Origin: Tetraselmis striata | Lineage: Eukaryota > Chlorophyta > Chlorodendrophyceae > Chlorodendrales > Chlorodendraceae | DNA length: 64,000 nucleotides | Assembly (NCBI GenBank): GCA_006384855.1 | Contig: VCJN01003164.1 | Location: 39,538-103,537 of the forward strand | Direction of reading: 5' to 3' | Shown: piece after piece, positions 1-64,000 of the stretch | Position numbering within the stretch: the stretch's first letter is position 1 | Layout of the letters: every line of letters starts with the position of its first letter | Made by a program: the position numbers and the translations under genes | Notes under the pieces: generated by a model | Database searches by the model: none | What the model saw: the letters and a program-made list of their open reading frames with translations, nothing else | Told to the model about the DNA's origin: nothing

Positions 1-346
1 CAGCGAGTACCAGTACCAGTACCAGCAGTACCAGCAGCGAGTACCAGTACCAGCAGCGAGCGTTCGCATTGCCATCAGCGCTTTGAGGTACCACAGTTTT
101 TTTTCCAATTCCAGCAGCGAGTAGCGAGTACCAGTACCCATAGCCCCCCAACCGTGAGAGCGTAATCGGACGGCTGTGTAATTAAGGACCGTGGGCGGGC
201 GGGTGGGTGGATTATAGTACTTAGTAGTACATGCCAGTAGATAAGCGCTTTAGTCATGCACCTATATAGGCCCGATCCGCTGCAGTCTACGGGTACCCGT
301 ACGGCAATAAAGCTCACCGCCGAAAAATCGACGCTTCGCTGGATTA
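1..346 (-). repeat. Dispersed repeat, inverted copy of 29955-30307
   Basis: This segment is, by eye, the reverse complement of 29955-30307, including a tract of short GTACCAGTACCAG-type repeats, a GGGCGGGCGGGTGGG stretch and a stretch ending near CGAAAAATCGACGCTTCGC. A third, shorter copy (about 191-346) recurs in the same orientation at 27078-27233. The window starts inside this copy, so its outer end is unknown. The polypeptides that can be read through it are best explained by the repeat, not by a gene. Confidence 0.85.
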
Positions 347-433
347 TTATGATTTTTTTCGTCAGGCATATAGTATCGTATGTTATGAATGATAATATGG
401 CTGACAAAAAAATAACCTCACGTGCAAGGGGTT

Positions 434-1240
434 CACGTTGACACGATATATCGTTCGTGCTAACACTGTGCGGTTGGGATATTTCGTCCGGGCGGGGCTG
501 ATGATAACACGGACGTCGTTCTCGTATGAACGATCGTGGGTCAGTGATGAAAACCTACCGCACTTGTAACGATTTCACGTCGACACAATATATTGTCACT
601 AGCACTGCTGCGGGCTCGGGACGTAACGCTTGTCAGGGGTTGATGAAAACACGGAAGTCATGAACGACAGTGGGTGACAAATACAACTCCCTCACATGCG
701 ATATCGACGTCACACTTTTACGATGTATCGTTACTCCAAACACTGTGTATTCGGGACATCTTGGCCGCAGGTTGCTGATGATAACAAGAACATCATACTC
801 TATGAACGACGGGTGGTAAGATCTACCGCACTTGTAAGGATTTCACATCGACACGATGTATCGCGCGACTAGCATTGCTATGCGCTTGGGACAGAATGGC
901 TGTCTGGGGTTGATGAAAACATGCAAGTCATGAACGATAATGGATGACTAAACACAACACCCGATCTGCTAAGTAATAAGTACCGATTTCACGTTGACAC
1001 AATAAACGCGACTAGCACTGTGCGCGCTCGGGACATATTGTCTGTCCCGGAGTTGATGAAAGCACGCAAGCCATGGGCGAGAATGGGTGCCAACAAACAG
1101 CTGTCTCACTTGCTTTGTAACGATTTCACGTTGACATGATTATCGTAATTGCTAGCCTATTTATGCTTGCCTATTTATATATTTTGTTCGGGACTGATGA
1201 TAACACGGACTACATGATAATCGTATGAACGATCGTGCGT
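434..1240. repeat. Degenerate ~142-bp tandem array, about 6 copies
   Basis: A phrase like TTTCACGTTGACACGATATATCG recurs near 434, 576, 704, 844, 990 and 1137, a spacing of 130-147 bp. Each is followed by a related GGGAC...TGATGA(T/A)AACAC(G/A)... segment and an ATGAACGA motif. The copies are clearly diverged from one another. No coding potential is visible. It could be a satellite or the repetitive subterminal part of a large transposon. Confidence 0.75.
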
Positions 1241-2023
1241 GATTTTACACAGTTCGAGTCCCGTTCGCCAAAGGAGCGTGTGACTTAGTTACAAGGCAAT
1301 ACTCGTCACACCTGGCGAGTAGGGTGGGATGATATGAGGTATGTGCGAGAAGCGCTACTAACACCCGAAGGGATGGGCGCAGTGGATCCTCCGGCTCCAC
1401 CTGAGTAATGCTGGAGTGATATGGATTGCGAGGTCGGGAGCTGTCGACGGTCAGCTGACAAAGCCGCCAACCGCCGCCACTCTGTACACTTTCTGAAGTC
1501 CTAGGAAGGCCAGCGGGTCGAGCTAAAAATGCCATGCCATAGCAGCGATGCCATGTCGAAGTGCTCACGAGTAGCGGCGCGAATTTAATGCCCGCGACAT
1601 TCAGCATGCTGTCTGCCTAACCTCAGTGAAGTTATGAACAATGATTAGACATATTGCGATTCTCATTTGCAAGGGAAACCGAAGGGCATCGGCCACGCCA
1701 GGAAACGCACGACAGTGGACTGTGGATGACGGCCCCGGCCGAAAGGCCAGCGGGTCAAAACGGAGAAAAAGAAAAACTGGAAGCCGGCGGAGTCCAAAAT
1801 CCCGGGGACGGTGTAGGTGTGGTCCTACGTTGTTGCTGTCCACCCAGTCGCCGACCCAGCAGATCTTGGCGAGGGGAACGCTAGCTGCGGAAGCGGTAGA
1901 CGCACCGCTGTTGCGCGGACTGTGCGATGTCCAGGTGAAGCGAGGGGAGGGCGCTCGCCGAGGGCCTTACGAACGCCGGTAGGCCACTGGGTAACCGTTT
2001 CCGAAGTCTAGGACCCGGGCCGG
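1241..2023. other. No identifiable feature
   Basis: Short overlapping open frames on both strands look compositional and have no recognisable domain. A tRNA-like TTCGAGTCCCGTTCGCC string at 1254 has no matching acceptor or D arm upstream. Confidence 0.5.
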
Positions 2024-2822
2024 TCACCCGCCAGCTGTCAGAAGTGCGGAGCAGCGGGTAGCGCGGCAGCCGGTAACGATCGAACGCATATGCAGGAAAT
2101 TCGCTATCTCCGGGGGGAGGGGGGGGGGGGGGGGGGGGCGCTGACCGTGAAATCTAGAGAACCTGGACCAATTCCTCTGGACCGTGGGTGTTTTTAGGTA
2201 ACCGACGAAACAGCGTGGTCGCACGGGAGGCAACCGCGATATCGTCCCCAACGCGACCGGTTGTACTCGTCCGTGACCGGTTGAGGGAAAGAAAGTTGAC
2301 CGCAGCATTATCGAGGCGCGCGCGGAAAGCGTACCAACCATAGTCAAGGCCGCCCTATATGCGGCCTTCGCGCGCCGCACGCACCGAAGGTTGACCTCCG
2401 CGGGCAAGTAGGGCGCACGGATGTCCGCGGTACGGATATCGACCAGAGCTAGCTTGCTTCCATCCGCTGGCTGCATGGTTGACAAAGGGCCAAGCGCAAC
2501 GGGCTCCAACAGGTGGTCGCGAAAAACGGTGTTGAACGCCAAAAGACAGGGCTAAAAAGCCGCGGCCTTGCACGACGGCTCCCTTGCAGCCCGGTCCCGC
2601 GCCCTCAAAAATATCCACCGCATCGTCTGCGCCAGCGGCCTCCCACTGTCCCACAAAGCATGGCCGCCACAAAGGGAAGTCTGGGTACATGCATGCACGC
2701 AGGAACTTGATATGTGCCTCAAGTAAGAACCGCCGCCCGTATGCCCGCTCCGTGTCAGTGGTGCGAGTGTCTCTGGCCACACACTTCACGTCCCGCATCT
2801 GCATATGACGTAGGGCATGCAT
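2024..2822 (-). other. Protein-like minus-strand segments, probably transposon-derived
   Basis: Two overlapping minus-strand frames (2355-2822, then 2024-2542) have balanced, protein-like composition, including 'LLEAHIKFLRACMYPDFPLW' and 'FRDHLLEPVALGPL'. They look like one coding region that changes frame near 2500. A poly-G tract at 2110-2139 lies inside the downstream part. I do not recognise the family. The setting, next to other element relics, suggests a decayed transposon ORF. The alternative is chance coding. Confidence 0.3.
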
Positions 2823-2867
2823 TCATATGACAGAAGCCTAGACACAGTGCGTATGAAGTCAAGGCGC

Positions 2868-2911
2868 GGGGGGGGGGGGGGGGTGGAGGGGGGGGGGGGG
2901 GGGGGGGGGGG
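2868..2911. repeat. Long poly-G tract
   Basis: About 44 bases are almost all G, broken only by a T at 2884 and an A at 2887. It is one of some 35 G or C runs of 13 bases or more in the window (see findings). Confidence 0.95.
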
Positions 2912-3082
2912 CGCGCGGTTCGCTCCATCATGTAGAGCTCTGAGTAACGGGCAGTGCTGCCCTTGGACGCCTCATGGCCGGGCTCTGACTCGGCAAACCA
3001 TATTGTGCAGGTTTAGTTTTATCATCTCATCTCATCACATATCAGCAACGTCCCTTGCGGCATAAACCACGGGCGGGCAGCA

Positions 3083-4820
3083 TCAGCGATGTAAAAGATC
3101 ACTGACCTTCATGGTGCCGACATACTCCCAAAAGTCCTTGACTACCCCTAGCAGTGATGCATGTGCTATCGACAGCGGCCAAAAGTCAACATAGTTTATA
3201 TAAATCAGCCACCGCACAAATGGAGACATGCCGGCTATCGTCTGCACGATGCGCCCTGCGCCGGCCTCCACTGCTAGATTCCACATATCTGCGCTGGACA
3301 GCTGTAGATGGGCACCCCCGCAGTAGGCACTGCTGAGTTCATAGTCATCGTCGGCAGTCTTTCCCTGCGCTGCGTATATCACCACCATGTGCACGCCGTA
3401 TGTACAGCCGTCGCATTAAGGGGCGTCTGGACGGCAGACTCCGAACTAGTAGTACTTGCTTGCACCCGAAGCCGCCCATGAATGATCAGCATTATCCAGA
3501 GTAGTAGTAATACGATATGTGCATGCAGACACATAACGCATGCACAATCATACTTTTTTCTTGTCTCTGCTCTCTCTACTCTGTAGCAGACACTGGGAGC
3601 AGCCGTGCCACGATATAACTCCACCACGCTTCATAGCCTTGAAGCGTCCATGCATGTCAGCAAAGAAGGCGCCAATGTATAGCTGTAGTCCATCATCCCA
3701 CATTGTGCATGTCGGTGTTATATGCCGGCAGCAGCCAATCGCAGGCCAGCATGCCCACTTCATGTTGATAATGGGTGCACATCTGATGCTGCAAGTCACG
3801 GCGCGCTCTAGACTTCTTGCCATCGTTGTCAGTCACTGCTTATACACGTCCTTGTACGCGATTCTCGAAACTCAGTGCGCCCTCCGCGCTCTGCCTTCTA
3901 GCAATAGCCTTCATTATTTCTTCCACATATGTCAATGTGCTTTGGTGCAAAGGGCCCATCGAGGTATGATGATCAACACCTTCATGTTGCGCTTCTCCCC
4001 CCGATTTGATGATGGCATGTCTTGACACCTGCAATAATAGGCCACACCGTACTAAAACATGTCAAAACCGCCCAACTATAATTATACGCATATGTATCGT
4101 AGCATATAACAGCACTGGGGTACGAACTTAATGCCAAATATCCAGCAAAAACATGCTTTGATGTAGTGCAGCTCCACCCCATCTCCACATTAATCATACA
4201 CCCCGTTGTCTTTGTGAGAAAATTGCCCGTTGGTGGCAGCATCCATGGCCTTGCAGCCTTCAAAGTTACAAAACCCATTGATATATTGGTCTCTGCATGT
4301 GTCTTGGCGCAGAGCCCATTCCTCATCCCAAAAGAATTGCTTCACCACATGCAACGTGTTTCGTGCAACAGCAACAAAAAACTTACAAAGCTTTGCGCTG
4401 ACAATGCTTCCGATGAGTGGGGGCAAACGGAACGGGGGGGGGGGGGGGGGGGGGGCGCATCACCTCAAAGACGTTGAAGTCATAAACAGCTTGCGTGTTT
4501 GAGGCGTGGCGGGTAGCGGGTGGCACTGACTCGGGTGTCTAGCGCGTCAGATTGCAGCGAGGGCATCGGTCGTTGTAGCTCCAGTCACCATCCTTGGAGT
4601 GGCCGTCCCGATGCTCGTCGCACGGGCAGCAGTGAACGATATATTTCTTTTTGTCCGGGACGTTCATGCACTGCTCCACATGGTACCACGTCTCGGTAAG
4701 CTCTGTCCCGTCCTTCGGTAGCATGTGTTTCTTCAGCAGCTTCGACATCCTTTTGAACGCCGCCGTCTTTATGTTGTGCTTCAGCTTCCACTCGCAGAGA
4801 TTGAGCGTGGCCTCCATATG
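3083..4820 (-). mobile_element. CACTA (EnSpm)/TNP2-like transposase relic
   Basis: Minus-strand frames 4539-4817, 4190-4426, 3982-4326, 3548-3823 and 3083-3394 read in succession like a TNP2-type transposase. At the N-terminal side is a helical segment followed by a C-x-C...H...CPRC zinc cluster ('YIVHCCPCDEHRDGHSKDGD' ... 'CPRC'). In the middle comes 'YIGAFFADMHGRFKAMKRGG' followed by a W-H-x-C-x2-C motif. Near the end is 'SPFVRWLIYINYVDFWPLSI' followed by 'AHASLLGVVKDFW', which resembles the catalytic D/H region of this superfamily. Several frame changes and a G tract at 4434-4455 break it, so it is not functional as it stands. Terminal repeats were not located. A KDZ-type transposase is the main alternative. 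Confidence 0.55.
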
Positions 4821-5245
4821 GTGGCGTCGGCACCGGTGTACGATTGACGGAGTTTGTTGCGAAGGGGTAGTGGAGGAGCTGGTATTAGCAACGGACTAGT
4901 AGGCGCCACACATGGGGGGAGGGGGAGTCGACACGATACATGCTCACCTCTTCCCGTCGTCGTACTTCCCTCCAGGGCTGCTGGTCCCGGTACTGAAGTC
5001 AAACCTCGCGCCTGCGTCTCCTACACCGTCGCTGTCGCCGCGCGGCTGTCGTCAGATAGAGGGGTTGCCTCCCACAGCTCCCGCGACAATGCCTTTGACG
5101 TCGCTATCAGCGTCCAGAAGTTCGTGTAGCTCCTATCAGATGCACATGCGCGCAAGGATCTAAACGAAAGCGCGTGTAATAAGGAAGCACAGCAAATCAT
5201 CGTTTGCATGTTGCCTGTGCGATACTCCCACCAATTCCTAATAAG

Positions 5246-6042
5246 CTATAGGGCAATGACGCGGGCAAGCACCCCCCGAAGGCACCGTCGGTGGCGGGTG
5301 CGCAAGGGGCGCACCGCCGGTAGGTCGTCAATGGCGCCTTGAGGCAGCCTTCGAGTGAAATTGCTCAGCTGCTCTGCCGTCATGAATAGCGGTTGTATCT
5401 CCGACTCACTTAGCTCTTCCGAGTCGCCATCGTCGTAAATCACCTTCATCACCAGCTCCCTATCCGCCCGGTCTGCGTCCTCGTTATCCCATCTCCAACT
5501 GACGACGAGTGGATGTTGGACGATACACACGGGTGGCTATCACATGGCGGCGGTGGGCCTATGGTAGGTGTAACGGGACGTCTGGGAGGGCAAAGGGGGG
5601 GGGGGGGGGGGGGCGGGGAGACTACCTGGCCGAGAAGCTCCCCGAGTCCCGAACGTCTTGTTTATGACAACGTCCACGTGAGGCTCGGCATTCATCTCCT
5701 GCGCTGCCATATGCTTCTTGTTATGCCGCCATCACACGACACCGAACGCCCCTCCCCGCCGCTGGGTAGTGCTGGAGCAGAGGGGTGACGGCGGTACGGT
5801 GCAGCAGTTACCGCAGAGGCGCCATCACCACCGGCTGCGACAGCAGGCGCGGCGGTGTCCGGAGGCGGCTTGGCGCACGCCTCCGTCCTCATGTCCGTGT
5901 CGTAGAACCGAAGCTTCGAGACAGAGGCGCCACACGCGCGGCAGCACATTCTGTTGGTCACCTCTTCACGAACCCCCTCGACATGCGCCCAACCCTCCTT
6001 CCCCTCGATGAGAATACGGCGCTTGGAGTTGCGACGCCCCAT
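5246..6042 (-). pseudogene. Zinc-cluster / Tudor-like fragments upstream of the TNP2 relic
   Basis: Frame 5692-6042 starts 'MGRRNSKRRILIEGKEGWAH' and carries a C-C-x2-C cluster ('NRMCCRACGASVSKLRF'). Frame 5246-5530 contains 'MKVIYDDGDSEELSESEIQP', a Tudor-like acidic strand motif. The same kind of motif occurs in the BED-finger protein of the 35-52 kb elements ('WRVVFEDGDIVDLL'). Both frames lie just 5' of the transposase relic on the same strand, which suggests the N-terminal part of that element's protein or an accessory protein. A G tract (5586-5613) separates the two frames. The function is inferred from motif and position only. Confidence 0.4.
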
Positions 6043-6459
6043 GGCACACTACCACTACTCGGCGCCGGCGGCTCGCAGCGGCGGGGGTTGGTAAGGGCTA
6101 GTCACTGCTTGGCGCTCCGTCGCTGCCGCGATACAGCATGGTAAACTGCCCGCGGGACTTGCAGCAATTCAGCCGGTTTGAGACCTACGGTGGTGTTGCC
6201 CATTGCGCGGAGCTTGTGAGGCGTTAAAGTACAGTGTGGCGAAAGTCCCAACGATTACGGATAGCCGCGCGAGGCGCGGTGTGGGTCCACTGTACTATGG
6301 GATGGCACAACATGCTACTGGTAGCATATTACGGAACGCGGGCGAGCCGGGCACGTCATCGCGACTACCGAGCCTAGCAGAGCAGTGGCGATTACACCAT
6401 ATATACGGCGATTACACGCCCATTCCGTGGGACAATTGCGATTACGGGTCATTACGTTA

Positions 6460-9250
6460 TAATTACGAGACAGTCCGGGAGGCTAGTGTATAACCGATCC
6501 ACCGAGTGGGGCCCCCACACGCGGTTGACGTCCTGGAAAATACGAGGATTGCGCGCCCATCCGACTCGTCCGACTCGCGCGATCGCATGTCCACCCTGGC
6601 GTTCGCCGCGGGACGAATGTAACGGACGCGTAACCGAATGTCGTGCACATCCATTAAATACCAGCAGAGTTTCCGGAGTTCGGCCATAAGCAGTGGGGAC
6701 CGGGAGGCGAGATGGGAGAGCATGTGGACTGTTGCCTGGTTGTCCTCTTGCAAAAGTTAATTGCGCCCGCTAACGTGGGGCGGGAGAAAAGCCTGCATAG
6801 CAAGGCGTACCGCTTTCAATGCTTTGAAAGTGATGTATTGCGCTCGGTCGACCTCGTACCAAAATCCTCGCGCCGTCGCGCGCCCGTTCAGCACCGCATC
6901 CCAACCGTACTGACTGGAGTCGGTGTGCAAGTGGCATGACTCGACGGGCCGCGAAATCGGGGCGCCATTGTGCCGGGTCGGCATATCGCGCCACCTCTCA
7001 AGGTCGCGCGTTAATTGCCTCGTCAGTTTGACGTCCCCGCTCCAAGTCAAACAAGTACCCAGGACGGAGTGCGCCTCGCGGAGGTAGAAGCGAGCCGGGA
7101 GGATGGCCCGGTACTGAAACTGCCCTTTCCCAGCCAGCGGGGCCAGCAGGCAGGCGGGCACGCGGCAGCGGCGGCGGGCCGCGCGGCATAGCGGGTCCCG
7201 GGCGAGAGCGGATAGCCGGCGGAGCTTGTCGGGCGGGGCGGTAAAGCACATGTCGCACATGCTGATCTCCAACCCTAGGTGTTGGAGCCGCTAAGTGCGC
7301 TCGGGGTGAGCCTTGGTAGGGTGCCGGGATAGGTCCACACGCCCCCACATGCGGTCCACCGTCGCGCGCAGGCGAAGCGCCAACTCTCGGGACGGGGCTA
7401 GGAACATGAAATCGTGGACGAAGGTAGCATGCAAACCCCGCGGGCCTTGCGCCGACGCAGGCGTCGCCGCGAGGGTCGGGCGGACCTCGCGTAGGCCGCG
7501 AAGTCCGGCTGCTGTAGGTAGCGCACCATGATGTTGACTATGGTGCAAAAGTAGTAAGGGCTGAGGGACCACCCCATGGGAAGGGCGGCGAAGCGCCAAA
7601 GGGTGCCCCTGACGTTGATCGTAAAATAGTGGCGGACGTCCTCCCGCAAACCCATGGCGTAGTATTCGTCCTGCAAGTCGAAGGAGCACGCCCAATCATC
7701 CCCCCCCCCCCCCCCCCCCCCCCCCCACCTTCCCGGCACGCTAGGTAGCGCAAGCGGCGGAGCGTCTCGAATCGTATGCTGTGGACCGCACAATAGTAGT
7801 TGAGGTGGCGCAAGTCGATTACAAGTCGCCACTTGTTGTTGCCCGGCTTTAGGACCAGGAAAACCCACGAGACGTAGCGGCTCATTACCCCCGGCTCTAG
7901 GGCTCCGACGCGGACTAGTCTCGCGCTCTTCTCGCTCCAGCACCGGAGCTGCGCGTCCGTGGCGTCATGCACGGAGACTCCGCGGTGAAAGGAGGGAGGC
8001 GGGCCGGCGGTGAAGGGCACCGGCACGCCCCCGAGAATCCACCGCAAGATGCGGCGGATGCGCCCGCTCGCCCCAATTCGCCGCCACTCGCGCCACTGTT
8101 ATCCGCACTTTTTGCCGCAGGAACGTAGACTCGCGGGGCGGGGAACCGGGACGGTGGGCCATGCCGTCATTCGGTGGTCACCCCGCGCGGGCTTGGGATG
8201 CGCGGCGTTGGGATGCGGGGGCTTGGAATGGGTCGTGGGGTTGCGGAACGAGGCGGCGTGGGGGCTTGGGGGCGAACTCGTCGTCGGCGAGTTCGCCGCG
8301 GAAGCGCTTATTGACGGCCGCCTTTGCCGCGGCTGTGACGGTGTAGTCAGTATGTCGCCGCAAAAGCTCCTCTCGGAACGCTGCCACGGCCGGCGAACCG
8401 TAGTCAACGTAGCGGGGCCGGAGGAGGCGAGCGCGTGTAACATCGGCGAGCGTCTTGTCCCCCCGCGTCCGCATCGCCCGCCGTTTTGAGCCGCAAGTAG
8501 GCGAGGAAGTCGCGGCGATGCCGGTTGCTGGCCCCGAAGGCCGCGATCGCCGCCTTAAGGACGCCAACGTCCTCCGGACTAGGGGGGACTTACTGGCTAG
8601 CCGCTCCTTCGATTGCCGCAGCCGCCTCGCGGAGGGCTGCGTGGGAAGCCGCATCGTAGAAGCCGAAACCGTACAGCGAGCGGTTTTGGTCTAGCGTGGC
8701 CCAGTGCCGTTACTGGGTCAGAATTCTGTTGGTCTCGTCAGCAGAGATGTCGTAAAACTCCAGCGTCGCAGATAGGCCGGGCGCTGGGTGAACCGTAAAC
8801 CCGGGCGCAATAAAGGGCGCTCACTCCTCCCATGTGAGAGAGTCTCTCGCGGTGGGGGGCGGGCGTGCCGACGGCGCTTGCGCGGGCGGCGCGTCGGCGT
8901 GCGAAGAGCGCTTCCTGACGGCGTCAAGGACGGGCGCGCGTGGCTCGTAGTCGGTGCCGCTAGGCCGCTGTGGGTGGCGGGACAACGTGTCGCGCATAAA
9001 GGCTGCGAGATCCGCTACCGTGGCCTCAATCTCGGCGAAGCGGGCGGGGGAGACGGAGGAGGAGACGACGCGGGCTCCGTGTCCGGTTCGTTGTCGGGGC
9101 TAAGCATGCTGAGCCGAGCGAATGCCGCGTTCGCAGCGTCGTGCGTGCGGGAACGGGCGAAACCAAGTCGGTAGACGCTCCCTCACAGCGCCGTGCGATG
9201 TGCGATTGCTGTAGTGCGAGAAGCTCTACAACAAAAAGGATGAGCACGAT
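6460..9250 (-). mobile_element. DIRS-like retroelement (fossil): gag-like, RT and RNase H
   Basis: On the minus strand a gag-like region (about 8050-9250) is followed by a reverse transcriptase of the DIRS type. Recognisable strings are 'WRLVIDLRHLN', a DLQD-x-YY motif and 'RFAALPMGWSLSPYYFC'. An RNase H follows ('HLHTDSSQYGWDAVLNGRAT', later 'QEDNQATVHMLSHLASRSPL'). The typical 'FASRT'-like tail ends near 6465. No tyrosine recombinase or terminal repeat was found, so the element is partial. It is broken in several places and carries a C tract at 7698-7727. The family assignment rests on the RT and RNase H motifs. Confidence 0.7.
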
Positions 9251-9840
9251 GTCGGCCCTACCACCACCTAAGTAGTGTTGGGGCTCGGTTACACTGTTAT
9301 AGGACTGTGCTAGAGGTCACGAATAGTTTGCAGCTCGCTAACGACCTTTCCAGAAATTTCCGACCAGCGGCACGACATGTGAGGCCGTACGGGAATGACT
9401 AGATATTATGCGCCGCTAACGTTCGCTATACCCGGTATGTCTGCCTAACCTCAGTTAAGTACTAAACAACGAAATAATGTTGATGAAGCTATAGCCGGCA
9501 CCTTAGACCGGCTAATAAACTGGACCTAAATTAGTCTTGCAGAATGCTTTGGCAATTTGCTTGGTGACTAAAACGGAGCGTCTCCTAACCAGGGCTTTGC
9601 GTCACTGGATGGCTGCCAGAACGGCTGTCGTAGAGACGCTGCAAGGGTTTCACTGGTGCCAGTCCTGTCCCGGGGGCGGGAAAAAACAACGTCAATGTGC
9701 GGGAGGGGTCATTTCGAGCAAACGCTGTAATGTATGGTGTTTACATCCCAATTCCCAACACAATTCCCACCCCCTCCAAAACCGCCGGGCTCCGTCCCGA
9801 TATATACCTATCATACTATCTCATATATTAATTACATAAG
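9251..9840. other. Intergenic, no identifiable feature
   Basis: Mixed-composition sequence with only short frames and no domain or repeat recognised. Confidence 0.5.
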
Positions 9841-9844
9841 CTAG

Positions 9845-10075
9845 CAACAGAAGGCGATATCAGGAAATCACCAAAAAAGGACAATCAGAAAGGTCCTCTA
9901 CAACGACTGCGAGGTGGAAGCAGTAACATGAGAAGACGCGGAATGGGCACGAGCCCACGCATCTGACTTGGCCATCTGCACACCGGCAGAGAGAATGCCG
10001 GCCAGGGTACCATGCACGCAAGCCGAGACCCGCTGCAACAACCCCCGCCGTGTGCGCGACAGGTGACGGCGGAAC
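9845..10075 (+). repeat. ~240-bp dispersed repeat, copy 1
   Basis: It starts GGCGATATCAGGAAATCACC and continues through CTTGGCCATCTGCACACCGG to the CGACAGGTGACGGCGGAAC end. It aligns by eye with 14235-14480 in the same orientation. The first ~50 bases recur inverted at about 18830-18880 and 54112-54160. No coding potential. The alternatives are a SINE-like unit or a long-element terminus. Confidence 0.65.
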
Positions 10076-10350
10076 TATCTCATATAATCCTAGGGGGTGC
10101 TGCCCCAACAGCTTGCCGGCGGCAGTTTGATATCTTTGCCCCGCAAGTGATACGGACGAGAACATTAGTAATAAAGACTGATTTGAACTCGATGAATAAC
10201 AATCAAGCACTGGTTGTAAGGATATGTACCACACATATTCCCCTACCTCGGGTTGAGCGGAGGAAAAGGAGAGCCGCGTCCGAAATCGCCTGGAATACGA
10301 GAGAATCGATACCGGTTACAATACGGTTTTATCACGGATTTTTAGGCGTC

Positions 10351-10385
10351 CGTCCTCCGTCCTCCGTCCTCCGTCCTCCGTCCTC
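10351..10385. repeat. CGTCCTC 7-bp microsatellite
   Basis: Five tandem copies of CGTCCTC. Flanking this, the phrase GAACCGTCATACGTTCG...CTCGTTTGATTTC occurs twice (about 10405 and 10570), a short local duplication. Confidence 0.85.
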
Positions 10386-10829
10386 GTGTGCTGCGTCTTC
10401 GTGAATGAACCGTCATACGTTCGATCTGTGCTCGTTTGATTTCTAGGCACTCCTACCACGGTCCGTAAAAATCCTGCGACTAAGACGGATCTATCGTGAA
10501 TTATACCGGAAACATACTGCAAAAATCACGAATATCCTCCGTCCGTCCTGTCACATACGCGCTTCGCGTATGAACCGTCATACGTTCGGTTTTCGCTCGT
10601 TTGATTTCACGGTACTGGTACGTGTACGGTAACATTCTGAATGGATGCGCGTGTATTCTAGCCCAGGCACGCCATATATTCGTCTAAAACGCCATAATAA
10701 CGCGGCACCGCAGCGCGTTTTTACTGCTGAATCAGCAAGCGAGACTCGCCCTCTATATTTATACAGCGACTATATACACGGTGGTCCGAGGATATGCTGT
10801 AACATGATGCTGTAAAAAGGGGTCGCCGC

Positions 10830-10984
10830 GGTGCGGGGGCAGTCCGCCGACCCGGGGCTCGGCGTCCGTCGACGGACGGGCGACGGTCGAGCGACGGCGT
10901 CCGGCGTCCGGTGCCGGTACAGGCGGCGGGCGTGGCGATTCGCGCCGTGCCCGCCCCGTAGACCTGACGACCGGCCCGACCTGC
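10830..10984 (-). repeat. Inverted partial copy of the ~500-bp satellite unit
   Basis: Read on the minus strand this matches the GC-rich core of the 25.4-28.96 kb units: ...GGGCCGGTCGTCAGGTCTACGGGGCGGGC... followed by CCGGACGCCGGACGCCGTC. It abuts the foldback element at 10985, so satellite and element may have moved together. Confidence 0.7.
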
Positions 10985-11372
10985 GCGGCCTCGTGCGGGA
11001 TGCGGGCCGCCTGTAGGCGGCTTGTACTGTATTGCTGATCTTGTAGTGCTGCTTTTTTTTTGGGTGGGTAATACAACTTTTAGCGGTGGGTTGGGTACCG
11101 GCCTTTTTGTAATGCACACCAGTAGTCAGCGGCCCGCTTTTACGCGGCTTGCAGATTTAATCTGTTTTACAAAATAATACGTCTCTTTTGAAAAAATAAA
11201 TAACTGACAAATCTAACGCTAAAAGCATTATTACCCGGAAACAACAGTATTACAAGATCAACACGACAAGCCGGCTAAAAGCGGCCCGCATCCCGCACGG
11301 CCGCACCACGCTCAACCCAAGAGGTAGGGGCACCTCCACAAATCCCCGGCGCGAAGCGCCGCTTAGTCCCCA
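10985..11372 (+). mobile_element. Foldback / MITE-like element, copy 1
   Basis: Inverted arms are visible: CGTGCGGGATGCGGGCCGC near 10992 and GCGGCCCGCATCCCGCACGG near 11281, with CTGATCTTGTAGTG and TACAAGATCAACAC just inside. The interior is AT-rich and non-coding (AATAATACGTCTCTTTTG, CATTATTACCCGGAAACAAC). A homologous inverted copy lies at 62105-62395. It has no transposase and would be non-autonomous. The superfamily and target-site duplication are not resolved. Confidence 0.7.
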
Positions 11373-12189
11373 TGTGGGTACCCAGTGCCTGGTGCGTTTT
11401 TCGCGGTATCCTTACAGTTGCACCATGGTGCTTCTACGCACGCATCGGATCCGGGTTCGATCCCGCGGAGAAACATATAATATGATATGCTGATATCCCG
11501 CAATGCTGGACGACCCGGCCAATGCGGATCGCCACCGAATCCAAGCCGAAACGTTGCTGGAGGAGGTCCTCCATCCTATGGGGGAGGTGGAGTGTAAGGA
11601 TATGTACCACACAAATCCCCATGTGGGTACCCACTACCCAGTGCCTGGTGCGTTTTGCGCGGTACCTGAAAGATTTCGCCTTCGTCTTTATTAAAAAAGT
11701 AATTATTTAACTCCTTAATTATTTAATTATTATTTACAAAGGATAATCCTTACATCATCGTCATCAGCAGACTACAGGGTACGCGCCGCGAATCATATCC
11801 TCATTGTATTAATGTAACAATTATATCATTATTATTATCAACGAGTGGTACTGATACTCGTACGGGCACCCCTTTCATTGATATCCTCGCAGCACATGCA
11901 GAGCGCGTTGTGTACGAGTACGCGCGAGAAGGTCATTTATATCACCCGCAGTACTCGTGGGTCGCAACGACGAGTACTCGAACTGTAAATAAGACGATAC
12001 GGGGCGGTGGTAGTCGCCACGGGTACAGGGACCCGTACTGGGGGGAATAATTGGGGTGTTTTATCATGTGTATTGCCACGACTGGTTCAGGGTGTTTCTC
12101 AGCAGTAGTTGGGGTTTCCTGCAGTAGCCTGGCGCACACCTGCGCGCGCTCGTCCGTGACAACTAATTCCCTGATGGGCTCGGATGTCG
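11373..12189. other. Non-coding, AT-rich stretch with a short direct repeat
   Basis: CCCCATGTGGGTACCCA...CAGTGCCTGGTGCGTTTT...CGCGGTA occurs at about 11370-11412 and again at 11617-11665. GGATATGTACCACACA occurs at 11598 and at 10220. A Pol III B-box-like GGTTCGATCCC lies at 11452 without a foldable tRNA around it. 11690-11870 is unusually AT-rich. No gene is seen. Confidence 0.5.
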
Positions 12190-14215
12190 TATGAAAAAAA
12201 TGAAATTGAAATTGATTACAACGTCTAGTCTGCCGCATTCCCTCGCTCACACTGAGTTGTTCTTAGGACCTGCTATCTCTAACCACAGTGGGGAACACTA
12301 AGTGTTATCACAGTTCAAGCTATCGGCCATCCTCTTATGTTTCCCAGCCCCTCCTCCGTCCAGTGGGCTATAGCTAAGACAACAGTGCCCCCCTGTTGTC
12401 CCTACCTAAGTCAGACCCATCCCATCCAGAGCTTAGCAGGCACGCTAAGGCAGCCAGAGGCGTCCCATCTGCTGCTACTGAGGTGTGATGGGGGAGGGGA
12501 GCTAGCCGGAATAGCTGCATGGTGCTCAGTATTTATGTACCGCTGAGCCGGCTAGCTTGGGGGGGTGGGGGCTACAATGCCCTCCATTTCTAATACTTTT
12601 TGTGGCACGGTATACTGCGTTTAATGGCATGATGACTTCGTCTCGTGCCTGTACCAAGCCCGCGGGTCGGGTGATACACTGTTTGTAATACTTGCGGGGA
12701 ATAGTGCTGGTAAATTCGAAAAATGCATTCCGGGCGTACCGGCTAAAAACGTCCGTAGTTCTAGGGTTGAGGCGTTGATAGTCGCGGGCGTGCGTCCGGC
12801 TTGGGGTTGGGTGCCTTGCCTGCGGAACATCTTCATACGGCCCATCTGCGGCTGCAAGGGGGTCGTCCGGCGCGGGGGGCGGCGGGGGCGATGAGCCTCT
12901 GCCGCGAGCTGGGCGAGGCGGGACGCCGGGGCTGGTGTGCTGGTTGTGGAGGTATGCTCGAGGGGTTGGTGGCCTCCGATGCCTTTCGTGTCGCGGTGGG
13001 GGCTTGGGCTGCGGCCGGTGGAGCCGACTCGGGGTGCGGGGCTGGATCGACGCTTGACGCCGGTTAAACTTCCGGTGGCGGGTCTTCGCCGTCCATCTCC
13101 GTGTCTTGAGGGGCTGCCGCGGCCGGGGCGGGTGGACCTCTTGTAGTTGGCTAGTTGGTGGTGGCGGGAGCTCCCGGAGGAGTTGGCCATGGTGCATCGC
13201 CGATTGGTCGGCTGTAGTCGGCGCCGGTAGGTTGGTGGATAGTCGCCGGCCTCTCCCGCCTACGCAGGTGCATGGTTCTTGCTGCGACGAGTTTCGCGTC
13301 GGATCCCGTGTTAGTGGCGAGTCCAGCTCTGCTCACCCCTGTCGGATAGGCGGCAGCCGGAATAGGGGCGCGTCGGGTCACCGCCCGGACGTCGTGAGTT
13401 GATGTGTGTGCCCCGAGCTTGGGGCCGAGGGTACGGATCGGGTTCAAAAGGATACGGCGCATGTCGAACCCCGTCGCACGGTTGCGGGTCGCCAGATCGT
13501 TGAATAGCAGGGCGACTTGTGTGGCAGAGTCGGTATCAGGGGGAAGATCGATTGGGGGCTGGCGGGATTGGCGGCGCAAAACGCGGCGGGGACGGCGGAT
13601 AGCAGGTGGGAGTCGGGTGCCTGTGAATTCCTTTGCGGCAATGGTAGTTGCGCGCAATTGGGATTTTGGAGGGTTGGGCTATGCCGCTGCGCGGCTTATC
13701 GATAGATAGGGCCGCTGACCGCGGCCTCCTGTTGCTCCTCGGGTCTGTTGGTGTCCATGTTGGCCGTTGTGGTAGTCTCATGTGGAGCTCTTCCGCCGGT
13801 GTAGGCGCTGGCCGGCAGTTGGCCTGGGGCGGGCAACATGTGGAAGTCGGATGCCTGCGATTTTCTTTGTACGTAGTGATGGCTATTCGGATCTTGCGGA
13901 GTTGGGTCTTGCCGCGCGCGCCGCGCGGCGCATCGAGAGCGGCGCCGACCGCGGCCTTCTGTTGCTCCTCGGGTCCGTTGATGTCCATGGTGGTTGTAGT
14001 GATGATCTCTTGTGGAGCGTGCTCTTCACGCCTCTGTGGGCGCTGGCCGGCAGTTGGCCTGGTGGTGGGTCGTCCGGTAGTCGGGCGGTCCACCGTTTCA
14101 CATGAGTACACTATCATCACGAGTAGAGCCGCGCCGGCTCGCCCGGATTTAGCACATACGCAGTACTTCGCCCGGTGTTAAGGGCCGGCTGGAAAGTGAG
14201 AAGATGTGAGAAGAT
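12190..14215 (-). mobile_element. Gag-like retroelement (fossil), copy 1
   Basis: Minus-strand, proline/arginine-rich gag-like coding (about 12600-14150) followed by a 3' non-coding region (12190-12600) that ends in a short TTTCAATTTCAATT-type tail. The coding part is homologous to 34290-35075, and the 3' part is homologous, inverted, to 43240-43650. No reverse transcriptase was found in it. It is broken in several places and looks like an old, partial copy. The family (LTR or non-LTR) is not settled from the sequence. Confidence 0.5.
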
Positions 14216-14234
14216 GTCGTATACATGTACTTAC

Positions 14235-14480
14235 ATGGGCTAGCTGCAAAAGGTGACCGGGAAATCATCCGAAAAGGCACTAGGAAACGCCCAATGCGGC
14301 AACCGCGAGGCGGAGGCAGCGAAAGAGGATGCGGAATGAGCACGAGCACACGCATCAAACTTGGCCGTCTGCACACTGGCACAGAGAATGCCGCCCAAGT
14401 TACCATGCACGCACGCAAGCAAAGACCCGCTGCAGCAAACGCCCCCGCCGTGTACGCGACAGGTGATGGCGGAACAAGCT
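14235..14480 (+). repeat. ~240-bp dispersed repeat, copy 2
   Basis: It matches 9845-10075 along its length, sharing the 'CATGCACGCA' and 'CGACAGGTGA(C/T)GGCGGAAC' stretches. It lies immediately upstream of the gag-like relic on the minus strand, so it may be that element's 5' region. Confidence 0.6.
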
Positions 14481-15689
14481 GATTGGCGACAAAGTTCCGA
14501 AGAGCATGTATAGACTAACCACCGGGGAAGTACGAAGTCGGGGCAGAAGGATCGCCAGGGAAGCTGCGCACAACAAGCAACTGTCGTAAGTCGTGTGGCG
14601 GCACTCGGATGTCATATCAATATTGGCTTTTAAGGTTCCTTAAAGCCATTTCCTCCCGGGCCGGACACGCAGCCGCGCGGTGCGCGCTAATGTACCTCGG
14701 TCACGGTATAGTCCTCCCTGCGCCCCTCGCGGGACGCGTACAACCCGCACTCACACTAGGGCTCACACGCCCACGCACGATATGTCGTTGCAACTATTCC
14801 GCACTATTTCCAACAGTGGCATAGCATTCGGCAGAGTAGTCAGGCGTTAGGCAGGAGTTCAAATTCAAAGAGCATCATATTAGGATTGCGCTCTCGCTCC
14901 GTTCCAAGTATTTCGAACAGCAGCCGCGCCCTTTGCGGTGCCACCTCTTGTGCTGCCACTCTAGTCCGCATAGTCCGCATCATGCTTAAAGCTGCTGGCA
15001 CTAAGCGGTATATAGGCACATGACAAAGATGCCAAAGGGAGCGGTGTGCAGAATATGTTATGGGCGAATCTTGTGGCACGCATACCCTCGGTCCGTGTCA
15101 CCGAGCGACTTGTCGCGCCACCGTCGCAAGGACAGCCAAGCGAGGTTCCCCGCCCGACGAGACTACCTAAGAGCCGGCGTAGCCTGGCGAACAACATGAA
15201 GGTGGAACGTCTCACGCCCCAAAGCCCGTTTGAGATCGGCAGGTGCTTCACGACCGGCGGCTTTTGCACGTCTCTCCCGACAGCCGCGAGGCCCACTGCG
15301 TTAAGCCGGCACACAAGTCACACATACCACCACATCTACATAGACTTTGTCATGGTTGTGTTCAGATTCGTTAAGTGCTCTGACAATGCAGATGGTGGCA
15401 TGCTCGATTTATGCGACTCCACCAAGGGTTGAGACGAATTTACAGGCTGCAGAGACTGCTTCCCGGACTCGTACTAGTTTTGTCGCACAGTGACGGAGGT
15501 TTTAAGGGGATAGTTGGCCACACCCCATCGACTTGAAAGTGCGCGGCCAAGGAGCTGGAAGCCATGCATGGGCGGCGAGAGTCGCCTTAGAATGCTTACT
15601 ATCGAGGCAGACAGGTCGCCCTCTCAGGCAGCATGAATGATGGGGATGATGCGCGATGACTGGGTGGTATTTATATATGTTCGGCGGCG
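14481..15689. other. No confident feature
   Basis: A plus-strand frame at 15046-15432 and a minus-strand frame at 14961-15314 overlap. Neither has a recognisable domain. The stretch is probably decayed element sequence. Confidence 0.4.
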
Positions 15690-16079
15690 CGCTACACCGT
15701 GGTGAATCCGAACGCGGTGCACCAGTCTATGTTTCGACAATGGGACATCGTTAAAATGAACGGTAACGGGAGATGCCAATGCAAGGCATGCACTACGCCG
15801 TCGTACTGCCGCCACACCTCGGCGCTTCTTGAGTCCGGATTCGTGCCGAAAGGCCCTCCGACTCCATGCACGGATGTGTCGGGCAGAATCACGAGGACTT
15901 GTGCCCGGAGACCGACAATAACTTGCGCAGCGGGTGAATATTGCATGGGGAGATCCTCTTCTTTCGAGACGAGGAACCGGACATATGGAAGCATTACACC
16001 GGTGAGTTCCAAGCACGTGTATAATTTGCAACGGCATATAGGGCGTCGGCCTCGGCAAGCGAGCAATACTCGCGTCTAA
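15690..16079 (+). pseudogene. SWIM-type zinc-finger fragment (transposase relic)
   Basis: The frame from 15699 reads 'RQWDIVKMNGNGRCQCKACT' then 'TPSYCRH', giving C-x-C-x(n)-C-x-H, the ligand pattern of SWIM zinc fingers. SWIM domains are a usual C-terminal part of Mutator-like transposases. No DDE catalytic region is visible upstream, so this would be a detached or decayed 3' end. The remainder of the frame (to 16079) has no recognised domain. Confidence 0.45.
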
Positions 16080-16095
16080 CGACGGTGCACGCACG

Positions 16096-16628
16096 TTGAT
16101 CGACCTTCGCGTAATATATCTGCTCGTTCAAGTCGACAACGCTCCCGGCTCGTCTACGGGCAGCCGACTGCGTAAGCTAGCAGCCAACAACATGCTTGCT
16201 GCATTTATTATGGCTGGTGGCAAAGGCAGCAGGCCGTCCTCTCGTGATCGCAAGCCTAACCTATTCGCCGGTCGGTGCACTTGGTATGGCGTTAAGAACC
16301 ATGGCGGGCGGGAGTGCAAGGCTCCGTCGGACGAACTTCTCGCACGGGTCCGCTCGACGCTCGTAAGTCGACCAAGTCGACCCAGCGGTCCGCCAGTAGC
16401 GTAAAGGCTCACCGCACCGAAGTGATGGAGGCGGTTTCCGGACATGACATATCGGCAGACGAAGAGGAGGTGTGCGACTATCATGTGTGCGACACTGACC
16501 AACAAGAAGAGGTACGAATCCCGTTTGATTCGGACTCCCCTACGACTGACAATGCAAGGGATTCGGGGGGGGGGGGGGGGGGGGGCGCGCGGAGACATCG
16601 CCATCAGTTGAACCATCTTAATTTATGA
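16096..16628 (+). pseudogene. Zinc-knuckle-like fragment with acidic tail
   Basis: The plus-strand frame contains 'GRCTWYGVKNHGGRECKAPS', which resembles a C-x2-C-x4-H-x4-C knuckle with the second ligand replaced by Y. It continues, after a change of frame, into an acidic stretch ('GHDISADEEEVCDYHVCDTD') that runs into a G tract at 16565-16586. It lies just downstream of the SWIM fragment on the same strand, so the two may derive from one element. The identity is uncertain. Confidence 0.35.
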
Positions 16629-19599
16629 CGTATAAACCCCATACCGTGTCAGCGAAACAGGTCAGCCAGATGGGCTTTAATGGATGGGGGCTCCGACATG
16701 AGCCTTAATGCTCATCGGTATGAGTTCAAAACTCTCGGACCACTGCGGGGCTCCCGCTCAGTTTAGAGAGTGGATGTGGAATAAAAGGCATAGGCACATG
16801 TGAGGTTGTGGCAGTTCAGTGGAGGATGTACAGTTGTGGAAATCGCCGTTTTTTACACTCTCGACCTATTGTAAAAGGGTGTGATCCGGCTGCTCAGTCA
16901 ATCATAGTTTCAGCAGCACCGGGATATGTCTATTATCCATCCAACGTCTAGGGAGTATTTATTTCATGGTGCCATTGGATTCAGGCATGGCTGGGCTGAA
17001 AGTAGATAATCAGTTGGCTATGAGATTGACCTGTAACAACCCCGTAAATATGCAATGTAACGACCGTGTCGTAACTGGGCCGGAACGTGTGTAATTATAC
17101 GGGCTATGGCATGACCGTTATTTCGGCAATTCCCCTTATGCCCTTACGTGTACGACCCCATACGGCCGTAGCGGTTACATTAGAGACTAGCATGCAAGTA
17201 GTTAAGACCTTTACTGCGCATACCGCATACCCCATATGCGTATGCGCTATGCCGCGCGTCAGTATCGGCGATATGAAGATATACCGGTAAACCCCGGAGC
17301 CTCGCCATGCGGGGTTGCGTGATGCGCGTGCCGCGTGGGGCCCCCGTCTTGCTGTCGATAAGCCGACGAAGCAGCCGCTCATGTCGTCGCAAAAAACACG
17401 CGCTCCCTGCCAACACTCGACAGGCGCACGGCGTCTCGTCGGTCCGCTTATTCACGGCGTGGCACATCCGCAAGTTTGAAGGTGGGGGCGGTGGCAGCCA
17501 GTCGCGACACGGCGGACTCCGCACCCGGAGTGGGGTTCCGTGCTAGGCTTGATGCTGGCTTAGCCGAGATACGAGGATTCACATGTCGCACCGAGGTATA
17601 TGTGAACACGATTTGATTTCGAACAACCTTCACAGGTGCATGTTATTGCGCTGGCCCCAGGCCGCCATCACCGCCGCGCTTGCTACCGTGTTGCTGGGCG
17701 CAGGCACGCACTGAGCCACACGGCCCTCTGGGTATCGGCCCCACCCGCTCATGCCGCCATGCCGCCTTTGAAGGTTAAGTCTCTCCTTCTATTACCGCCC
17801 CTTAGTTCATATAGCGGCGGACTCATCGCCAGGTTACGCGCGCCGCGCGCGCCCCGCACCGCTCGGTTGTGTCGGCTCTCTTAGCCGCGCAGCCGCTCCC
17901 GAGCCGCGATCGCCGCCGCCTGGCTGCCCCCCCTGTCGTCGCGGCCCACACCCACCCCGTCGATCCTCGTGAACGTCCATCCTATATTCAAGGCAAGTCT
18001 TGGGCTATCTTGGCCGTCGTCGTGCGCCCGCGGATATGGTAGAGTGACGCGACGGCATGACCGCCTGACATGTGCTGCTCCGGTGGAGATGGACGAGGAC
18101 TACACAAATAAGAAGAGAAGCCCCGTCGGGGAGTTAATTCTCACCTTGTGTGCAGTGTGTGCAGAGTCGTCAAGGTAGGCATGCTGCCATTATGTGTTGC
18201 CCCCTTCATGCTTGCCACGCTGCTCGTCGCATTGATAACGTGTCGTGCTGATGGCCGAGTGATGAAGACGGGGGACATATAGATTAGGCGTCTACACCAC
18301 AATTTTGCCTTATTGCAAAATATGATGTGAGCGTGTCGGCTAACATAGTATAAGTGCTCGTGAGGGGGGCCAAGGCCAGCTGGAAGAACTTTATATGCAT
18401 GCAACATTTTAAGAACTTGAGATTGCATACAACCGTATCATGGTAGCGCAACGCGGTGAGGGGAGGAACACACAGCATTGGCATTTAACAGCTTAATAGC
18501 AACATATACATGCACTACATGGCACTGTCATAGCACTACATGGTGGGGTGGTTAGGGCCACCGTATGATTGGGTTACCATGGTGCGGACTGTAAAATGGT
18601 GCGTGATGGTTCCAAAAAGCGCTCCACTACTACCCCCTCCATTTTTGCCTTGCATATGGCAGGAATCGCCCTTCTGGATATATGGTCATGCATTGATAAA
18701 TAAAGTAAAAAAAAAGACATTCCTGCCAAACTGTGCCAGTGATAGTCTTACGTAGTTGAGAGAATGCTACTAAGTACTGTGACATCCACATGAACATTGC
18801 ATACAGTGGCACTCCTTTTCTGGTGATTTCCTGATATCGCCTTCTGGTGCTAGCTCATGTAATTGCAGGGGTAATTACCCCTGGTAATTGTACAGTGGCA
18901 CTCCTGTACCTAAATCTACAACGAACATTCGGGGGCCCTCCCCTCTGTTAAGTATAGGGTCGCTGCAATGTTCATATAGCAGGATATGAAGTACTAACAC
19001 GCTTGTTTAGGGCCCCGGCGCTTCCCCTCTGCTCGGTTTGTGGGTTGATTACATAGATGGTGTCACTTTAGGGGGGGGGTCGAAAAGGCTATAAATCATA
19101 CACAGTGTATACATCTCAGGGAAAAAGGGGGGTCTGATTCATCATGACATTAAATAGAAACTTCACAAAATAAACATATAATTCGTATATGGGGGAAACT
19201 CTTGTCGGATGTGAAATCTGCCGCAAAAGCTAGAGGGGGGTGGGCGGTGGGGAGAGGCAGGCGGGGACCTTTCTGTATCTCGAACCCTCCTCGTAAGGTG
19301 CATCCGGCTCGTGCTGCGCAAACAAGCCTTTTGAGGGGGGTGCTACCCGAGTGCCCGCACAATCGAGTCACTCCACAGCCCTCACGTTGCAGTCTGCAGA
19401 TTTCCAGGTCATCACACCGTTAGCCACTTCCGTTAGCCACTCCGTTGGTTGCAGATGCTACCATTTGCGGCAGCAACTGTTCTCTCGCCACTTATAACGT
19501 GACACCACACCTCCTGCTGTTAGAGTAAGCTTGTCAGGCTGCGTTGCTTTTTTTCGTGCGTGCTGTCACGACGCCTCACGCGTTCGGAACTCAAAGGAA
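16629..19599. other. Long intergenic/decayed region
   Basis: Only short frames without domains. A ~50-bp piece of the 9845 repeat lies near 18830-18880 (GGTGATTTCCTGATATCGCC). 19440-19599 is upstream of the MYB start and should contain its promoter and 5' UTR. No TATA box or other site is convincing enough to call. Confidence 0.5.
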
Positions 19600-20945
19600 A
19601 TGGAAGGGCACCCTGCGCCACCTTCCGGCCAGTCGGTTGAGCAAGCTCAGGAAGCTACTGGCGCGGGAAAAATCACCGAGTCCATTTCCACGCGCAAGCC
19701 TGGACCTGACCGCGCGAAGTGTAGGTCCGGGCCGTGGAAGCTGTATGAGGATCAGCTCCTCGCCGAGGCCGTGGAGCGCCTTGGCCCCCACAACTGGACC
19801 CGCATCGCCGCGTGCGTCCCAGGCCGCAGCGGAAAGAGTTGCCGGCTCCGCTGGTGCAACCAGCTCAACCCGCAAGTTAATAAGGTAGCTGCACGTGATC
19901 TCCCTCCCTCTTCTGAAGTGCTGCCGTATTGGCACACTGGGACGTCCGGCTCCAGCAAGCGTGTGCGTAGAGGGTGTATTCGTTATTCAAAGAGTACATT
20001 CAATGTTTCTCTCGGGATGCTACCAGCGTCGGCCGTCTCGGTTTGCCTCCGGGTTGTACCTGCCACTCGTCATGGGAAATGCGCTGACCTTTGAACCCTT
20101 CTGACTTGCAGACCAAGTTTTCCGCATGGGAGCAAGCTGTGGTTCACCACTCTTTCACGCGCTTTGGTGGAAAATGGGCGCTTATCGCTCAGCTTCTGCC
20201 GGGGCGCACGGACAACGCCGTCAAGAACTTCTGGAACTGTGCGACCAAGAAGAACTCGACGCACCCAGTGAACCCAAACAACTATTTTCTCCAGTCTGGA
20301 AAGACTCTGGAGATGCTCCTGGAGGATGGACCTCCGAAAGAGACTCTGGAGGCTTACACTGCCGCGAAGAAGGCTGCATCCGCAAGTGCCCGCCGACCGA
20401 GGGACGACGACGACTGCCTCTTAAGAGACTCAGGCAGCCAGGCCGTCTACCCTTGCAATGCACCCAGCGAAGCCGCTTTCAGAAGGGACGGTAATTCTTC
20501 AGCGAGGTCGGCAAGCTCGGATCAGTTCTTGTGCGCTATTGACGGGAATTCTCCAGCGATGGTTGTGCCGCAAACCCGCACGAGTGGGTACAATCACGCC
20601 CAGGCCGCACCCTCGACATGGGTCGAGTGCAGCGAGCTTAATCTTGCCGCGGACCTGCTTTGCTCGACATCGCCGCGAACCGCCGACCAGTCCGCTCCGA
20701 AGCAGGTTACAGGGCAGTATCTTCCCGCAGCCTCGGGTGGCGACAGAACGGCTTGCTTCTACCACGACGTCACGAATACGGTCGGCGGGCTGCCACCCAG
20801 CTGTCCTGAGGCAGGCCGCGACACCTCGTCGTTTTCCCAAGGGAGTTTGCCGTCCATGCGCGACTATCAACGATTTGGCGCCGGTCCGTTCTTCCCTCCC
20901 CACCATCATGCTCAGGTTGGGAGCTACAACGCAGGCTGGGTGTAA
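19600..20945 (+). CDS. R2R3-MYB transcription factor (MYB44/S22-like)
   Basis: Two exons, 19600-19884 and 20112-20945 (GT-AG intron), predict 372 residues with no frame break. MYB repeat R2 (residues ~42-95) reads 'GPWKLYEDQLLAEAVERLG' and ends in 'PGRSGKSCRLRWCNQLNPQV', the signature of the plant MYB44/70/73/77 group. R3 (~96-140) reads 'TKFSAWEQAVVHHSFTRFGG' and ends with TDNAVKNFWNC. The protein should be a nuclear DNA-binding regulator. Residues ~140-372 are a low-complexity Ser/Ala/Pro-rich tail with no known domain. The start is the ATG at 19600: the frame is open further upstream to 19531 but without another ATG. Oddities: the EED acidic cluster usual at the head of each repeat is altered (KLYEDQ; SAWEQA), and the NHWNS of R3 is NFWNC. 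The intron falls exactly at the R2/R3 border. Target genes cannot be read from the sequence. Confidence 0.9.
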
Positions 20946-21825
20946 AACCGCTCATGCTAATTTAGCTCACTGCTCTAGCCTAGGTGGTTGCGACGGGATA
21001 CATACCCGCACGAGGTGTCTTCTGTTGCTCAGGAAAAACGTCCCAGAAACCAGCTCGCAGGGGAGCTTATATATTTTAAAAGCAAAACTACTCGCTACGA
21101 GTATACGTAAGATTATTCATGAACAGTATATTTGAGTCAGTCTGGATTGAGGAGTCCGCCTCATGCCTCATTTTGCGCTACACTGTTTTCTGTTTTACAC
21201 ATATCCTTTGCCCTGTGCTAGCATGAAGTGGACAGTAAGACATCCATCTCATTGCCCGCTGGAGTACTGCACGCCACGCAACAGATCACCGCGGAAATTG
21301 CACTGAAAATTCACAAGGCAAACTGCGCCGCAAGCGTGTATGCACCATGAGTCACGGAGTGTAATTTATCATTGTAACTGAAGCATCCACCACAATTCCC
21401 CACATGTCACCAGGAAAACATATTGACTGCACCACCATCAAGAAATGTGATACTGTGGTCATGTGTAGACGTGTAACCTAGACCGAGATGGTGTGGTTCA
21501 CTGCGAATAGTTTGCAGATACCGCCAGCGCGTGATTTGGGTACACACACACACACACACTCAGCGCTTGTGGAAATCTGGTCTGATCTGGTCTGCTTTGC
21601 TGATGTGGATGGAATGATACAGACTACAAATTAGGAATGCAGCTTTACTTTCAGAGCATCAACTACAGAACCCCCTGTCCCGTTCGTTTTCGCTGTTCCG
21701 TGTGCTTTCAGTAGTAACGATCAAGAAAATTTTGGCCCATCATGCGCCATATGCGCATGGTAATGAGTTGCGCCCGTGATGGGTCGCCTGCTACATCAGC
21801 CTAAAAGCACACCGGCCATAGCTCC
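20946..21825. other. Intergenic between two facing gene 3' ends
   Basis: This holds the 3' UTRs of the MYB (+) and ABC-F (-) genes. A short (CA)n run lies at about 21543-21560. TGTAA-type polyadenylation signals, usual in green algae, are possible at 21362 (GTGTAATTT) and 21472 (GTGTAACC), but none is decisive. No gene is seen. Confidence 0.6.
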
Positions 21826-24800
21826 CTACAGGTTCTTAACCATGCGCTCCACATCCTTGAGGTGGACGCTCAGCAAGTGCTTCTTATAGTCGCGGATGTC
21901 GCCTTGCCATTTTTGTACGGTCTTGTTGTCGCACACCCAAATCTCGTTCGCTACCTGGTCAATCAGGCGGAAGTCGTGGCTGACCAGCACCAGCCCGCCG
22001 TTGAAGCCCTTGATGGCTTGGGCCAGCGCGTCGATGGCCTCCATGTCCAGATGGTTTGTTGGCTCATCCAGCAGCAGCATATTGGGATTCTGCATGCAAA
22101 TCATGGCAAGCACAATGCGGCTCTTCTGTCCCTCGCTGAGGTGGCCAATCTTGGACGTCTGCATCTTGCCAGTGATGCCATAGCGGCCGACAAACCCGCG
22201 CCACTCCTCAATGTCACGCGTGAAGGTGTCATTGTTGGGGTACATGTGCTGAAAGAACTCCAGCGTCTGCATGATTGGGCATGTGCAATCGGTCAGCCTC
22301 TGTACAGGCAGGCAAAATGCAAGCTACGTGACGACATGCCTGCGAGCGAGTCGCCTTGTACACACCGTCATCTCCTCCTTCAAGACATCCACAGAGTGCT
22401 GATGATATTTGCCAATCACCAGGTGGCTGTGGCGCGAGATGACGCCCTCGGTGGGGGTCAGCTCGCCGGTCATGAGCTTCAGCAGCGTGGACTTGCCAGC
22501 GCCGTTTGGCCCCACCAGCGCGATGCGCGAGTCGGAATCGATGCCGAAATCCAGGTGCGTATAAAGGTAGTCCTCTTTCTTGCCGCTGTATGAAAAGCTG
22601 ACGTCCACAAATGGCATCACAGGCGGCGGCAGCTTGTCGCAATCCGGGAAACTGAAGCGGAAGGTCCTCTCCCTTGCCACAGGAGGGGTGAGACCAGCCG
22701 CGTACATCTGACAGGGGGGACAGGCATACCACAGCCGGCGGTCCAGCAGAAGTGAGATGCACTGCCATAGTGTTGCTGAGACTGTTTGGAAGCCCCCCCC
22801 CCCCCCTCCCCCCCTTTTCCTGATCGCAGGATTGCGCAGGTGATGGCGCGAAGTGGTGTGAGTTTGTAGAGGCACAAAAACTCACAGTAGAAGCTACTGT
22901 TACTGGGGGTATTTCTCTGCTCAGCCCCGCTGATTGCCGCCTGCTACTTCCCAGTCTGTGCCCAACTTCCCCGCTGCAATTTTGGTACTCTTGCTGATAG
23001 ACCATACTCTCAAAACCACACTTTTCAGCCGGCCATGCGACTGTCTGTGCACCTTCAGGGAAATACGCGATAATCGCCTGGAAGGCCCGCCCGGCGGGCG
23101 GGGGGGGGGGGGGGGGGGGGGGGGACCTTATCCAGGATCTTCTGCTTTGACTTGGCCTGTTTCACCAGGTTGGAGTAGGTACCGCATGAGGCGATGAACT
23201 GCTTGATGTGCTTGATGTCGTCCTGCTCCTTCTCGTACTTCTTCTGCTGGATGATCTCGTTCTCCGCGACGGTCTTCTTAAAGGTGGTGTAGTTACCGGT
23301 GTAGTACTGCAGCTGCTGCTGTGTGAGCCAGATGGTGTGGGTGCACACGCCGTCCAGGAAGTCCTCACTGTGCGAGATAATGATGAGGCACTTGTCGTAC
23401 GTCTTGAGATATTCCTCCAGCCACACGCACGCTTCCAGGTCCAGATGGTTGGTGGGCTCGTCCAGCAGCAGCAAGGTGGGGCGCACAAACAGCGCGCGCG
23501 CGAGCGCCACGCGCATGCGCCACCCACCCGACATGTCCTTGGTGGACCGCGCCATCATCTGCTTGTTGAAGCCCAGGCCGTGCAGCAGCTCCGCGGCGCG
23601 CACCTGTTAAGGTTGGAAAAATCCTTGAGGCCGGGGGGAGGGGGGGAGTTGTTGTTTGGGAAGGGGGGGGGGGGGGGGGGGGGGGGGGATGATAGGAAGG
23701 GCATACATAAATGTGGATCTGATGGGGTGCACATTAACGTACTTCAAAAGTGGAGGGGTCCAGCTCCTCCATGCGCTCGTAAATGGCGGTCAAGCGCTCG
23801 TCCTCAGGGCCCGTGGTCTCCATGATCTGCTCCTCTAGCTCTTCCAGCTTCTTCAGCTCCTCGCGGATGTAGTCAACGACCGCATCCAGGGCAGACATGT
23901 CGGACGGCTCCGCCTCCTCGTGCAGGTGGTACAGGTCCATGTGATTTGGGATGGGCACCTGCGCGCATTAGCGCAGTGAGTGGCACCCAGCTGTGAGTCA
24001 GTCGCCCACACGCCGCACTCAAGTTACCGACGTGCGGTCCACACTTTTCCTGCCAACACGTTCCAACCCAACATGTCAAGGATGTTTACGTCAGGGGTGC
24101 AAAGAGGAGGTGTTTTCTTTTGGGGGGGGGGGGGGGGGGGGGTACAACCTCACGAAGCGCCAGACACTCCAGGAAGTTGGTTTTTCCAGAGCCATTCTGG
24201 CCAATGAGACCGTACCGGCGGCCAATGGTTAGCTCGATCGAGCACTCCTGGATGAGCTCGACGCCGTTGAGGCCCATGCTGAAGCTGTCAATCTTGATAT
24301 CGCGCGCGGTGGGGCGCGAGGTGAGCACACCCGTCACGGTGCGCATCACCCCGGAGGCACCCTTCCCCTCGGGCTGCTTCTTCACCTCCTCGATCAGGTC
24401 AGATGCCTGCAGCGTAAGGAGCCACGCAGCGGTATGAGCGCGCGCGCCGCCACAGTTGGACAGAGGGCAGCGGTAGGCACCTGTCCTGCGGTGAGCTGGG
24501 CTGGATATCCCTCTGTGACTGGCCTAATCTAGTCCCCTAGATCGGGCTAGACAGGGGGAACGGTGAGGGAACAGGGCGGCGATGGTGACGGGGGGACAAG
24601 CCCCCCGCCCACCCGATCTCTCTCCGCTAATTTTCTCCCGCGCGGCAGCGGCGAAGTGAAACAGTGAACCGCCGCCGCGGCAGTCACGGCGGCGGCGGCG
24701 GCGGCGGCGGCAGCAGGAACGCGAAAGGGAGTCCGCAGACGATTAGGGTGATCACTGCCACGGGATTTGCGGAGGGTTTTGGGCCCCACCCCGGCCTCGT

Positions 24801-24897
24801 CGCTGATGCCGGACTTGTCGGCCTTCTTGCCGGCGCGCTTGGCGGCGGCGGCCGCCTTGCGTGCATCCTTCTTCGCCTTCGCGGCGTCCGACACCAT
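21826..24897 (-). CDS. ABCF1: ABC-F ATPase, plant ABCF1 / GCN20-like
   Basis: Six exons read down the minus strand: about 24897-24790 (donor uncertain), 24406-24149, 23958-23743, 23603-23127, 22707-22366 and 22266-21826, about 613 residues without a frame break. The K/A-rich N-terminus '[20 protein letters not shown]' matches plant ABCF1. NBD1 has Walker A '[15 protein letters not shown]', signature '[14 protein letters not shown]' and Walker B '[12 protein letters not shown]'. NBD2 has '[17 protein letters not shown]', '[13 protein letters not shown]' and '[13 protein letters not shown]'. Between them lies the charged linker that contacts the ribosome in this family ('[20 protein letters not shown]'). 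There are no membrane segments, so it is a soluble cytosolic ATPase, by family a translation/ribosome-associated factor of the Gcn20 type. Homopolymer tracts mark its introns: C25 follows directly after one donor GT (23100-23124), C21 lies seven bases into another intron, and a G-rich run lies at 22793-22814. Confidence 0.93.
22793..23124 (-). repeat. Complementary C-run and G-run within one ABC-F intron
   Basis: In the transcript the intron 23126-22708 starts GT followed by about 25 C (23124-23100). About 290 nt further on it carries a G-rich run (22814-22793), some 85 nt before the 3' splice site. The two runs could pair into a strong C:G helix that loops out the middle of the intron. Confidence 0.85.
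24688..24710. repeat. (GGC)n microsatellite in ABC-F intron 1
   Basis: About eight GGC units. Read through on the minus strand it gives poly-Ala, which makes the first exon look longer than it probably is. Confidence 0.85.
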
Positions 24898-25389
24898 CGC
24901 GCCTCGTTCGACTGCTGCCGCCTTTGATCGGTCGGCTACAGCGCACGGTTCGCGGAGCGCGTATACAGTGGCGAGGGGCGGGGCACAAGGAGAGGACCAC
25001 CCGGAGGTATGGTGAAGCAGGTGGCGGGAGCTTGCAAGCAGGCCGCGAGCGTGGGAATAGGTACAGCCGGCCAAGTCCCTACTGACGGCCGTCGTCACGC
25101 GGCGCGCGCCGCTGCTGTGCTGCGGCGCGGGTACGAGTACTGTACAGTATCGTAGAGGCGGGGCGGTAGGCAGCGCAAGAAGCCAAGTAGCCAAGGTACA
25201 CCAGTAGAATAAGGCCATCCTACGTACCGTACCGCCATCGCACCGTATCCTTTCCTACCATAGTTATCACGAGGTATCCCCATATATATATTTATCACGA
25301 GGTGAGTCTGTCTGTCTGTGTCTGTGAGTCTGACTGTAATCTTGAACTTTTTGGTTACAGTGAGAGCGTCTGAGTCTGACTGTCCGTCT
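24898..25389. other. ABC-F upstream region and simple repeats
   Basis: GC-rich sequence upstream of the ABC-F start (promoter side), then GTCTGTCTGT-type simple repeats near 25303-25395 that lead into the satellite array. No second gene is seen. Confidence 0.5.
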
Positions 25390-26774
25390 GTCTGCCGATT
25401 TTCGGAACGGTTTCGCATATACTATTAGATAGATCGAAACTGTATCCGTTATAGATTCCGTAATAATTCCGCGCAGGCCAAAGAACCGTCGCGCTTACTA
25501 CCTGTACCTGCGCGCTCACTACCTGTATCGGTACGGGTACTGTACCGGCCGCCCGGCGGCCGCGCGCCGGTAGTCGAGCGGTTCGTCGCCGTTGCCGTTC
25601 GTCAGGTCTAGGGGGGGGGGGGGGGGCATGGCGCGAAGCGCCGAGCCCGCCGCGTGGACCGGACCCGGACGCCGGACACCGGCGTCCGTCCGTCGCCGGA
25701 CGCCGGATGACCGTCGCCCGTCCGCCTCGCCGCCCGTTCGTCAACGGATGCCGGGCCCCGGCGGGTCGGCGGGTCGGCGGACGCGGGGCCGTACAATGTA
25801 GCAACTACTATGATTGTTCCTTGCGGCTCGCTGGATTCCACACTCCGCCTGCAACGGGTCTACTTGTACCATCCTGCTATATAAATTACGAGTAGGTGCG
25901 TCTGTCTCTGTGTCTGTGTGTAGGTATGTGTGTCTTTCACCGACTTTCGGAATGGTTTCGCATAGATTATTAGATAGATCCTAAATATATCAGTTGTAGC
26001 TTCCGTGATAATTCCGCGCAAGCCAAAATACCCGCCGTGCTTACTATCTCGACCGGTACGGGTACCGGTCGCCGGCCGCCCGGCCGCTCGGCCGCCGCCG
26101 GTCGGGCCGGTCGTCGCCGTTTGTCAGGTCTACGGGGCGGGCAAGGCGCGAAGTGCCAAGCCCGCCGCGTGGACCGGACCCGGACGCCGGACGCCGTCGT
26201 TCGTCCGTCGCCGGACGTCGGACGACCGTCGCCTGTCCGCCTCGCCGCCCGTCCGTCGATGGACGCCGGGTCGGCGGGTCGGCGAGTCGGCGGACGCGGG
26301 GTTGTACATTGTAGCTACTGCTATGATTGATCCTTGCGGCTCTCTGGATTCTATACTCCTACAACGGCGGGTCTACTTGTTTTAAATTACGAGGTCAGTC
26401 TATGTGTGAGTCTGTCTATGTGTCCGTATGTTTGTCGCCGACTTTCGCCACGATTTCGCATAGATGATTAGATAGATCCTAAATATGTCCGTGATAATTC
26501 CGCGCAGATCAAAATAGCCGTCACGCTGACCTGTACATGCTGCTTATACTACAGGTACGTGTACCGGTCGCCGCCCGCCCGGCCGCCAGGCCGCCGCCGC
26601 TCGGGCCGGTCGTCGCCGTTTGTCAGGTCCGCCACGGGGCGAGCATGGCGCGAAGCGCCAAGCCCGCCGCGTGGACCGGACCCGGACGCCGGACGCCGTC
26701 GTTCGTCCGTCGCCGGACGCCGGACGACCGTCGTCCATCCGCCTCGCTGCATGTCCGTCGACGGACGCCGGGTG

Positions 26775-27073
26775 TTATGTACTCTACACTGATGTACTTT
26801 GTACTGCGCAAGCCGACGAAGGAGCGAAGAACTGGCGACTGAGGCGGACGAGAACGAGTACAAGTCAAGCGAAGTACGAGTATGAGCATTGCGAATGCGA
26901 GTACAAGTGAAGGCGAAGTACTGGGACGAGGACGACGAGGCGACAGTACGCGCGACTACAAGGCGACTAGTAGTGCAGGTAAGTATTACGAGTACCCACA
27001 TGGGGTGCGAGTAACCTGTACTTACGCCTGCGTACCAGCAGGAGCGCGATTGTCGTACGCTATGGTGTCACCT
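26775..27073 (+). mobile_element. Fragment of the gag-like retroelement 5' region (fossil)
   Basis: 299 bp matching 33969-34267 base for base over most of its length (starts TTATGTACTCTACACTG, ends GTACGCTATGGTGTCACCT). At 33969 this segment stands just upstream of the gag-like coding region, so here it is a detached terminal piece, possibly a solo end. It is inserted in satellite unit 3. Confidence 0.7.
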
Positions 27074-27077
27074 GCTA

Positions 27078-27233
27078 GTGGGCGGGCGGGCGGGCGGGTG
27101 GATTATAGTACTTAGTAGTATATGCCAGTAGATAAGCGTTTTAGTCATGCACCTATAGGCCCGATCCGCAGTATACGGGTACCCGTACGGCAACAAGGCT
27201 CACCGCCGAAAAATCGACGCTTCGCTGGATTAC
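27078..27233 (+). repeat. Short copy of the terminal-type repeat at 1-346
   Basis: It matches 191-346 in the same orientation (GTGGGCGGGCGGG... to CGACGCTTCGCTGGATTA) and abuts the retroelement fragment at 26775-27073. Confidence 0.8.
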
Positions 27234-27689
27234 TTAAGAGGTGAGTATGTATGTGAGTCTGTGTGTCTGTGTTATATTGTCCGTCGCCAACTTTTCGGAA
27301 CGGTTTTGCATATACTATTAGATAGATCCGAAATGTATCCGTTGTAATTTACGTGATAATAATTCCGCGGAGACCAAAATAGCCGTCGTGCTTAGTACAT
27401 GTACGTGCTATTACTACCTGTACCGGTACGGGTACCGGTCGCCGGCCGCCTGGCCGCCGACGGTCGGGCCAGTTGTCGCCGTTCGTCAGGTCTACAGGGC
27501 GGGCATGGCGCAAAGCGCCGAGCCCGCCGCGTGAACCGGACCTGGACTACGCCGGACGCCGTCGCCCGTCCGCCTCGCCGCCCGTCTGTCGACGGACGCC
27601 GTGTCGGCGGGTCGGCGGGTCGGCGGACGCAGGGTTGTACAGTGTAGCTACTACTACGATTGGTCCTTTTTTAGGGCTTGTTCTCCCCA

Positions 27690-28390
27690 ACCACCCGCTG
27701 CATGGGTTGACCCGACGACCATCCTCGGCCCTCTGAATCGCGAGCCCTCCCACCGCCTGCACCCGCGGCCGGGGATGGGGGCGGGGCTCGTGCACGGGTG
27801 GCACCTTGGTAGCCTTGGGCCCGCCCGTGCTGTCAGTGCCGCAGAGGAGCAGTGCGAGCTGGATACCGGCGTCTTATGTCGTTGCTAGTCCGGTCAACTT
27901 CTCGTTCGCGGTTCGTTTAGCACCCTCTATCTTCCTGTCCTGTCGGCACCTCCACCTCACATTCGGCCTAGTGCCGCTATTGGAGTGGCCCGGGATGTTG
28001 TGCTGGGGAGGGAGTTTTGCGGAAGGGGACGCGACCGAGCTGGCGGATTTGGCGCTAGGAGGCCCGCGTCGGTTACCGTCCCGTGGTGCCTTGTTCTGGG
28101 TTGAACTCCCCACTTCCGCTCCTTGATGCGAGGCCTCTTCGAAGCTCCTTTCCTGTCGGCGCCTCCACCTCGCATTCGGCTAAGTGCCGCTAGTGGAGTG
28201 GCCCAGGATTGTGTGCTGGGGAGAGCGTCCAACTACGTGGAGCGGCGGCTGGCGGGTGGCGATGCCTGGTCGGTGGTTGCCATGGCGGTTCCCGCCTCTT
28301 GTGGCCCGTATCTAGATTTCCTTCTGGATTACCTTTTGGATTTCTGTATGGATTTCTTGAATGTTGCATCTAGCACATGTAATCATAATG
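27690..28390. repeat. Insert between satellite units with internal ~88-bp direct repeat
   Basis: TCCTGTCGGCACCTCCACCTCACATTCGGC...GTGCTGGGGAG at about 27937-28012 recurs with changes at about 28153-28228. A unit-end phrase returns at about 28393. No recognisable protein. Confidence 0.6.
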
Positions 28391-28960
28391 ATTGATCCTT
28401 GCGGCGCTCTGGATTCCACACTCATGCAACGGGTCTACTTGCTACACGGTGCGTGATTATGTATGTTTGTCTGTATGTATGTCTGTGGCCGACTTTCGGA
28501 ACGGTTTCGCATACATGATTAGATAGATCCTGAACGTATCCGTAATATATTCCGTAATGATTCCACGCAGGCCAAAATAGCCGTCGTGCTTACCTGCTGA
28601 CTACCTATACAGTAGTTGTCGCTACCGGCACGGTACCGGTCGGCCGGCCGGCCGATCGTCCGGCCGCCGCCAGTCGGGCCGGTCGTCGCCGTTAGTCAGG
28701 TCTACGGGGCGGGCATGACGCGAAGCGCCGAGCCCCCCCCCCCCCCCCCCCCCCGCGTGGACCGGACCCGGACGCCGAACGCCATCGTTCGTCCGTCGCC
28801 GGACGCCGGACGACCGTCGCCCATCCGCCTCGCCGCCCGTCCGTCGCCGGGCCCCGGGTCGGCGGGTCGGCGGACGCGGGGCTGTACAATAATGTAGCGG
28901 CTACTACGATAATACGTGCGGCTCTCTGGATTCCACACTCCTGCAACGGGTCTACTTGTC

Positions 28961-29270
28961 ACAATTTGATTTGTCGTTTTAGGTGCCCCCCCTTTGTTGA
29001 GCGCCCCTTTCCTGCTGCATCCACATGTACTACAAAGTAGTGTCAAAAGCGCTGCAAAAGATGCAATTGGTCGGTTGTATCATTGATAGTGATGTCCTCC
29101 AAGCACACATTGGCCCGCAAGCCATTGTTTCAAGGATAACATGCATAACAGATGACAATTATGAAAAAAAAAATGATTACAGTGTGGAAGTATTGACCCC
29201 TTGCCCTCCCGGCTGAAGCCTATCGATCGTATGCCGACAGCGCAGTTTCGAGGGCGCTGAGATAAGCGAA
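28961..29270. other. No identifiable feature
   Basis: Mixed sequence with an A-run at 29164 and no domain, repeat or RNA gene recognised. Confidence 0.5.
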
Positions 29271-29890
29271 TACGGTGGGCTACCTGCCCTTTGTTGTCCA
29301 GTTGCCGTTGCCGCGGAGCAGCTTGTGTAGTCTATTCGCAGCATTACCGGGATCCGGGTCGTCTGCGTGCTTGCCCATTTCAAACTTGCCGCGGAAGAAC
29401 CGTTCTAGACAGTCGTGGGGGGGGGGGGGGGGGGGGGGCTTCCGCATCTGCGCCCAGACCCCGCCGTTCTTTTTGTTGTTCTCTGGTGATCTGCACGGGA
29501 ATGTCGCGAGATGCGCATGCTGCACGAAGTCACGTCGCACCTGGTTCGCTGTACCGGCAATCCGCCCGACTTCCATAGATGACCTAGCCAATCAAATATT
29601 TCGTTGAAGTGTGTCTTCTTCCTCGACAGACTATCGGGGTCACCGGCGTGCCGCGTGGATAGGTGGCGGCTCACTGCCACATGTGGCTACCGTCATCATA
29701 CGCAACGTATAGGGCTCGCCGGCCGGGGCGCGCCTCTACCGGCAGGGTAATAACCGTAAAGTGGAGGAAAACCACCTCAAGCGTTTCAAACGTGTCGCAG
29801 AGGGTATCGTTGATAAACGCAGTAGTGCAATCGTGCGCGGTGTCGGCGGTATTCTTTGAGACGATCATGGTGACAACAACGACATCGTGA
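29271..29890 (-). pseudogene. Unrecognised minus-strand coding relic
   Basis: Frames 29671-29868 ('NDTLCDTFETLEVVFLHFTV') and 29280-29591 ('DCLERFFRGKFEMGKHADDP') have protein-like composition and follow one another in different frames around a G tract (29418-29439). No family is recognised. The repeat context suggests a decayed transposon ORF. Confidence 0.3.
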
Positions 29891-29954
29891 AGCCGTAGGG
29901 AGGCGGGGGCGAGACAACGCAGGACCGTTGTGACAATTGTACGAGTACGATGTG

Positions 29955-30307
29955 ATCCAGCGAAGCGTCGGTTTTTCGGCGGTGAGCTTTATTGCCGTAC
30001 GGGTACCCGTATAGTGCAGCGGATCGGGCCTATAGGTGCATGACTAAAGCGCTTATCTACTGGCATGCACTACTAAGTACTATAATCCACCCACCCGCCC
30101 GCCCACCCGCGGTCCTTAGTTACACAGCCGTCCGATTACGATCTCACGGTTGGGAGGTACTGGTACTGGTACTCGCTACTCGCTGCTGGTAATGGAAAAA
30201 AAAACTTTGGTAGCGACTACTTCAAAGCGCTGGCAATGCGCGAACGCTCGCTGCTGGTAAGGATTACTGGTACTCGCTAGTCGCTGCTGGTACTGCTGGT
30301 ACTGGCG
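29955..30307 (+). repeat. Dispersed repeat, inverted partner of 1-346
   Basis: Reverse complement of the window's first ~346 bases, ending in CTGCTGGTACTGCTGGTACTGG. With the copy at 1 it brackets about 30 kb. Whether the two are ends of one element or independent copies cannot be decided here. Confidence 0.85.
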
Positions 30308-30539
30308 TGAATTACAAAAAGGGCAGTTCCCTAGAACTGCTGGTACTGGTTTGGATTACAAAAGTGCAAGCAACAAGTGTGAGGATATATCCTATACCCT
30401 CACTAACCCTAGATCACCATATGCATGTTAAGGCGCGTAGCGCGCGCCCGCCTGATAGCGGGCTGCGCCCGCGCCCTGTCGAGCACATTGCGCCTGCTGA
30501 TATATCAAACAGACGCGCAGAACTGATGACCCAATCATT

Positions 30540-30793
30540 GCGGACATCACAGTCAATGCGCAAGCGCATTGGACGGAGGCCAAGGACGACGAAGACACGG
30601 AGGAGAACGAAATGCTCCCCGCAATGCTGGATCGTGCAAAGCGCGACATCGCCAAGGCCCAAATCGAGGAGAAGCAAAAGGCGGCCAAGGTGAATGCTGC
30701 TATACAAGCCGACAAGTTGAAGGCCCGTGAGGAAGCCAAGCGACATGCATAGGCAGTAAAGGCTGCGAGAAAGCGCAAGGCAGAGGAAAGATG
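30540..30793 (+). pseudogene. Helical Lys/Ala-rich C-terminal tail, interrupted
   Basis: The frame starting near 30548 reads 'DITVNAQAHWTEAKDDEDTE' and, farther on, 'RDIAKAQIEEKQKAAKVNAA' and 'KLKAREEAKRH', then a TAG (30750), then 'AVKAARKRKAEER' and a TGA at 30791. It looks like a charged coiled-coil tail such as ends many transposases. No catalytic part is visible upstream. The parent protein is not identified. Confidence 0.4.
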
Positions 30794-31219
30794 AGCCGGT
30801 CCGTCGAAGAGGGGTTGGGGCCGGGGTCGGGGCCGCGGTCCATAGGCGGATAAATGTTGGCGGGCAATAGATTGTAAGCAATGAAAATTCTTCCTGCATA
30901 GATTGTCAAAATTTCGCTGCACTACGGCGACATTGATTTCAAAAATGGATTAATTGACATACCCCTTAGTTGCCAAAGCACAGCTGTTTTGCTACCCATA
31001 GACTGCATAATTATGAAGCATAACAAGATCTTCATCAATAACAAATGTCAAAGCCCTATTTATTCCACTAAGTACTAAGACCAAACAAGTACTTTAGTCT
31101 GCAGTTGAGCGGGCGACCTTCATTTTTTTTGCATCCTTCAAAGTGTAATTAAATAGTCATCGAGGACTCACCTGAAGCCGTCAACCAATACCTCATCCAC
31201 TACTGTTGGGCCCGGGATT
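30794..31219. other. No identifiable feature
   Basis: AT-richer sequence with no gene, RNA or repeat recognised. Confidence 0.5.
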
Positions 31220-33340
31220 CCTTAATATAACACTGCGGAAATCAACGCCCAGAAGCACATGGGTTTCATCCCGGTCTCGTGCACACCCATCACACAAGAC
31301 CGCCTTCTCCCACGAGAAGTAAAAACCGCCGGTCGACGTCGTGGTACCCATTGCCACCTCCCCGCCGCAGGCATAGCCTGGAATTGCTTGGTCACATGGT
31401 GCCATAACGTGGTCCACCATGATTGCGTCCTTGCCACGGATGCCAGATGTGCCAAATGCGTCCTTGAAAACAACCGGGACGACACCACCCACCTATTCGA
31501 GGTCCAATAGGAAGACTGTCAACTAGCCGAATCCATTATGGATACGGAATCCGGACCGCGCGCACGCCATGCAAGCCATCGCATTCGAACCAGACTCAAA
31601 ACCCCGGAATCCCCCCCCCCCCCCCCCCCGCTCATCCGGCCGCGTGGCAAGACCCCCCCCCCCCCCCCCCGAACACCAAGTGGAAATCCGACTCGCCACC
31701 ATCAATCCAGACCTTGACTCCGTGCCCACGGGGGAATTGTACTTCCGCGTCCGGGATGCACACCAACTATAGCTCCGCAAGCCGGACGGCATAGCCTCGA
31801 CCGCCGAAGGGTCGAACATCTCCACTTTCTCTTTAGACCGGACCGGACAAATAAGATGTTTGCAGAGGAGGTTTATGCGCTCCTGGGCAGAGTGAGCACC
31901 CTTACGACTACCGACGACAATTCCAAACACCAAATCCGAAGAAACAGACGGGCCACGGATGACCGTTGTACACTGGCAATCATGACCGCCCTCCATGCCC
32001 GCACATAGCTTTTCAGCGACCCCCTCAACAAGTTGACCTACACCTCCCAGTATCATAGCCTGCCCCCCGAAGATGTAGTCTTCGGCGCTAGACCCCCGAC
32101 CTGTACTTGTGGGTTGAAATGTCCTCGCCAGCCCCGAATACGACGACAATCATATGCTGAAAGCGGTGCACACGCCCTCCGTAGCATGCACGCTCCGAGG
32201 CACGAATCTAACGCCACAACGCTCATCCTCCCCGAGTGGATAGACGCATCCTACAAGAAAACTCATATGCTCAATCACCCCTACATGCAGAAAATGTGCG
32301 AGCTCCCCGCGGACCTCACCAAATTCCGGCCCCAATACCAACACACCCACACAGTACCGAACAGGGACCTCGGCACCAAAAAGCCGGAGGGAGTGTACTT
32401 GGTGGCTTCCACGCCCTACCTCGCAAACATCAACGTAGCAGAAGCATCAACCAAGCAAGATGACGGCTGCCCTCAGGGTCTTGAACCCCGGCCGCACGCC
32501 GCACTTCCATCTTTAAACCACCCAACGACCAATAGGCTCGGACGCATCAAGAGCCGCAACAACATGCCCATGTCTTCCTTGACTGCCTTGCGACTGGCAG
32601 ATGGCATCCGCCGCACCGGAACTCCGCCCGCTGACGACACCAATCCCGTCCATACAACCCCTAGAACGACAGCACGATCCGAAACGCTTTACATACACCG
32701 ACGGCTCCCATATCCACTGCGGCGGAGTGGTGGGAGCCGGCGCCGGGGTCTACACGCCGGGCAATAAACCCATCGCAGTGGGAGAGGACGCACGTAGACG
32801 AAATTCGCCGCACCATCACAAGAGCCGCGAACTGGCCGCCATATCGGCGGCGCTGGAGTCAGACCGTCCGAAACACATCCTCTCAGATAGCGCCGTCTCC
32901 CTTCATCTAATAGAACGCATGATGTACCGGCCGGTCACCTTACGACGCCACGCTCATAAAATATACTACTCGAACACACAGTACGCCAACCCCGACACCG
33001 AGCGGATTTGGAACTCCGAACCATCCTCCAGAAAGTCAAAGCCCATATTGGGGTCGAAGGCAACGAACAAGCCGACACCACCGTCGGCGAAGTAGCCAAC
33101 GGGGCAATCCTACCTGACACTATCGTAACCGTAGGCGCGACTCCCGAACCAACCGATGACGTGTGGCTGAACCCATGTCAGCAAGGCGCGCCAACCACCA
33201 CCCACCACCCACACCCCCCACAACCTGAAAACCGCCCTCCGGAAACACGCCAACGCTACAGTAGGCTACGACGCCTCCGACGAAACCCTACACTCCCACC
33301 TCATGGACCAGGCGGTGGCCATTGGTGTTGTAAGCGTTAG
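31220..33340 (+). mobile_element. LINE-like retrotransposon, 3' half with RNase H
   Basis: Plus-strand pieces in order: a Cys/His cluster (31259-31510, 'WCHNVVHHDCVLATDARCAK'); a linker containing two C tracts (31612-31671); a segment 'ATTLILPEWIDASYKKTHML' (32033-32767); and an RNase H domain starting 'KRFTYTDGSHIHCGG' (about 32680), with 'SRELAAISAALE', 'HILSDSAVSLHLI' and 'KVKAHIGVEGNEQAD' (to about 33100). The last string is the typical H-x-G...GN-x-x-AD end of a retrotransposon RNase H. Several frame changes separate the pieces, so the copy is dead. The RT itself is not visible upstream, so it is probably 5'-truncated. Confidence 0.6.
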
Positions 33341-33968
33341 GCGAAAGGCTTTAGCGCAGGCAAGGAGAAGGTTTGCAACAAAGGAAATTGTTACATTGTA
33401 CCGGGGTGTACACGGCTTTATACAACTATCGGCTTGGCAGTCGTTCGCATGCATGCATTAGGCTTGGATATGCAATTTAGGCTTGAAGTCATCAGGGAGT
33501 CATCGGGGTGTAATGGCTGACAAAGGCGTGACGTGTGGCAAGCACGCGGCATATGTGTGTGGGGCAGCGTATTTGCATGTAGTAGTTGCGTTAGTATAAG
33601 GAAGTGAGTGGTACGAGTATGACTGCATAGGTGTGCGGGTATAGGTATGCAGGTAGGGTTATGGTGGTAACCCTAACATTCCATCCCGGCCCCCCAAAAA
33701 ATATACCCATGGGATACGGAAGGGAAGCGGGCGGGGTATTCAGCGGACATGGCACGATGATAAGTGTGAGCAAGCATTGCCACAGGGACAAGATTGTGTC
33801 GGGCATAGTCATGGAGCATATCACTACGACTTTTCAGGTTAGCATATGGCCCCCAGGAATCGTGGAATACGGGATGGCAGTATATTGCAAAAGGCCAGCG
33901 GAGTTTATAGGAGTTGGCAGGCGGACTTTAGCAAGCTGACTGCAAAGCAATATGTGTGACGTTGCCTT
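33341..33968 (+). mobile_element. Probable LINE 3' UTR
   Basis: A non-coding stretch follows the RNase H region. Its last ~80 bp (33880-33960, GGAGTTGGCAGGCGGACTTT...GCAATATGTGTGACGT) recur in the same orientation at 44186-44266, which suggests a shared element 3' end. Confidence 0.45.
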
Positions 33969-35075
33969 TTATGTACTCTACACTGTTGTACTTTGTACTG
34001 CGGGAGCCGACGATGGAGCGAAGAACTGGCGATTGAGGCGGACGAGAACGAGTACAACCCAAGCGAAGTACGAGTATGAGCATTGCGAGTGCGAGTACAA
34101 GTGAAGGCGAAGTACTGGTACGAGGACGACGAGGCGACAGTACGCGCGACTCTAAGCAAGGCGACTAGTAGTGCATGACAGTATTACGAGTACCCACATG
34201 GGGTGCGAGTAACCTGAATGTACCTGCGTACCAGCAGCAGCGATTGTCGTACGCTATGGTGTCACCTATCACTTCTTACTTTCCAGCCGGCCCTTAACAC
34301 CGGGAAAAGTACTGCGTATGTACTAAATCCGGGCGAGCGGGCGCGGCTATTGGTACTGGTAGGTGATCCTCATGTGAAACGGCGGATCGTCCGACGACCG
34401 GACGACCCACCACCAGGCCAACTGACGGCCTGCGCCCACAGCGGCGCGAAGATCATACCTTCCAGAAGGACACCACAACAGCCAGCATGGAAACAGACAA
34501 CCCTGAGAAGCAACAGGACGCCGGGGTCGGCACCTTCCTGGCCGCACTCCGAGGCGGCAGAGTGCAACAACCATCCAGCGATCCGAACGGTCGCCATCGC
34601 AAAAAATTTCGCGGGCACCCAACTCCCACCAGCAACCCGCCGCCACATACGCGTTCTGCAACGCCCATCTCACCTACTTCTGACCGGCCTCCCCGCCGGT
34701 ACGGATGACGCCCCCCATGTGCCCCTACTGTTCGGCGATCTGGTGGCCCAGCACCAAGCCATGAACGAGGAGTCGCGCAGCCGGACTGTGACGAACCTGA
34801 TCCGCACCCTCAGCCCCAAAATCGGCGTTCAAATCCTACCAGCAGACGTCAGGGTGGTAACCCGCCGCCCCCCCAAGCCAGCCGCCGCCGACACCGCTGG
34901 ACCGATTGGCACTAGGCTCCCCACCACTACAGGGTCAGTCATCCTGCGACTGGCCCGCAGAGACACAGCCGAGACCGTTCTACGGACCCAATGGACAGGA
35001 GAAGGCACAGCGATCCTCGACCGCCAGGGCCGCCGCTGCTCCACCCGCCTGCTCGGAGCACCACTCCTCGACGCG
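33969..35075 (+). mobile_element. Gag-like retroelement (fossil), copy 2, interrupted by element L
   Basis: A 299-bp 5' region (also at 26775-27073) precedes a gag-like coding region (about 34290-35075) homologous to the minus-strand copy at 12.6-14.2 kb; both share the string RTLxPK(I/L)G and the following D-V-R-A/V-V-T-R-R. Element L starts at 35076 inside the coding region. What is probably the remainder resumes at 43042. It is partial and looks old. Confidence 0.6.
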
Positions 35076-35327
35076 CACTGTGAGATTCAGATGTGACGTA
35101 AATGTGCCATACTGGTGACGAACGACGACTTACGGGGACGATACGGGACGGACGGGGGACGTGGATTTCATACCGAGTAGCGACGACTATCGCGCGCGAC
35201 CTGTAAAGTACTATATGAATTTCTCGTTTCCATAATTTCATCAAATTGATATGCGCACGCGGGCTCGCGTGTCGCGCGCCGACGCTGAGCCCCCGGGCTA
35301 AGTACAGGCGGCTGCACGTACTCGTTG

Positions 35328-35400
35328 CACATCCCTGCATATCCCTGCACATCCGCTGCACATCCCTGCACATACAACGCTGCACATCCCTGCACGCGCA
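35328..35400 (+). repeat. Subterminal TGCACATCC repeats of element L
   Basis: About seven copies of (C)TGCACATCC or close variants. Related clusters occur at 41350-41420, 46085-46160 and 52425-52500 in the two elements. By analogy with TNPA sites these may bind an element-encoded protein (inference). Confidence 0.65.
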
Positions 35401-35559
35401 TGAAGTACGGGGTAGCCTGGCGGTCACCGCCGCTCACCGCTGAACCAAGCGCGGACAGCCGCGCACTAGCATCTGTGCTCCCTGCCGGTGGTGGGCTACA
35501 TCCACCCCAACTCTCACCCCCCACCCCCCCCCCCCCCGCGCGCGCGCGCGGAAGCAGGC

Positions 35560-36021
35560 ATGCCGGGAGAGGGATGGATATCGAGTGTGTCGAAGAATGG
35601 CGTGTACACATGCAAGCACTGCCAGGGCATCGTGACGGGCAGTAGTGAAAGGACGGCGCGAGAGCGGCACTTCCTAAAATTCCCGAACTGTAGCCACTCG
35701 TTGAAGCGTGCGGCTAAGTTGCGCCGCAAGGCCGCCTTAAAACAAGCAGCAGCAGCAGGGGCGGCAGCAGCAGCAACAACAACAGGGGCGGCAACAGGAG
35801 TACCAGCAGCCGTCGGAAACGGCCCGCCGGCGCCGGTCTCGGAGGACGATGTGATGGGCGTGGGGGAGGACCCCGTTGGCGAAGACGGTATGGACATCCA
35901 CGCGCCTGCGTGGCCGCCGGCGGACGTGGAAGCTGCCGATGAGGGCGTGATACGGAAAGGCGATCCCGGCGACTTTTACATGAAGGTCATCGCCAAGAAG
36001 TTCCGGGGAGTATGGCACTAA
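35560..36021 (+). CDS. BED-finger plus Tudor-like protein, element L copy
   Basis: It starts at ATG 35560 ('MPGEGWISSVSKNGVYTCKH') and shows a BED-type zinc finger: C-K-H-C, then 'ARERHFLKFPNCSHS', giving C-x2-C...H...C/H spacing. A basic segment, a Q/A/T-rich simple-sequence stretch (~residues 65-90) and an acidic linker follow, then the start of the Tudor-like region ('GDFYMKVIAKKFRGVWH'). A TAA at 36019 replaces the TAC found in copy R, so the L product would stop there. The homologous frame goes on to about 36170 ('WVLEDYGGATQWRVVFEDGD'). BED fingers are DNA-binding parts of several transposases. No DDE catalytic domain was recognised in this gene. Confidence 0.6.
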   Translation: MPGEGWISSVSKNGVYTCKHCQGIVTGSSERTARERHFLKFPNCSHSLKRAAKLRRKAALKQAAAAGAAAAATTTGAATGVPAAVGNGPPAPVSEDDVMGVGEDPVGEDGMDIHAPAWPPADVEAADEGVIRKGDPGDFYMKVIAKKFRGVWH

Positions 36022-37400
36022 GGCGTGATAACCGGCGTCGTTACCGAGTGGGTGTTGGAGGACTACGGCGGGGCGACCCAGTGGCGGGTTGTTTTCGAGG
36101 ACGGTGACATTGTGGACCTTCTGCGTTCAGAGGTGAGTGGGCCCGGCCTGCGTGCTGGTGGCACCACTCACCTGCGGTTGTATGGAATCACACGCACCCG
36201 CCCGGTCGGCGTGGCAGGTTGTGGAGGCTATGGCGGCTGCCCAGGAGCATCCCCCTGTGGATGCGGAGGTGGCGCCTGCGGGGTATGCAAAGGACCTCCT
36301 CTAGAGGGTGGATGGCGAAGAGTTGCAGGCTGTGCGCACGGGCGCGAGCTGCCTCCTGCTCTCCGGCGACCAGATGCTGAAGCAGATGGGCGTCATCGGC
36401 CAGATAGAGGAGGACTTGGCCAAGTCGGTCCTTGATGGGGATGAGGACGGCGAACTGAGCCCCACTGCCCGGCGTGCGTTCAACACAACCCGGCTGGCGG
36501 AGGCCAAGCAGAACACCGGCTGCCATGGCATGTGCCAGGTGCCTGTGGTCCTGGGCTATGTCATCATGGTCAACCTCTTCCCCCTCGCGCCGTTCCACCT
36601 GTATTTGTTTGGCTTGGGAAGGGACTTCTGGAGGAACTAAGTCACCGTGCTGGGCCACATTGGATTCCGGGCTATGAAGCAGGAAGACCGGCGCTAGGCT
36701 TTAGTCCTGATTCCCAGCCAGCAACTTTGGACGCGGGTTGCGCCCTTCGTTTGCGGTGTCCAAGAAGTCGAAAGGTAACCCCCCCCCCCCCCCCCCGGGC
36801 GTGGGTGTGGGCGTGGGCGTGGGCGTGACGGCATTCCCCTCCATGACTACAGGGCCAGGCAAGGTGACGGTGCAGTCCGGCTGGGTCATGGAGGACTGCT
36901 TGCACCACATGTAAACGCTTTCCCTTCTTACCGCCGGTCCGCTGTTCGAGGAGGCCCGGGTGAAGGCGATCATGACCGAGAAGGAGCTCGCGTCCCCAGC
37001 GGTGGTGCGTTCGGTGTCGCAGCTGGCGGTGCTTGGGCACATGTACAAGCGCCTGCAAGGAGCTGCGTGGTTCGTCACGCGGTGGGGGTTGCAGAATGTG
37101 GTGACGGAGGAGGACGGCCCCGAGCGCAAGGCGCAGGTGGACGCGCGCACCAGGGAGGGGAGGACTCGATACCCAGCGCGACGCCAACGCGCGGCGGCCG
37201 GGGCAGCGCGGCGCCAACGCGCGGCAGCCGGGGCAGCGCGGCGCCAACGCGCCGCGGCCGGGGCAGCGCGGCGCCAACGCGCGGCGGCCGGGGCAGCGCG
37301 GCGCCAACGCGAGTGGGATGGGCGGGGCAGCGGTTGCTACCGAATGAGGCTTAGCATCGTTTGCAGTAGCAACGCAGCCTTTCCGGTTGCATAGTGCGAC
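36022..37400 (+). pseudogene. Downstream coding part of the BED/Tudor-like gene, element L
   Basis: Plus-strand pieces conserved in element R: Tudor-like end (36025-36170); 'GDQMLKQMGVIGQIEEDLAK' to 'LFPLAPFHLYLFGLGRDFWR' (36308-36640); 'GWVMEDCLHHM' (about 36880); and 'EARVKAIMTEKELASPAVVR' running into the 30-bp minisatellite (to 37320). It contains a C tract (36780-36797) and several stops, some of which copy R lacks. The middle part suggests a membrane-like or buried helix. The family is unknown. Confidence 0.45.
37172..37320 (+). repeat. 30-bp coding minisatellite, about 5 copies (element L)
   Basis: Unit GCGCCAACGCGCGGCGGCCG plus GGGCAGCGCG, encoding a repeated decapeptide of the RQRAAAGAAR type. 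The array ends in the variant CGAGTGGGATGGGCGGGGCA. The homologous array in R has about 29 units. Confidence 0.9.
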
Positions 37401-37656
37401 ACCGCCTGGATGTAACCCAGCAGTACGCGCAAAGTGCAAGTGTTACACGTCCGTGTGCCCCACCCAATGACATTGCGCCCGACCTCACTGACGGCATGTC
37501 TCGCTCTCCATCATCTATTCCTGGGCCGTCCGTGCATGCGTGCGCAACCCGGCGGCAGCAGGCGCCGGACTCGGCGTGTGCCGGCGGCAGAGCTGCAAAG
37601 CCATGGACACGGTACGGGATGCCAAGTCTGGCTAATCAACTGCCGAGGCTGGCGGC

Positions 37657-38230
37657 TTAACCCCCATGTCCGGCGGCTGAGGGACGGAAAGTGCGTAGAA
37701 GTTGATCGCCAAAGCCGGCACTTAAGCCTGGCTGTGCTAGGTTCCTATTAAGCAATGGCGGTTTGTGCAAAGTAATTCGTAGGGGTGGACCATGCAGCGC
37801 AGGTAGGGGGCGGTATAAATGAGGACGGGCACATACACTGCTCCACGAAACGACACTGTCGCACGTGTAGTTGGATAGACCCCCCCCCCCCCCCCCCCCC
37901 CCCCCGGGTCGGCCCGCCGACCCGCCACGGCTTGTAATATATGGCATGCATCGCCGGGGTATGTGTGAGTGGTTGCCCCGCCGCCACACCCCCCCCCCCC
38001 CCCATTTACACTTGTGCACTCATTAAGTTTGGGCTGGTTTCGGAGCAGTACATGTACGTATATATATACATACAATGCAACGTAGGACGCGCGCGGAAAG
38101 AGGCAGGGCTGGCGGAGTGCATTGGCGGTGCGTAGAGTAGCGCGTTGGTGAGATTCGGGGTGCATCGGACGCCGGATGCCCATCCACCCGGCGTAAAAGA
38201 CGCGTAATATTCACACTATATTCACACATA
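37657..38230. other. Element L non-coding spacer with two C tracts
   Basis: It matches 47300-47880 of element R inverted. Poly-C tracts lie at 37879-37906 and about 37989-38003. The equivalent R tracts are at 47634-47656 and 47509-47532. Confidence 0.75.
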
Positions 38231-39260
38231 AATGTGTGAAAACCGGACATTCCGTGCCGAATGGATGGGAATACGGTGTCCGATACAGCCAATACCCTAG
38301 CAACACGCTGTTCTATGCACCGCCAATGCACTCCGCCAGCACCGCCTCATTCTCCGTCGATTTCGAAAATGCCTTCACATTATCCACCGCGAATTGCAAT
38401 TTCCGCCGTGTAATGTTGTCACGATGTGCGCACACAACAACACTTACTACCGGTTCCCACGCGGATGGAGGCGGGGCTGGCGGAGTGCATTGGCGGTGCG
38501 TAGACTAGCGTGCTGCAAATAATTGGGGTGCATCGGACGCCGGATGCCCATGCATCCACCCGGCGTAAAAGACATGTGGGCCGGTTTCGGAGCAGCACAT
38601 GTACGTATGTATGTATAAATATATACAATGCAACGTAGGACGCGCGCGGAAACAGGCGGGGCTGGCGGAGTGCATTGGCGGTGCATAGACTAGCGTGTTG
38701 GTGAGATTCGGGGTGCGTCGGACGCCGGATGCCCATCCACCCGGCGTAAAAGACGCGTAATATTCACACTATATTCACACACAAATGTGTGAAAACCGGA
38801 CATTCCGTGCCGGATGGATGCGAATACGGCGTCCGATGCAGCCAATACCCTAGCAACACGCTGTTCTATGCACCGCCAATGCACTCCGCCAGCACCGCCT
38901 CATTCTCCGTCGATTTCGAAAATGCCTTCACATTATCCACCGCTAATTGCAATTCCCGCCGTGTAATGTTGTCACGATGTGCGCACACAACAACACTTAC
39001 TACCGGTTCCCACGCGGATGGAGGCGGGGCTGGCGGAGTGCATTGGCGGTGCGTAGACTAGCGTGCTGCAAATAATTGGGGTGCATCGGACGCCGGATGC
39101 CCATGCATCCACCCGGCGTAAAAGATGCGTAATATTCACACTATATTAACACACAAATGTGTGAAAACCGGACATTCCGTGCCGGATGGATGGGAATACG
39201 GCGTCCGATGCAGCCAAAATCCCAGCAACACGCTATTCTATGCACCGCCAATGCACTCCG
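38231..39260. repeat. ~370-bp tandem repeats of element L
   Basis: TTCTATGCACCGCCAATGCACTCCGCC occurs at about 38313, 38866 and 39237; the last two are ~371 bp apart. The first interval is longer because of an extra ~180-bp partial unit around 38510-38700. The units contain GAAAACCGGACATTCCGTGCCG and the motif GTTGTCACGATGTGCGCACA. Short frames in them are repetitive and not genes. Confidence 0.85.
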
Positions 39261-39703
39261 CCCGCAACCCCCGCCTCATTCCCAGTTGTACGTGCTTGTG
39301 CACGCACGGAATGCTTGCACTGCTCCGAAACCACTGTCACATACCCCGCTCATTGGGTACCGATTGCGACGCATGCACGGCTGGATATTTGTTTACATAT
39401 ACCCCGGGGGGGGGGGGGGGGGGGGGGGGGGTCGCAGCGTCCCGCTACTCACCCTGCATTGGATTAGGGGCGATGATTGCAACCAAGACGAGGAGGCGCG
39501 CATGTACTACTCCGGAACCACGCGATGTGCCCGGTGACCTCCATATCAAGCACGTCCACCGATGCAAGTAATAAGGACAGCAGGAACCCCTCCCCCCCCC
39601 CCCCCCACCGCAAAGTGGAGGAAGTGTAGGAGTACAACCGGAGCATGACGTGATCCATTGTCGCTTACTTACAAGCACGGGCGGTGCTGCCAGACCCGAC
39701 CGT

Positions 39704-41199
39704 CTACGGCGGGATGGAGGCGGCAGCGGCAGCAAAAGGAGCCGCAGCCTCAGCAGCAAGCCGCAGCTCCTTCACGCTAGCATGGATGCTGGCGTAGTCC
39801 TCGTCACTGTACAAATGCTTTAGCAACACAGCATGATCCCCAAAGTGGGCCACACACTGCGCCGCCAACTCGTGATTGCGTTTCTCCGCAACATCACTGC
39901 GGGGGGTGATGTGTGGGTAGAGTGCCTCGTTGTAGGCTGCCAAGAACGGCGTGTATTGGGTAGGGTCGTCCGCACGGCCGCAGCTAGGCAGTCCCAGAAG
40001 GTGCCCCTGCCCGTACAAGCGGACATTGCCACGCCCGTGACATTTGGGACAGGGGTTGCCGCTGGGCAGCTCAAATGGGGCGCCCACGGGCCCGCGGTGC
40101 GTCGTGTCCGACCCAAACATGTACCCATGATATTGTTTCGTGTAGGGCCTGTCCTCCTCGGGGACACCCATGCCACGCTCCAAGTCCTCCAGGGGCTGCA
40201 TCAAGTTCTTGTGGCTCATGATGAAGTCGGTAGCTCCCGGATCTGTCTCCGCCAGCGTCCTCTCCTTGAGGCGGTGATTCTCGTGGCCCTTTTCATGTCA
40301 ACACATGGATGGCACTCAGTCCCCGCCCCCGCCCCCGCTCCCGCCACCGTCCTGGGGGGGGGGGGGGGGGGGAGGGGGGGGGCGCACCGGGTACCGAATG
40401 TGCTTCACGGCATCTGTGAAGCTCACTTCTGGCCCGCGGTACACCTCAGTGGGGCGGCAGTGGCACGTGCATGCAATGATGGCCTGCATATTTGGAGCCT
40501 GCCCATCAACGTGGGTGATCTGAGCGGAGGCATCCGCCGGAGTGAACAGCAACGCGATCACCGGCCACGACCAAAACCTTGGTGCTAGCTCGCCGGCCTT
40601 CTCGGCACCAGACACGAAAGCGCGCCGCAATTCCAGTAAAGGCGGCAAACAAGGCCTTCCTGCAAGGCACACGCTCAGAATAAGCGATGCACGAGTCAGG
40701 GGTTGAAGGGGGGCGGGGGGGGGGGGGGAGGGGGGGGCACCTCTTCATCTGCCTCTGCTTTTTGCCGACCCAAGTCTCTGGCGCACTCCTTGCCCAATGC
40801 CACAGCTTCCACGGGTCGACTTTGCCGTCCTTTTCTCCGTCATACGGCTTCACCTGCGTGTGGTCTGCAACGTCCAGGTCTTCCGGGGGCATGATGACCT
40901 GTTGGTGTCAGGGGCACACACACTATGCTCAACACCATGCTCACAACTACGGCGTTTGTACTCCCTTCCGCTCCGCCGCGTCCTTCGCTGAAACCAACCA
41001 TGTCTTGTGCGATGTGCGACAACAAACCCACCTCTAGCAGCCCGGGAGCGTTTAGATCCGGGTATGGCGTCGGGACCTCATTAGGGAACCTTCTCAGCAA
41101 GGCATGCGCGGCGTCTTGTCCGAGAAGCCTCCACAGTTCTAGGTGTACGGAGTCATAGGTACCACCATCCTGTAGCCACCGCTCGAGGTAGGCTTGCAA
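39704..41199 (-). CDS. Unknown element L gene (~500 residues, frame-broken), absent from R
   Basis: Minus-strand pieces in order: 'LQAYLERWLQDGGTYDSVHL' to 'GLLSHIAQDMVGFSEG' (41199-40960); 'HTQVKPYDGEKDGKVDPWKL' (40892-40740); 'SAQITHVDGQAPNMQAIIAC' and 'VSFTDAVKHIRYP' (40540-40390); and 'MSHKNLMQPLEDLERGMGVP' with a CPKCHGRGNV motif and 'LLKHLYSDEDYASIHASVKE' (40219-39704). The pieces are conservative in composition and separated by G tracts (40357-40381, 40712-40736). At least three frame changes or introns would be needed. I recognise no family. By position it is the best candidate for the element's transposase, but no DDE triad could be assigned. The whole region is missing from R, where the flanks join near 46197. 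Confidence 0.5.
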
Positions 41200-41573
41200 C
41201 CTCGTCGTCGCATCTTCCTCAGCGAGGAGCTCGGGGATTTAACATTGTTTGACATGGCGGCAGGTTTAATGGAGGGAGGGGGGGGGGGTGCCCACGCATG
41301 GGGATTTGCGGCGCTGGGTGGAGCGGCGGACAGTCACCCGCTCCGCCCCTACATGTCGTGCACATCTTCGTGCACATCGGTGCACACCGCTGCTGCACAC
41401 CGCTGCGCACATCCGCGCACATTCGTCGCGCACATATACACGCGCGCCCTACCGCATATATTATCCCGGATTCACTCGGTGAAACCGCGTATTCATTACG
41501 CCGTGCTACTTCAACAATAAACATTGCGAAATTACGCCGACACAATGCCGCACCGGCTAGCTCTTGACAATAC

Positions 41574-42356
41574 GTGCATATAAATAGTAGTGGCGCGCTG
41601 CTCCTCGCCTCCGCTGTGTCGTTGACTGCTGCGGAAGGCGGTCGTCGACTGGGTGTTAGTTTCTCCACCTCGGCCGCCCCCCCCCCCCCCCCCCCTTCAC
41701 CGCTCACAGCGCAATGGCAGACCTCGTCTCCCGGGCAAAAGTGGGCGGCGGGCCTTGTTGTCTCGCGTGTCCGCGCCGCCGGCATCGAGGAGGACGAGAA
41801 AGACATGAGGAAACGCGTGACAAGGTGGGCACGCAACAAAGCACTCCACCCTCCACATAAGCACGCACCCACACTCGTGGCTAACTTGTGCCGCGCGCAG
41901 GTTCGTCCGGGAGCGCCGTAAGGCCCACCTTAACGCCAAAGCTTCCACAGTGCCAGCGGCGCAACTCGTGGTGGCCGAGGAGGCCGCATCCTCAGCCGCT
42001 TAAGGCGAAACGATTGTGGCTTGTTGTGGGCGTCTGGGCACCGGGGGCGTCCCGACGCCAAGGCAAGGAAGCTCATGGCGGCGTCGTCGACGGCACAGCC
42101 TCCCGGGGTGGTGAAGACACTGACGGCCGCCGTTCTCCCTCCGGACGCGCCGCTGCCCCGCCCACCCCTAACTGAGAAGGAGCTGTGCTGGATGAACGCC
42201 GCCGACAAGAGGCAGTCGGACGCCGACAAGAAGCGGAAGAGGCCAGTGAAGAAGCGCCGAGGTAAGAAACTGACGGTCGCGGAGTCGGAGGCGGAGGCGG
42301 AGGCAGCGAGGTCGTCGAAGCGGCGGGTCCCCCGGGCACGCAAGAACAAGCAGTAG
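41574..42356 (+). CDS. Small basic nuclear-type protein of element L
   Basis: Frames 41574-41921 ('MHINSSGALLLASAVSLTAA' ... 'KDMRKRVTRWARNKALHPPH') and 42021-42356 end in a strongly basic tail ('KKRKRPVKKRRGKKLTVAES' then 'SSKRRVPRARKNKQ') that looks like a bipartite nuclear signal. A C tract at 41681-41698 gives a poly-Pro or shifted stretch. The copy in R (45241-45982, minus) preserves both parts, so this is a true element gene rather than chance. It could be the element's TNPA-like DNA-binding partner (inference from position and charge). Confidence 0.5.
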
Positions 42357-43041
42357 CCCCCCTCCGCGCAGGGGCCGGGGGGTGAGGGGGGGGGGGGGGG
42401 GGGGGCGGGGGGCCCGACCCCCCCCCCCCCCCCCCCCGGCCACATTCCCCGATGGCAGCTGTCGCGAATATTGTAATTCAATCATTCTTCGGCAAACCGC
42501 TGCCTGCCCCCCCCCCCCCCCCTCCCCTCCCCCCGCTCGCGAATATTTATGTAACGTGAGCACTCTTTGGCGAAACATGGCAGCCAAACCGCCCATTTGA
42601 TGACCTTTGATCGGACGGCTGGCATGCCCGTTCAGCAGTACTAGCTATAATGTACACAAAATTCCCCACTGTTACCAAATACGTACGGCTGCGATTTGCG
42701 CTCCCATGTACTAATAGTCGTAGTTATCCACAGGACGACTCGTCATCGCGCCCGGGTTCGTACTAGATACCCGGTACCGGCTTAATAAATATATCGCGTA
42801 CTACCCGGTACTGCACGGACAAACTCGTACCTTATACGTCAATGCCATGTAACGCGTCACCGTGCTAGTACGACTACCACAATGATCACAAAAAAGGTTT
42901 ATCGCCCGCCGGCAATACCGCCGGATGTAATCGGACGTAACTGGATGGACGTGCCGCCACCAGCAGCAGCCTTCACGGATGAATAATAGTCGCTAGTAGT
43001 AGTGCTTCGTCACCCGTATGTCACATCTCAATCTCACAGTG

Positions 43042-43650
43042 AGACCAACCGTCCAGCAGCTCACACTAGTAAGCCGCTGAGCGAGCCAATGCAGCGACAA
43101 CCCAGCCAGCTGACTCAAGAACACCGCCCACCACTAACCCTGTGCCCGGTGCAGCTCACACACCAACACACACCCGGAACTCACCACACACCCGAGCACA
43201 CAGTCTAACTCCCACCACCACCACAAGCAACACCCAACCTATTCCATGTTGGAGGGCATCGCAGCCCCCGCCAATCATATTAGCCGGCTCAGCAGTGCAT
43301 AAATACTGAGCACCACATAGCTATTCCGGTCAGCCCCCTTCCCCCATCACACCTTGGTAGCTGCAGGCGGGACGCTTCGGCTGCCTAAGCTTGCCTGCTG
43401 AGCTCTGGGTGGGTTAGGCCCGACTTAGGTAGGGACAACATGGGGGCGCTGTTGTCTTAGCTATAGCCCACTAAAAGGATGAGGGGCTAGGAAACATTGG
43501 ATGACCGGTAGCTTGAGCTGTGATAACACTTCGTGTTCCCCACTGTGGTTAGAGATAGCATGTCTTGAGAACAACTCAGTCTGAGCGAGCGGATGCAACA
43601 GACTAGACGTTGTGTCTAATTTCAATTTCAATTTCAATTTTGGTGTCACT
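43042..43650 (+). mobile_element. Probable remainder of the interrupted gag-like retroelement (fossil)
   Basis: It opens with Pro/Thr/His-rich coding-like sequence, then a 3' region homologous to 12190-12600 (inverted there), ending in a run of AATTTC repeats (43618-43640). The order matches the uninterrupted copy at 12-14 kb, which supports insertion of element L at 35075/43042. Confidence 0.5.
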
Positions 43651-44500
43651 TGCTAGAGGATGATGATACCTAGCGTTAGATGGAGCGCTGCCCTAGTGGA
43701 GTATTAGCTTAGTATTAGTAGGTACCAGAGCCTACTAGAACCATCTAGAAAGCTATAGCATTTGTTGTAGCAATAGTTGATAATATTATATCACTGTGCT
43801 GCGGACAGACGAAGGTGCCAGGAACCTGTCTGTAGTTAGTTGTGTGCTACTAAAATAGCGACGGGCCGCGGTTAGGACCGCACACGTCGATTGTAGTATT
43901 AGTCTAGTAGTTACACGCAGCACAAGTGGCGGGAATTGGAATCAATACGCAGCGCACGGAATGGCGGAAACCAGCGACTGTAAATAGGCCAGCAAAACCA
44001 CCGCCGGGCCAGTCACTCAGGTTACCGGCTTCCGGTACTGTAAGAATCCCTTTTCCCAAATCTCTGCTCATTATTCCTGGCCGTGTGGAATAACGGTCCA
44101 ATGAGCCCTCGACTCAGCTCCTGCCTTAGGACTACCTATGGCTAGACGACTATTCGGCCTAAGTCATGAGGGGGCTGTAACATTGCCATAGCAAAAGGCA
44201 ATCGGAGTTGGCAGGAGTTGGCATGCGGAGTTTGACAAGCTGACTGCGGAGCAATATGTGTGACGTACGTTGACATCGAGACTTTATTGGGGCGAGTTTA
44301 ACGGTTGGCATATGCTGCGTATGCTCAATACTTAGGTATTGGCGGGTTCTAACTTTCAGTTATGTATTCCTGCATCTGGTAGTTTGGCGATGTCAATGTA
44401 ATCCACAAAGTCCACGTGTTGGTATAACGAGTTAGCAAGTGTGAGCAGGTTCGTGCCGTAGCGTGCGTCAAGCGGAGCGCATGTAGTTGCGGATTGGTAG
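43651..44500. other. Spacer before element R, with an ~80-bp repeat
   Basis: Non-coding. 44186-44266 repeats 33880-33960 (LINE 3' end type). Element R starts at 44501. Confidence 0.5.
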
Positions 44501-45099
44501 CACTGTGAGATTCAGATGTGACATACAGGTGACGAAGCGCTACTACTAGCGACTATTATTTATCCGTGAAGGCTGCTGCTGGTGGCGGCACGTCCATCCA
44601 GTTACGTGCGAGTACATCCGGCGTTATTGCCGGCGGGCGATAAATCCTTTTTGTCATCATTGAGGAAGTCGTACCAGCCCGGTGGAGCGTTACATGGCAC
44701 TGACGTACAAGGTACAAGGTTGTCCGTGTAGTACCGGGTAGTACGCGATATATTTATTACGCCGGTACCGGGTATCGAGTACCCGGTACCCGGTACCCGG
44801 GCACGATGGAGAGTGGTCCTGTGGATAACTACGACTATATTAGTACATGGGAGCGCAAATCTCAGCCGTACTATTCGGCCAAAGTGGGGATTTTTGTGTA
44901 CATTATAGCTAGTACTGCTGAACGGGCCTGCCAGCCGTCCGATCAAAGGTCATCAGATGGGCGGTTTGGCTGCCATGTTTTGCCAAAGAGTGCTCACGTT
45001 ACATAAATATTCGCGAGGGGGAGGGCGGGGGCAGGCAGCGGTTTGCCGAAGAATGTTTGAATTACAATATTCGCGACAGCTGCCATCGGGGGATGTGGC

Positions 45100-45132
<33 letters not shown>

Positions 45133-45240
45133 GCGGGGGCGGGGGGACCACGCCCGCCCCGCCCCCCCCCGCCCCCCCTCGCCGCCAGCCGCTCCCGCCT
45201 GGGGGGGGGGGGGGGAGGGGGGGGGGTAAGGGGGCGGGGG

Positions 45241-45982
45241 CTACTGCTTGTTCTTGTTCTTGCGTGCCCGCGGGACCCTCCGCTTCGACGATCTCGCTGC
45301 CTCCGCCTCCGCCTCCGCCTGCGCCTCCGACTCCGCCTCCGACTCCGCGACCGTCAGTTTCTTACCTCGGCGTTTCTTCACTGGCCTCTTCCGCTTCTTG
45401 TCATCCGTCAGTGTCTTCACCACCCCGGGAGGCTGTGCCGTCGACGACGCCGCCATGAGCTTCCTTACCTTCGCGTCGGGACGCCCCCTGTGCCCAGACA
45501 CCCACAACAAGCCACAATCGTTTCGCCTTTAAGCGGCTGAGGATGCGGCCTCCTCGGCCACCATGAGTTGCGCCGCTGGCACTGTGGAAGCCTTGGCGTT
45601 GAGGTGGGCCTTAACGGCGCTCCCGGACGAACCTGCGCGCGGCACAAGTTAGCCACGAGTGGGTGCGTGCTAATGTGGAGGATGGAGTGTTTTGTTGCGC
45701 GCCCACCTTGTCACGCGTTTCCTCATGTCTTTCTCGTCCTCCTCGATGCCGGCGGCGCGGACACGCGAGACAACAAGGCTCGCCGCCCACGTTTGCCCGG
45801 GGGGGCGAGGTCGGCCATGGCGCTGTGAGCGGTGAAGGGGGGGGGGGGGGGGGCGGGGGGGGGGGGGGGGGGGGGGGGGCGGCCGAGGTGGAGAAACTAA
45901 CACCCAGTCGACGACCGCCTTCCGCAGCAGTCAACGACACATCGGAGGCGAGGAGCAGCGCGCCACTACTATTTATATGCAC
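45241..45982 (-). CDS. Small basic protein gene, element R copy
   Basis: Minus-strand counterpart of 41574-42356: 'MHINSSGALLLASDVSLTAA' at the start (45982) and the tail 'DDKKRKRPVKKRRGKKLTVA' ... 'SSKRRVPRARKNKNKQ' ending at 45241. A G-rich stretch (45837-45879, one C) corresponds to the C tract of L and is much longer here. A segment between 'VKTL' and 'DKKRKRP' present in L is absent. Confidence 0.5.
45837..45879. repeat. Long poly-G tract in element R
   Basis: 42 G and one C (at 45854). The equivalent site in element L (41681-41698) is a C run of about 18, the same tract in opposite orientation. Confidence 0.95.
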
Positions 45983-46260
45983 GTATTGTCAAGAGCTAGT
46001 CGGTGCGGCATTGTGTCGGTGTAATTTCGCAATGTTTATTGTTGAAGTAGCACGGCGTAATGGATACGGCGAGTGAATCCGGGATAATGTGTGCGACGAA
46101 TGTGCGCGCGCAGCGGTGTGCGGCGGTGTGCGGCGGTGTGCGGCGGTGTGCACCGATGTTAATTTAGTGTGAATATTATATCGGCCGTAGACGATCAGGT
46201 CTGCCAGCACCGCCCGTGCTTGTAAATAAGCGACAATGGATCTAGTCTCCCGCTAGTCTG

Positions 46261-47370
46261 TGCACCGCCAGTGCACTCCGCAAGCCTCGCCTCCATCCGC
46301 GTCGGAACCGGTAGTAAGTGTTGTTGTGTGCGCACATCGTGACAACATTACACGGTGGCAATTGCAATTATTAGCGGTGGATAATGTGAAGGCGTTTTCG
46401 AAATCGACAAAGAATGAGGCGGTGCTGGCGGAGTGCATTGGCGGTGCATAGAATAGCGTGTCCCTGGGGTTTTGGCTGCATCGGACGCCGTATTCCCACC
46501 CATCCGGCACGGAATGTCCGGTTTTTACACATTTGTGTGTTAATAAAGTGTGAATATTACGCGTCTTTTACGCCGGGTGGATGGGCATCCGGCGTCCGAT
46601 GCACCCCAATTATTTGCAGCACGCTACTCTACGCACCCCCAACGCACTCCGCAAGCCTCGCCTCCATCCGCGTCGGAACCGGTAGTAAGTGTTGTTGTGT
46701 GCGCACATCGTGACAACATATTACACGGTGGCAATTGCAATTAGCGGTGGATAATGTGAAGGCGTTTTCGAAATCGACAGAGAATGAGGCGGTGCTGGCG
46801 GAGTGCATTGGCGGTGCATAGAATAGCGTGTCCCTGGGGTTTTGGCTGCATCGGACGCCGTATTCCCACCCATCCGGCACGGAATGTCCGGTTTTTACAC
46901 ATTTGTGTGTTAATAAAGTGTGAATATTACGCGTCTTTTACGCCGGGTGGATGGGCATCCGGCGTCCGATGCACCCCAATTATTTGCAGCACGCTACTCT
47001 ACGCACCCCCAACGCACTCCGCAAGCCTCGCCTCCATCCGCGTCGGAACCGGTAGTAAGTGTTGTTGTGTGCGCACATCGTGACAACATATTACACGGTG
47101 GCAATTGCAATTAGCGGTGGATAATGTGAAGGCGTTTTCGAAATCGACAGAGAATGAGGCGGTGCTGGCGGAGTGCATTGGCGGTGCATAGAATAGCGTG
47201 TCCCTGGGGTTTTGGCTGCATCGGACGCCGTATTCCCACCCATCCGGCACGGTATGTCCGGTTTTCACACATTTGCGTGTGAATATATATAGTGTGAATA
47301 TTACGTACGCGTCTTTTACGCTGGGTGGATGGGCATCCGGCGTCCGATGCACCCCGAATCTCACCAACAC
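46261..47370. repeat. Three ~370-bp tandem repeats of element R
   Basis: Units start at 46261, 46631 and 47001, exactly 370 bp apart, and are nearly identical. Each has GCCTCCATCCGCGTCGGAACC near its start and CCCATCCGGCACGGAATGTCC near its end. Related to the repeats at 38231-39260 in element L. Confidence 0.95.
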
Positions 47371-48135
47371 GCTACTCTACGCACCCCCAACGCACTCCGC
47401 CAGCCCCGCCTCTTTCCGCGCAGGTCCTACGTTCCATTGTATGTATATACATACGTACATGTACTGCTCCGAAACCAGCCCAAACTTAATGAGTGCACAA
47501 GTGTAAATGGGGGGGGGGGGGGGGGGGGGGGGCTTGGGGGGGGGGGTGTGTGGCGGCGGGGCATCCACTCACACATACCCCGGCGATGCATGACAGATAT
47601 TACATGCCGTGGCGGGTCGGCGGGCCGACCCGGCGGGGGGGGGGGGGGGGGGGGGCGTCTATTCAACTACACGTGCGACAGTGTCGTTTCGTGGAGCAGT
47701 ATATGTGCCCGGCCTCATTTATACCGCCCCCTACCTGCGCTGCATGTTCCACCCCTACGAATTACTTAGCACAAACCGCCATTACTTAATAGGAACCTAG
47801 CACAGCCAGGCTTATATGCCCGCTTTGCCGATCAACTTCTACGCACTTTCCGTCCCTTAACCGCCGGACATGGGGGTTAAGCCGCCAGCCTCGGCAGTTG
47901 CTTAGCCAAACTTGGCATCCCGTACCGTGTCCATGGCTTCGCAGCTCTGCCGCCGGCACACGCCGAGTCCGGCGCTTGCTGCCGCGGGGTTGCGCACGCA
48001 TGCACGCACGGTAATACGCCGCCGACGCCGCCACGCTTATTTCCACCACCTTCGCCAGCCGCAGCTTCGCACGCCTTTCCGCCGACATACGAAACGCACG
48101 AATCCCCCCCCCCCCCCCCCCCCCGTCCCCGCGTC

Positions 48136-49026
48136 ATGTATATTATATTCGAGGCGACTATGCGGGGCGCAGCACACGCCGCGGCTTGGGTCGGCGGAGC
48201 GGCAGGCGGCGGGAGCCTTATGGCCGGGCAGTATTCACACCCACACAGGCACCGCCGCTCACCTCCGACGCGGATGAACCGCCTCCCAAAGGAAACATGC
48301 CGGTTGGTGGTAATCCCAACAGGCGTGGGGTGCCGGCGCCGGTACTGGTGCGACGGAGCTGTCGCGTCAGGAACCGCACCGCATGTGGAGCAACACATGG
48401 CGGTGCCGGCCCCACCTATGTCTAGGGCCACCTCCTCACAACACCCCGCCACGACGGCGTCGGCCACCGCCGACGGCGCCGTTGCGGGGGGGGACGCCCT
48501 GCCAGGCGACGATGATGCGCCTGGTGCGCCGCGTCAGGAGGCGGAGGAGGTCGTGGTCGAGGCGACTGATCGGGCTGAGGGGGTTGTCGAGGCGAGCGAG
48601 GCTGCGCTCGCGCCACCCGCCCCGCAGCCACCTGCGGGACATGCCGACTTGCTCGTCGCCATGTTGACCGGAGCACTACGAGCAGTGGCGGGAGGCGGCC
48701 ACATGCACTATCATGTGCGTGTCCTGGCCGGACGCCCGTCATGCGTGGACTGCGGCCAACGGACGGACTGGGAGTGTTGCTGCGACGGCACCCCGGCTTT
48801 GTGCGGCCCCAAGTACCCATGCATGGCGACCCATCAGCGGGCAGTCCTCTGCCCGACCACGGCCACGGTGAGGGCGGAGTTCCGCCATGTCAGGGACGCG
48901 TTCCACGACGCGACTCGCGCCGCCGTGTGTGAGGCTTCCGAGAAGGCACGCGCGGCTGGTAGGGTGCGCAGGGTGAGGCGGCGGACGGCCCAGGAGCTGA
49001 AGGAGAGCGAGACATGCCGTCAGTGA
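48136..49026 (+). CDS. Cysteine-rich zinc-ribbon protein of element R
   Basis: One uninterrupted frame of 296 residues from ATG 48136. The N-terminal two-thirds is Ala/Pro/Glu-rich with no domain. Near the C-terminus 'GRPSCVDCGQRTDWECCCDG' followed by LCGP...C...H gives a C-x2-C...C-x-C...C...C...H ribbon like the C-terminal zinc ribbons of piggyBac-type and related transposases. A basic tail follows ('GRVRRVRRRTAQELKESETC'). It lies on the opposite strand to the BED gene. The region is deleted in element L. No catalytic domain is present, so it is an accessory or detached C-terminal module. Confidence 0.55.
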   Translation: MYIIFEATMRGAAHAAAWVGGAAGGGSLMAGQYSHPHRHRRSPPTRMNRLPKETCRLVVIPTGVGCRRRYWCDGAVASGTAPHVEQHMAVPAPPMSRATSSQHPATTASATADGAVAGGDALPGDDDAPGAPRQEAEEVVVEATDRAEGVVEASEAALAPPAPQPPAGHADLLVAMLTGALRAVAGGGHMHYHVRVLAGRPSCVDCGQRTDWECCCDGTPALCGPKYPCMATHQRAVLCPTTATVRAEFRHVRDAFHDATRAAVCEASEKARAAGRVRRVRRRTAQELKESETCRQ

Positions 49027-49204
49027 GGTCGGGCGCAATGTCATTGGGTGGGGCACACGGACGTGTAACACTTGCACTTTGCGCGTACTGCTGGGTTACA
49101 TCCAAGCGGTGTCACACTATGCAACCGGAAAGGCTGCGTTGCTACTGCAAACGATGCTACGCCTCACTCGGTAGCAACCGCTGCCCCGCCCATCCCACTC
49201 GGGA

Positions 49205-49790
49205 TGCTGAGAGCAGCTAAAGGGCACCGGGGGCGGGGCAAGAGGGAGCAGGGCCAATGATTGTGGAAGAGCGGGGACCCGCTTGCATGCCATCGTATTA
49301 TATCTTGCACAATATCTGTTGCTGCACTCATATCTCACATCACTAGCTTAGCTATAGTGATTCCCCCCCCCCCCCCCCCCCCCCCGCACCGCGGACGCAC
49401 AAGCCTGGGTATACGCATCAACTGCCCGCCGGGATGAGAAACTGGTATTGGTAGTGTGTCTGTGGGGTGGAGGGGGGGCAAAAGAGCTGCCAATTGCTGC
49501 CAAGCTGGTGCGTTACATTGGGGCAGGCGCTGGGCAGACAATTGGGGCTCGCTTCAGAGCATTGTCTAGTGCCTATGCGGCTCTGCCGCCTCCGCCGCAT
49601 GCAGACTCTCCGGGCTCACCAGCACCGCCACCTCAGTCATGCGGCCCTGCATCCCGCAGCCCGCCGCCGTCAGCCAGATCAGAGGTATCCAGAAGCCAGT
49701 GCTGGGGTTGTTGCGGCATGACCGCATAGTTTTCAGCGCCTGCCGTCCACAACTTGTAATGCATCCCTTTCCGCCGATTCCGCTGTATGC
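49205..49790 (-). other. Element R segment missing from L
   Basis: It lies between the zinc-ribbon side and the minisatellite and includes a C tract (49363-49386). The minus-strand frame continuing from the minisatellite reads 'NRRKGMHYKLWTAGAENYAV' and 'PQQPQHWLLDTSDLADGG'. Copies of CGAGTGGGATGGGCGGGGCA border it, so L could have lost it by recombination between repeats. Confidence 0.55.
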
Positions 49791-49796
49791 GCTGTC

Positions 49797-50668
49797 TTGG
49801 CGCCGCGCTGCCCCGGCCGCCGCGCCTTGGCGCCGCGCTGCCCCGGCCGCCGCGCCTTGGCGCCGCGCTGCCCCGGCCGCCGCGCCTTGGCGCCGCGCTG
49901 CCCCGGCCGCCGCGCCTTGGCGCCGCGCTGCCCCGCCCATCCCACTCGCGTTGGCGCCGCGCTGCCCCGGCCGCCGCGCCTTGGCGCCGCGCTGCCCCGG
50001 CCGCCGCGCCTTGGCGCCGCGCTGCCCCGGCCGCCGCGCCTTGGCGCCGCGCTGCCCCGCCCATCCCACTCGCGTTGGCGCCGCGCTGCCCCGGCCGCCG
50101 CGCCTTGGCGCCGCGCTGCCCCGTCCGCCGCGCCTTGGCGCCGCGCTGCCCCGCCCATCCCACTCGCGTTGGCGCCGCGCTGCCCCGGCCGCCGCGCCTT
50201 GGCGCCGCGCTGCCCCGGCCGCCGCGCCTTGGCGCCGCGCTGCCCCGGCCGCCGCGCCTTGGCGCCGCGCTGCCCCGGCCGCCGCGCCTTGGCGCCGCGC
50301 TGCCCCGGCCGCCGCGCCTTGGCGCCGCGCTGCCCCGGCCCCGGCCGCGCCTTGGCGCCGCGCTGCCCCGGCCGCCGCGCCTTGGCGCCGCGCTGCCCCG
50401 GCCGCCGCGCCTTGGCGCCGCGCTGCCCCGGCCGCCGCGCCTTGGCGCCGCGCTGCCCCGGCCGCCGCGCCTTGGCCGCCGCGCTGCCCCGGCCGCCGCG
50501 CCTTGGCGCCGCGCTGCCCCGGCCGCCGCGCCTTGGCGCCGCGCTGCCCCGGCCGCCGCGCCTTGGCGCCGCGCTGCCCCGGCCGCCGCGCCTTGGCGCC
50601 GCGCTGCCCCGGCCGCCGCGCCTTGGCGCCGCGCTGCCCCGGCCGCCGCGCCTTGGCGCCGCGCTGGG
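49797..50668. repeat. 30-bp minisatellite, about 29 copies (element R)
   Basis: Unit CTTGGCGCCGCGCTGCCCCG plus GCCGCCGCGC, repeated almost perfectly. Three interspersed variant units carry CCCATCCCACTCGCGTTGG (about 49936, 50061, 50154), and there are length variants near 50340 and 50475. The unit length is a multiple of three and the unit has no stop in several frames, so very long frames cross it on both strands; these are artefacts apart from the minus-strand frame that continues the BED gene. Confidence 0.95.
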
Positions 50669-51377
50669 TATCGAGTCCTCCCCTCCCTAGTGAGCGCGTC
50701 CACCTGCGCCTTGCGCTCGGGGCCGTCCTCCTCCGTCACCACATTCTGCAACCCCCACCGCGTGACGAACCACGCAGCTCCTTGCATGCGCTTGTACATG
50801 TGCCCAAGCACCGCCTGGGGACGCGAAGCTCCTTCTCGGTCATGATCGCCTTCACCCGGGCCTCCTCGAGGAGCGGACCGGCGTTAAGAATGGAAAACGT
50901 TTCCATGTGGTGCAAGCAGTCCTCCATGACCCAGCCGGGCTGCACCGTCACCTTGCCTGACCCTGCAGTCATGGAGGGGAATGCCGTCACGCCCACGCCC
51001 ACGCCCACGCCCGGGGGGGGGGGGGGGGGGGAGGGGTTTACCTTTCGATTCTTGGACACTGCAAACGAAGGGCGCAACCCGCGTTCAAAGTTGCTGGGTA
51101 TCGGGACTAAAGCCTGGCGCCGGTCTTCCTGCTTCATAGCTCGGAATCCAATGTGGCCCTGCACGGTGACAAATTTCCTCCAGAAGTCCCTTCCCAAGCC
51201 AAAAAAAAACAGGTGGAACGGCGCGAGGGGGAAGAGGTTGACCATGCTGACATAGCCCCGGACCACATGCACATGGCACACGCCATGGCAGCCAGTGTTC
51301 TGCTTGGCCTCCGCCAGCCGGGTTGTGTTGACCGCACGCCGGGCAAGGTGCGTGATTCACTGGACAAGTCATCGCCT

Positions 51378-52135
51378 TCATGGACGGTTACCAAGCGAGC
51401 CTCCCCGTCCGCATCCACAGGGGGGTGCTCCTGGGCAGCCGCCATAGCCTCCACAACCTGCCACGCCGACCGGGCGGGTGCGTGTGATTCCATACAACCG
51501 CAGTTGAGTGGTGCCACCAGCACGCAGGCCGGGCCCACTCACCTCTGAACGCAGAAGGCCCACAATGCCCCCGTCCTCGAAAACAGCGCGCCACTGGGTC
51601 GCCCCGCCGTAGTCCTCCAACACCCACTCGGTAACGACGCCGGTTATCACGCCGTAGTGCCATACCCCCCGGAACTTCTTGGCGATGACCTTCATGTAGA
51701 AGTCGCCGGAATCGCCTTTCCATATCACGCCCTCATCGCGGGTTCCACGCCCGCCGGCGGCCACGCAGGCGCGTCGATGTCCATACCGTCTTCGCCAACG
51801 GGGTCCTCCCCCACGCCCATCACATCGTCCACCTTCGAGCCGCCGTCGTCCGAGACCGGCGCCGGCGGGCCGTTTCCGACGGCTGCAGCTACTCCTGCTG
51901 CCGCCCCTGTTGTTGTTGCTGCTGCTGCTGCCGCCCCTGCTGCTGCTGCTTGTGATAAGGCGGCCTTGCGGCGCAACTTAGCCGCACGCTTCAACGAGTG
52001 GCTACAGTTCGGGAATTTTAGGAAGTGCCGCTCTCGCGCCATCTTATCACAAGTGCCCGTCACGTTGCCCCGGCAGTGCTTGCATGAGTACACGCCATCC
52101 TTCGACACACTCGCTATCCATCCCTTTGCCGGCAT
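51378..52135 (-). CDS. BED-finger plus Tudor-like protein, element R copy
   Basis: It starts at 52135 ('MPAKGWIASVSKDGVYSCKH') with C-x2-C and 'RERHFLKFPNCSHSLKRAAK' forming a BED-type finger, then an Ala/Gln-rich spacer and an acidic linker. After one frame change near 51740 it continues 'GDSGDFYMKVIAKKFRGVWH', 'YGVITGVVTEWVLEDYGGAT' and 'RAVFEDGGIVGLLRSEVSGP', the Tudor-like part, which lacks the stop seen in L. Tudor-like folds bind methylated residues, so targeting to chromatin is possible (inference). Homologous downstream coding continues to about 50690 and into the minisatellite. Confidence 0.6.
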
Positions 52136-52745
52136 GCCTGCTGCCGCGCGCGGGGGGCGGGGGGGGGGGGGGGGGGGGGTTGAGAGTTGGGGTGGATGTA
52201 ACCCACCACCGGCAGGCAACACAGATGCGAGTGCGCGGCTGTCCGCGCTTGATTCAACGGTGAGCGGCGGTGACCGTGAGGCGACCCCATACTTCATGCG
52301 CGTGCTGGGGCGTTACACAATCATCAGCAGTTAGGGCGGCTGCATTAAAACGCGCACCTACGAACACCACCTACCGCCTACCACCTACCGTACCACCTAC
52401 ATCCGCCCACACCTCCGCCCGTCGTGCCGCACATCGCGGCACACCGCGGGGTCAGCGGTCAGCGATGTGCGGTCAGCGATGTGCGGCGATGTGCAATGAG
52501 TGCGTACATCCGCCTGTACTTAGCCCGGGTGCTCCGCGTCGGCGGGCGACACGCGAGCCCGCGTGCGCATATCAATTTGATGAAATTATGGAAACGAGAA
52601 ATTCATATAGTACTTTACAGGTCGCGCGCGATAGTCGTCGCTACTGGGTATGAAATCCACGTCCCTCGTCCGTCCCGTATCGTCCCCGTATGTCGTCGTT
52701 CGTCACCAGTAGGGCACATTTACGTCACATCTGAATCTCACAGTG

Positions 52746-54040
52746 ACGGTCTTGTGAACACGGGTTGATCGCTGGAAGGCATCTGCAACGCGTGTGTTTG
52801 TACACGCCAGTGGGCGTCTCCAGGCGCCGGGAGATCATTGAGCGCGTTCGCCGTATAGGTCAACAGTGACGGGGTTGTGCTCCGTCGAGTGCAAGATAAT
52901 GATCTGGCACCCAACCACCGGGGCCAAGCACGGCTAGGCAGAAAGAAGTACCCGGCAGCGACCTCCCGCAGCTCATGCGGAGTCATGGCTGTCCGCGCGG
53001 TGGGGATGGCCACTGTCCACATGCCTGACACCGCGTCGAGCTGGTTGAACAAGATCCTTTCCCTACATGTGGCAGGGAGAGCGCACACCTCATTTCGAAG
53101 CCGAGAGTTGTTGCCTTGTCTAGAAATGCCGTCAGCTCCTTTTGCGAGCCTGACGCAGCCTCCACTTCCCGCTCCATCTGGCGTGCATCTGCGTCGCCGA
53201 GATGGCCAGCAGTAGCCGCTTGGAGGCGGCCCCACGCCTCGCGCATCTCCGCGGGTAGCTGTCCCGACCCATGAGCATCGTTGAGGAAGTGGTCATACTG
53301 GCGGGCGGAAGAATTTGCGTTGAAGCTGCCTCGGCCAAGTACGGACCCGAGCTGCGGGTCAAAGAAACCAGGGGTGGGGGTGTTGGGCCGGAGTTCCTAG
53401 TCAAGGAACCTTGGGAGGATGGCAATTCATGCAGCGAATGAAGGCGGCAATCACGAACGGTAGCCATGCGGCGGATTGCCAGCTCCCTTCAATCGAGTGG
53501 GGAGGTGAAAGCCTGCTGCGCGCCCTGGCCACTTCATCCTCGCTCAAGGTAGCCACCTCCGCTGCCATGGGGGTCGGGGTCGTGCAAAAGCTCCGCCAAA
53601 GAAATCGGTGACCACCCGGATTGGTGTCGGTGCCGTACGTGGGAGGGATCAAAAGAGACCCCTAGCAGCCGTTCGACCGCCGCGAGGATTGTGGCATCCA
53701 CCGCCTCCGCAAAGGCCTCCACCTCGGACGGAAGACAATTGCGGAGCCAATACCCCCGCCTTTGTGTTGCATGCAATGCTTTGAGCATGGCCCATGCGTG
53801 GGTGATGCAAGGCGTGGGTGTACCGACGGCTGGGCTTTGGCAGACAAAAGCTTGCTCAGGCTAGCGTCCACCTCCTCTCGTAGCTCCTCCGCCTTGCCGC
53901 GCATATACGCCTGCACATACTCTGGCGATCCGAGCGGCACGTTCGGGACCGCGATGCCGTGATGGCCATCTAGCTCTGGCCACTCGATGTCGGCCGGAGC
54001 CTCATATCCCGACTGGTAGGGACACACAGTAGTAATCTTT
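52746..54040 (-). mobile_element. LINE-type reverse transcriptase, C-terminal fragment
   Basis: Minus-strand frames 53662-54027 ('GIAVPNVPLGSPEYVQAYMR', 'ELREEVDASLSKLLSAKAQP'), 53534-53788 ('RRGYWLRNCLPSEVEAFAEA', 'ILAAVERLLGVSF') and 52983-53246/52738-53235 ('DAVSGMWTVAIPTARTAMTP', then HELREVAAGYF) occur in the order expected after the catalytic core of algal non-LTR RT proteins. The core itself (YxDD) is not in the window. The frame changes show the copy is dead. Element R abuts its 3' side. Confidence 0.55.
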
Positions 54041-55312
54041 CTGGTCGTCTCGTGTTACTCCTCCGTCGCAGTCGTTGTAGAGGGCCTTGATGATTGTCCT
54101 TTTGGTCCTTTTGGTGATTTCCTGATATCGCCTCGTGCTGCTAGCTCATGTAATTAGTAATCTTTTTTGGTTGCAGGGAGAGCGTCAGGAGAATGCACCG
54201 AAAGTACTGGGGAGGGAAAAAGCCTACGTTTAAGCAGAACACATAATAGTACTGTAGTCGCTAGCGACTAGTGTGGCGGAGCGTCCCGGCGGCCGGGTGG
54301 CGGAGCGGGGCGGGCTGAAGAAAATCTGGCACATACTCACAGGCCCTGGCTATCCGTCAGCAGAACCCCATCAACTACAGTACCGCCCTTCGGCTCCACT
54401 CCCCGGCAGGGCAAGGCCGCCAGAGGTGAGCTTTATACCCTGCAACTTAAGCGCCCCATTCGACGACCTCCCTTCTGCCCTGCTCCCCCCCTCTTGGCCC
54501 CAGTTTCCGGCTTTAATTCGAGGATCCGCACCGCCGCCGCGCGGCAGCACTCCCAGCCACAAGGTCCCGCAACCGCGCGCAGGTCGCATCAACCTGGCCG
54601 CGCCATCGGAGCCCAACTGGTCCATAGCCGCCGCGCAGTCTGCTTCTCCTCTGTCATGCTCAATGTTTCGTATGTCGTAGATATGTGCAGCCGCGTGCCG
54701 GCCTCGCTCCCTCTGCGGCTCAGCTCCGTCAGGGCGCCGGATGTTATCTCGGGAGTATCTCCGACTACTGGTACCCTTATGTTATTGTCTTTGCGGGGGC
54801 CGTGTCCAACCGCCACCCCTCCCTTCCCTCCCCTCTCCCCCCTCCCCCCGACCTCCCCACGGGAGCGTCAGTGTAGCTTCGTCACCCGCCCAGAATCTCC
54901 GATCCTTGTGCACAGAGCGCTGCCGCGGTCCCCGCGGGAGACATCGCTGGGCCAGATCTGGGCGGGCGCCGCGGCGGTGCCGTCTCGTCCGATTGTCGCG
55001 TCAATGTCAGTACTTTATGCAGTACTGTTACCCAGCACCTTGCCTCTCTTCCATGGCGAGCCGCCTCGTGTCTTGGCCCTGTGCGGTCGGGTGCAGTGGG
55101 TCGCGCCGGGATGCAAGCCTTATGGGGATCCTCATAGCGGTGGGTTTGGAACCCATGGGTCCCGGGTCGCTGCTTTGAGGAGCGGTGGTTCTGGTGCTGG
55201 CGGTAGGGGAGAGGGGGCGAGCTCTCTACAGCCGTGTTGGTGGGCCTAACCAGAGCGGTGCTGTGCAGACTTTACTCCCCTTTCCGCTTCTCGATCCAAC
55301 CTTTCGCCCGCC
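54041..55312. other. Upstream region of the DECD-box helicase gene
   Basis: 54112-54160 repeats the GGTGATTTCCTGATATCGCC...GCTAGCTCATGTAATTA piece of the 9845 repeat (inverted). 54818-54862 is a long C/T-rich run. 54270-55310 is GC-rich with no convincing gene and probably contains the promoter and 5' UTR. A possible 3' splice site (TGTGCAG) at 55268 suggests a 5'-UTR intron. Confidence 0.5.
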
Positions 55313-57803
55313 ATGGCTGACCCAGTCAACGTGGAGGAGGAGCTGGTGACTACGAGGAGGAGGAGGCCACAGAGGCGGACGCCGCCACCGCCAAGGACGC
55401 GGCGCAGAACAAGAAGGGCTACGTCGGCATCCACGCCACTGGCTTCAAGGACTTCCTACTCAAGCCGGGAGCTGCTGCGCGCCATCCAGGACTGCGGCTT
55501 CGAGCATCCCAGTGAAGGTGCGCCGCTCCACCTTGTCCTTGTTGGGCCTGCTGGGAGGTTGACAAGGCTGGCTGGCGCCACTTCCTGACTTGCCCTGCGG
55601 TGCTCGCTGCTGTCGACAGTCCAGCATGAGTGGCATCCCACAGGCCATCCTGGGCATGGACGTCATTTGCCAGGCCAAGTCGGGTATGGGTAAGACTGCA
55701 GTCTTCGTGCTGACCGTGCTTGCAGCAGGCTGGAGCCTGAGGAGGGCAAGGTGTCGGCCATCGTGCTGTGCCACACCCGTGAGCTGGCGTTCCAGGTGCG
55801 ATGGGAGCTGCCACGCGCATTGCAACCGGCTGGATATGGTCTTCTGTCTGCCTTCCTCCCCAGCAAGAGGGATCCGTTGATCTGAAATGTTTCCACGGTT
55901 GCTGGGCAGATCTGCCACGAGTTTGAGCGCTTTAGCCGGTACCTTGAGGGCGTCAAGGTGGCCAATTTCTTCGGGGGCCTGCCGATCGAGCAGAACAAGA
56001 AGGTGCTGAAGGAGGACCCTCCGCACATTGTGGTGGGCACGCCCGGGCGCATGCTGGCGCTGAGCAACCAGAAGTTTCTTAACTTGTCCACGGTGCGCCA
56101 CTTTGTGCTGGACGAGTGCGACAAGATGCTGGATAGCTTCGGTAGGCGCCTGCCCCCCCAAAAACACCTGCTGCCGGCAGCGGCGGGCGATGCAATACAT
56201 GCTTGTCCATCTGCGTATTTGCCTCGAACTCTCCAGCTGAACCCCCTCCCCTCTTCTCGACCTTATTCGATGCCAGATATGCGCCGCGACGTCCAGAAGA
56301 TCTTCATCGCCACCCCCCACGACAAGCAAGTGATGATGTTCTCCGCCACCCTCTCCCAGGAAATTCGGCCCATCTGCAAGAAATTCATGACAGACGTACG
56401 CGCCCTCGGCAGCTGTGCCGCTCTCCCCACCACCATCATTGCGCGGCCCCTTGTGCGTGTGAACCAAGACTCCCCGCAATCACCGGCAGTTAGAGCCACT
56501 GCTGGAAGTACCGCGTGTCCAGCGCGAGTTGAATGGCATGGGGTCGCAGCCCAGGGCTGCTGGCGGGCGCGGTCAGACCGGATGGATTCGGTTTGGATCA
56601 TGGGAGGAATGGAATGGATGCTAGCCAGCCTGGCAGAGCTGGACACAGTGTCATGGGACCTGCTGCTGATTGTCAGCGCCGGCTCGCTGTATGTGGCCGT
56701 GGAGCGGGGCTGCTGGCGGCGCCATCTGAATATCTGGACAGCGGGGCCAGCCTGATGTGCATATGAGATTGTTTTTTTTCCTCCGCCGATGAACCTGGCA
56801 AGACTGCCTTGGCAGCCAGCGGTGCGCGAGTCCCAAGCGCCGGCACACAGCCAGCATGCTAACTGCAAAGTGCAACCGCGGTTGCGATGCTTTTTGATCT
56901 GCGCAGCCCATGGAGATCTACGTTGACGACGAGGCCAAGCTCACGCTCCATGGCCTCGTGCAGCACTACATTCATGCTGGAGGAGAGTGACAAGAACCGC
57001 AAGCTTAACGACCTGTTGGACGCCCTGGACTTCAACCAGGTGGGCGGAGTTGCAGGTTTTTGCGGGATTTCAGGCGTTCCAGCGCCGGGCACGCCTTGTT
57101 TAACCTCTTGACTCGAAGCGCACTGGGGCTGTCATTGCAGGTGGTGATCTTCGTTAAGTCCGTCCCGCGCGCCGTGACACTGGACAAGCTGCTGTGCGAG
57201 TGCAATTTCCCCTCCATCACCATCCACTCCAAGCTTTCTCAGGCTGAGCGGTAAACCCTCCTTCTTCCATCTCAGTCAAACCCGCTTGCCCTCTGTAGCT
57301 ACCTGCCGCTGCAGCAAACATAAGAGCTTTCCTGAGGCTCAATTTCTCTGGTCTGTTCTCCCTAGCATTGAGAGGTACAAGGAGTTCAAGCAGGGCAAGA
57401 AGCGCATCCTGGTTGCCACCGACCTGGTGGGCCGTGGCATTGACATTGAGCGTGTCAACATTGTGATCAACTATGACATGCCTGTCACAGACGAGCAGCA
57501 TGGCAATGGCGCCGACACGTATCTTCACAGGGCGAGTCCCTGCCGTGCACATTGCTTTGCTAGAGTAAGCTATTGTCGGGCTGCATGCCGCCGCCGTAGC
57601 AGCTAGCACCGACAGCGCTTTTGTCCTTGACCCGCCCTTCAGGTGGGGCGTGCTGGCCGCTTTGGGACCAAGGGTCTGGCATCACCTTCGTGGCCTCTGA
57701 GGAGGACTCCAAGGTGCTCAACCAGGTGCAGGAGCGGTTCGACGTGGACATCAAGCCCCTGCCCGAACATGTGGAGCCGTCCACCTACATGAACCAGGCT
57801 TAG
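55313..57803 (+). CDS. DECD-box RNA helicase, UAP56/Sub2 (DDX39) type
   Basis: Eight exons: 55313-55517, 55620-55795, 55910-56141, 56277-56395, 56907-57039, 57141-57250, 57366-57531 and 57643-57803, about 432 residues by homology. Motifs in order: AKSGMGKT (Walker A), [18 protein letters not shown] (the diagnostic box), MMFSAT, VVIFVKS, '[17 protein letters not shown]' and VGRAGR. By family it is a nuclear ATP-dependent helicase of spliceosome assembly and TREX mRNA export. All splice sites fit the expected joins. One intron starts GC (57532). About seven single-base indels lie in the exons: a lost G near 55348 and a gained G near 55470; gained Gs near 55630, 55723 and 55730; a gained T near 56970; and a lost C near 57677. 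The annotated frame is therefore not continuous. Either a sequencing error or a recent pseudogene could explain this. Confidence 0.85.
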
Positions 57804-58666
57804 ATCATGCTGCTAGGATAGCCAGCATCAAGCTGGAAGCGCGGCGAGTCATTTCCCTTTTGTAATGTGTGCCCCATCCCTGTCACCCCCAGCAGCGTCC
57901 GGCCTATTTCCCCAAGCTATATCTCTGTTTCCAGCTGACTCGCGTCGCAGGGGCAGGCGGGCTCATTGCATGAAACTGGGGGCGCTGAGGATTGTGCCGC
58001 ACGTTGCATGTCAGCATGGAAGATACAACCCCCAAACCTGAGACGGTTTGACTTGTCCTTGTCCCCATCGTAACATCCAGTCCGAAACAATAATATTGAA
58101 GGACAAAACCCTTACAACGTGTCTACGATTCCCAGAGATGGGCTAGCAGCTGCACTAGCCATGTTGCAAGTGTTACTGCTATGAGATTACAAATTGAGGT
58201 TAGCTTTGGCTGCGGCCCGACTGTGTGACAGAGGGCTAAGCTGGGGAAAAGCTATTGTGGCGGACATAGAGTACAGTGAAGCAATCCAGCGGAATAACAT
58301 ATGTGCTGCACACCAACATGGATTTGCAATGGCGCTGCTGGGTGCTACCTAGCGAGTGATACCTAGAATAATACAATTTGCGGTACAATAGTTAGTACCC
58401 TAGACTAGCGTATCGTGTTTATCGCTTATTTCCTGGTCGTGTATTCCGCTCGTGATGTGCTGCGTAGCGGGGGCGGGGGGAAGCAGACGATGTTGTAGTG
58501 TGTAGCCAGGAAGGTGCTGATGGGTGAGAGTCGTATCCAGGTGCACCCCTTGGCCCCTGCTGCGCCAAAGGCAGCCTTGTGGCTCTTGGAGCCATCCACG
58601 TGGCAGTGTAATGACGGGATGGCAAGCATTGCCACGGCATGCAGAGCTCAGGCGCTCCAGGAGCAG
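57804..58666. other. Convergent intergenic region
   Basis: It holds the 3' UTRs of the helicase (+) and ALMT-like (-) genes. A TGTAATG at 57862 is a candidate polyadenylation signal for the helicase. No gene is seen. Confidence 0.6.
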
Positions 58667-59630
58667 TCAGCCCTTCACCACAATAGGGAATGCCATGGGC
58701 GCCTCCAGCAGGCCTGCAGCCTCGATCTCCTCCATTGCCAGCACGCACGCCGCGAGTTTGTCCTCTAGTTTGGTGGCGATGAGGCGCACGGCGGCAAGTT
58801 GCAGGCTGACCAGGGAGCTGAAGTGGCTGCAGGTTTGTGGGGGCGAGGGCAACAGGCACTCGTCCAGGCGGCCATGCAGGGCCTTGCGCGCATGCTGGAA
58901 GCGCTCCATCCGCTCCTCAAAGGAGTTGCGCATGTCACGGGTGCGCCGGAAGGGTCGCAGCGCCGACAGGCCGCGCCCGCGCGCTGCCGTCTTGCGCCCC
59001 CTACGCAGTGTGTCGGAGCAGAAGCGCAGAACCGACGCCGCCTCCTCCACCATCACCACCAGCTCCACCTCGTACGTGGTACTCAAATATGGCATAGCCT
59101 CAATGTCGGATGCGCCTGCCTGGAAAAACATCGCAGCCGACTGGCACAGCTGCGCGTGGCGCCGTTCATGTCAGGAAGGGGAACCTTCGGTAGCAGTGGT
59201 GATTGCCCAGGTGATTCTTTTCTTGTTGAAGCGGTTGCTCTTGGCAGGCTGGCAGGCAGACATAAAAAGCTGCCGCGGCTAGCGGCAATGCCTCACCTCG
59301 CGGACCTCCTGGGCTGTCCGGCAGGCGTGGAGGTATCTGAACCAGTCCATCTTTGCTGACAGCCGCGGAAAGAGGCGCTCCCCAGGTCCGTGCCCCTACA
59401 GCAAGGGGACGCAAATTTTGCCAGTCAGCGCTGCCATGTGATTGATGCTAGCAGCAGGTTTTAAAGGAGGGGGGGAGGGGGACCAAAGGAAGCGCGTGTG
59501 CGCCGCCCACCTTGCCGTCCGCAGGAAACATGCACATGCTCGTAGCGGGCCAGCATAGACATGCGCCGGATCTGCGGGGTTCAAAAGGGACAAGCACGGC
59601 TCGCATAAGCAGCAGCTCCTACAAGGAGCG

Positions 59631-59668
<38 letters not shown>

Positions 59669-61481
59669 CACACACACACACACATACACATACATACAGC
59701 ATGCCCTTTGGATAAATGCTGTAAACCCTGCTCAGGCTAGCATGTGGCGCGTGTTGGCAGGCAGCACCTGGCCCATGTCGATTGGCGCGGGGCAAGCGCC
59801 TGCGGCCGTACGCCTGCGCCCCATAGGACATCACCAGCGCTGAGCCGTTACCTCCAGCAGGCTGGCCGTGCCCTCCAGGGCGTCCGCAGACAGTGCCATG
59901 AGCTCTTGCCCTGTCAGCACCAAGCAGTCCACCTGCTCAGCTGGCTGGCTGTGGCCCTTGTCACAGGCGAATCCCCCCCATCTTCTTACTTCCTGCCCAT
60001 CCCACTTCATCCCTGCCTCCTCCTGCCGGCACATGCACACTCACCTGCGTACTGCGGGAACATGACGAGCCCGACGGCGCACGTGATGGCGCCACCCAGT
60101 GTTACCATCGCGATGCGGGCAATGCTGTCCTGGTACTGGTTGGCGTCATGGAAGGAGTCCAGCAGGAGAAAGTCAAAGCTGAGGACTGCAAGAAAGTAGG
60201 AGTAGTCCCAGGCGGGTGTCGACGTATTTTGTGAGCGCAGGTAGACGCCAATAGCGGTGAACAGCGCCACATCCGTCAGGTAAAATTCGGCACGCGCATG
60301 CCAACCCAACATCTCAGGCACAAAGAAATCGTCAATGTACAGCACGCCCATGGCCGCCGAGCCGCCGACAATGGTGCCCAGCGCGCGCTCAAACGACTTG
60401 CGCAGAAGGTCGCCCTGAGACACAGCAGGGTGGAGTGCTCAGCTGCTGGGCATGGCTGGGCGGGGCGGAGGGAGGGGCGGGTGGCCCAGCGGGGAGCGTG
60501 CCTGGAATTTTTCGTTGCAATTGATGCAGGTGATGATTGCCCAGATGCCGTAACCCCTGGGAGATGTAACGCACCAGCTTCCCGTCCAGCACAAGCATTG
60601 CTGACAGACACACTGACACCGCGCTGCGTACGCCCCAGGTGATGCTGCCCGCCTCCATGCGACGCTGCTTGAGCTTGGATACCTGCAAGCGCCCCCCGGG
60701 GGAGCGGATTAGTGAGGGCTCTTGGTATCGGAACCCCAACCCACCCTTCATTCCAAAATCATCAGAATTACTAAGGGCGGAACGAACAAGCGAACACTTG
60801 CCACCGTGGGCTGAGCGCCAGCTGACGTGGACTGTGTGAAAAAGTACGGATGTATGGTCAGGGAACTGGGTAAGGATTAGAGGGGATAATACAGTGGCGG
60901 ACAGGCTCCGCACCAAGCTCTGCCGCCGGGCTCGACGCTTCAGCACCTTGTCCAGCTCACAAACCGCTGCGCTGCCTCCCTGCGTGCTGCACAATTCTGC
61001 GGGGCAGCCAGCACCGAAGAGGCACTAGCTCAGAACTCTACTCCGCGGACTACGGCCCGAGGACCCCGTGTGGGACGGGCGTGACTTAAACGCAGGGGAA
61101 AGGGAGCCGGGCGGGCCGAGGATGTGTGGCGCACCGACGGATGCCTCCGTCGACTTCAGTGCTTCTATGCGCGCCGACACCGCCGTCCGCGAGCCCTGCT
61201 GCCCGCCGGCCATCAGGCCCGGGCTGGGTTGGCCCTGTTGCGCGCTTGTAGCGGTATTACCGCTCCCGGCTGACGGGTTGCCGACGCTGCCACCGGAACC
61301 GCCGCTGCCGGAGCCTGCTAGTCCGCTGGCCGGCGCTTGCGCACGCACCGGTACCACAAGCTGCTGATGATGAGCGAGGCGGGCGCGCAGCCAGCGCGTG
61401 CTACCAAGCCGTAGTTTGGCGCCCCTTATTGGGGGCGGCAGGATTGCCCCCCATTGCATGGCTCCCGGCGCAGGGCCCATC
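58667..61481 (-). CDS. ALMT-type (FUSC superfamily) membrane anion channel-like protein
   Basis: Minus-strand exons: about 60682-60502, 60414-60045, 59910-59852, 59571-59511, 59355-59297 and 59119-58667, with 5' exons in 61481-60850 that I could not join with certainty. The membrane part has about six hydrophobic segments: 'VRSAVSVCLSAMLVL', 'YGIWAIITCINCNEKFQ' (after one extra G near 60557 is ignored), 'ALGTIVGGSAAMGVLYI', 'DVALFTAIGVYL', 'YSYFLAVLSFDFLLL' and 'MVTLGGAITCAVGLVMFPQY'. The joined 'FPQYAG-QEL' corresponds to the WAGEDL motif that ends the ALMT pore domain. A soluble helical C-terminal half follows ('NSFEERMERFQHARKALHGR'). The family comprises aluminium-activated malate and other anion channels of plasma membrane or tonoplast. 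The N-terminal exon is Ser/Gly/Arg-rich. A GC-AG intron (60501-60415) and a poly-G-in-RNA tract (59631-59666) are unusual. The substrate cannot be told. Confidence 0.72.
59631..59666. repeat. C36 tract with (CA)n in an ALMT-like gene intron
   Basis: 36 consecutive C followed by CACACACACACA. In the transcript this is a (TG)n-G36 stretch inside the intron between exons 59852 and 59571. Confidence 0.95.
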
Positions 61482-62104
61482 GCTACACAGGCACAAGTAT
61501 CCGTACACGTCCCAATACCGGTACGGCACGCGATAGGCCTGCCCGGCACGAGCTGAGCGGAAAGCTCTCGAGGAGCGCGTGCTGAGAAGCTTGAGAGGGT
61601 AGGCCAGGATGGGCGGATAGCTGCCCTGAACCGGCTGGCTGACCGCTGCCGCTTATTGCTGGCCACGAGCTGCTGAAATAAACTACTGCTAGCTTTCTGT
61701 GAAGCGACTACGTGCACATGAACTGGCCTAGGACAGGACTGGGAGCGCGTAAGTAAACAGCGGTGCTGTGACATGGTGATGTTTCCCGTCCCACACCGGT
61801 TCCCGCATTTATGGATCCAGGGTTTTTGCAACACGGAAACGACATTATGATGCATTTATGACGGAAATATGAATAAACGGCGCTATGGATTTTACTGGGA
61901 ATGGGAATTTTTCCAGCTATGGCGTCGGGCCCTCCCTCACATTGCCTTTTTTGTTGCACATGTATCGCACTCCCGAAATGCTTTGCTCCGCGGGTTGGGG
62001 CTTGCCCCAACTCGCATTACTCGAATGGGCCGACGCCCAAACGGGTAGGGCGGACCTTTCTGTGGTCAGTACAAGCCAAATAACGGGTATTTGATGGCAG
62101 TGTT
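61482..62104. other. Upstream of the ALMT-like gene, no other gene seen
   Basis: Probable promoter side of the ALMT-like gene. Frames are short and without domains. Confidence 0.5.
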
Positions 62105-62395
62105 TTAGACTAAGCGGGCGCTTCGCGCCGGGGATTTGTGGAGGTGCCCCTACCTCTTGGGTTGAGCGTGGTGCGGCCGGTGCGGGATGCGGGCCGCTTT
62201 TAGCCGGCTTGCAGTGTTGATCTTGTAATACTGTTGTTTCCGGGTAATAATGCTTTTAGCGTTTGGATTTGTCAGTAATTTATTTTCAAAAGAGACGTAT
62301 TATTTTTGTAAATAAAACAGATTAAACATCACTACAAGATCAGCAATACAGTACAGGCGGCCCGCATCCCGCACGAGGCCGCGCAGGTTGTGGGC
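62105..62395 (-). mobile_element. Foldback / MITE-like element, copy 2
   Basis: Reverse complement of 10985-11372 over most of its length: GCGGGATGCGGGCCGC near 62181 and GCGGCCCGCATCCCGC near 62357 as arms, with TTGATCTTGTAATACTGTTG and ACTACAAGATCAGCAATACA inside. It lacks about 100 bp of the interior of copy 1. Confidence 0.75.
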
Positions 62396-62499
62396 CGCTG
62401 CCTGTTGGTGGGCGCCAAACTTTCATATCGTTTGAATTTGCATTACAATCAAAAGTACATATAGTGACGACCAAAAAACGAACGCTAATAATACGGCAG

Positions 62500-64000
62500 C
62501 AAAGGAAAGCTATGTCCCCCGTCGCCGGCACTCGGTGATGTGGTGTCGGTGCCGACATACACCGCTGCGTCGAATTGAGGATTGCACATCTTGTAGATGG
62601 CGGGCGATTTCTTGAGGAGTAATGTCTGCTCCCAACAACCAAGTGTGAAGCATCACATCGCGCTTGGCATGAACAGAAAGATGCATCCACAACGGCGTCG
62701 GCGATGCAAACACCATCACAATCGGCCGGCCGATGTGTACGCGAGTAGCCGAATCAATCCAGAACGGCGTCCAGAAGCGTACCGCAGCCCGTCGGGATAC
62801 GAATCCAGGTGGTCGACAACATGCTGCTGCGCGGCCATGTCTCGTTCGTATTCCGATATCGGTTAGCACTGCTCCTCCACAACCGACGGCACGAAAGGCT
62901 ACATTTCGCCAACCGCAAGCATGCCGCGTCGCATGTCTAGAAGCGCGCGATTGTCTTGCTCAGTCGGGCGAAAGGCGTTTCCGTTTCGCATCAATCTTGA
63001 GGACGATGGCGACGCTGGCTTATCACGCAATGGCCGTTGGGAGCTGTTGTCCGTGAAAGCAAGCGGTGTGACGCCAAAAACTCCTCGCGCGTTGATGGGG
63101 CACGATGTCCGGGTTCCTCGGCCACCGCGTCTTGCTGTTTGCCGTGGGCTCATGGCGCCGTTTGGTTCACCGTCGTTGAGGTGGCGGGCTCGCAGACGTT
63201 GGAGGCCGTGGCGGTGCCGTGGAAGGATCGTGCGTCGCTCTTCGAGCGAGTCGACTGAGCGTTTGGTTTTCCATGTGCTCGAAATATTTGTCGGCTGCAC
63301 GTACATCTTCCGGTAGTTGTCCCACGCCGCTCTCATGCGGGCGATGGCATGCTCGCGGTCGGCGGGGTCCGTCCCACAGAGGAGTGAGAAGCATCAGCTG
63401 GGCATCGTAATGCTGATACCGGGTGACGGTGGTGTAACACCATCGGCAGTGCGGTCTTTCCTGGTCGGGGGGTAGCTTGGATGTCGGCGACATGGGCTGC
63501 CGCCGCACATCGAAAGTGGCGCCCTCCCCAAAGAAGATCCGTGTACCCGACGGAACGGCACGATCTTGAATCCCCTTATTGCGGAACCATCAAGCTCTTT
63601 ACGCCGGCCCTGTGCCAAATGGCACCGGGGTTCGGGAAACTTCAGCTTGAAGTAATCCGTGCCATCGGGGGGTAAGAGCATATATGCCCGGCAGGTAGCC
63701 CGCTACATATGATGGCCGGGCGCTGGAGGCCTAGCGCGTTCGGCTCGACGACAACTCCTTCGGGCATGTCGGAAAGCGTCACAACCGGTGGACCGCCTTG
63801 CTCTGTCGCGGGTGGCAGTTGCACGCCGACCAAGCTGTGTGCGATGCATGTGTTGTTGTTGCTAGCATGCGCCGCGATGTTGAACGAATGCCGCATGATG
63901 TAGCGGCACCCGTTGTAGAAGTGCCCTATCATTGGGATGTTGGCGGTGTTTGCGGGCGGAGTCCTTGCAAGCAGTGCGACGAGGCGTTCGTCCGTGACCT
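62500..64000 (-). mobile_element. Helicase-like (possible Helitron) minus-strand fragments, runs off window
   Basis: Frame 63642-63932 reads 'MIGHFYNGCRYIMRHSFNIA', 'NNNTCIAHSLVGVQLPP', 'VVTLSDMPEGVVVEPN', resembling the region after the core of Pif1-like helicases carried by algal Helitrons. Downstream frames (63394-63681, 63167-63508, 62899-63336, 62510-62869) continue in changed frames, with 'RAAWDNYRKMYVQPTNISST' and 'SATRVHIGRPIVMVFASPTP'. Walker motifs would lie beyond the window edge. The Helitron assignment is an inference; another helicase-bearing element is possible. Confidence 0.4.

Follow-up and report, generated by a model that had tools for sequence, protein, structure and literature searches.

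The CACTA/EnSpm transposons and their kin, which together form the CMCT clade, have termini of the form CA...TG, or CAC...GTG in the case of EnSpm, and give a target-site duplication of 2-5 bp; their DDE transposase carries a C(2)C and an H(3-4)H motif between the second D and the last E (PMC12730594). Internal loss is illustrated by the deleted Ds copies of the maize Ac element (Ds-del), which are non-autonomous, derive from a longer autonomous element and have kept their ends (PMC3260210). Two large elements from Tetraselmis striata, here called L and R, can be compared with both systems. They are located in a stretch of 64,000 nucleotides of contig VCJN01003164.1, which was analysed as a whole and is referred to below as the window (58.7% G+C).

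The similarity to the CMCT clade lies in two characters. The termini of L and R, CACTG...CAGTG, fit the CAC...GTG form, and a short segment of their main gene (gene A) containing HLYLFGLGRDFW resembles another gene in the window, itself transposase-like, whose translation has a CxxC motif, as judged by eye. Unlike in the CMCT clade, however, no target-site duplication of 2-5 bp was seen for L and R, and no transposase model of Pfam matches gene A at E values up to 10; the C(2)C and H(3-4)H motifs were not located in the fragmentary gene A. Together, the termini and the short, statistically modest match to the second transposase-like gene suggest a CACTA/EnSpm-like (CMCT) family, and probably one that works like a CMCT element. 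With Ds-del, L and R share the non-autonomous state, internal deletion and the keeping of both ends, but Ds-del belongs to the hAT superfamily and has 11-bp ends, whereas L and R both keep long interiors and only two copies have been seen.

Element L (35076-43041, plus strand, 7966 bp) and element R (44501-52745, minus strand, 8245 bp) were delimited by their terminal repeats and by the inverted alignment of the one to the other. The earlier note had described them as inverted copies with CACTG-type ends, 1.46 kb apart, and the termini, BLAST and a global alignment all bear this out. In BLAST, the identity of L to inverted R is 89-96% over the main colinear blocks. In the global alignment, 472 of the 5639 aligned columns are mismatches (91.6% identity, K2P 0.089); this alignment overruns the 3' ends by about 10 bp and, given that a block of 192 columns in it is aligned poorly (62.5%), the true identity is probably slightly higher. 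Homology stops at the termini, apart from a brief agreement of the 3' flanks (ACCAA) that is taken for chance. As in TIR (class II) transposons, there are terminal inverted repeats at both ends and more than one copy with sharp ends (n = 2). Very probably, a single family of cut-and-paste (TIR) DNA transposons is represented here by two separate copies, L and R, which are old and non-autonomous, lie inverted 1.46 kb apart and differ in their deletions. Large inverted repeats are generally hard to assemble, and two haplotypes or a chimeric inversion could in principle have ended up in one contig. Copies that differ at about 8% of their sites, with different deletions and different flanks, are unlike a duplicated or flipped piece, however, which makes an assembly artefact highly improbable.

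The termini of L read CACTGTGAGATT...AATCTCACAGTG (at 35076 and 43041), and those of R likewise (at 44501 and 52745). All four ends conform to CACTGTGAGATT[C/G]AGATGTGAC, a repeat of 22 bp with one variable position. When the whole window was scanned for this end, with the one C/G-degenerate position and at most 6 mismatches allowed, six sites were found, of which four are the element ends (0 mismatches each) and the remaining two have 6 mismatches. The two sides of each element differ in layout. At the 5' end of L (35076-35122, plus strand), the 22-bp box CACTGTGAGATTCAGATGTGAC is followed by an 11-bp spacer and a second box, ATACTGGTGACGAA, and the 5' end of R (52699-52745, minus strand) is laid out in the same manner; the second box at the 5' ends is ATACnGGTGACGAA, with one change in R. 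At the 3' end of L (43006-43041, minus strand), the 22-bp box, with one change, is directly abutted by the second box, and the same layout is found at the 3' end of R (44501-44536, plus strand when read inward). The 11-bp spacer is thus confined to the 5' ends, although a gapped alignment of the R ends put the gap at a slightly different place. Since the asymmetry is common to L and R by descent, it counts as a single observation; it is the sole odd feature of the two elements. Subterminal 7-mers occurring at least three times are also in excess (12 in L versus 2.0, and 11 in R versus 1.9, in 300 Markov resamples), but the commonest of them stem from tandem repeats and the excess is therefore not counted as evidence.

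RAG pairs signals with 12- and 23-bp spacers, and the likeness of the end asymmetry to such 12/23 signals is a lead only. By this analogy, the family might be an undescribed multi-gene lineage near CACTA, Transib and RAG, with ends differing by about one helical turn and an enzyme that would pair unlike ends; we consider this unlikely. Among the papers listed by literature searches there was no described CACTG-ended relative, although one may well have been published.

The end types also bear on the suggestion in the earlier note that the 17.7-kb near-palindrome as a whole could be mobile through its outer ends. In favour of this, the terminal repeats at the outer ends are intact over their 22 bp and inverted relative to each other. 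Both outer ends have the 11-bp spacer and hence the 5' type, however, and both inner ends are of the 3' type, so that the pair would be unsuitable if the enzyme needs one end of each type. Moreover, the outer flanks have no full match at lengths of 2-10 bp (best partial matches 2/3 and 3/5), and about 8% of sites differ between the copies, which carry independent deletions. With no shared outer duplication and two outer ends of the same type, the suggestion is not upheld, and a composite mobile element is most improbable. The L/R pair would be without special joint function.

No target-site duplication was found for L or R either: at lengths of 2-10 bp, no flanks match in full, whether paired within a copy, swapped between copies or taken as a composite. 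The best partial match is that between the 5' flank of R (AGACCGT) and the 3' flank of L (AGACCAA), with agreement at 5 of 7 positions. As cut-and-paste insertion should leave a duplication, its absence counts against the TIR reading, and a pairwise divergence of about 9% would not readily explain the loss of both duplications. The duplications could have been hidden by recombination between L and R that inverted the spacer and exchanged the flanks. The inverted repeats are close together, the duplications are missing and the 5/7 match, the best of all pairings tried, is one between swapped flanks; but the other swapped pair (L 5' and R 3') agrees at 3 of 7 positions, equal to two own-copy pairs, and at lengths of 2-6 bp the agreement is limited to 2 positions at most in every pairing. 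Such an inversion seems unlikely.

The left flank of L aligns, up to a few bases from the end of the element, to a diverged retroelement-like copy (score 47, as opposed to 27.5 for the best of 200 shuffles), which indicates that L sits inside older repeat DNA. The diverged copies of this retroelement-like repeat lie at 12197-14203 (minus strand) and at 34272-34936/43250-43634, and L is inside the second. On the right side of L, the alignment to the retroelement copy resumes only at 43250, leaving 208 bp (43042-43249) unaligned, and about 590 bp of the copy are without counterpart at the L site. The site is therefore not a clean insertion, and a local rearrangement beside the 3' end of L may have removed a duplication. 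For the pieces beside R, no alignment to the matching stretch of the retroelement copy exceeded that of shuffles. Other repeats occur in the vicinity: 44188-44266, in the L-R spacer, and 33884-33962, upstream of L, form a 79-bp repeat with 85% identity, and 54044-54159, further out from R, matches 9937-9826 at 81%.

According to the earlier note, L has kept a minus-strand gene that R lacks, and R a zinc-ribbon gene that L lacks. BLAST, the global alignment and the junctions agree with this. A segment of 1.66 kb (39711-41373) is present in L only, and one of 0.97 kb (about 48012-48981), comprising most of the open reading frame at 48136-49026, in R only. There are losses beyond those first described: L is without 1.33 kb corresponding to R 49204-50532, much of which consists of a 30-bp repeat array, and R is without 108 + 27 bp of gene A. 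In all, 5639 alignment columns are common to L and R, 2337 are found in L only and 2616 in R only. Their union of about 10.6 kb, which includes some tandem-repeat length, and the junctions support the earlier proposal of a longer parent of about 10 kb.

In R, the 1.66-kb segment of L (39711-41373) is replaced by 24 bp (46160-46183). Of these, 14 bp are an exact match to R 47290-47303, a length that none of 1000 shuffles reached (longest 13), and the junction sequence also matches L 39130-39148 at 18 of 19 positions. A 12-mer core of the junction has three further occurrences in each copy. The junction sequence sits 381 bp from the last repeat 12-mer, the units themselves being spaced 374 and 370 bp, and it could be the remnant of a further repeat unit instead of copied filler; it would mark a deletion either way. 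In L, the junction at 37526-37532 corresponds to R 48012-48981 and shows a 7-bp overlap, CCGTCCG/CCGTGCG, that is identical at 6 of 7 positions on one side. A second junction in L (37307-37312), at the edge of the 30-bp array, corresponds to R 49204-50532, and this 1.33-kb loss joins related 30-bp repeat units.

Could the copy-specific segments be acquired genes that were inserted, and not remnants of a common interior? Each of them contains open reading frames and is missing from the other copy, the 7-bp near-repeat at the L junction can be read as a weak duplication, and what is found at the R junction may be left over from a repeat. No exact flanking duplication was seen around either segment, however, and R has 24 bp of repeat-like sequence at its junction. 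Furthermore, the open reading frame present in R terminates in sequence retained by L, into which it runs for 45 nt, as expected of a deletion in L. Both readings of the R junction, copied filler and repeat remnant, favour deletions, and insertion is an improbable explanation.

The earlier note had also held the tandem repeats to be common to the two elements. They are indeed present in both, but to an unequal extent: the 30-bp array has 28.5 copies in R (49796-50666, plus strand) and 4.6 copies in L (37174-37311). The 370-bp tandem repeat of R (46251-47420, plus strand) comprises 3.1 copies, and a related long repeat occurs in L at about 38030-39281, where the 12-mer that marks the units is spaced 553 and 372 bp apart, as against the period of 370 bp in R.

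Gene A is tentatively placed at 35557-37175 (plus strand) in L and at 50739-52297 (minus strand) in R, and is interrupted in both. It comprises a Cys/His segment, an acidic segment and the segment with HLYLFGLGRDFW. In L, the frame is closed by stops at 36019, 36638 and 36695, all of them positions with sense codons in R; the stop at 36302 would be a fourth, should the second exon reach upstream of it. In R, the missing 108 + 27 bp are located near 51361-51392, where the frame shifts, and the halves of the second exon on either side of the 108-bp gap are in different frames. A stop of R at 36728 in the L-anchored frame, despite an open reading frame in R at 50739-51356, indicates that an indel separates the frames there. 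Between L and R, pS is 0.039 and pN 0.054 for 35557-36180, and 0.066 and 0.104 for 36308-36745. This second segment was computed in three frames, of which those starting at 36306 (pS 0.086, pN 0.101) and 36307 (0.130 and 0.080) hold more stops than that at 36308. A third-position scan of L and R (47 windows, both strands, many frames) was not informative. In view of the alternative frame at 36307 and the scattered third-position windows, the coding frames are tentative, and with frames this uncertain the substitutions in gene A give no clear sign of purifying selection. With the main gene broken in both and no clear purifying selection, the two copies look like decayed relics.

The match of gene A to a second gene came from a blastp comparison of 321 ORFs of L and R with the 1072 ORFs found elsewhere in the window (at least 30 aa). 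Among the best 40 of 81 matches (E up to 0.5), the best was that of gene A 36305-36637 to the minus-strand ORF at 3086-3415, which extends over 36 aa at 36% and has an E value of 0.004. This value is per single query, and chance alone should produce about one match of this quality in 321 queries. For this chosen pair, none of 2000 shuffles was as good, with the L and R readings alike. The window contains, at 2000-6060 on the minus strand, a broken large transposase-like gene with a HASLLGVVKDFW segment that resembles gene A of L and R. A CxxC motif is seen by eye in its translation, and it has no Pfam match. Beyond the DFW segment, the CxxC parts of the two genes are no more alike than by chance (1145 of 2000 shuffles as good) and the acidic parts are weakly alike (22 of 2000).

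The other genes of the elements are less well defined. Gene B is found in L only (39704-41238, minus strand), with tentative exons at 41238-41032, 40898-40741, 40655-40388 and 40297-39707, a tentative start codon and C-rich introns between some of the exons. In a search of solved structures with a gene B exon the best E value was 0.29, and the structure predicted for 39707-40297 had a mean pLDDT of 40.7, too low to use. The Cys-rich ("zinc-ribbon") ORF at 48136-49026 (plus strand, 296 aa) is whole in R only; its last 15 codons, including the stop, are within sequence retained in L. A possible exon of a gene C, with a basic tail, is open in both copies, at 41943-42353 (plus strand) in L and at 45244-45528 (minus strand) in R, where a 96-bp stretch found in L is missing. 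Here, pS (0.088) exceeds pN (0.026), on 7 and 6 differences and with three frames tested, which is suggestive only.

Among 10 ORFs (E up to 1) and 10 proteins (E up to 10) compared with Pfam, none matched above the curated cut-off. The matches to CHAD, Ribosomal_S5 and PRIMA1 (E up to 1) and to CHAD and FXR_C1 (E up to 10) were below threshold, and they were set aside as weak or low-complexity. The same applies to Fin for the N-terminal segment of gene A (E 0.21, sub-threshold) and to DUF2011 on the basic tail of gene C (E 4.8e-4, 20.6 bits against a cut-off of 29.4). Rfam at gathering thresholds and a tRNA scan gave nothing. Scans of the viral_contigs collection, a poor place to look for this host, confirmed no relative of the gene A segments of R and L, the gene B exon, the Cys-rich ORF, the terminal repeat or the ORF at 3086-3415.

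Elsewhere in the window, Pfam matches mark host-like genes: a MYB gene (19498-20091, E 1e-15), a DEAD-box helicase (55886-56752, E 2.1e-17) and an ALMT gene (60010-60438, E 9.1e-13, with ALMT/FUSC matches). A reverse transcriptase fragment, RVT_1, lies at 7401-7964 on the minus strand (E 1.1e-4, below the curated cut-off). By eye, the ORF at 32583-33092 (plus strand) presumably contains an RNase H segment, and we take the ORFs at 21829-24523 (minus strand) to carry ABC ATPase motifs; the latter are probably a host ABC-F gene with introns of C or G runs.

The parent of L and R would have been an element of about 10 kb with gene A, probably the transposase gene, on one strand, perhaps followed downstream by gene C, and with gene B and the Cys-rich ORF on the other. 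Each copy would then have lost different parts of its interior through faulty DNA repair; internal losses are expected where the gap left after transposition is repaired incompletely. In R, the deletion was probably patched with a short copied filler from slipped repair synthesis; in L, one loss probably occurred by microhomology joining and another by recombination between 30-bp repeats. For any movement after these deletions, the enzymes would have come from an intact relative. The complementary decay of L and R is of an ordinary kind for transposons.

L and R are a small, readable case of decay in large DNA transposons, in which the copies become non-autonomous, complement each other and bear the scars of repair. 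As no curated Pfam family recognised their genes, the family is possibly worth an entry of its own once intact copies are seen. If the 11-bp asymmetry beside the CACTGTG terminus is true of intact relatives as well, it would bear on the origin of unlike-end pairing in the group to which Transib and RAG1 belong.
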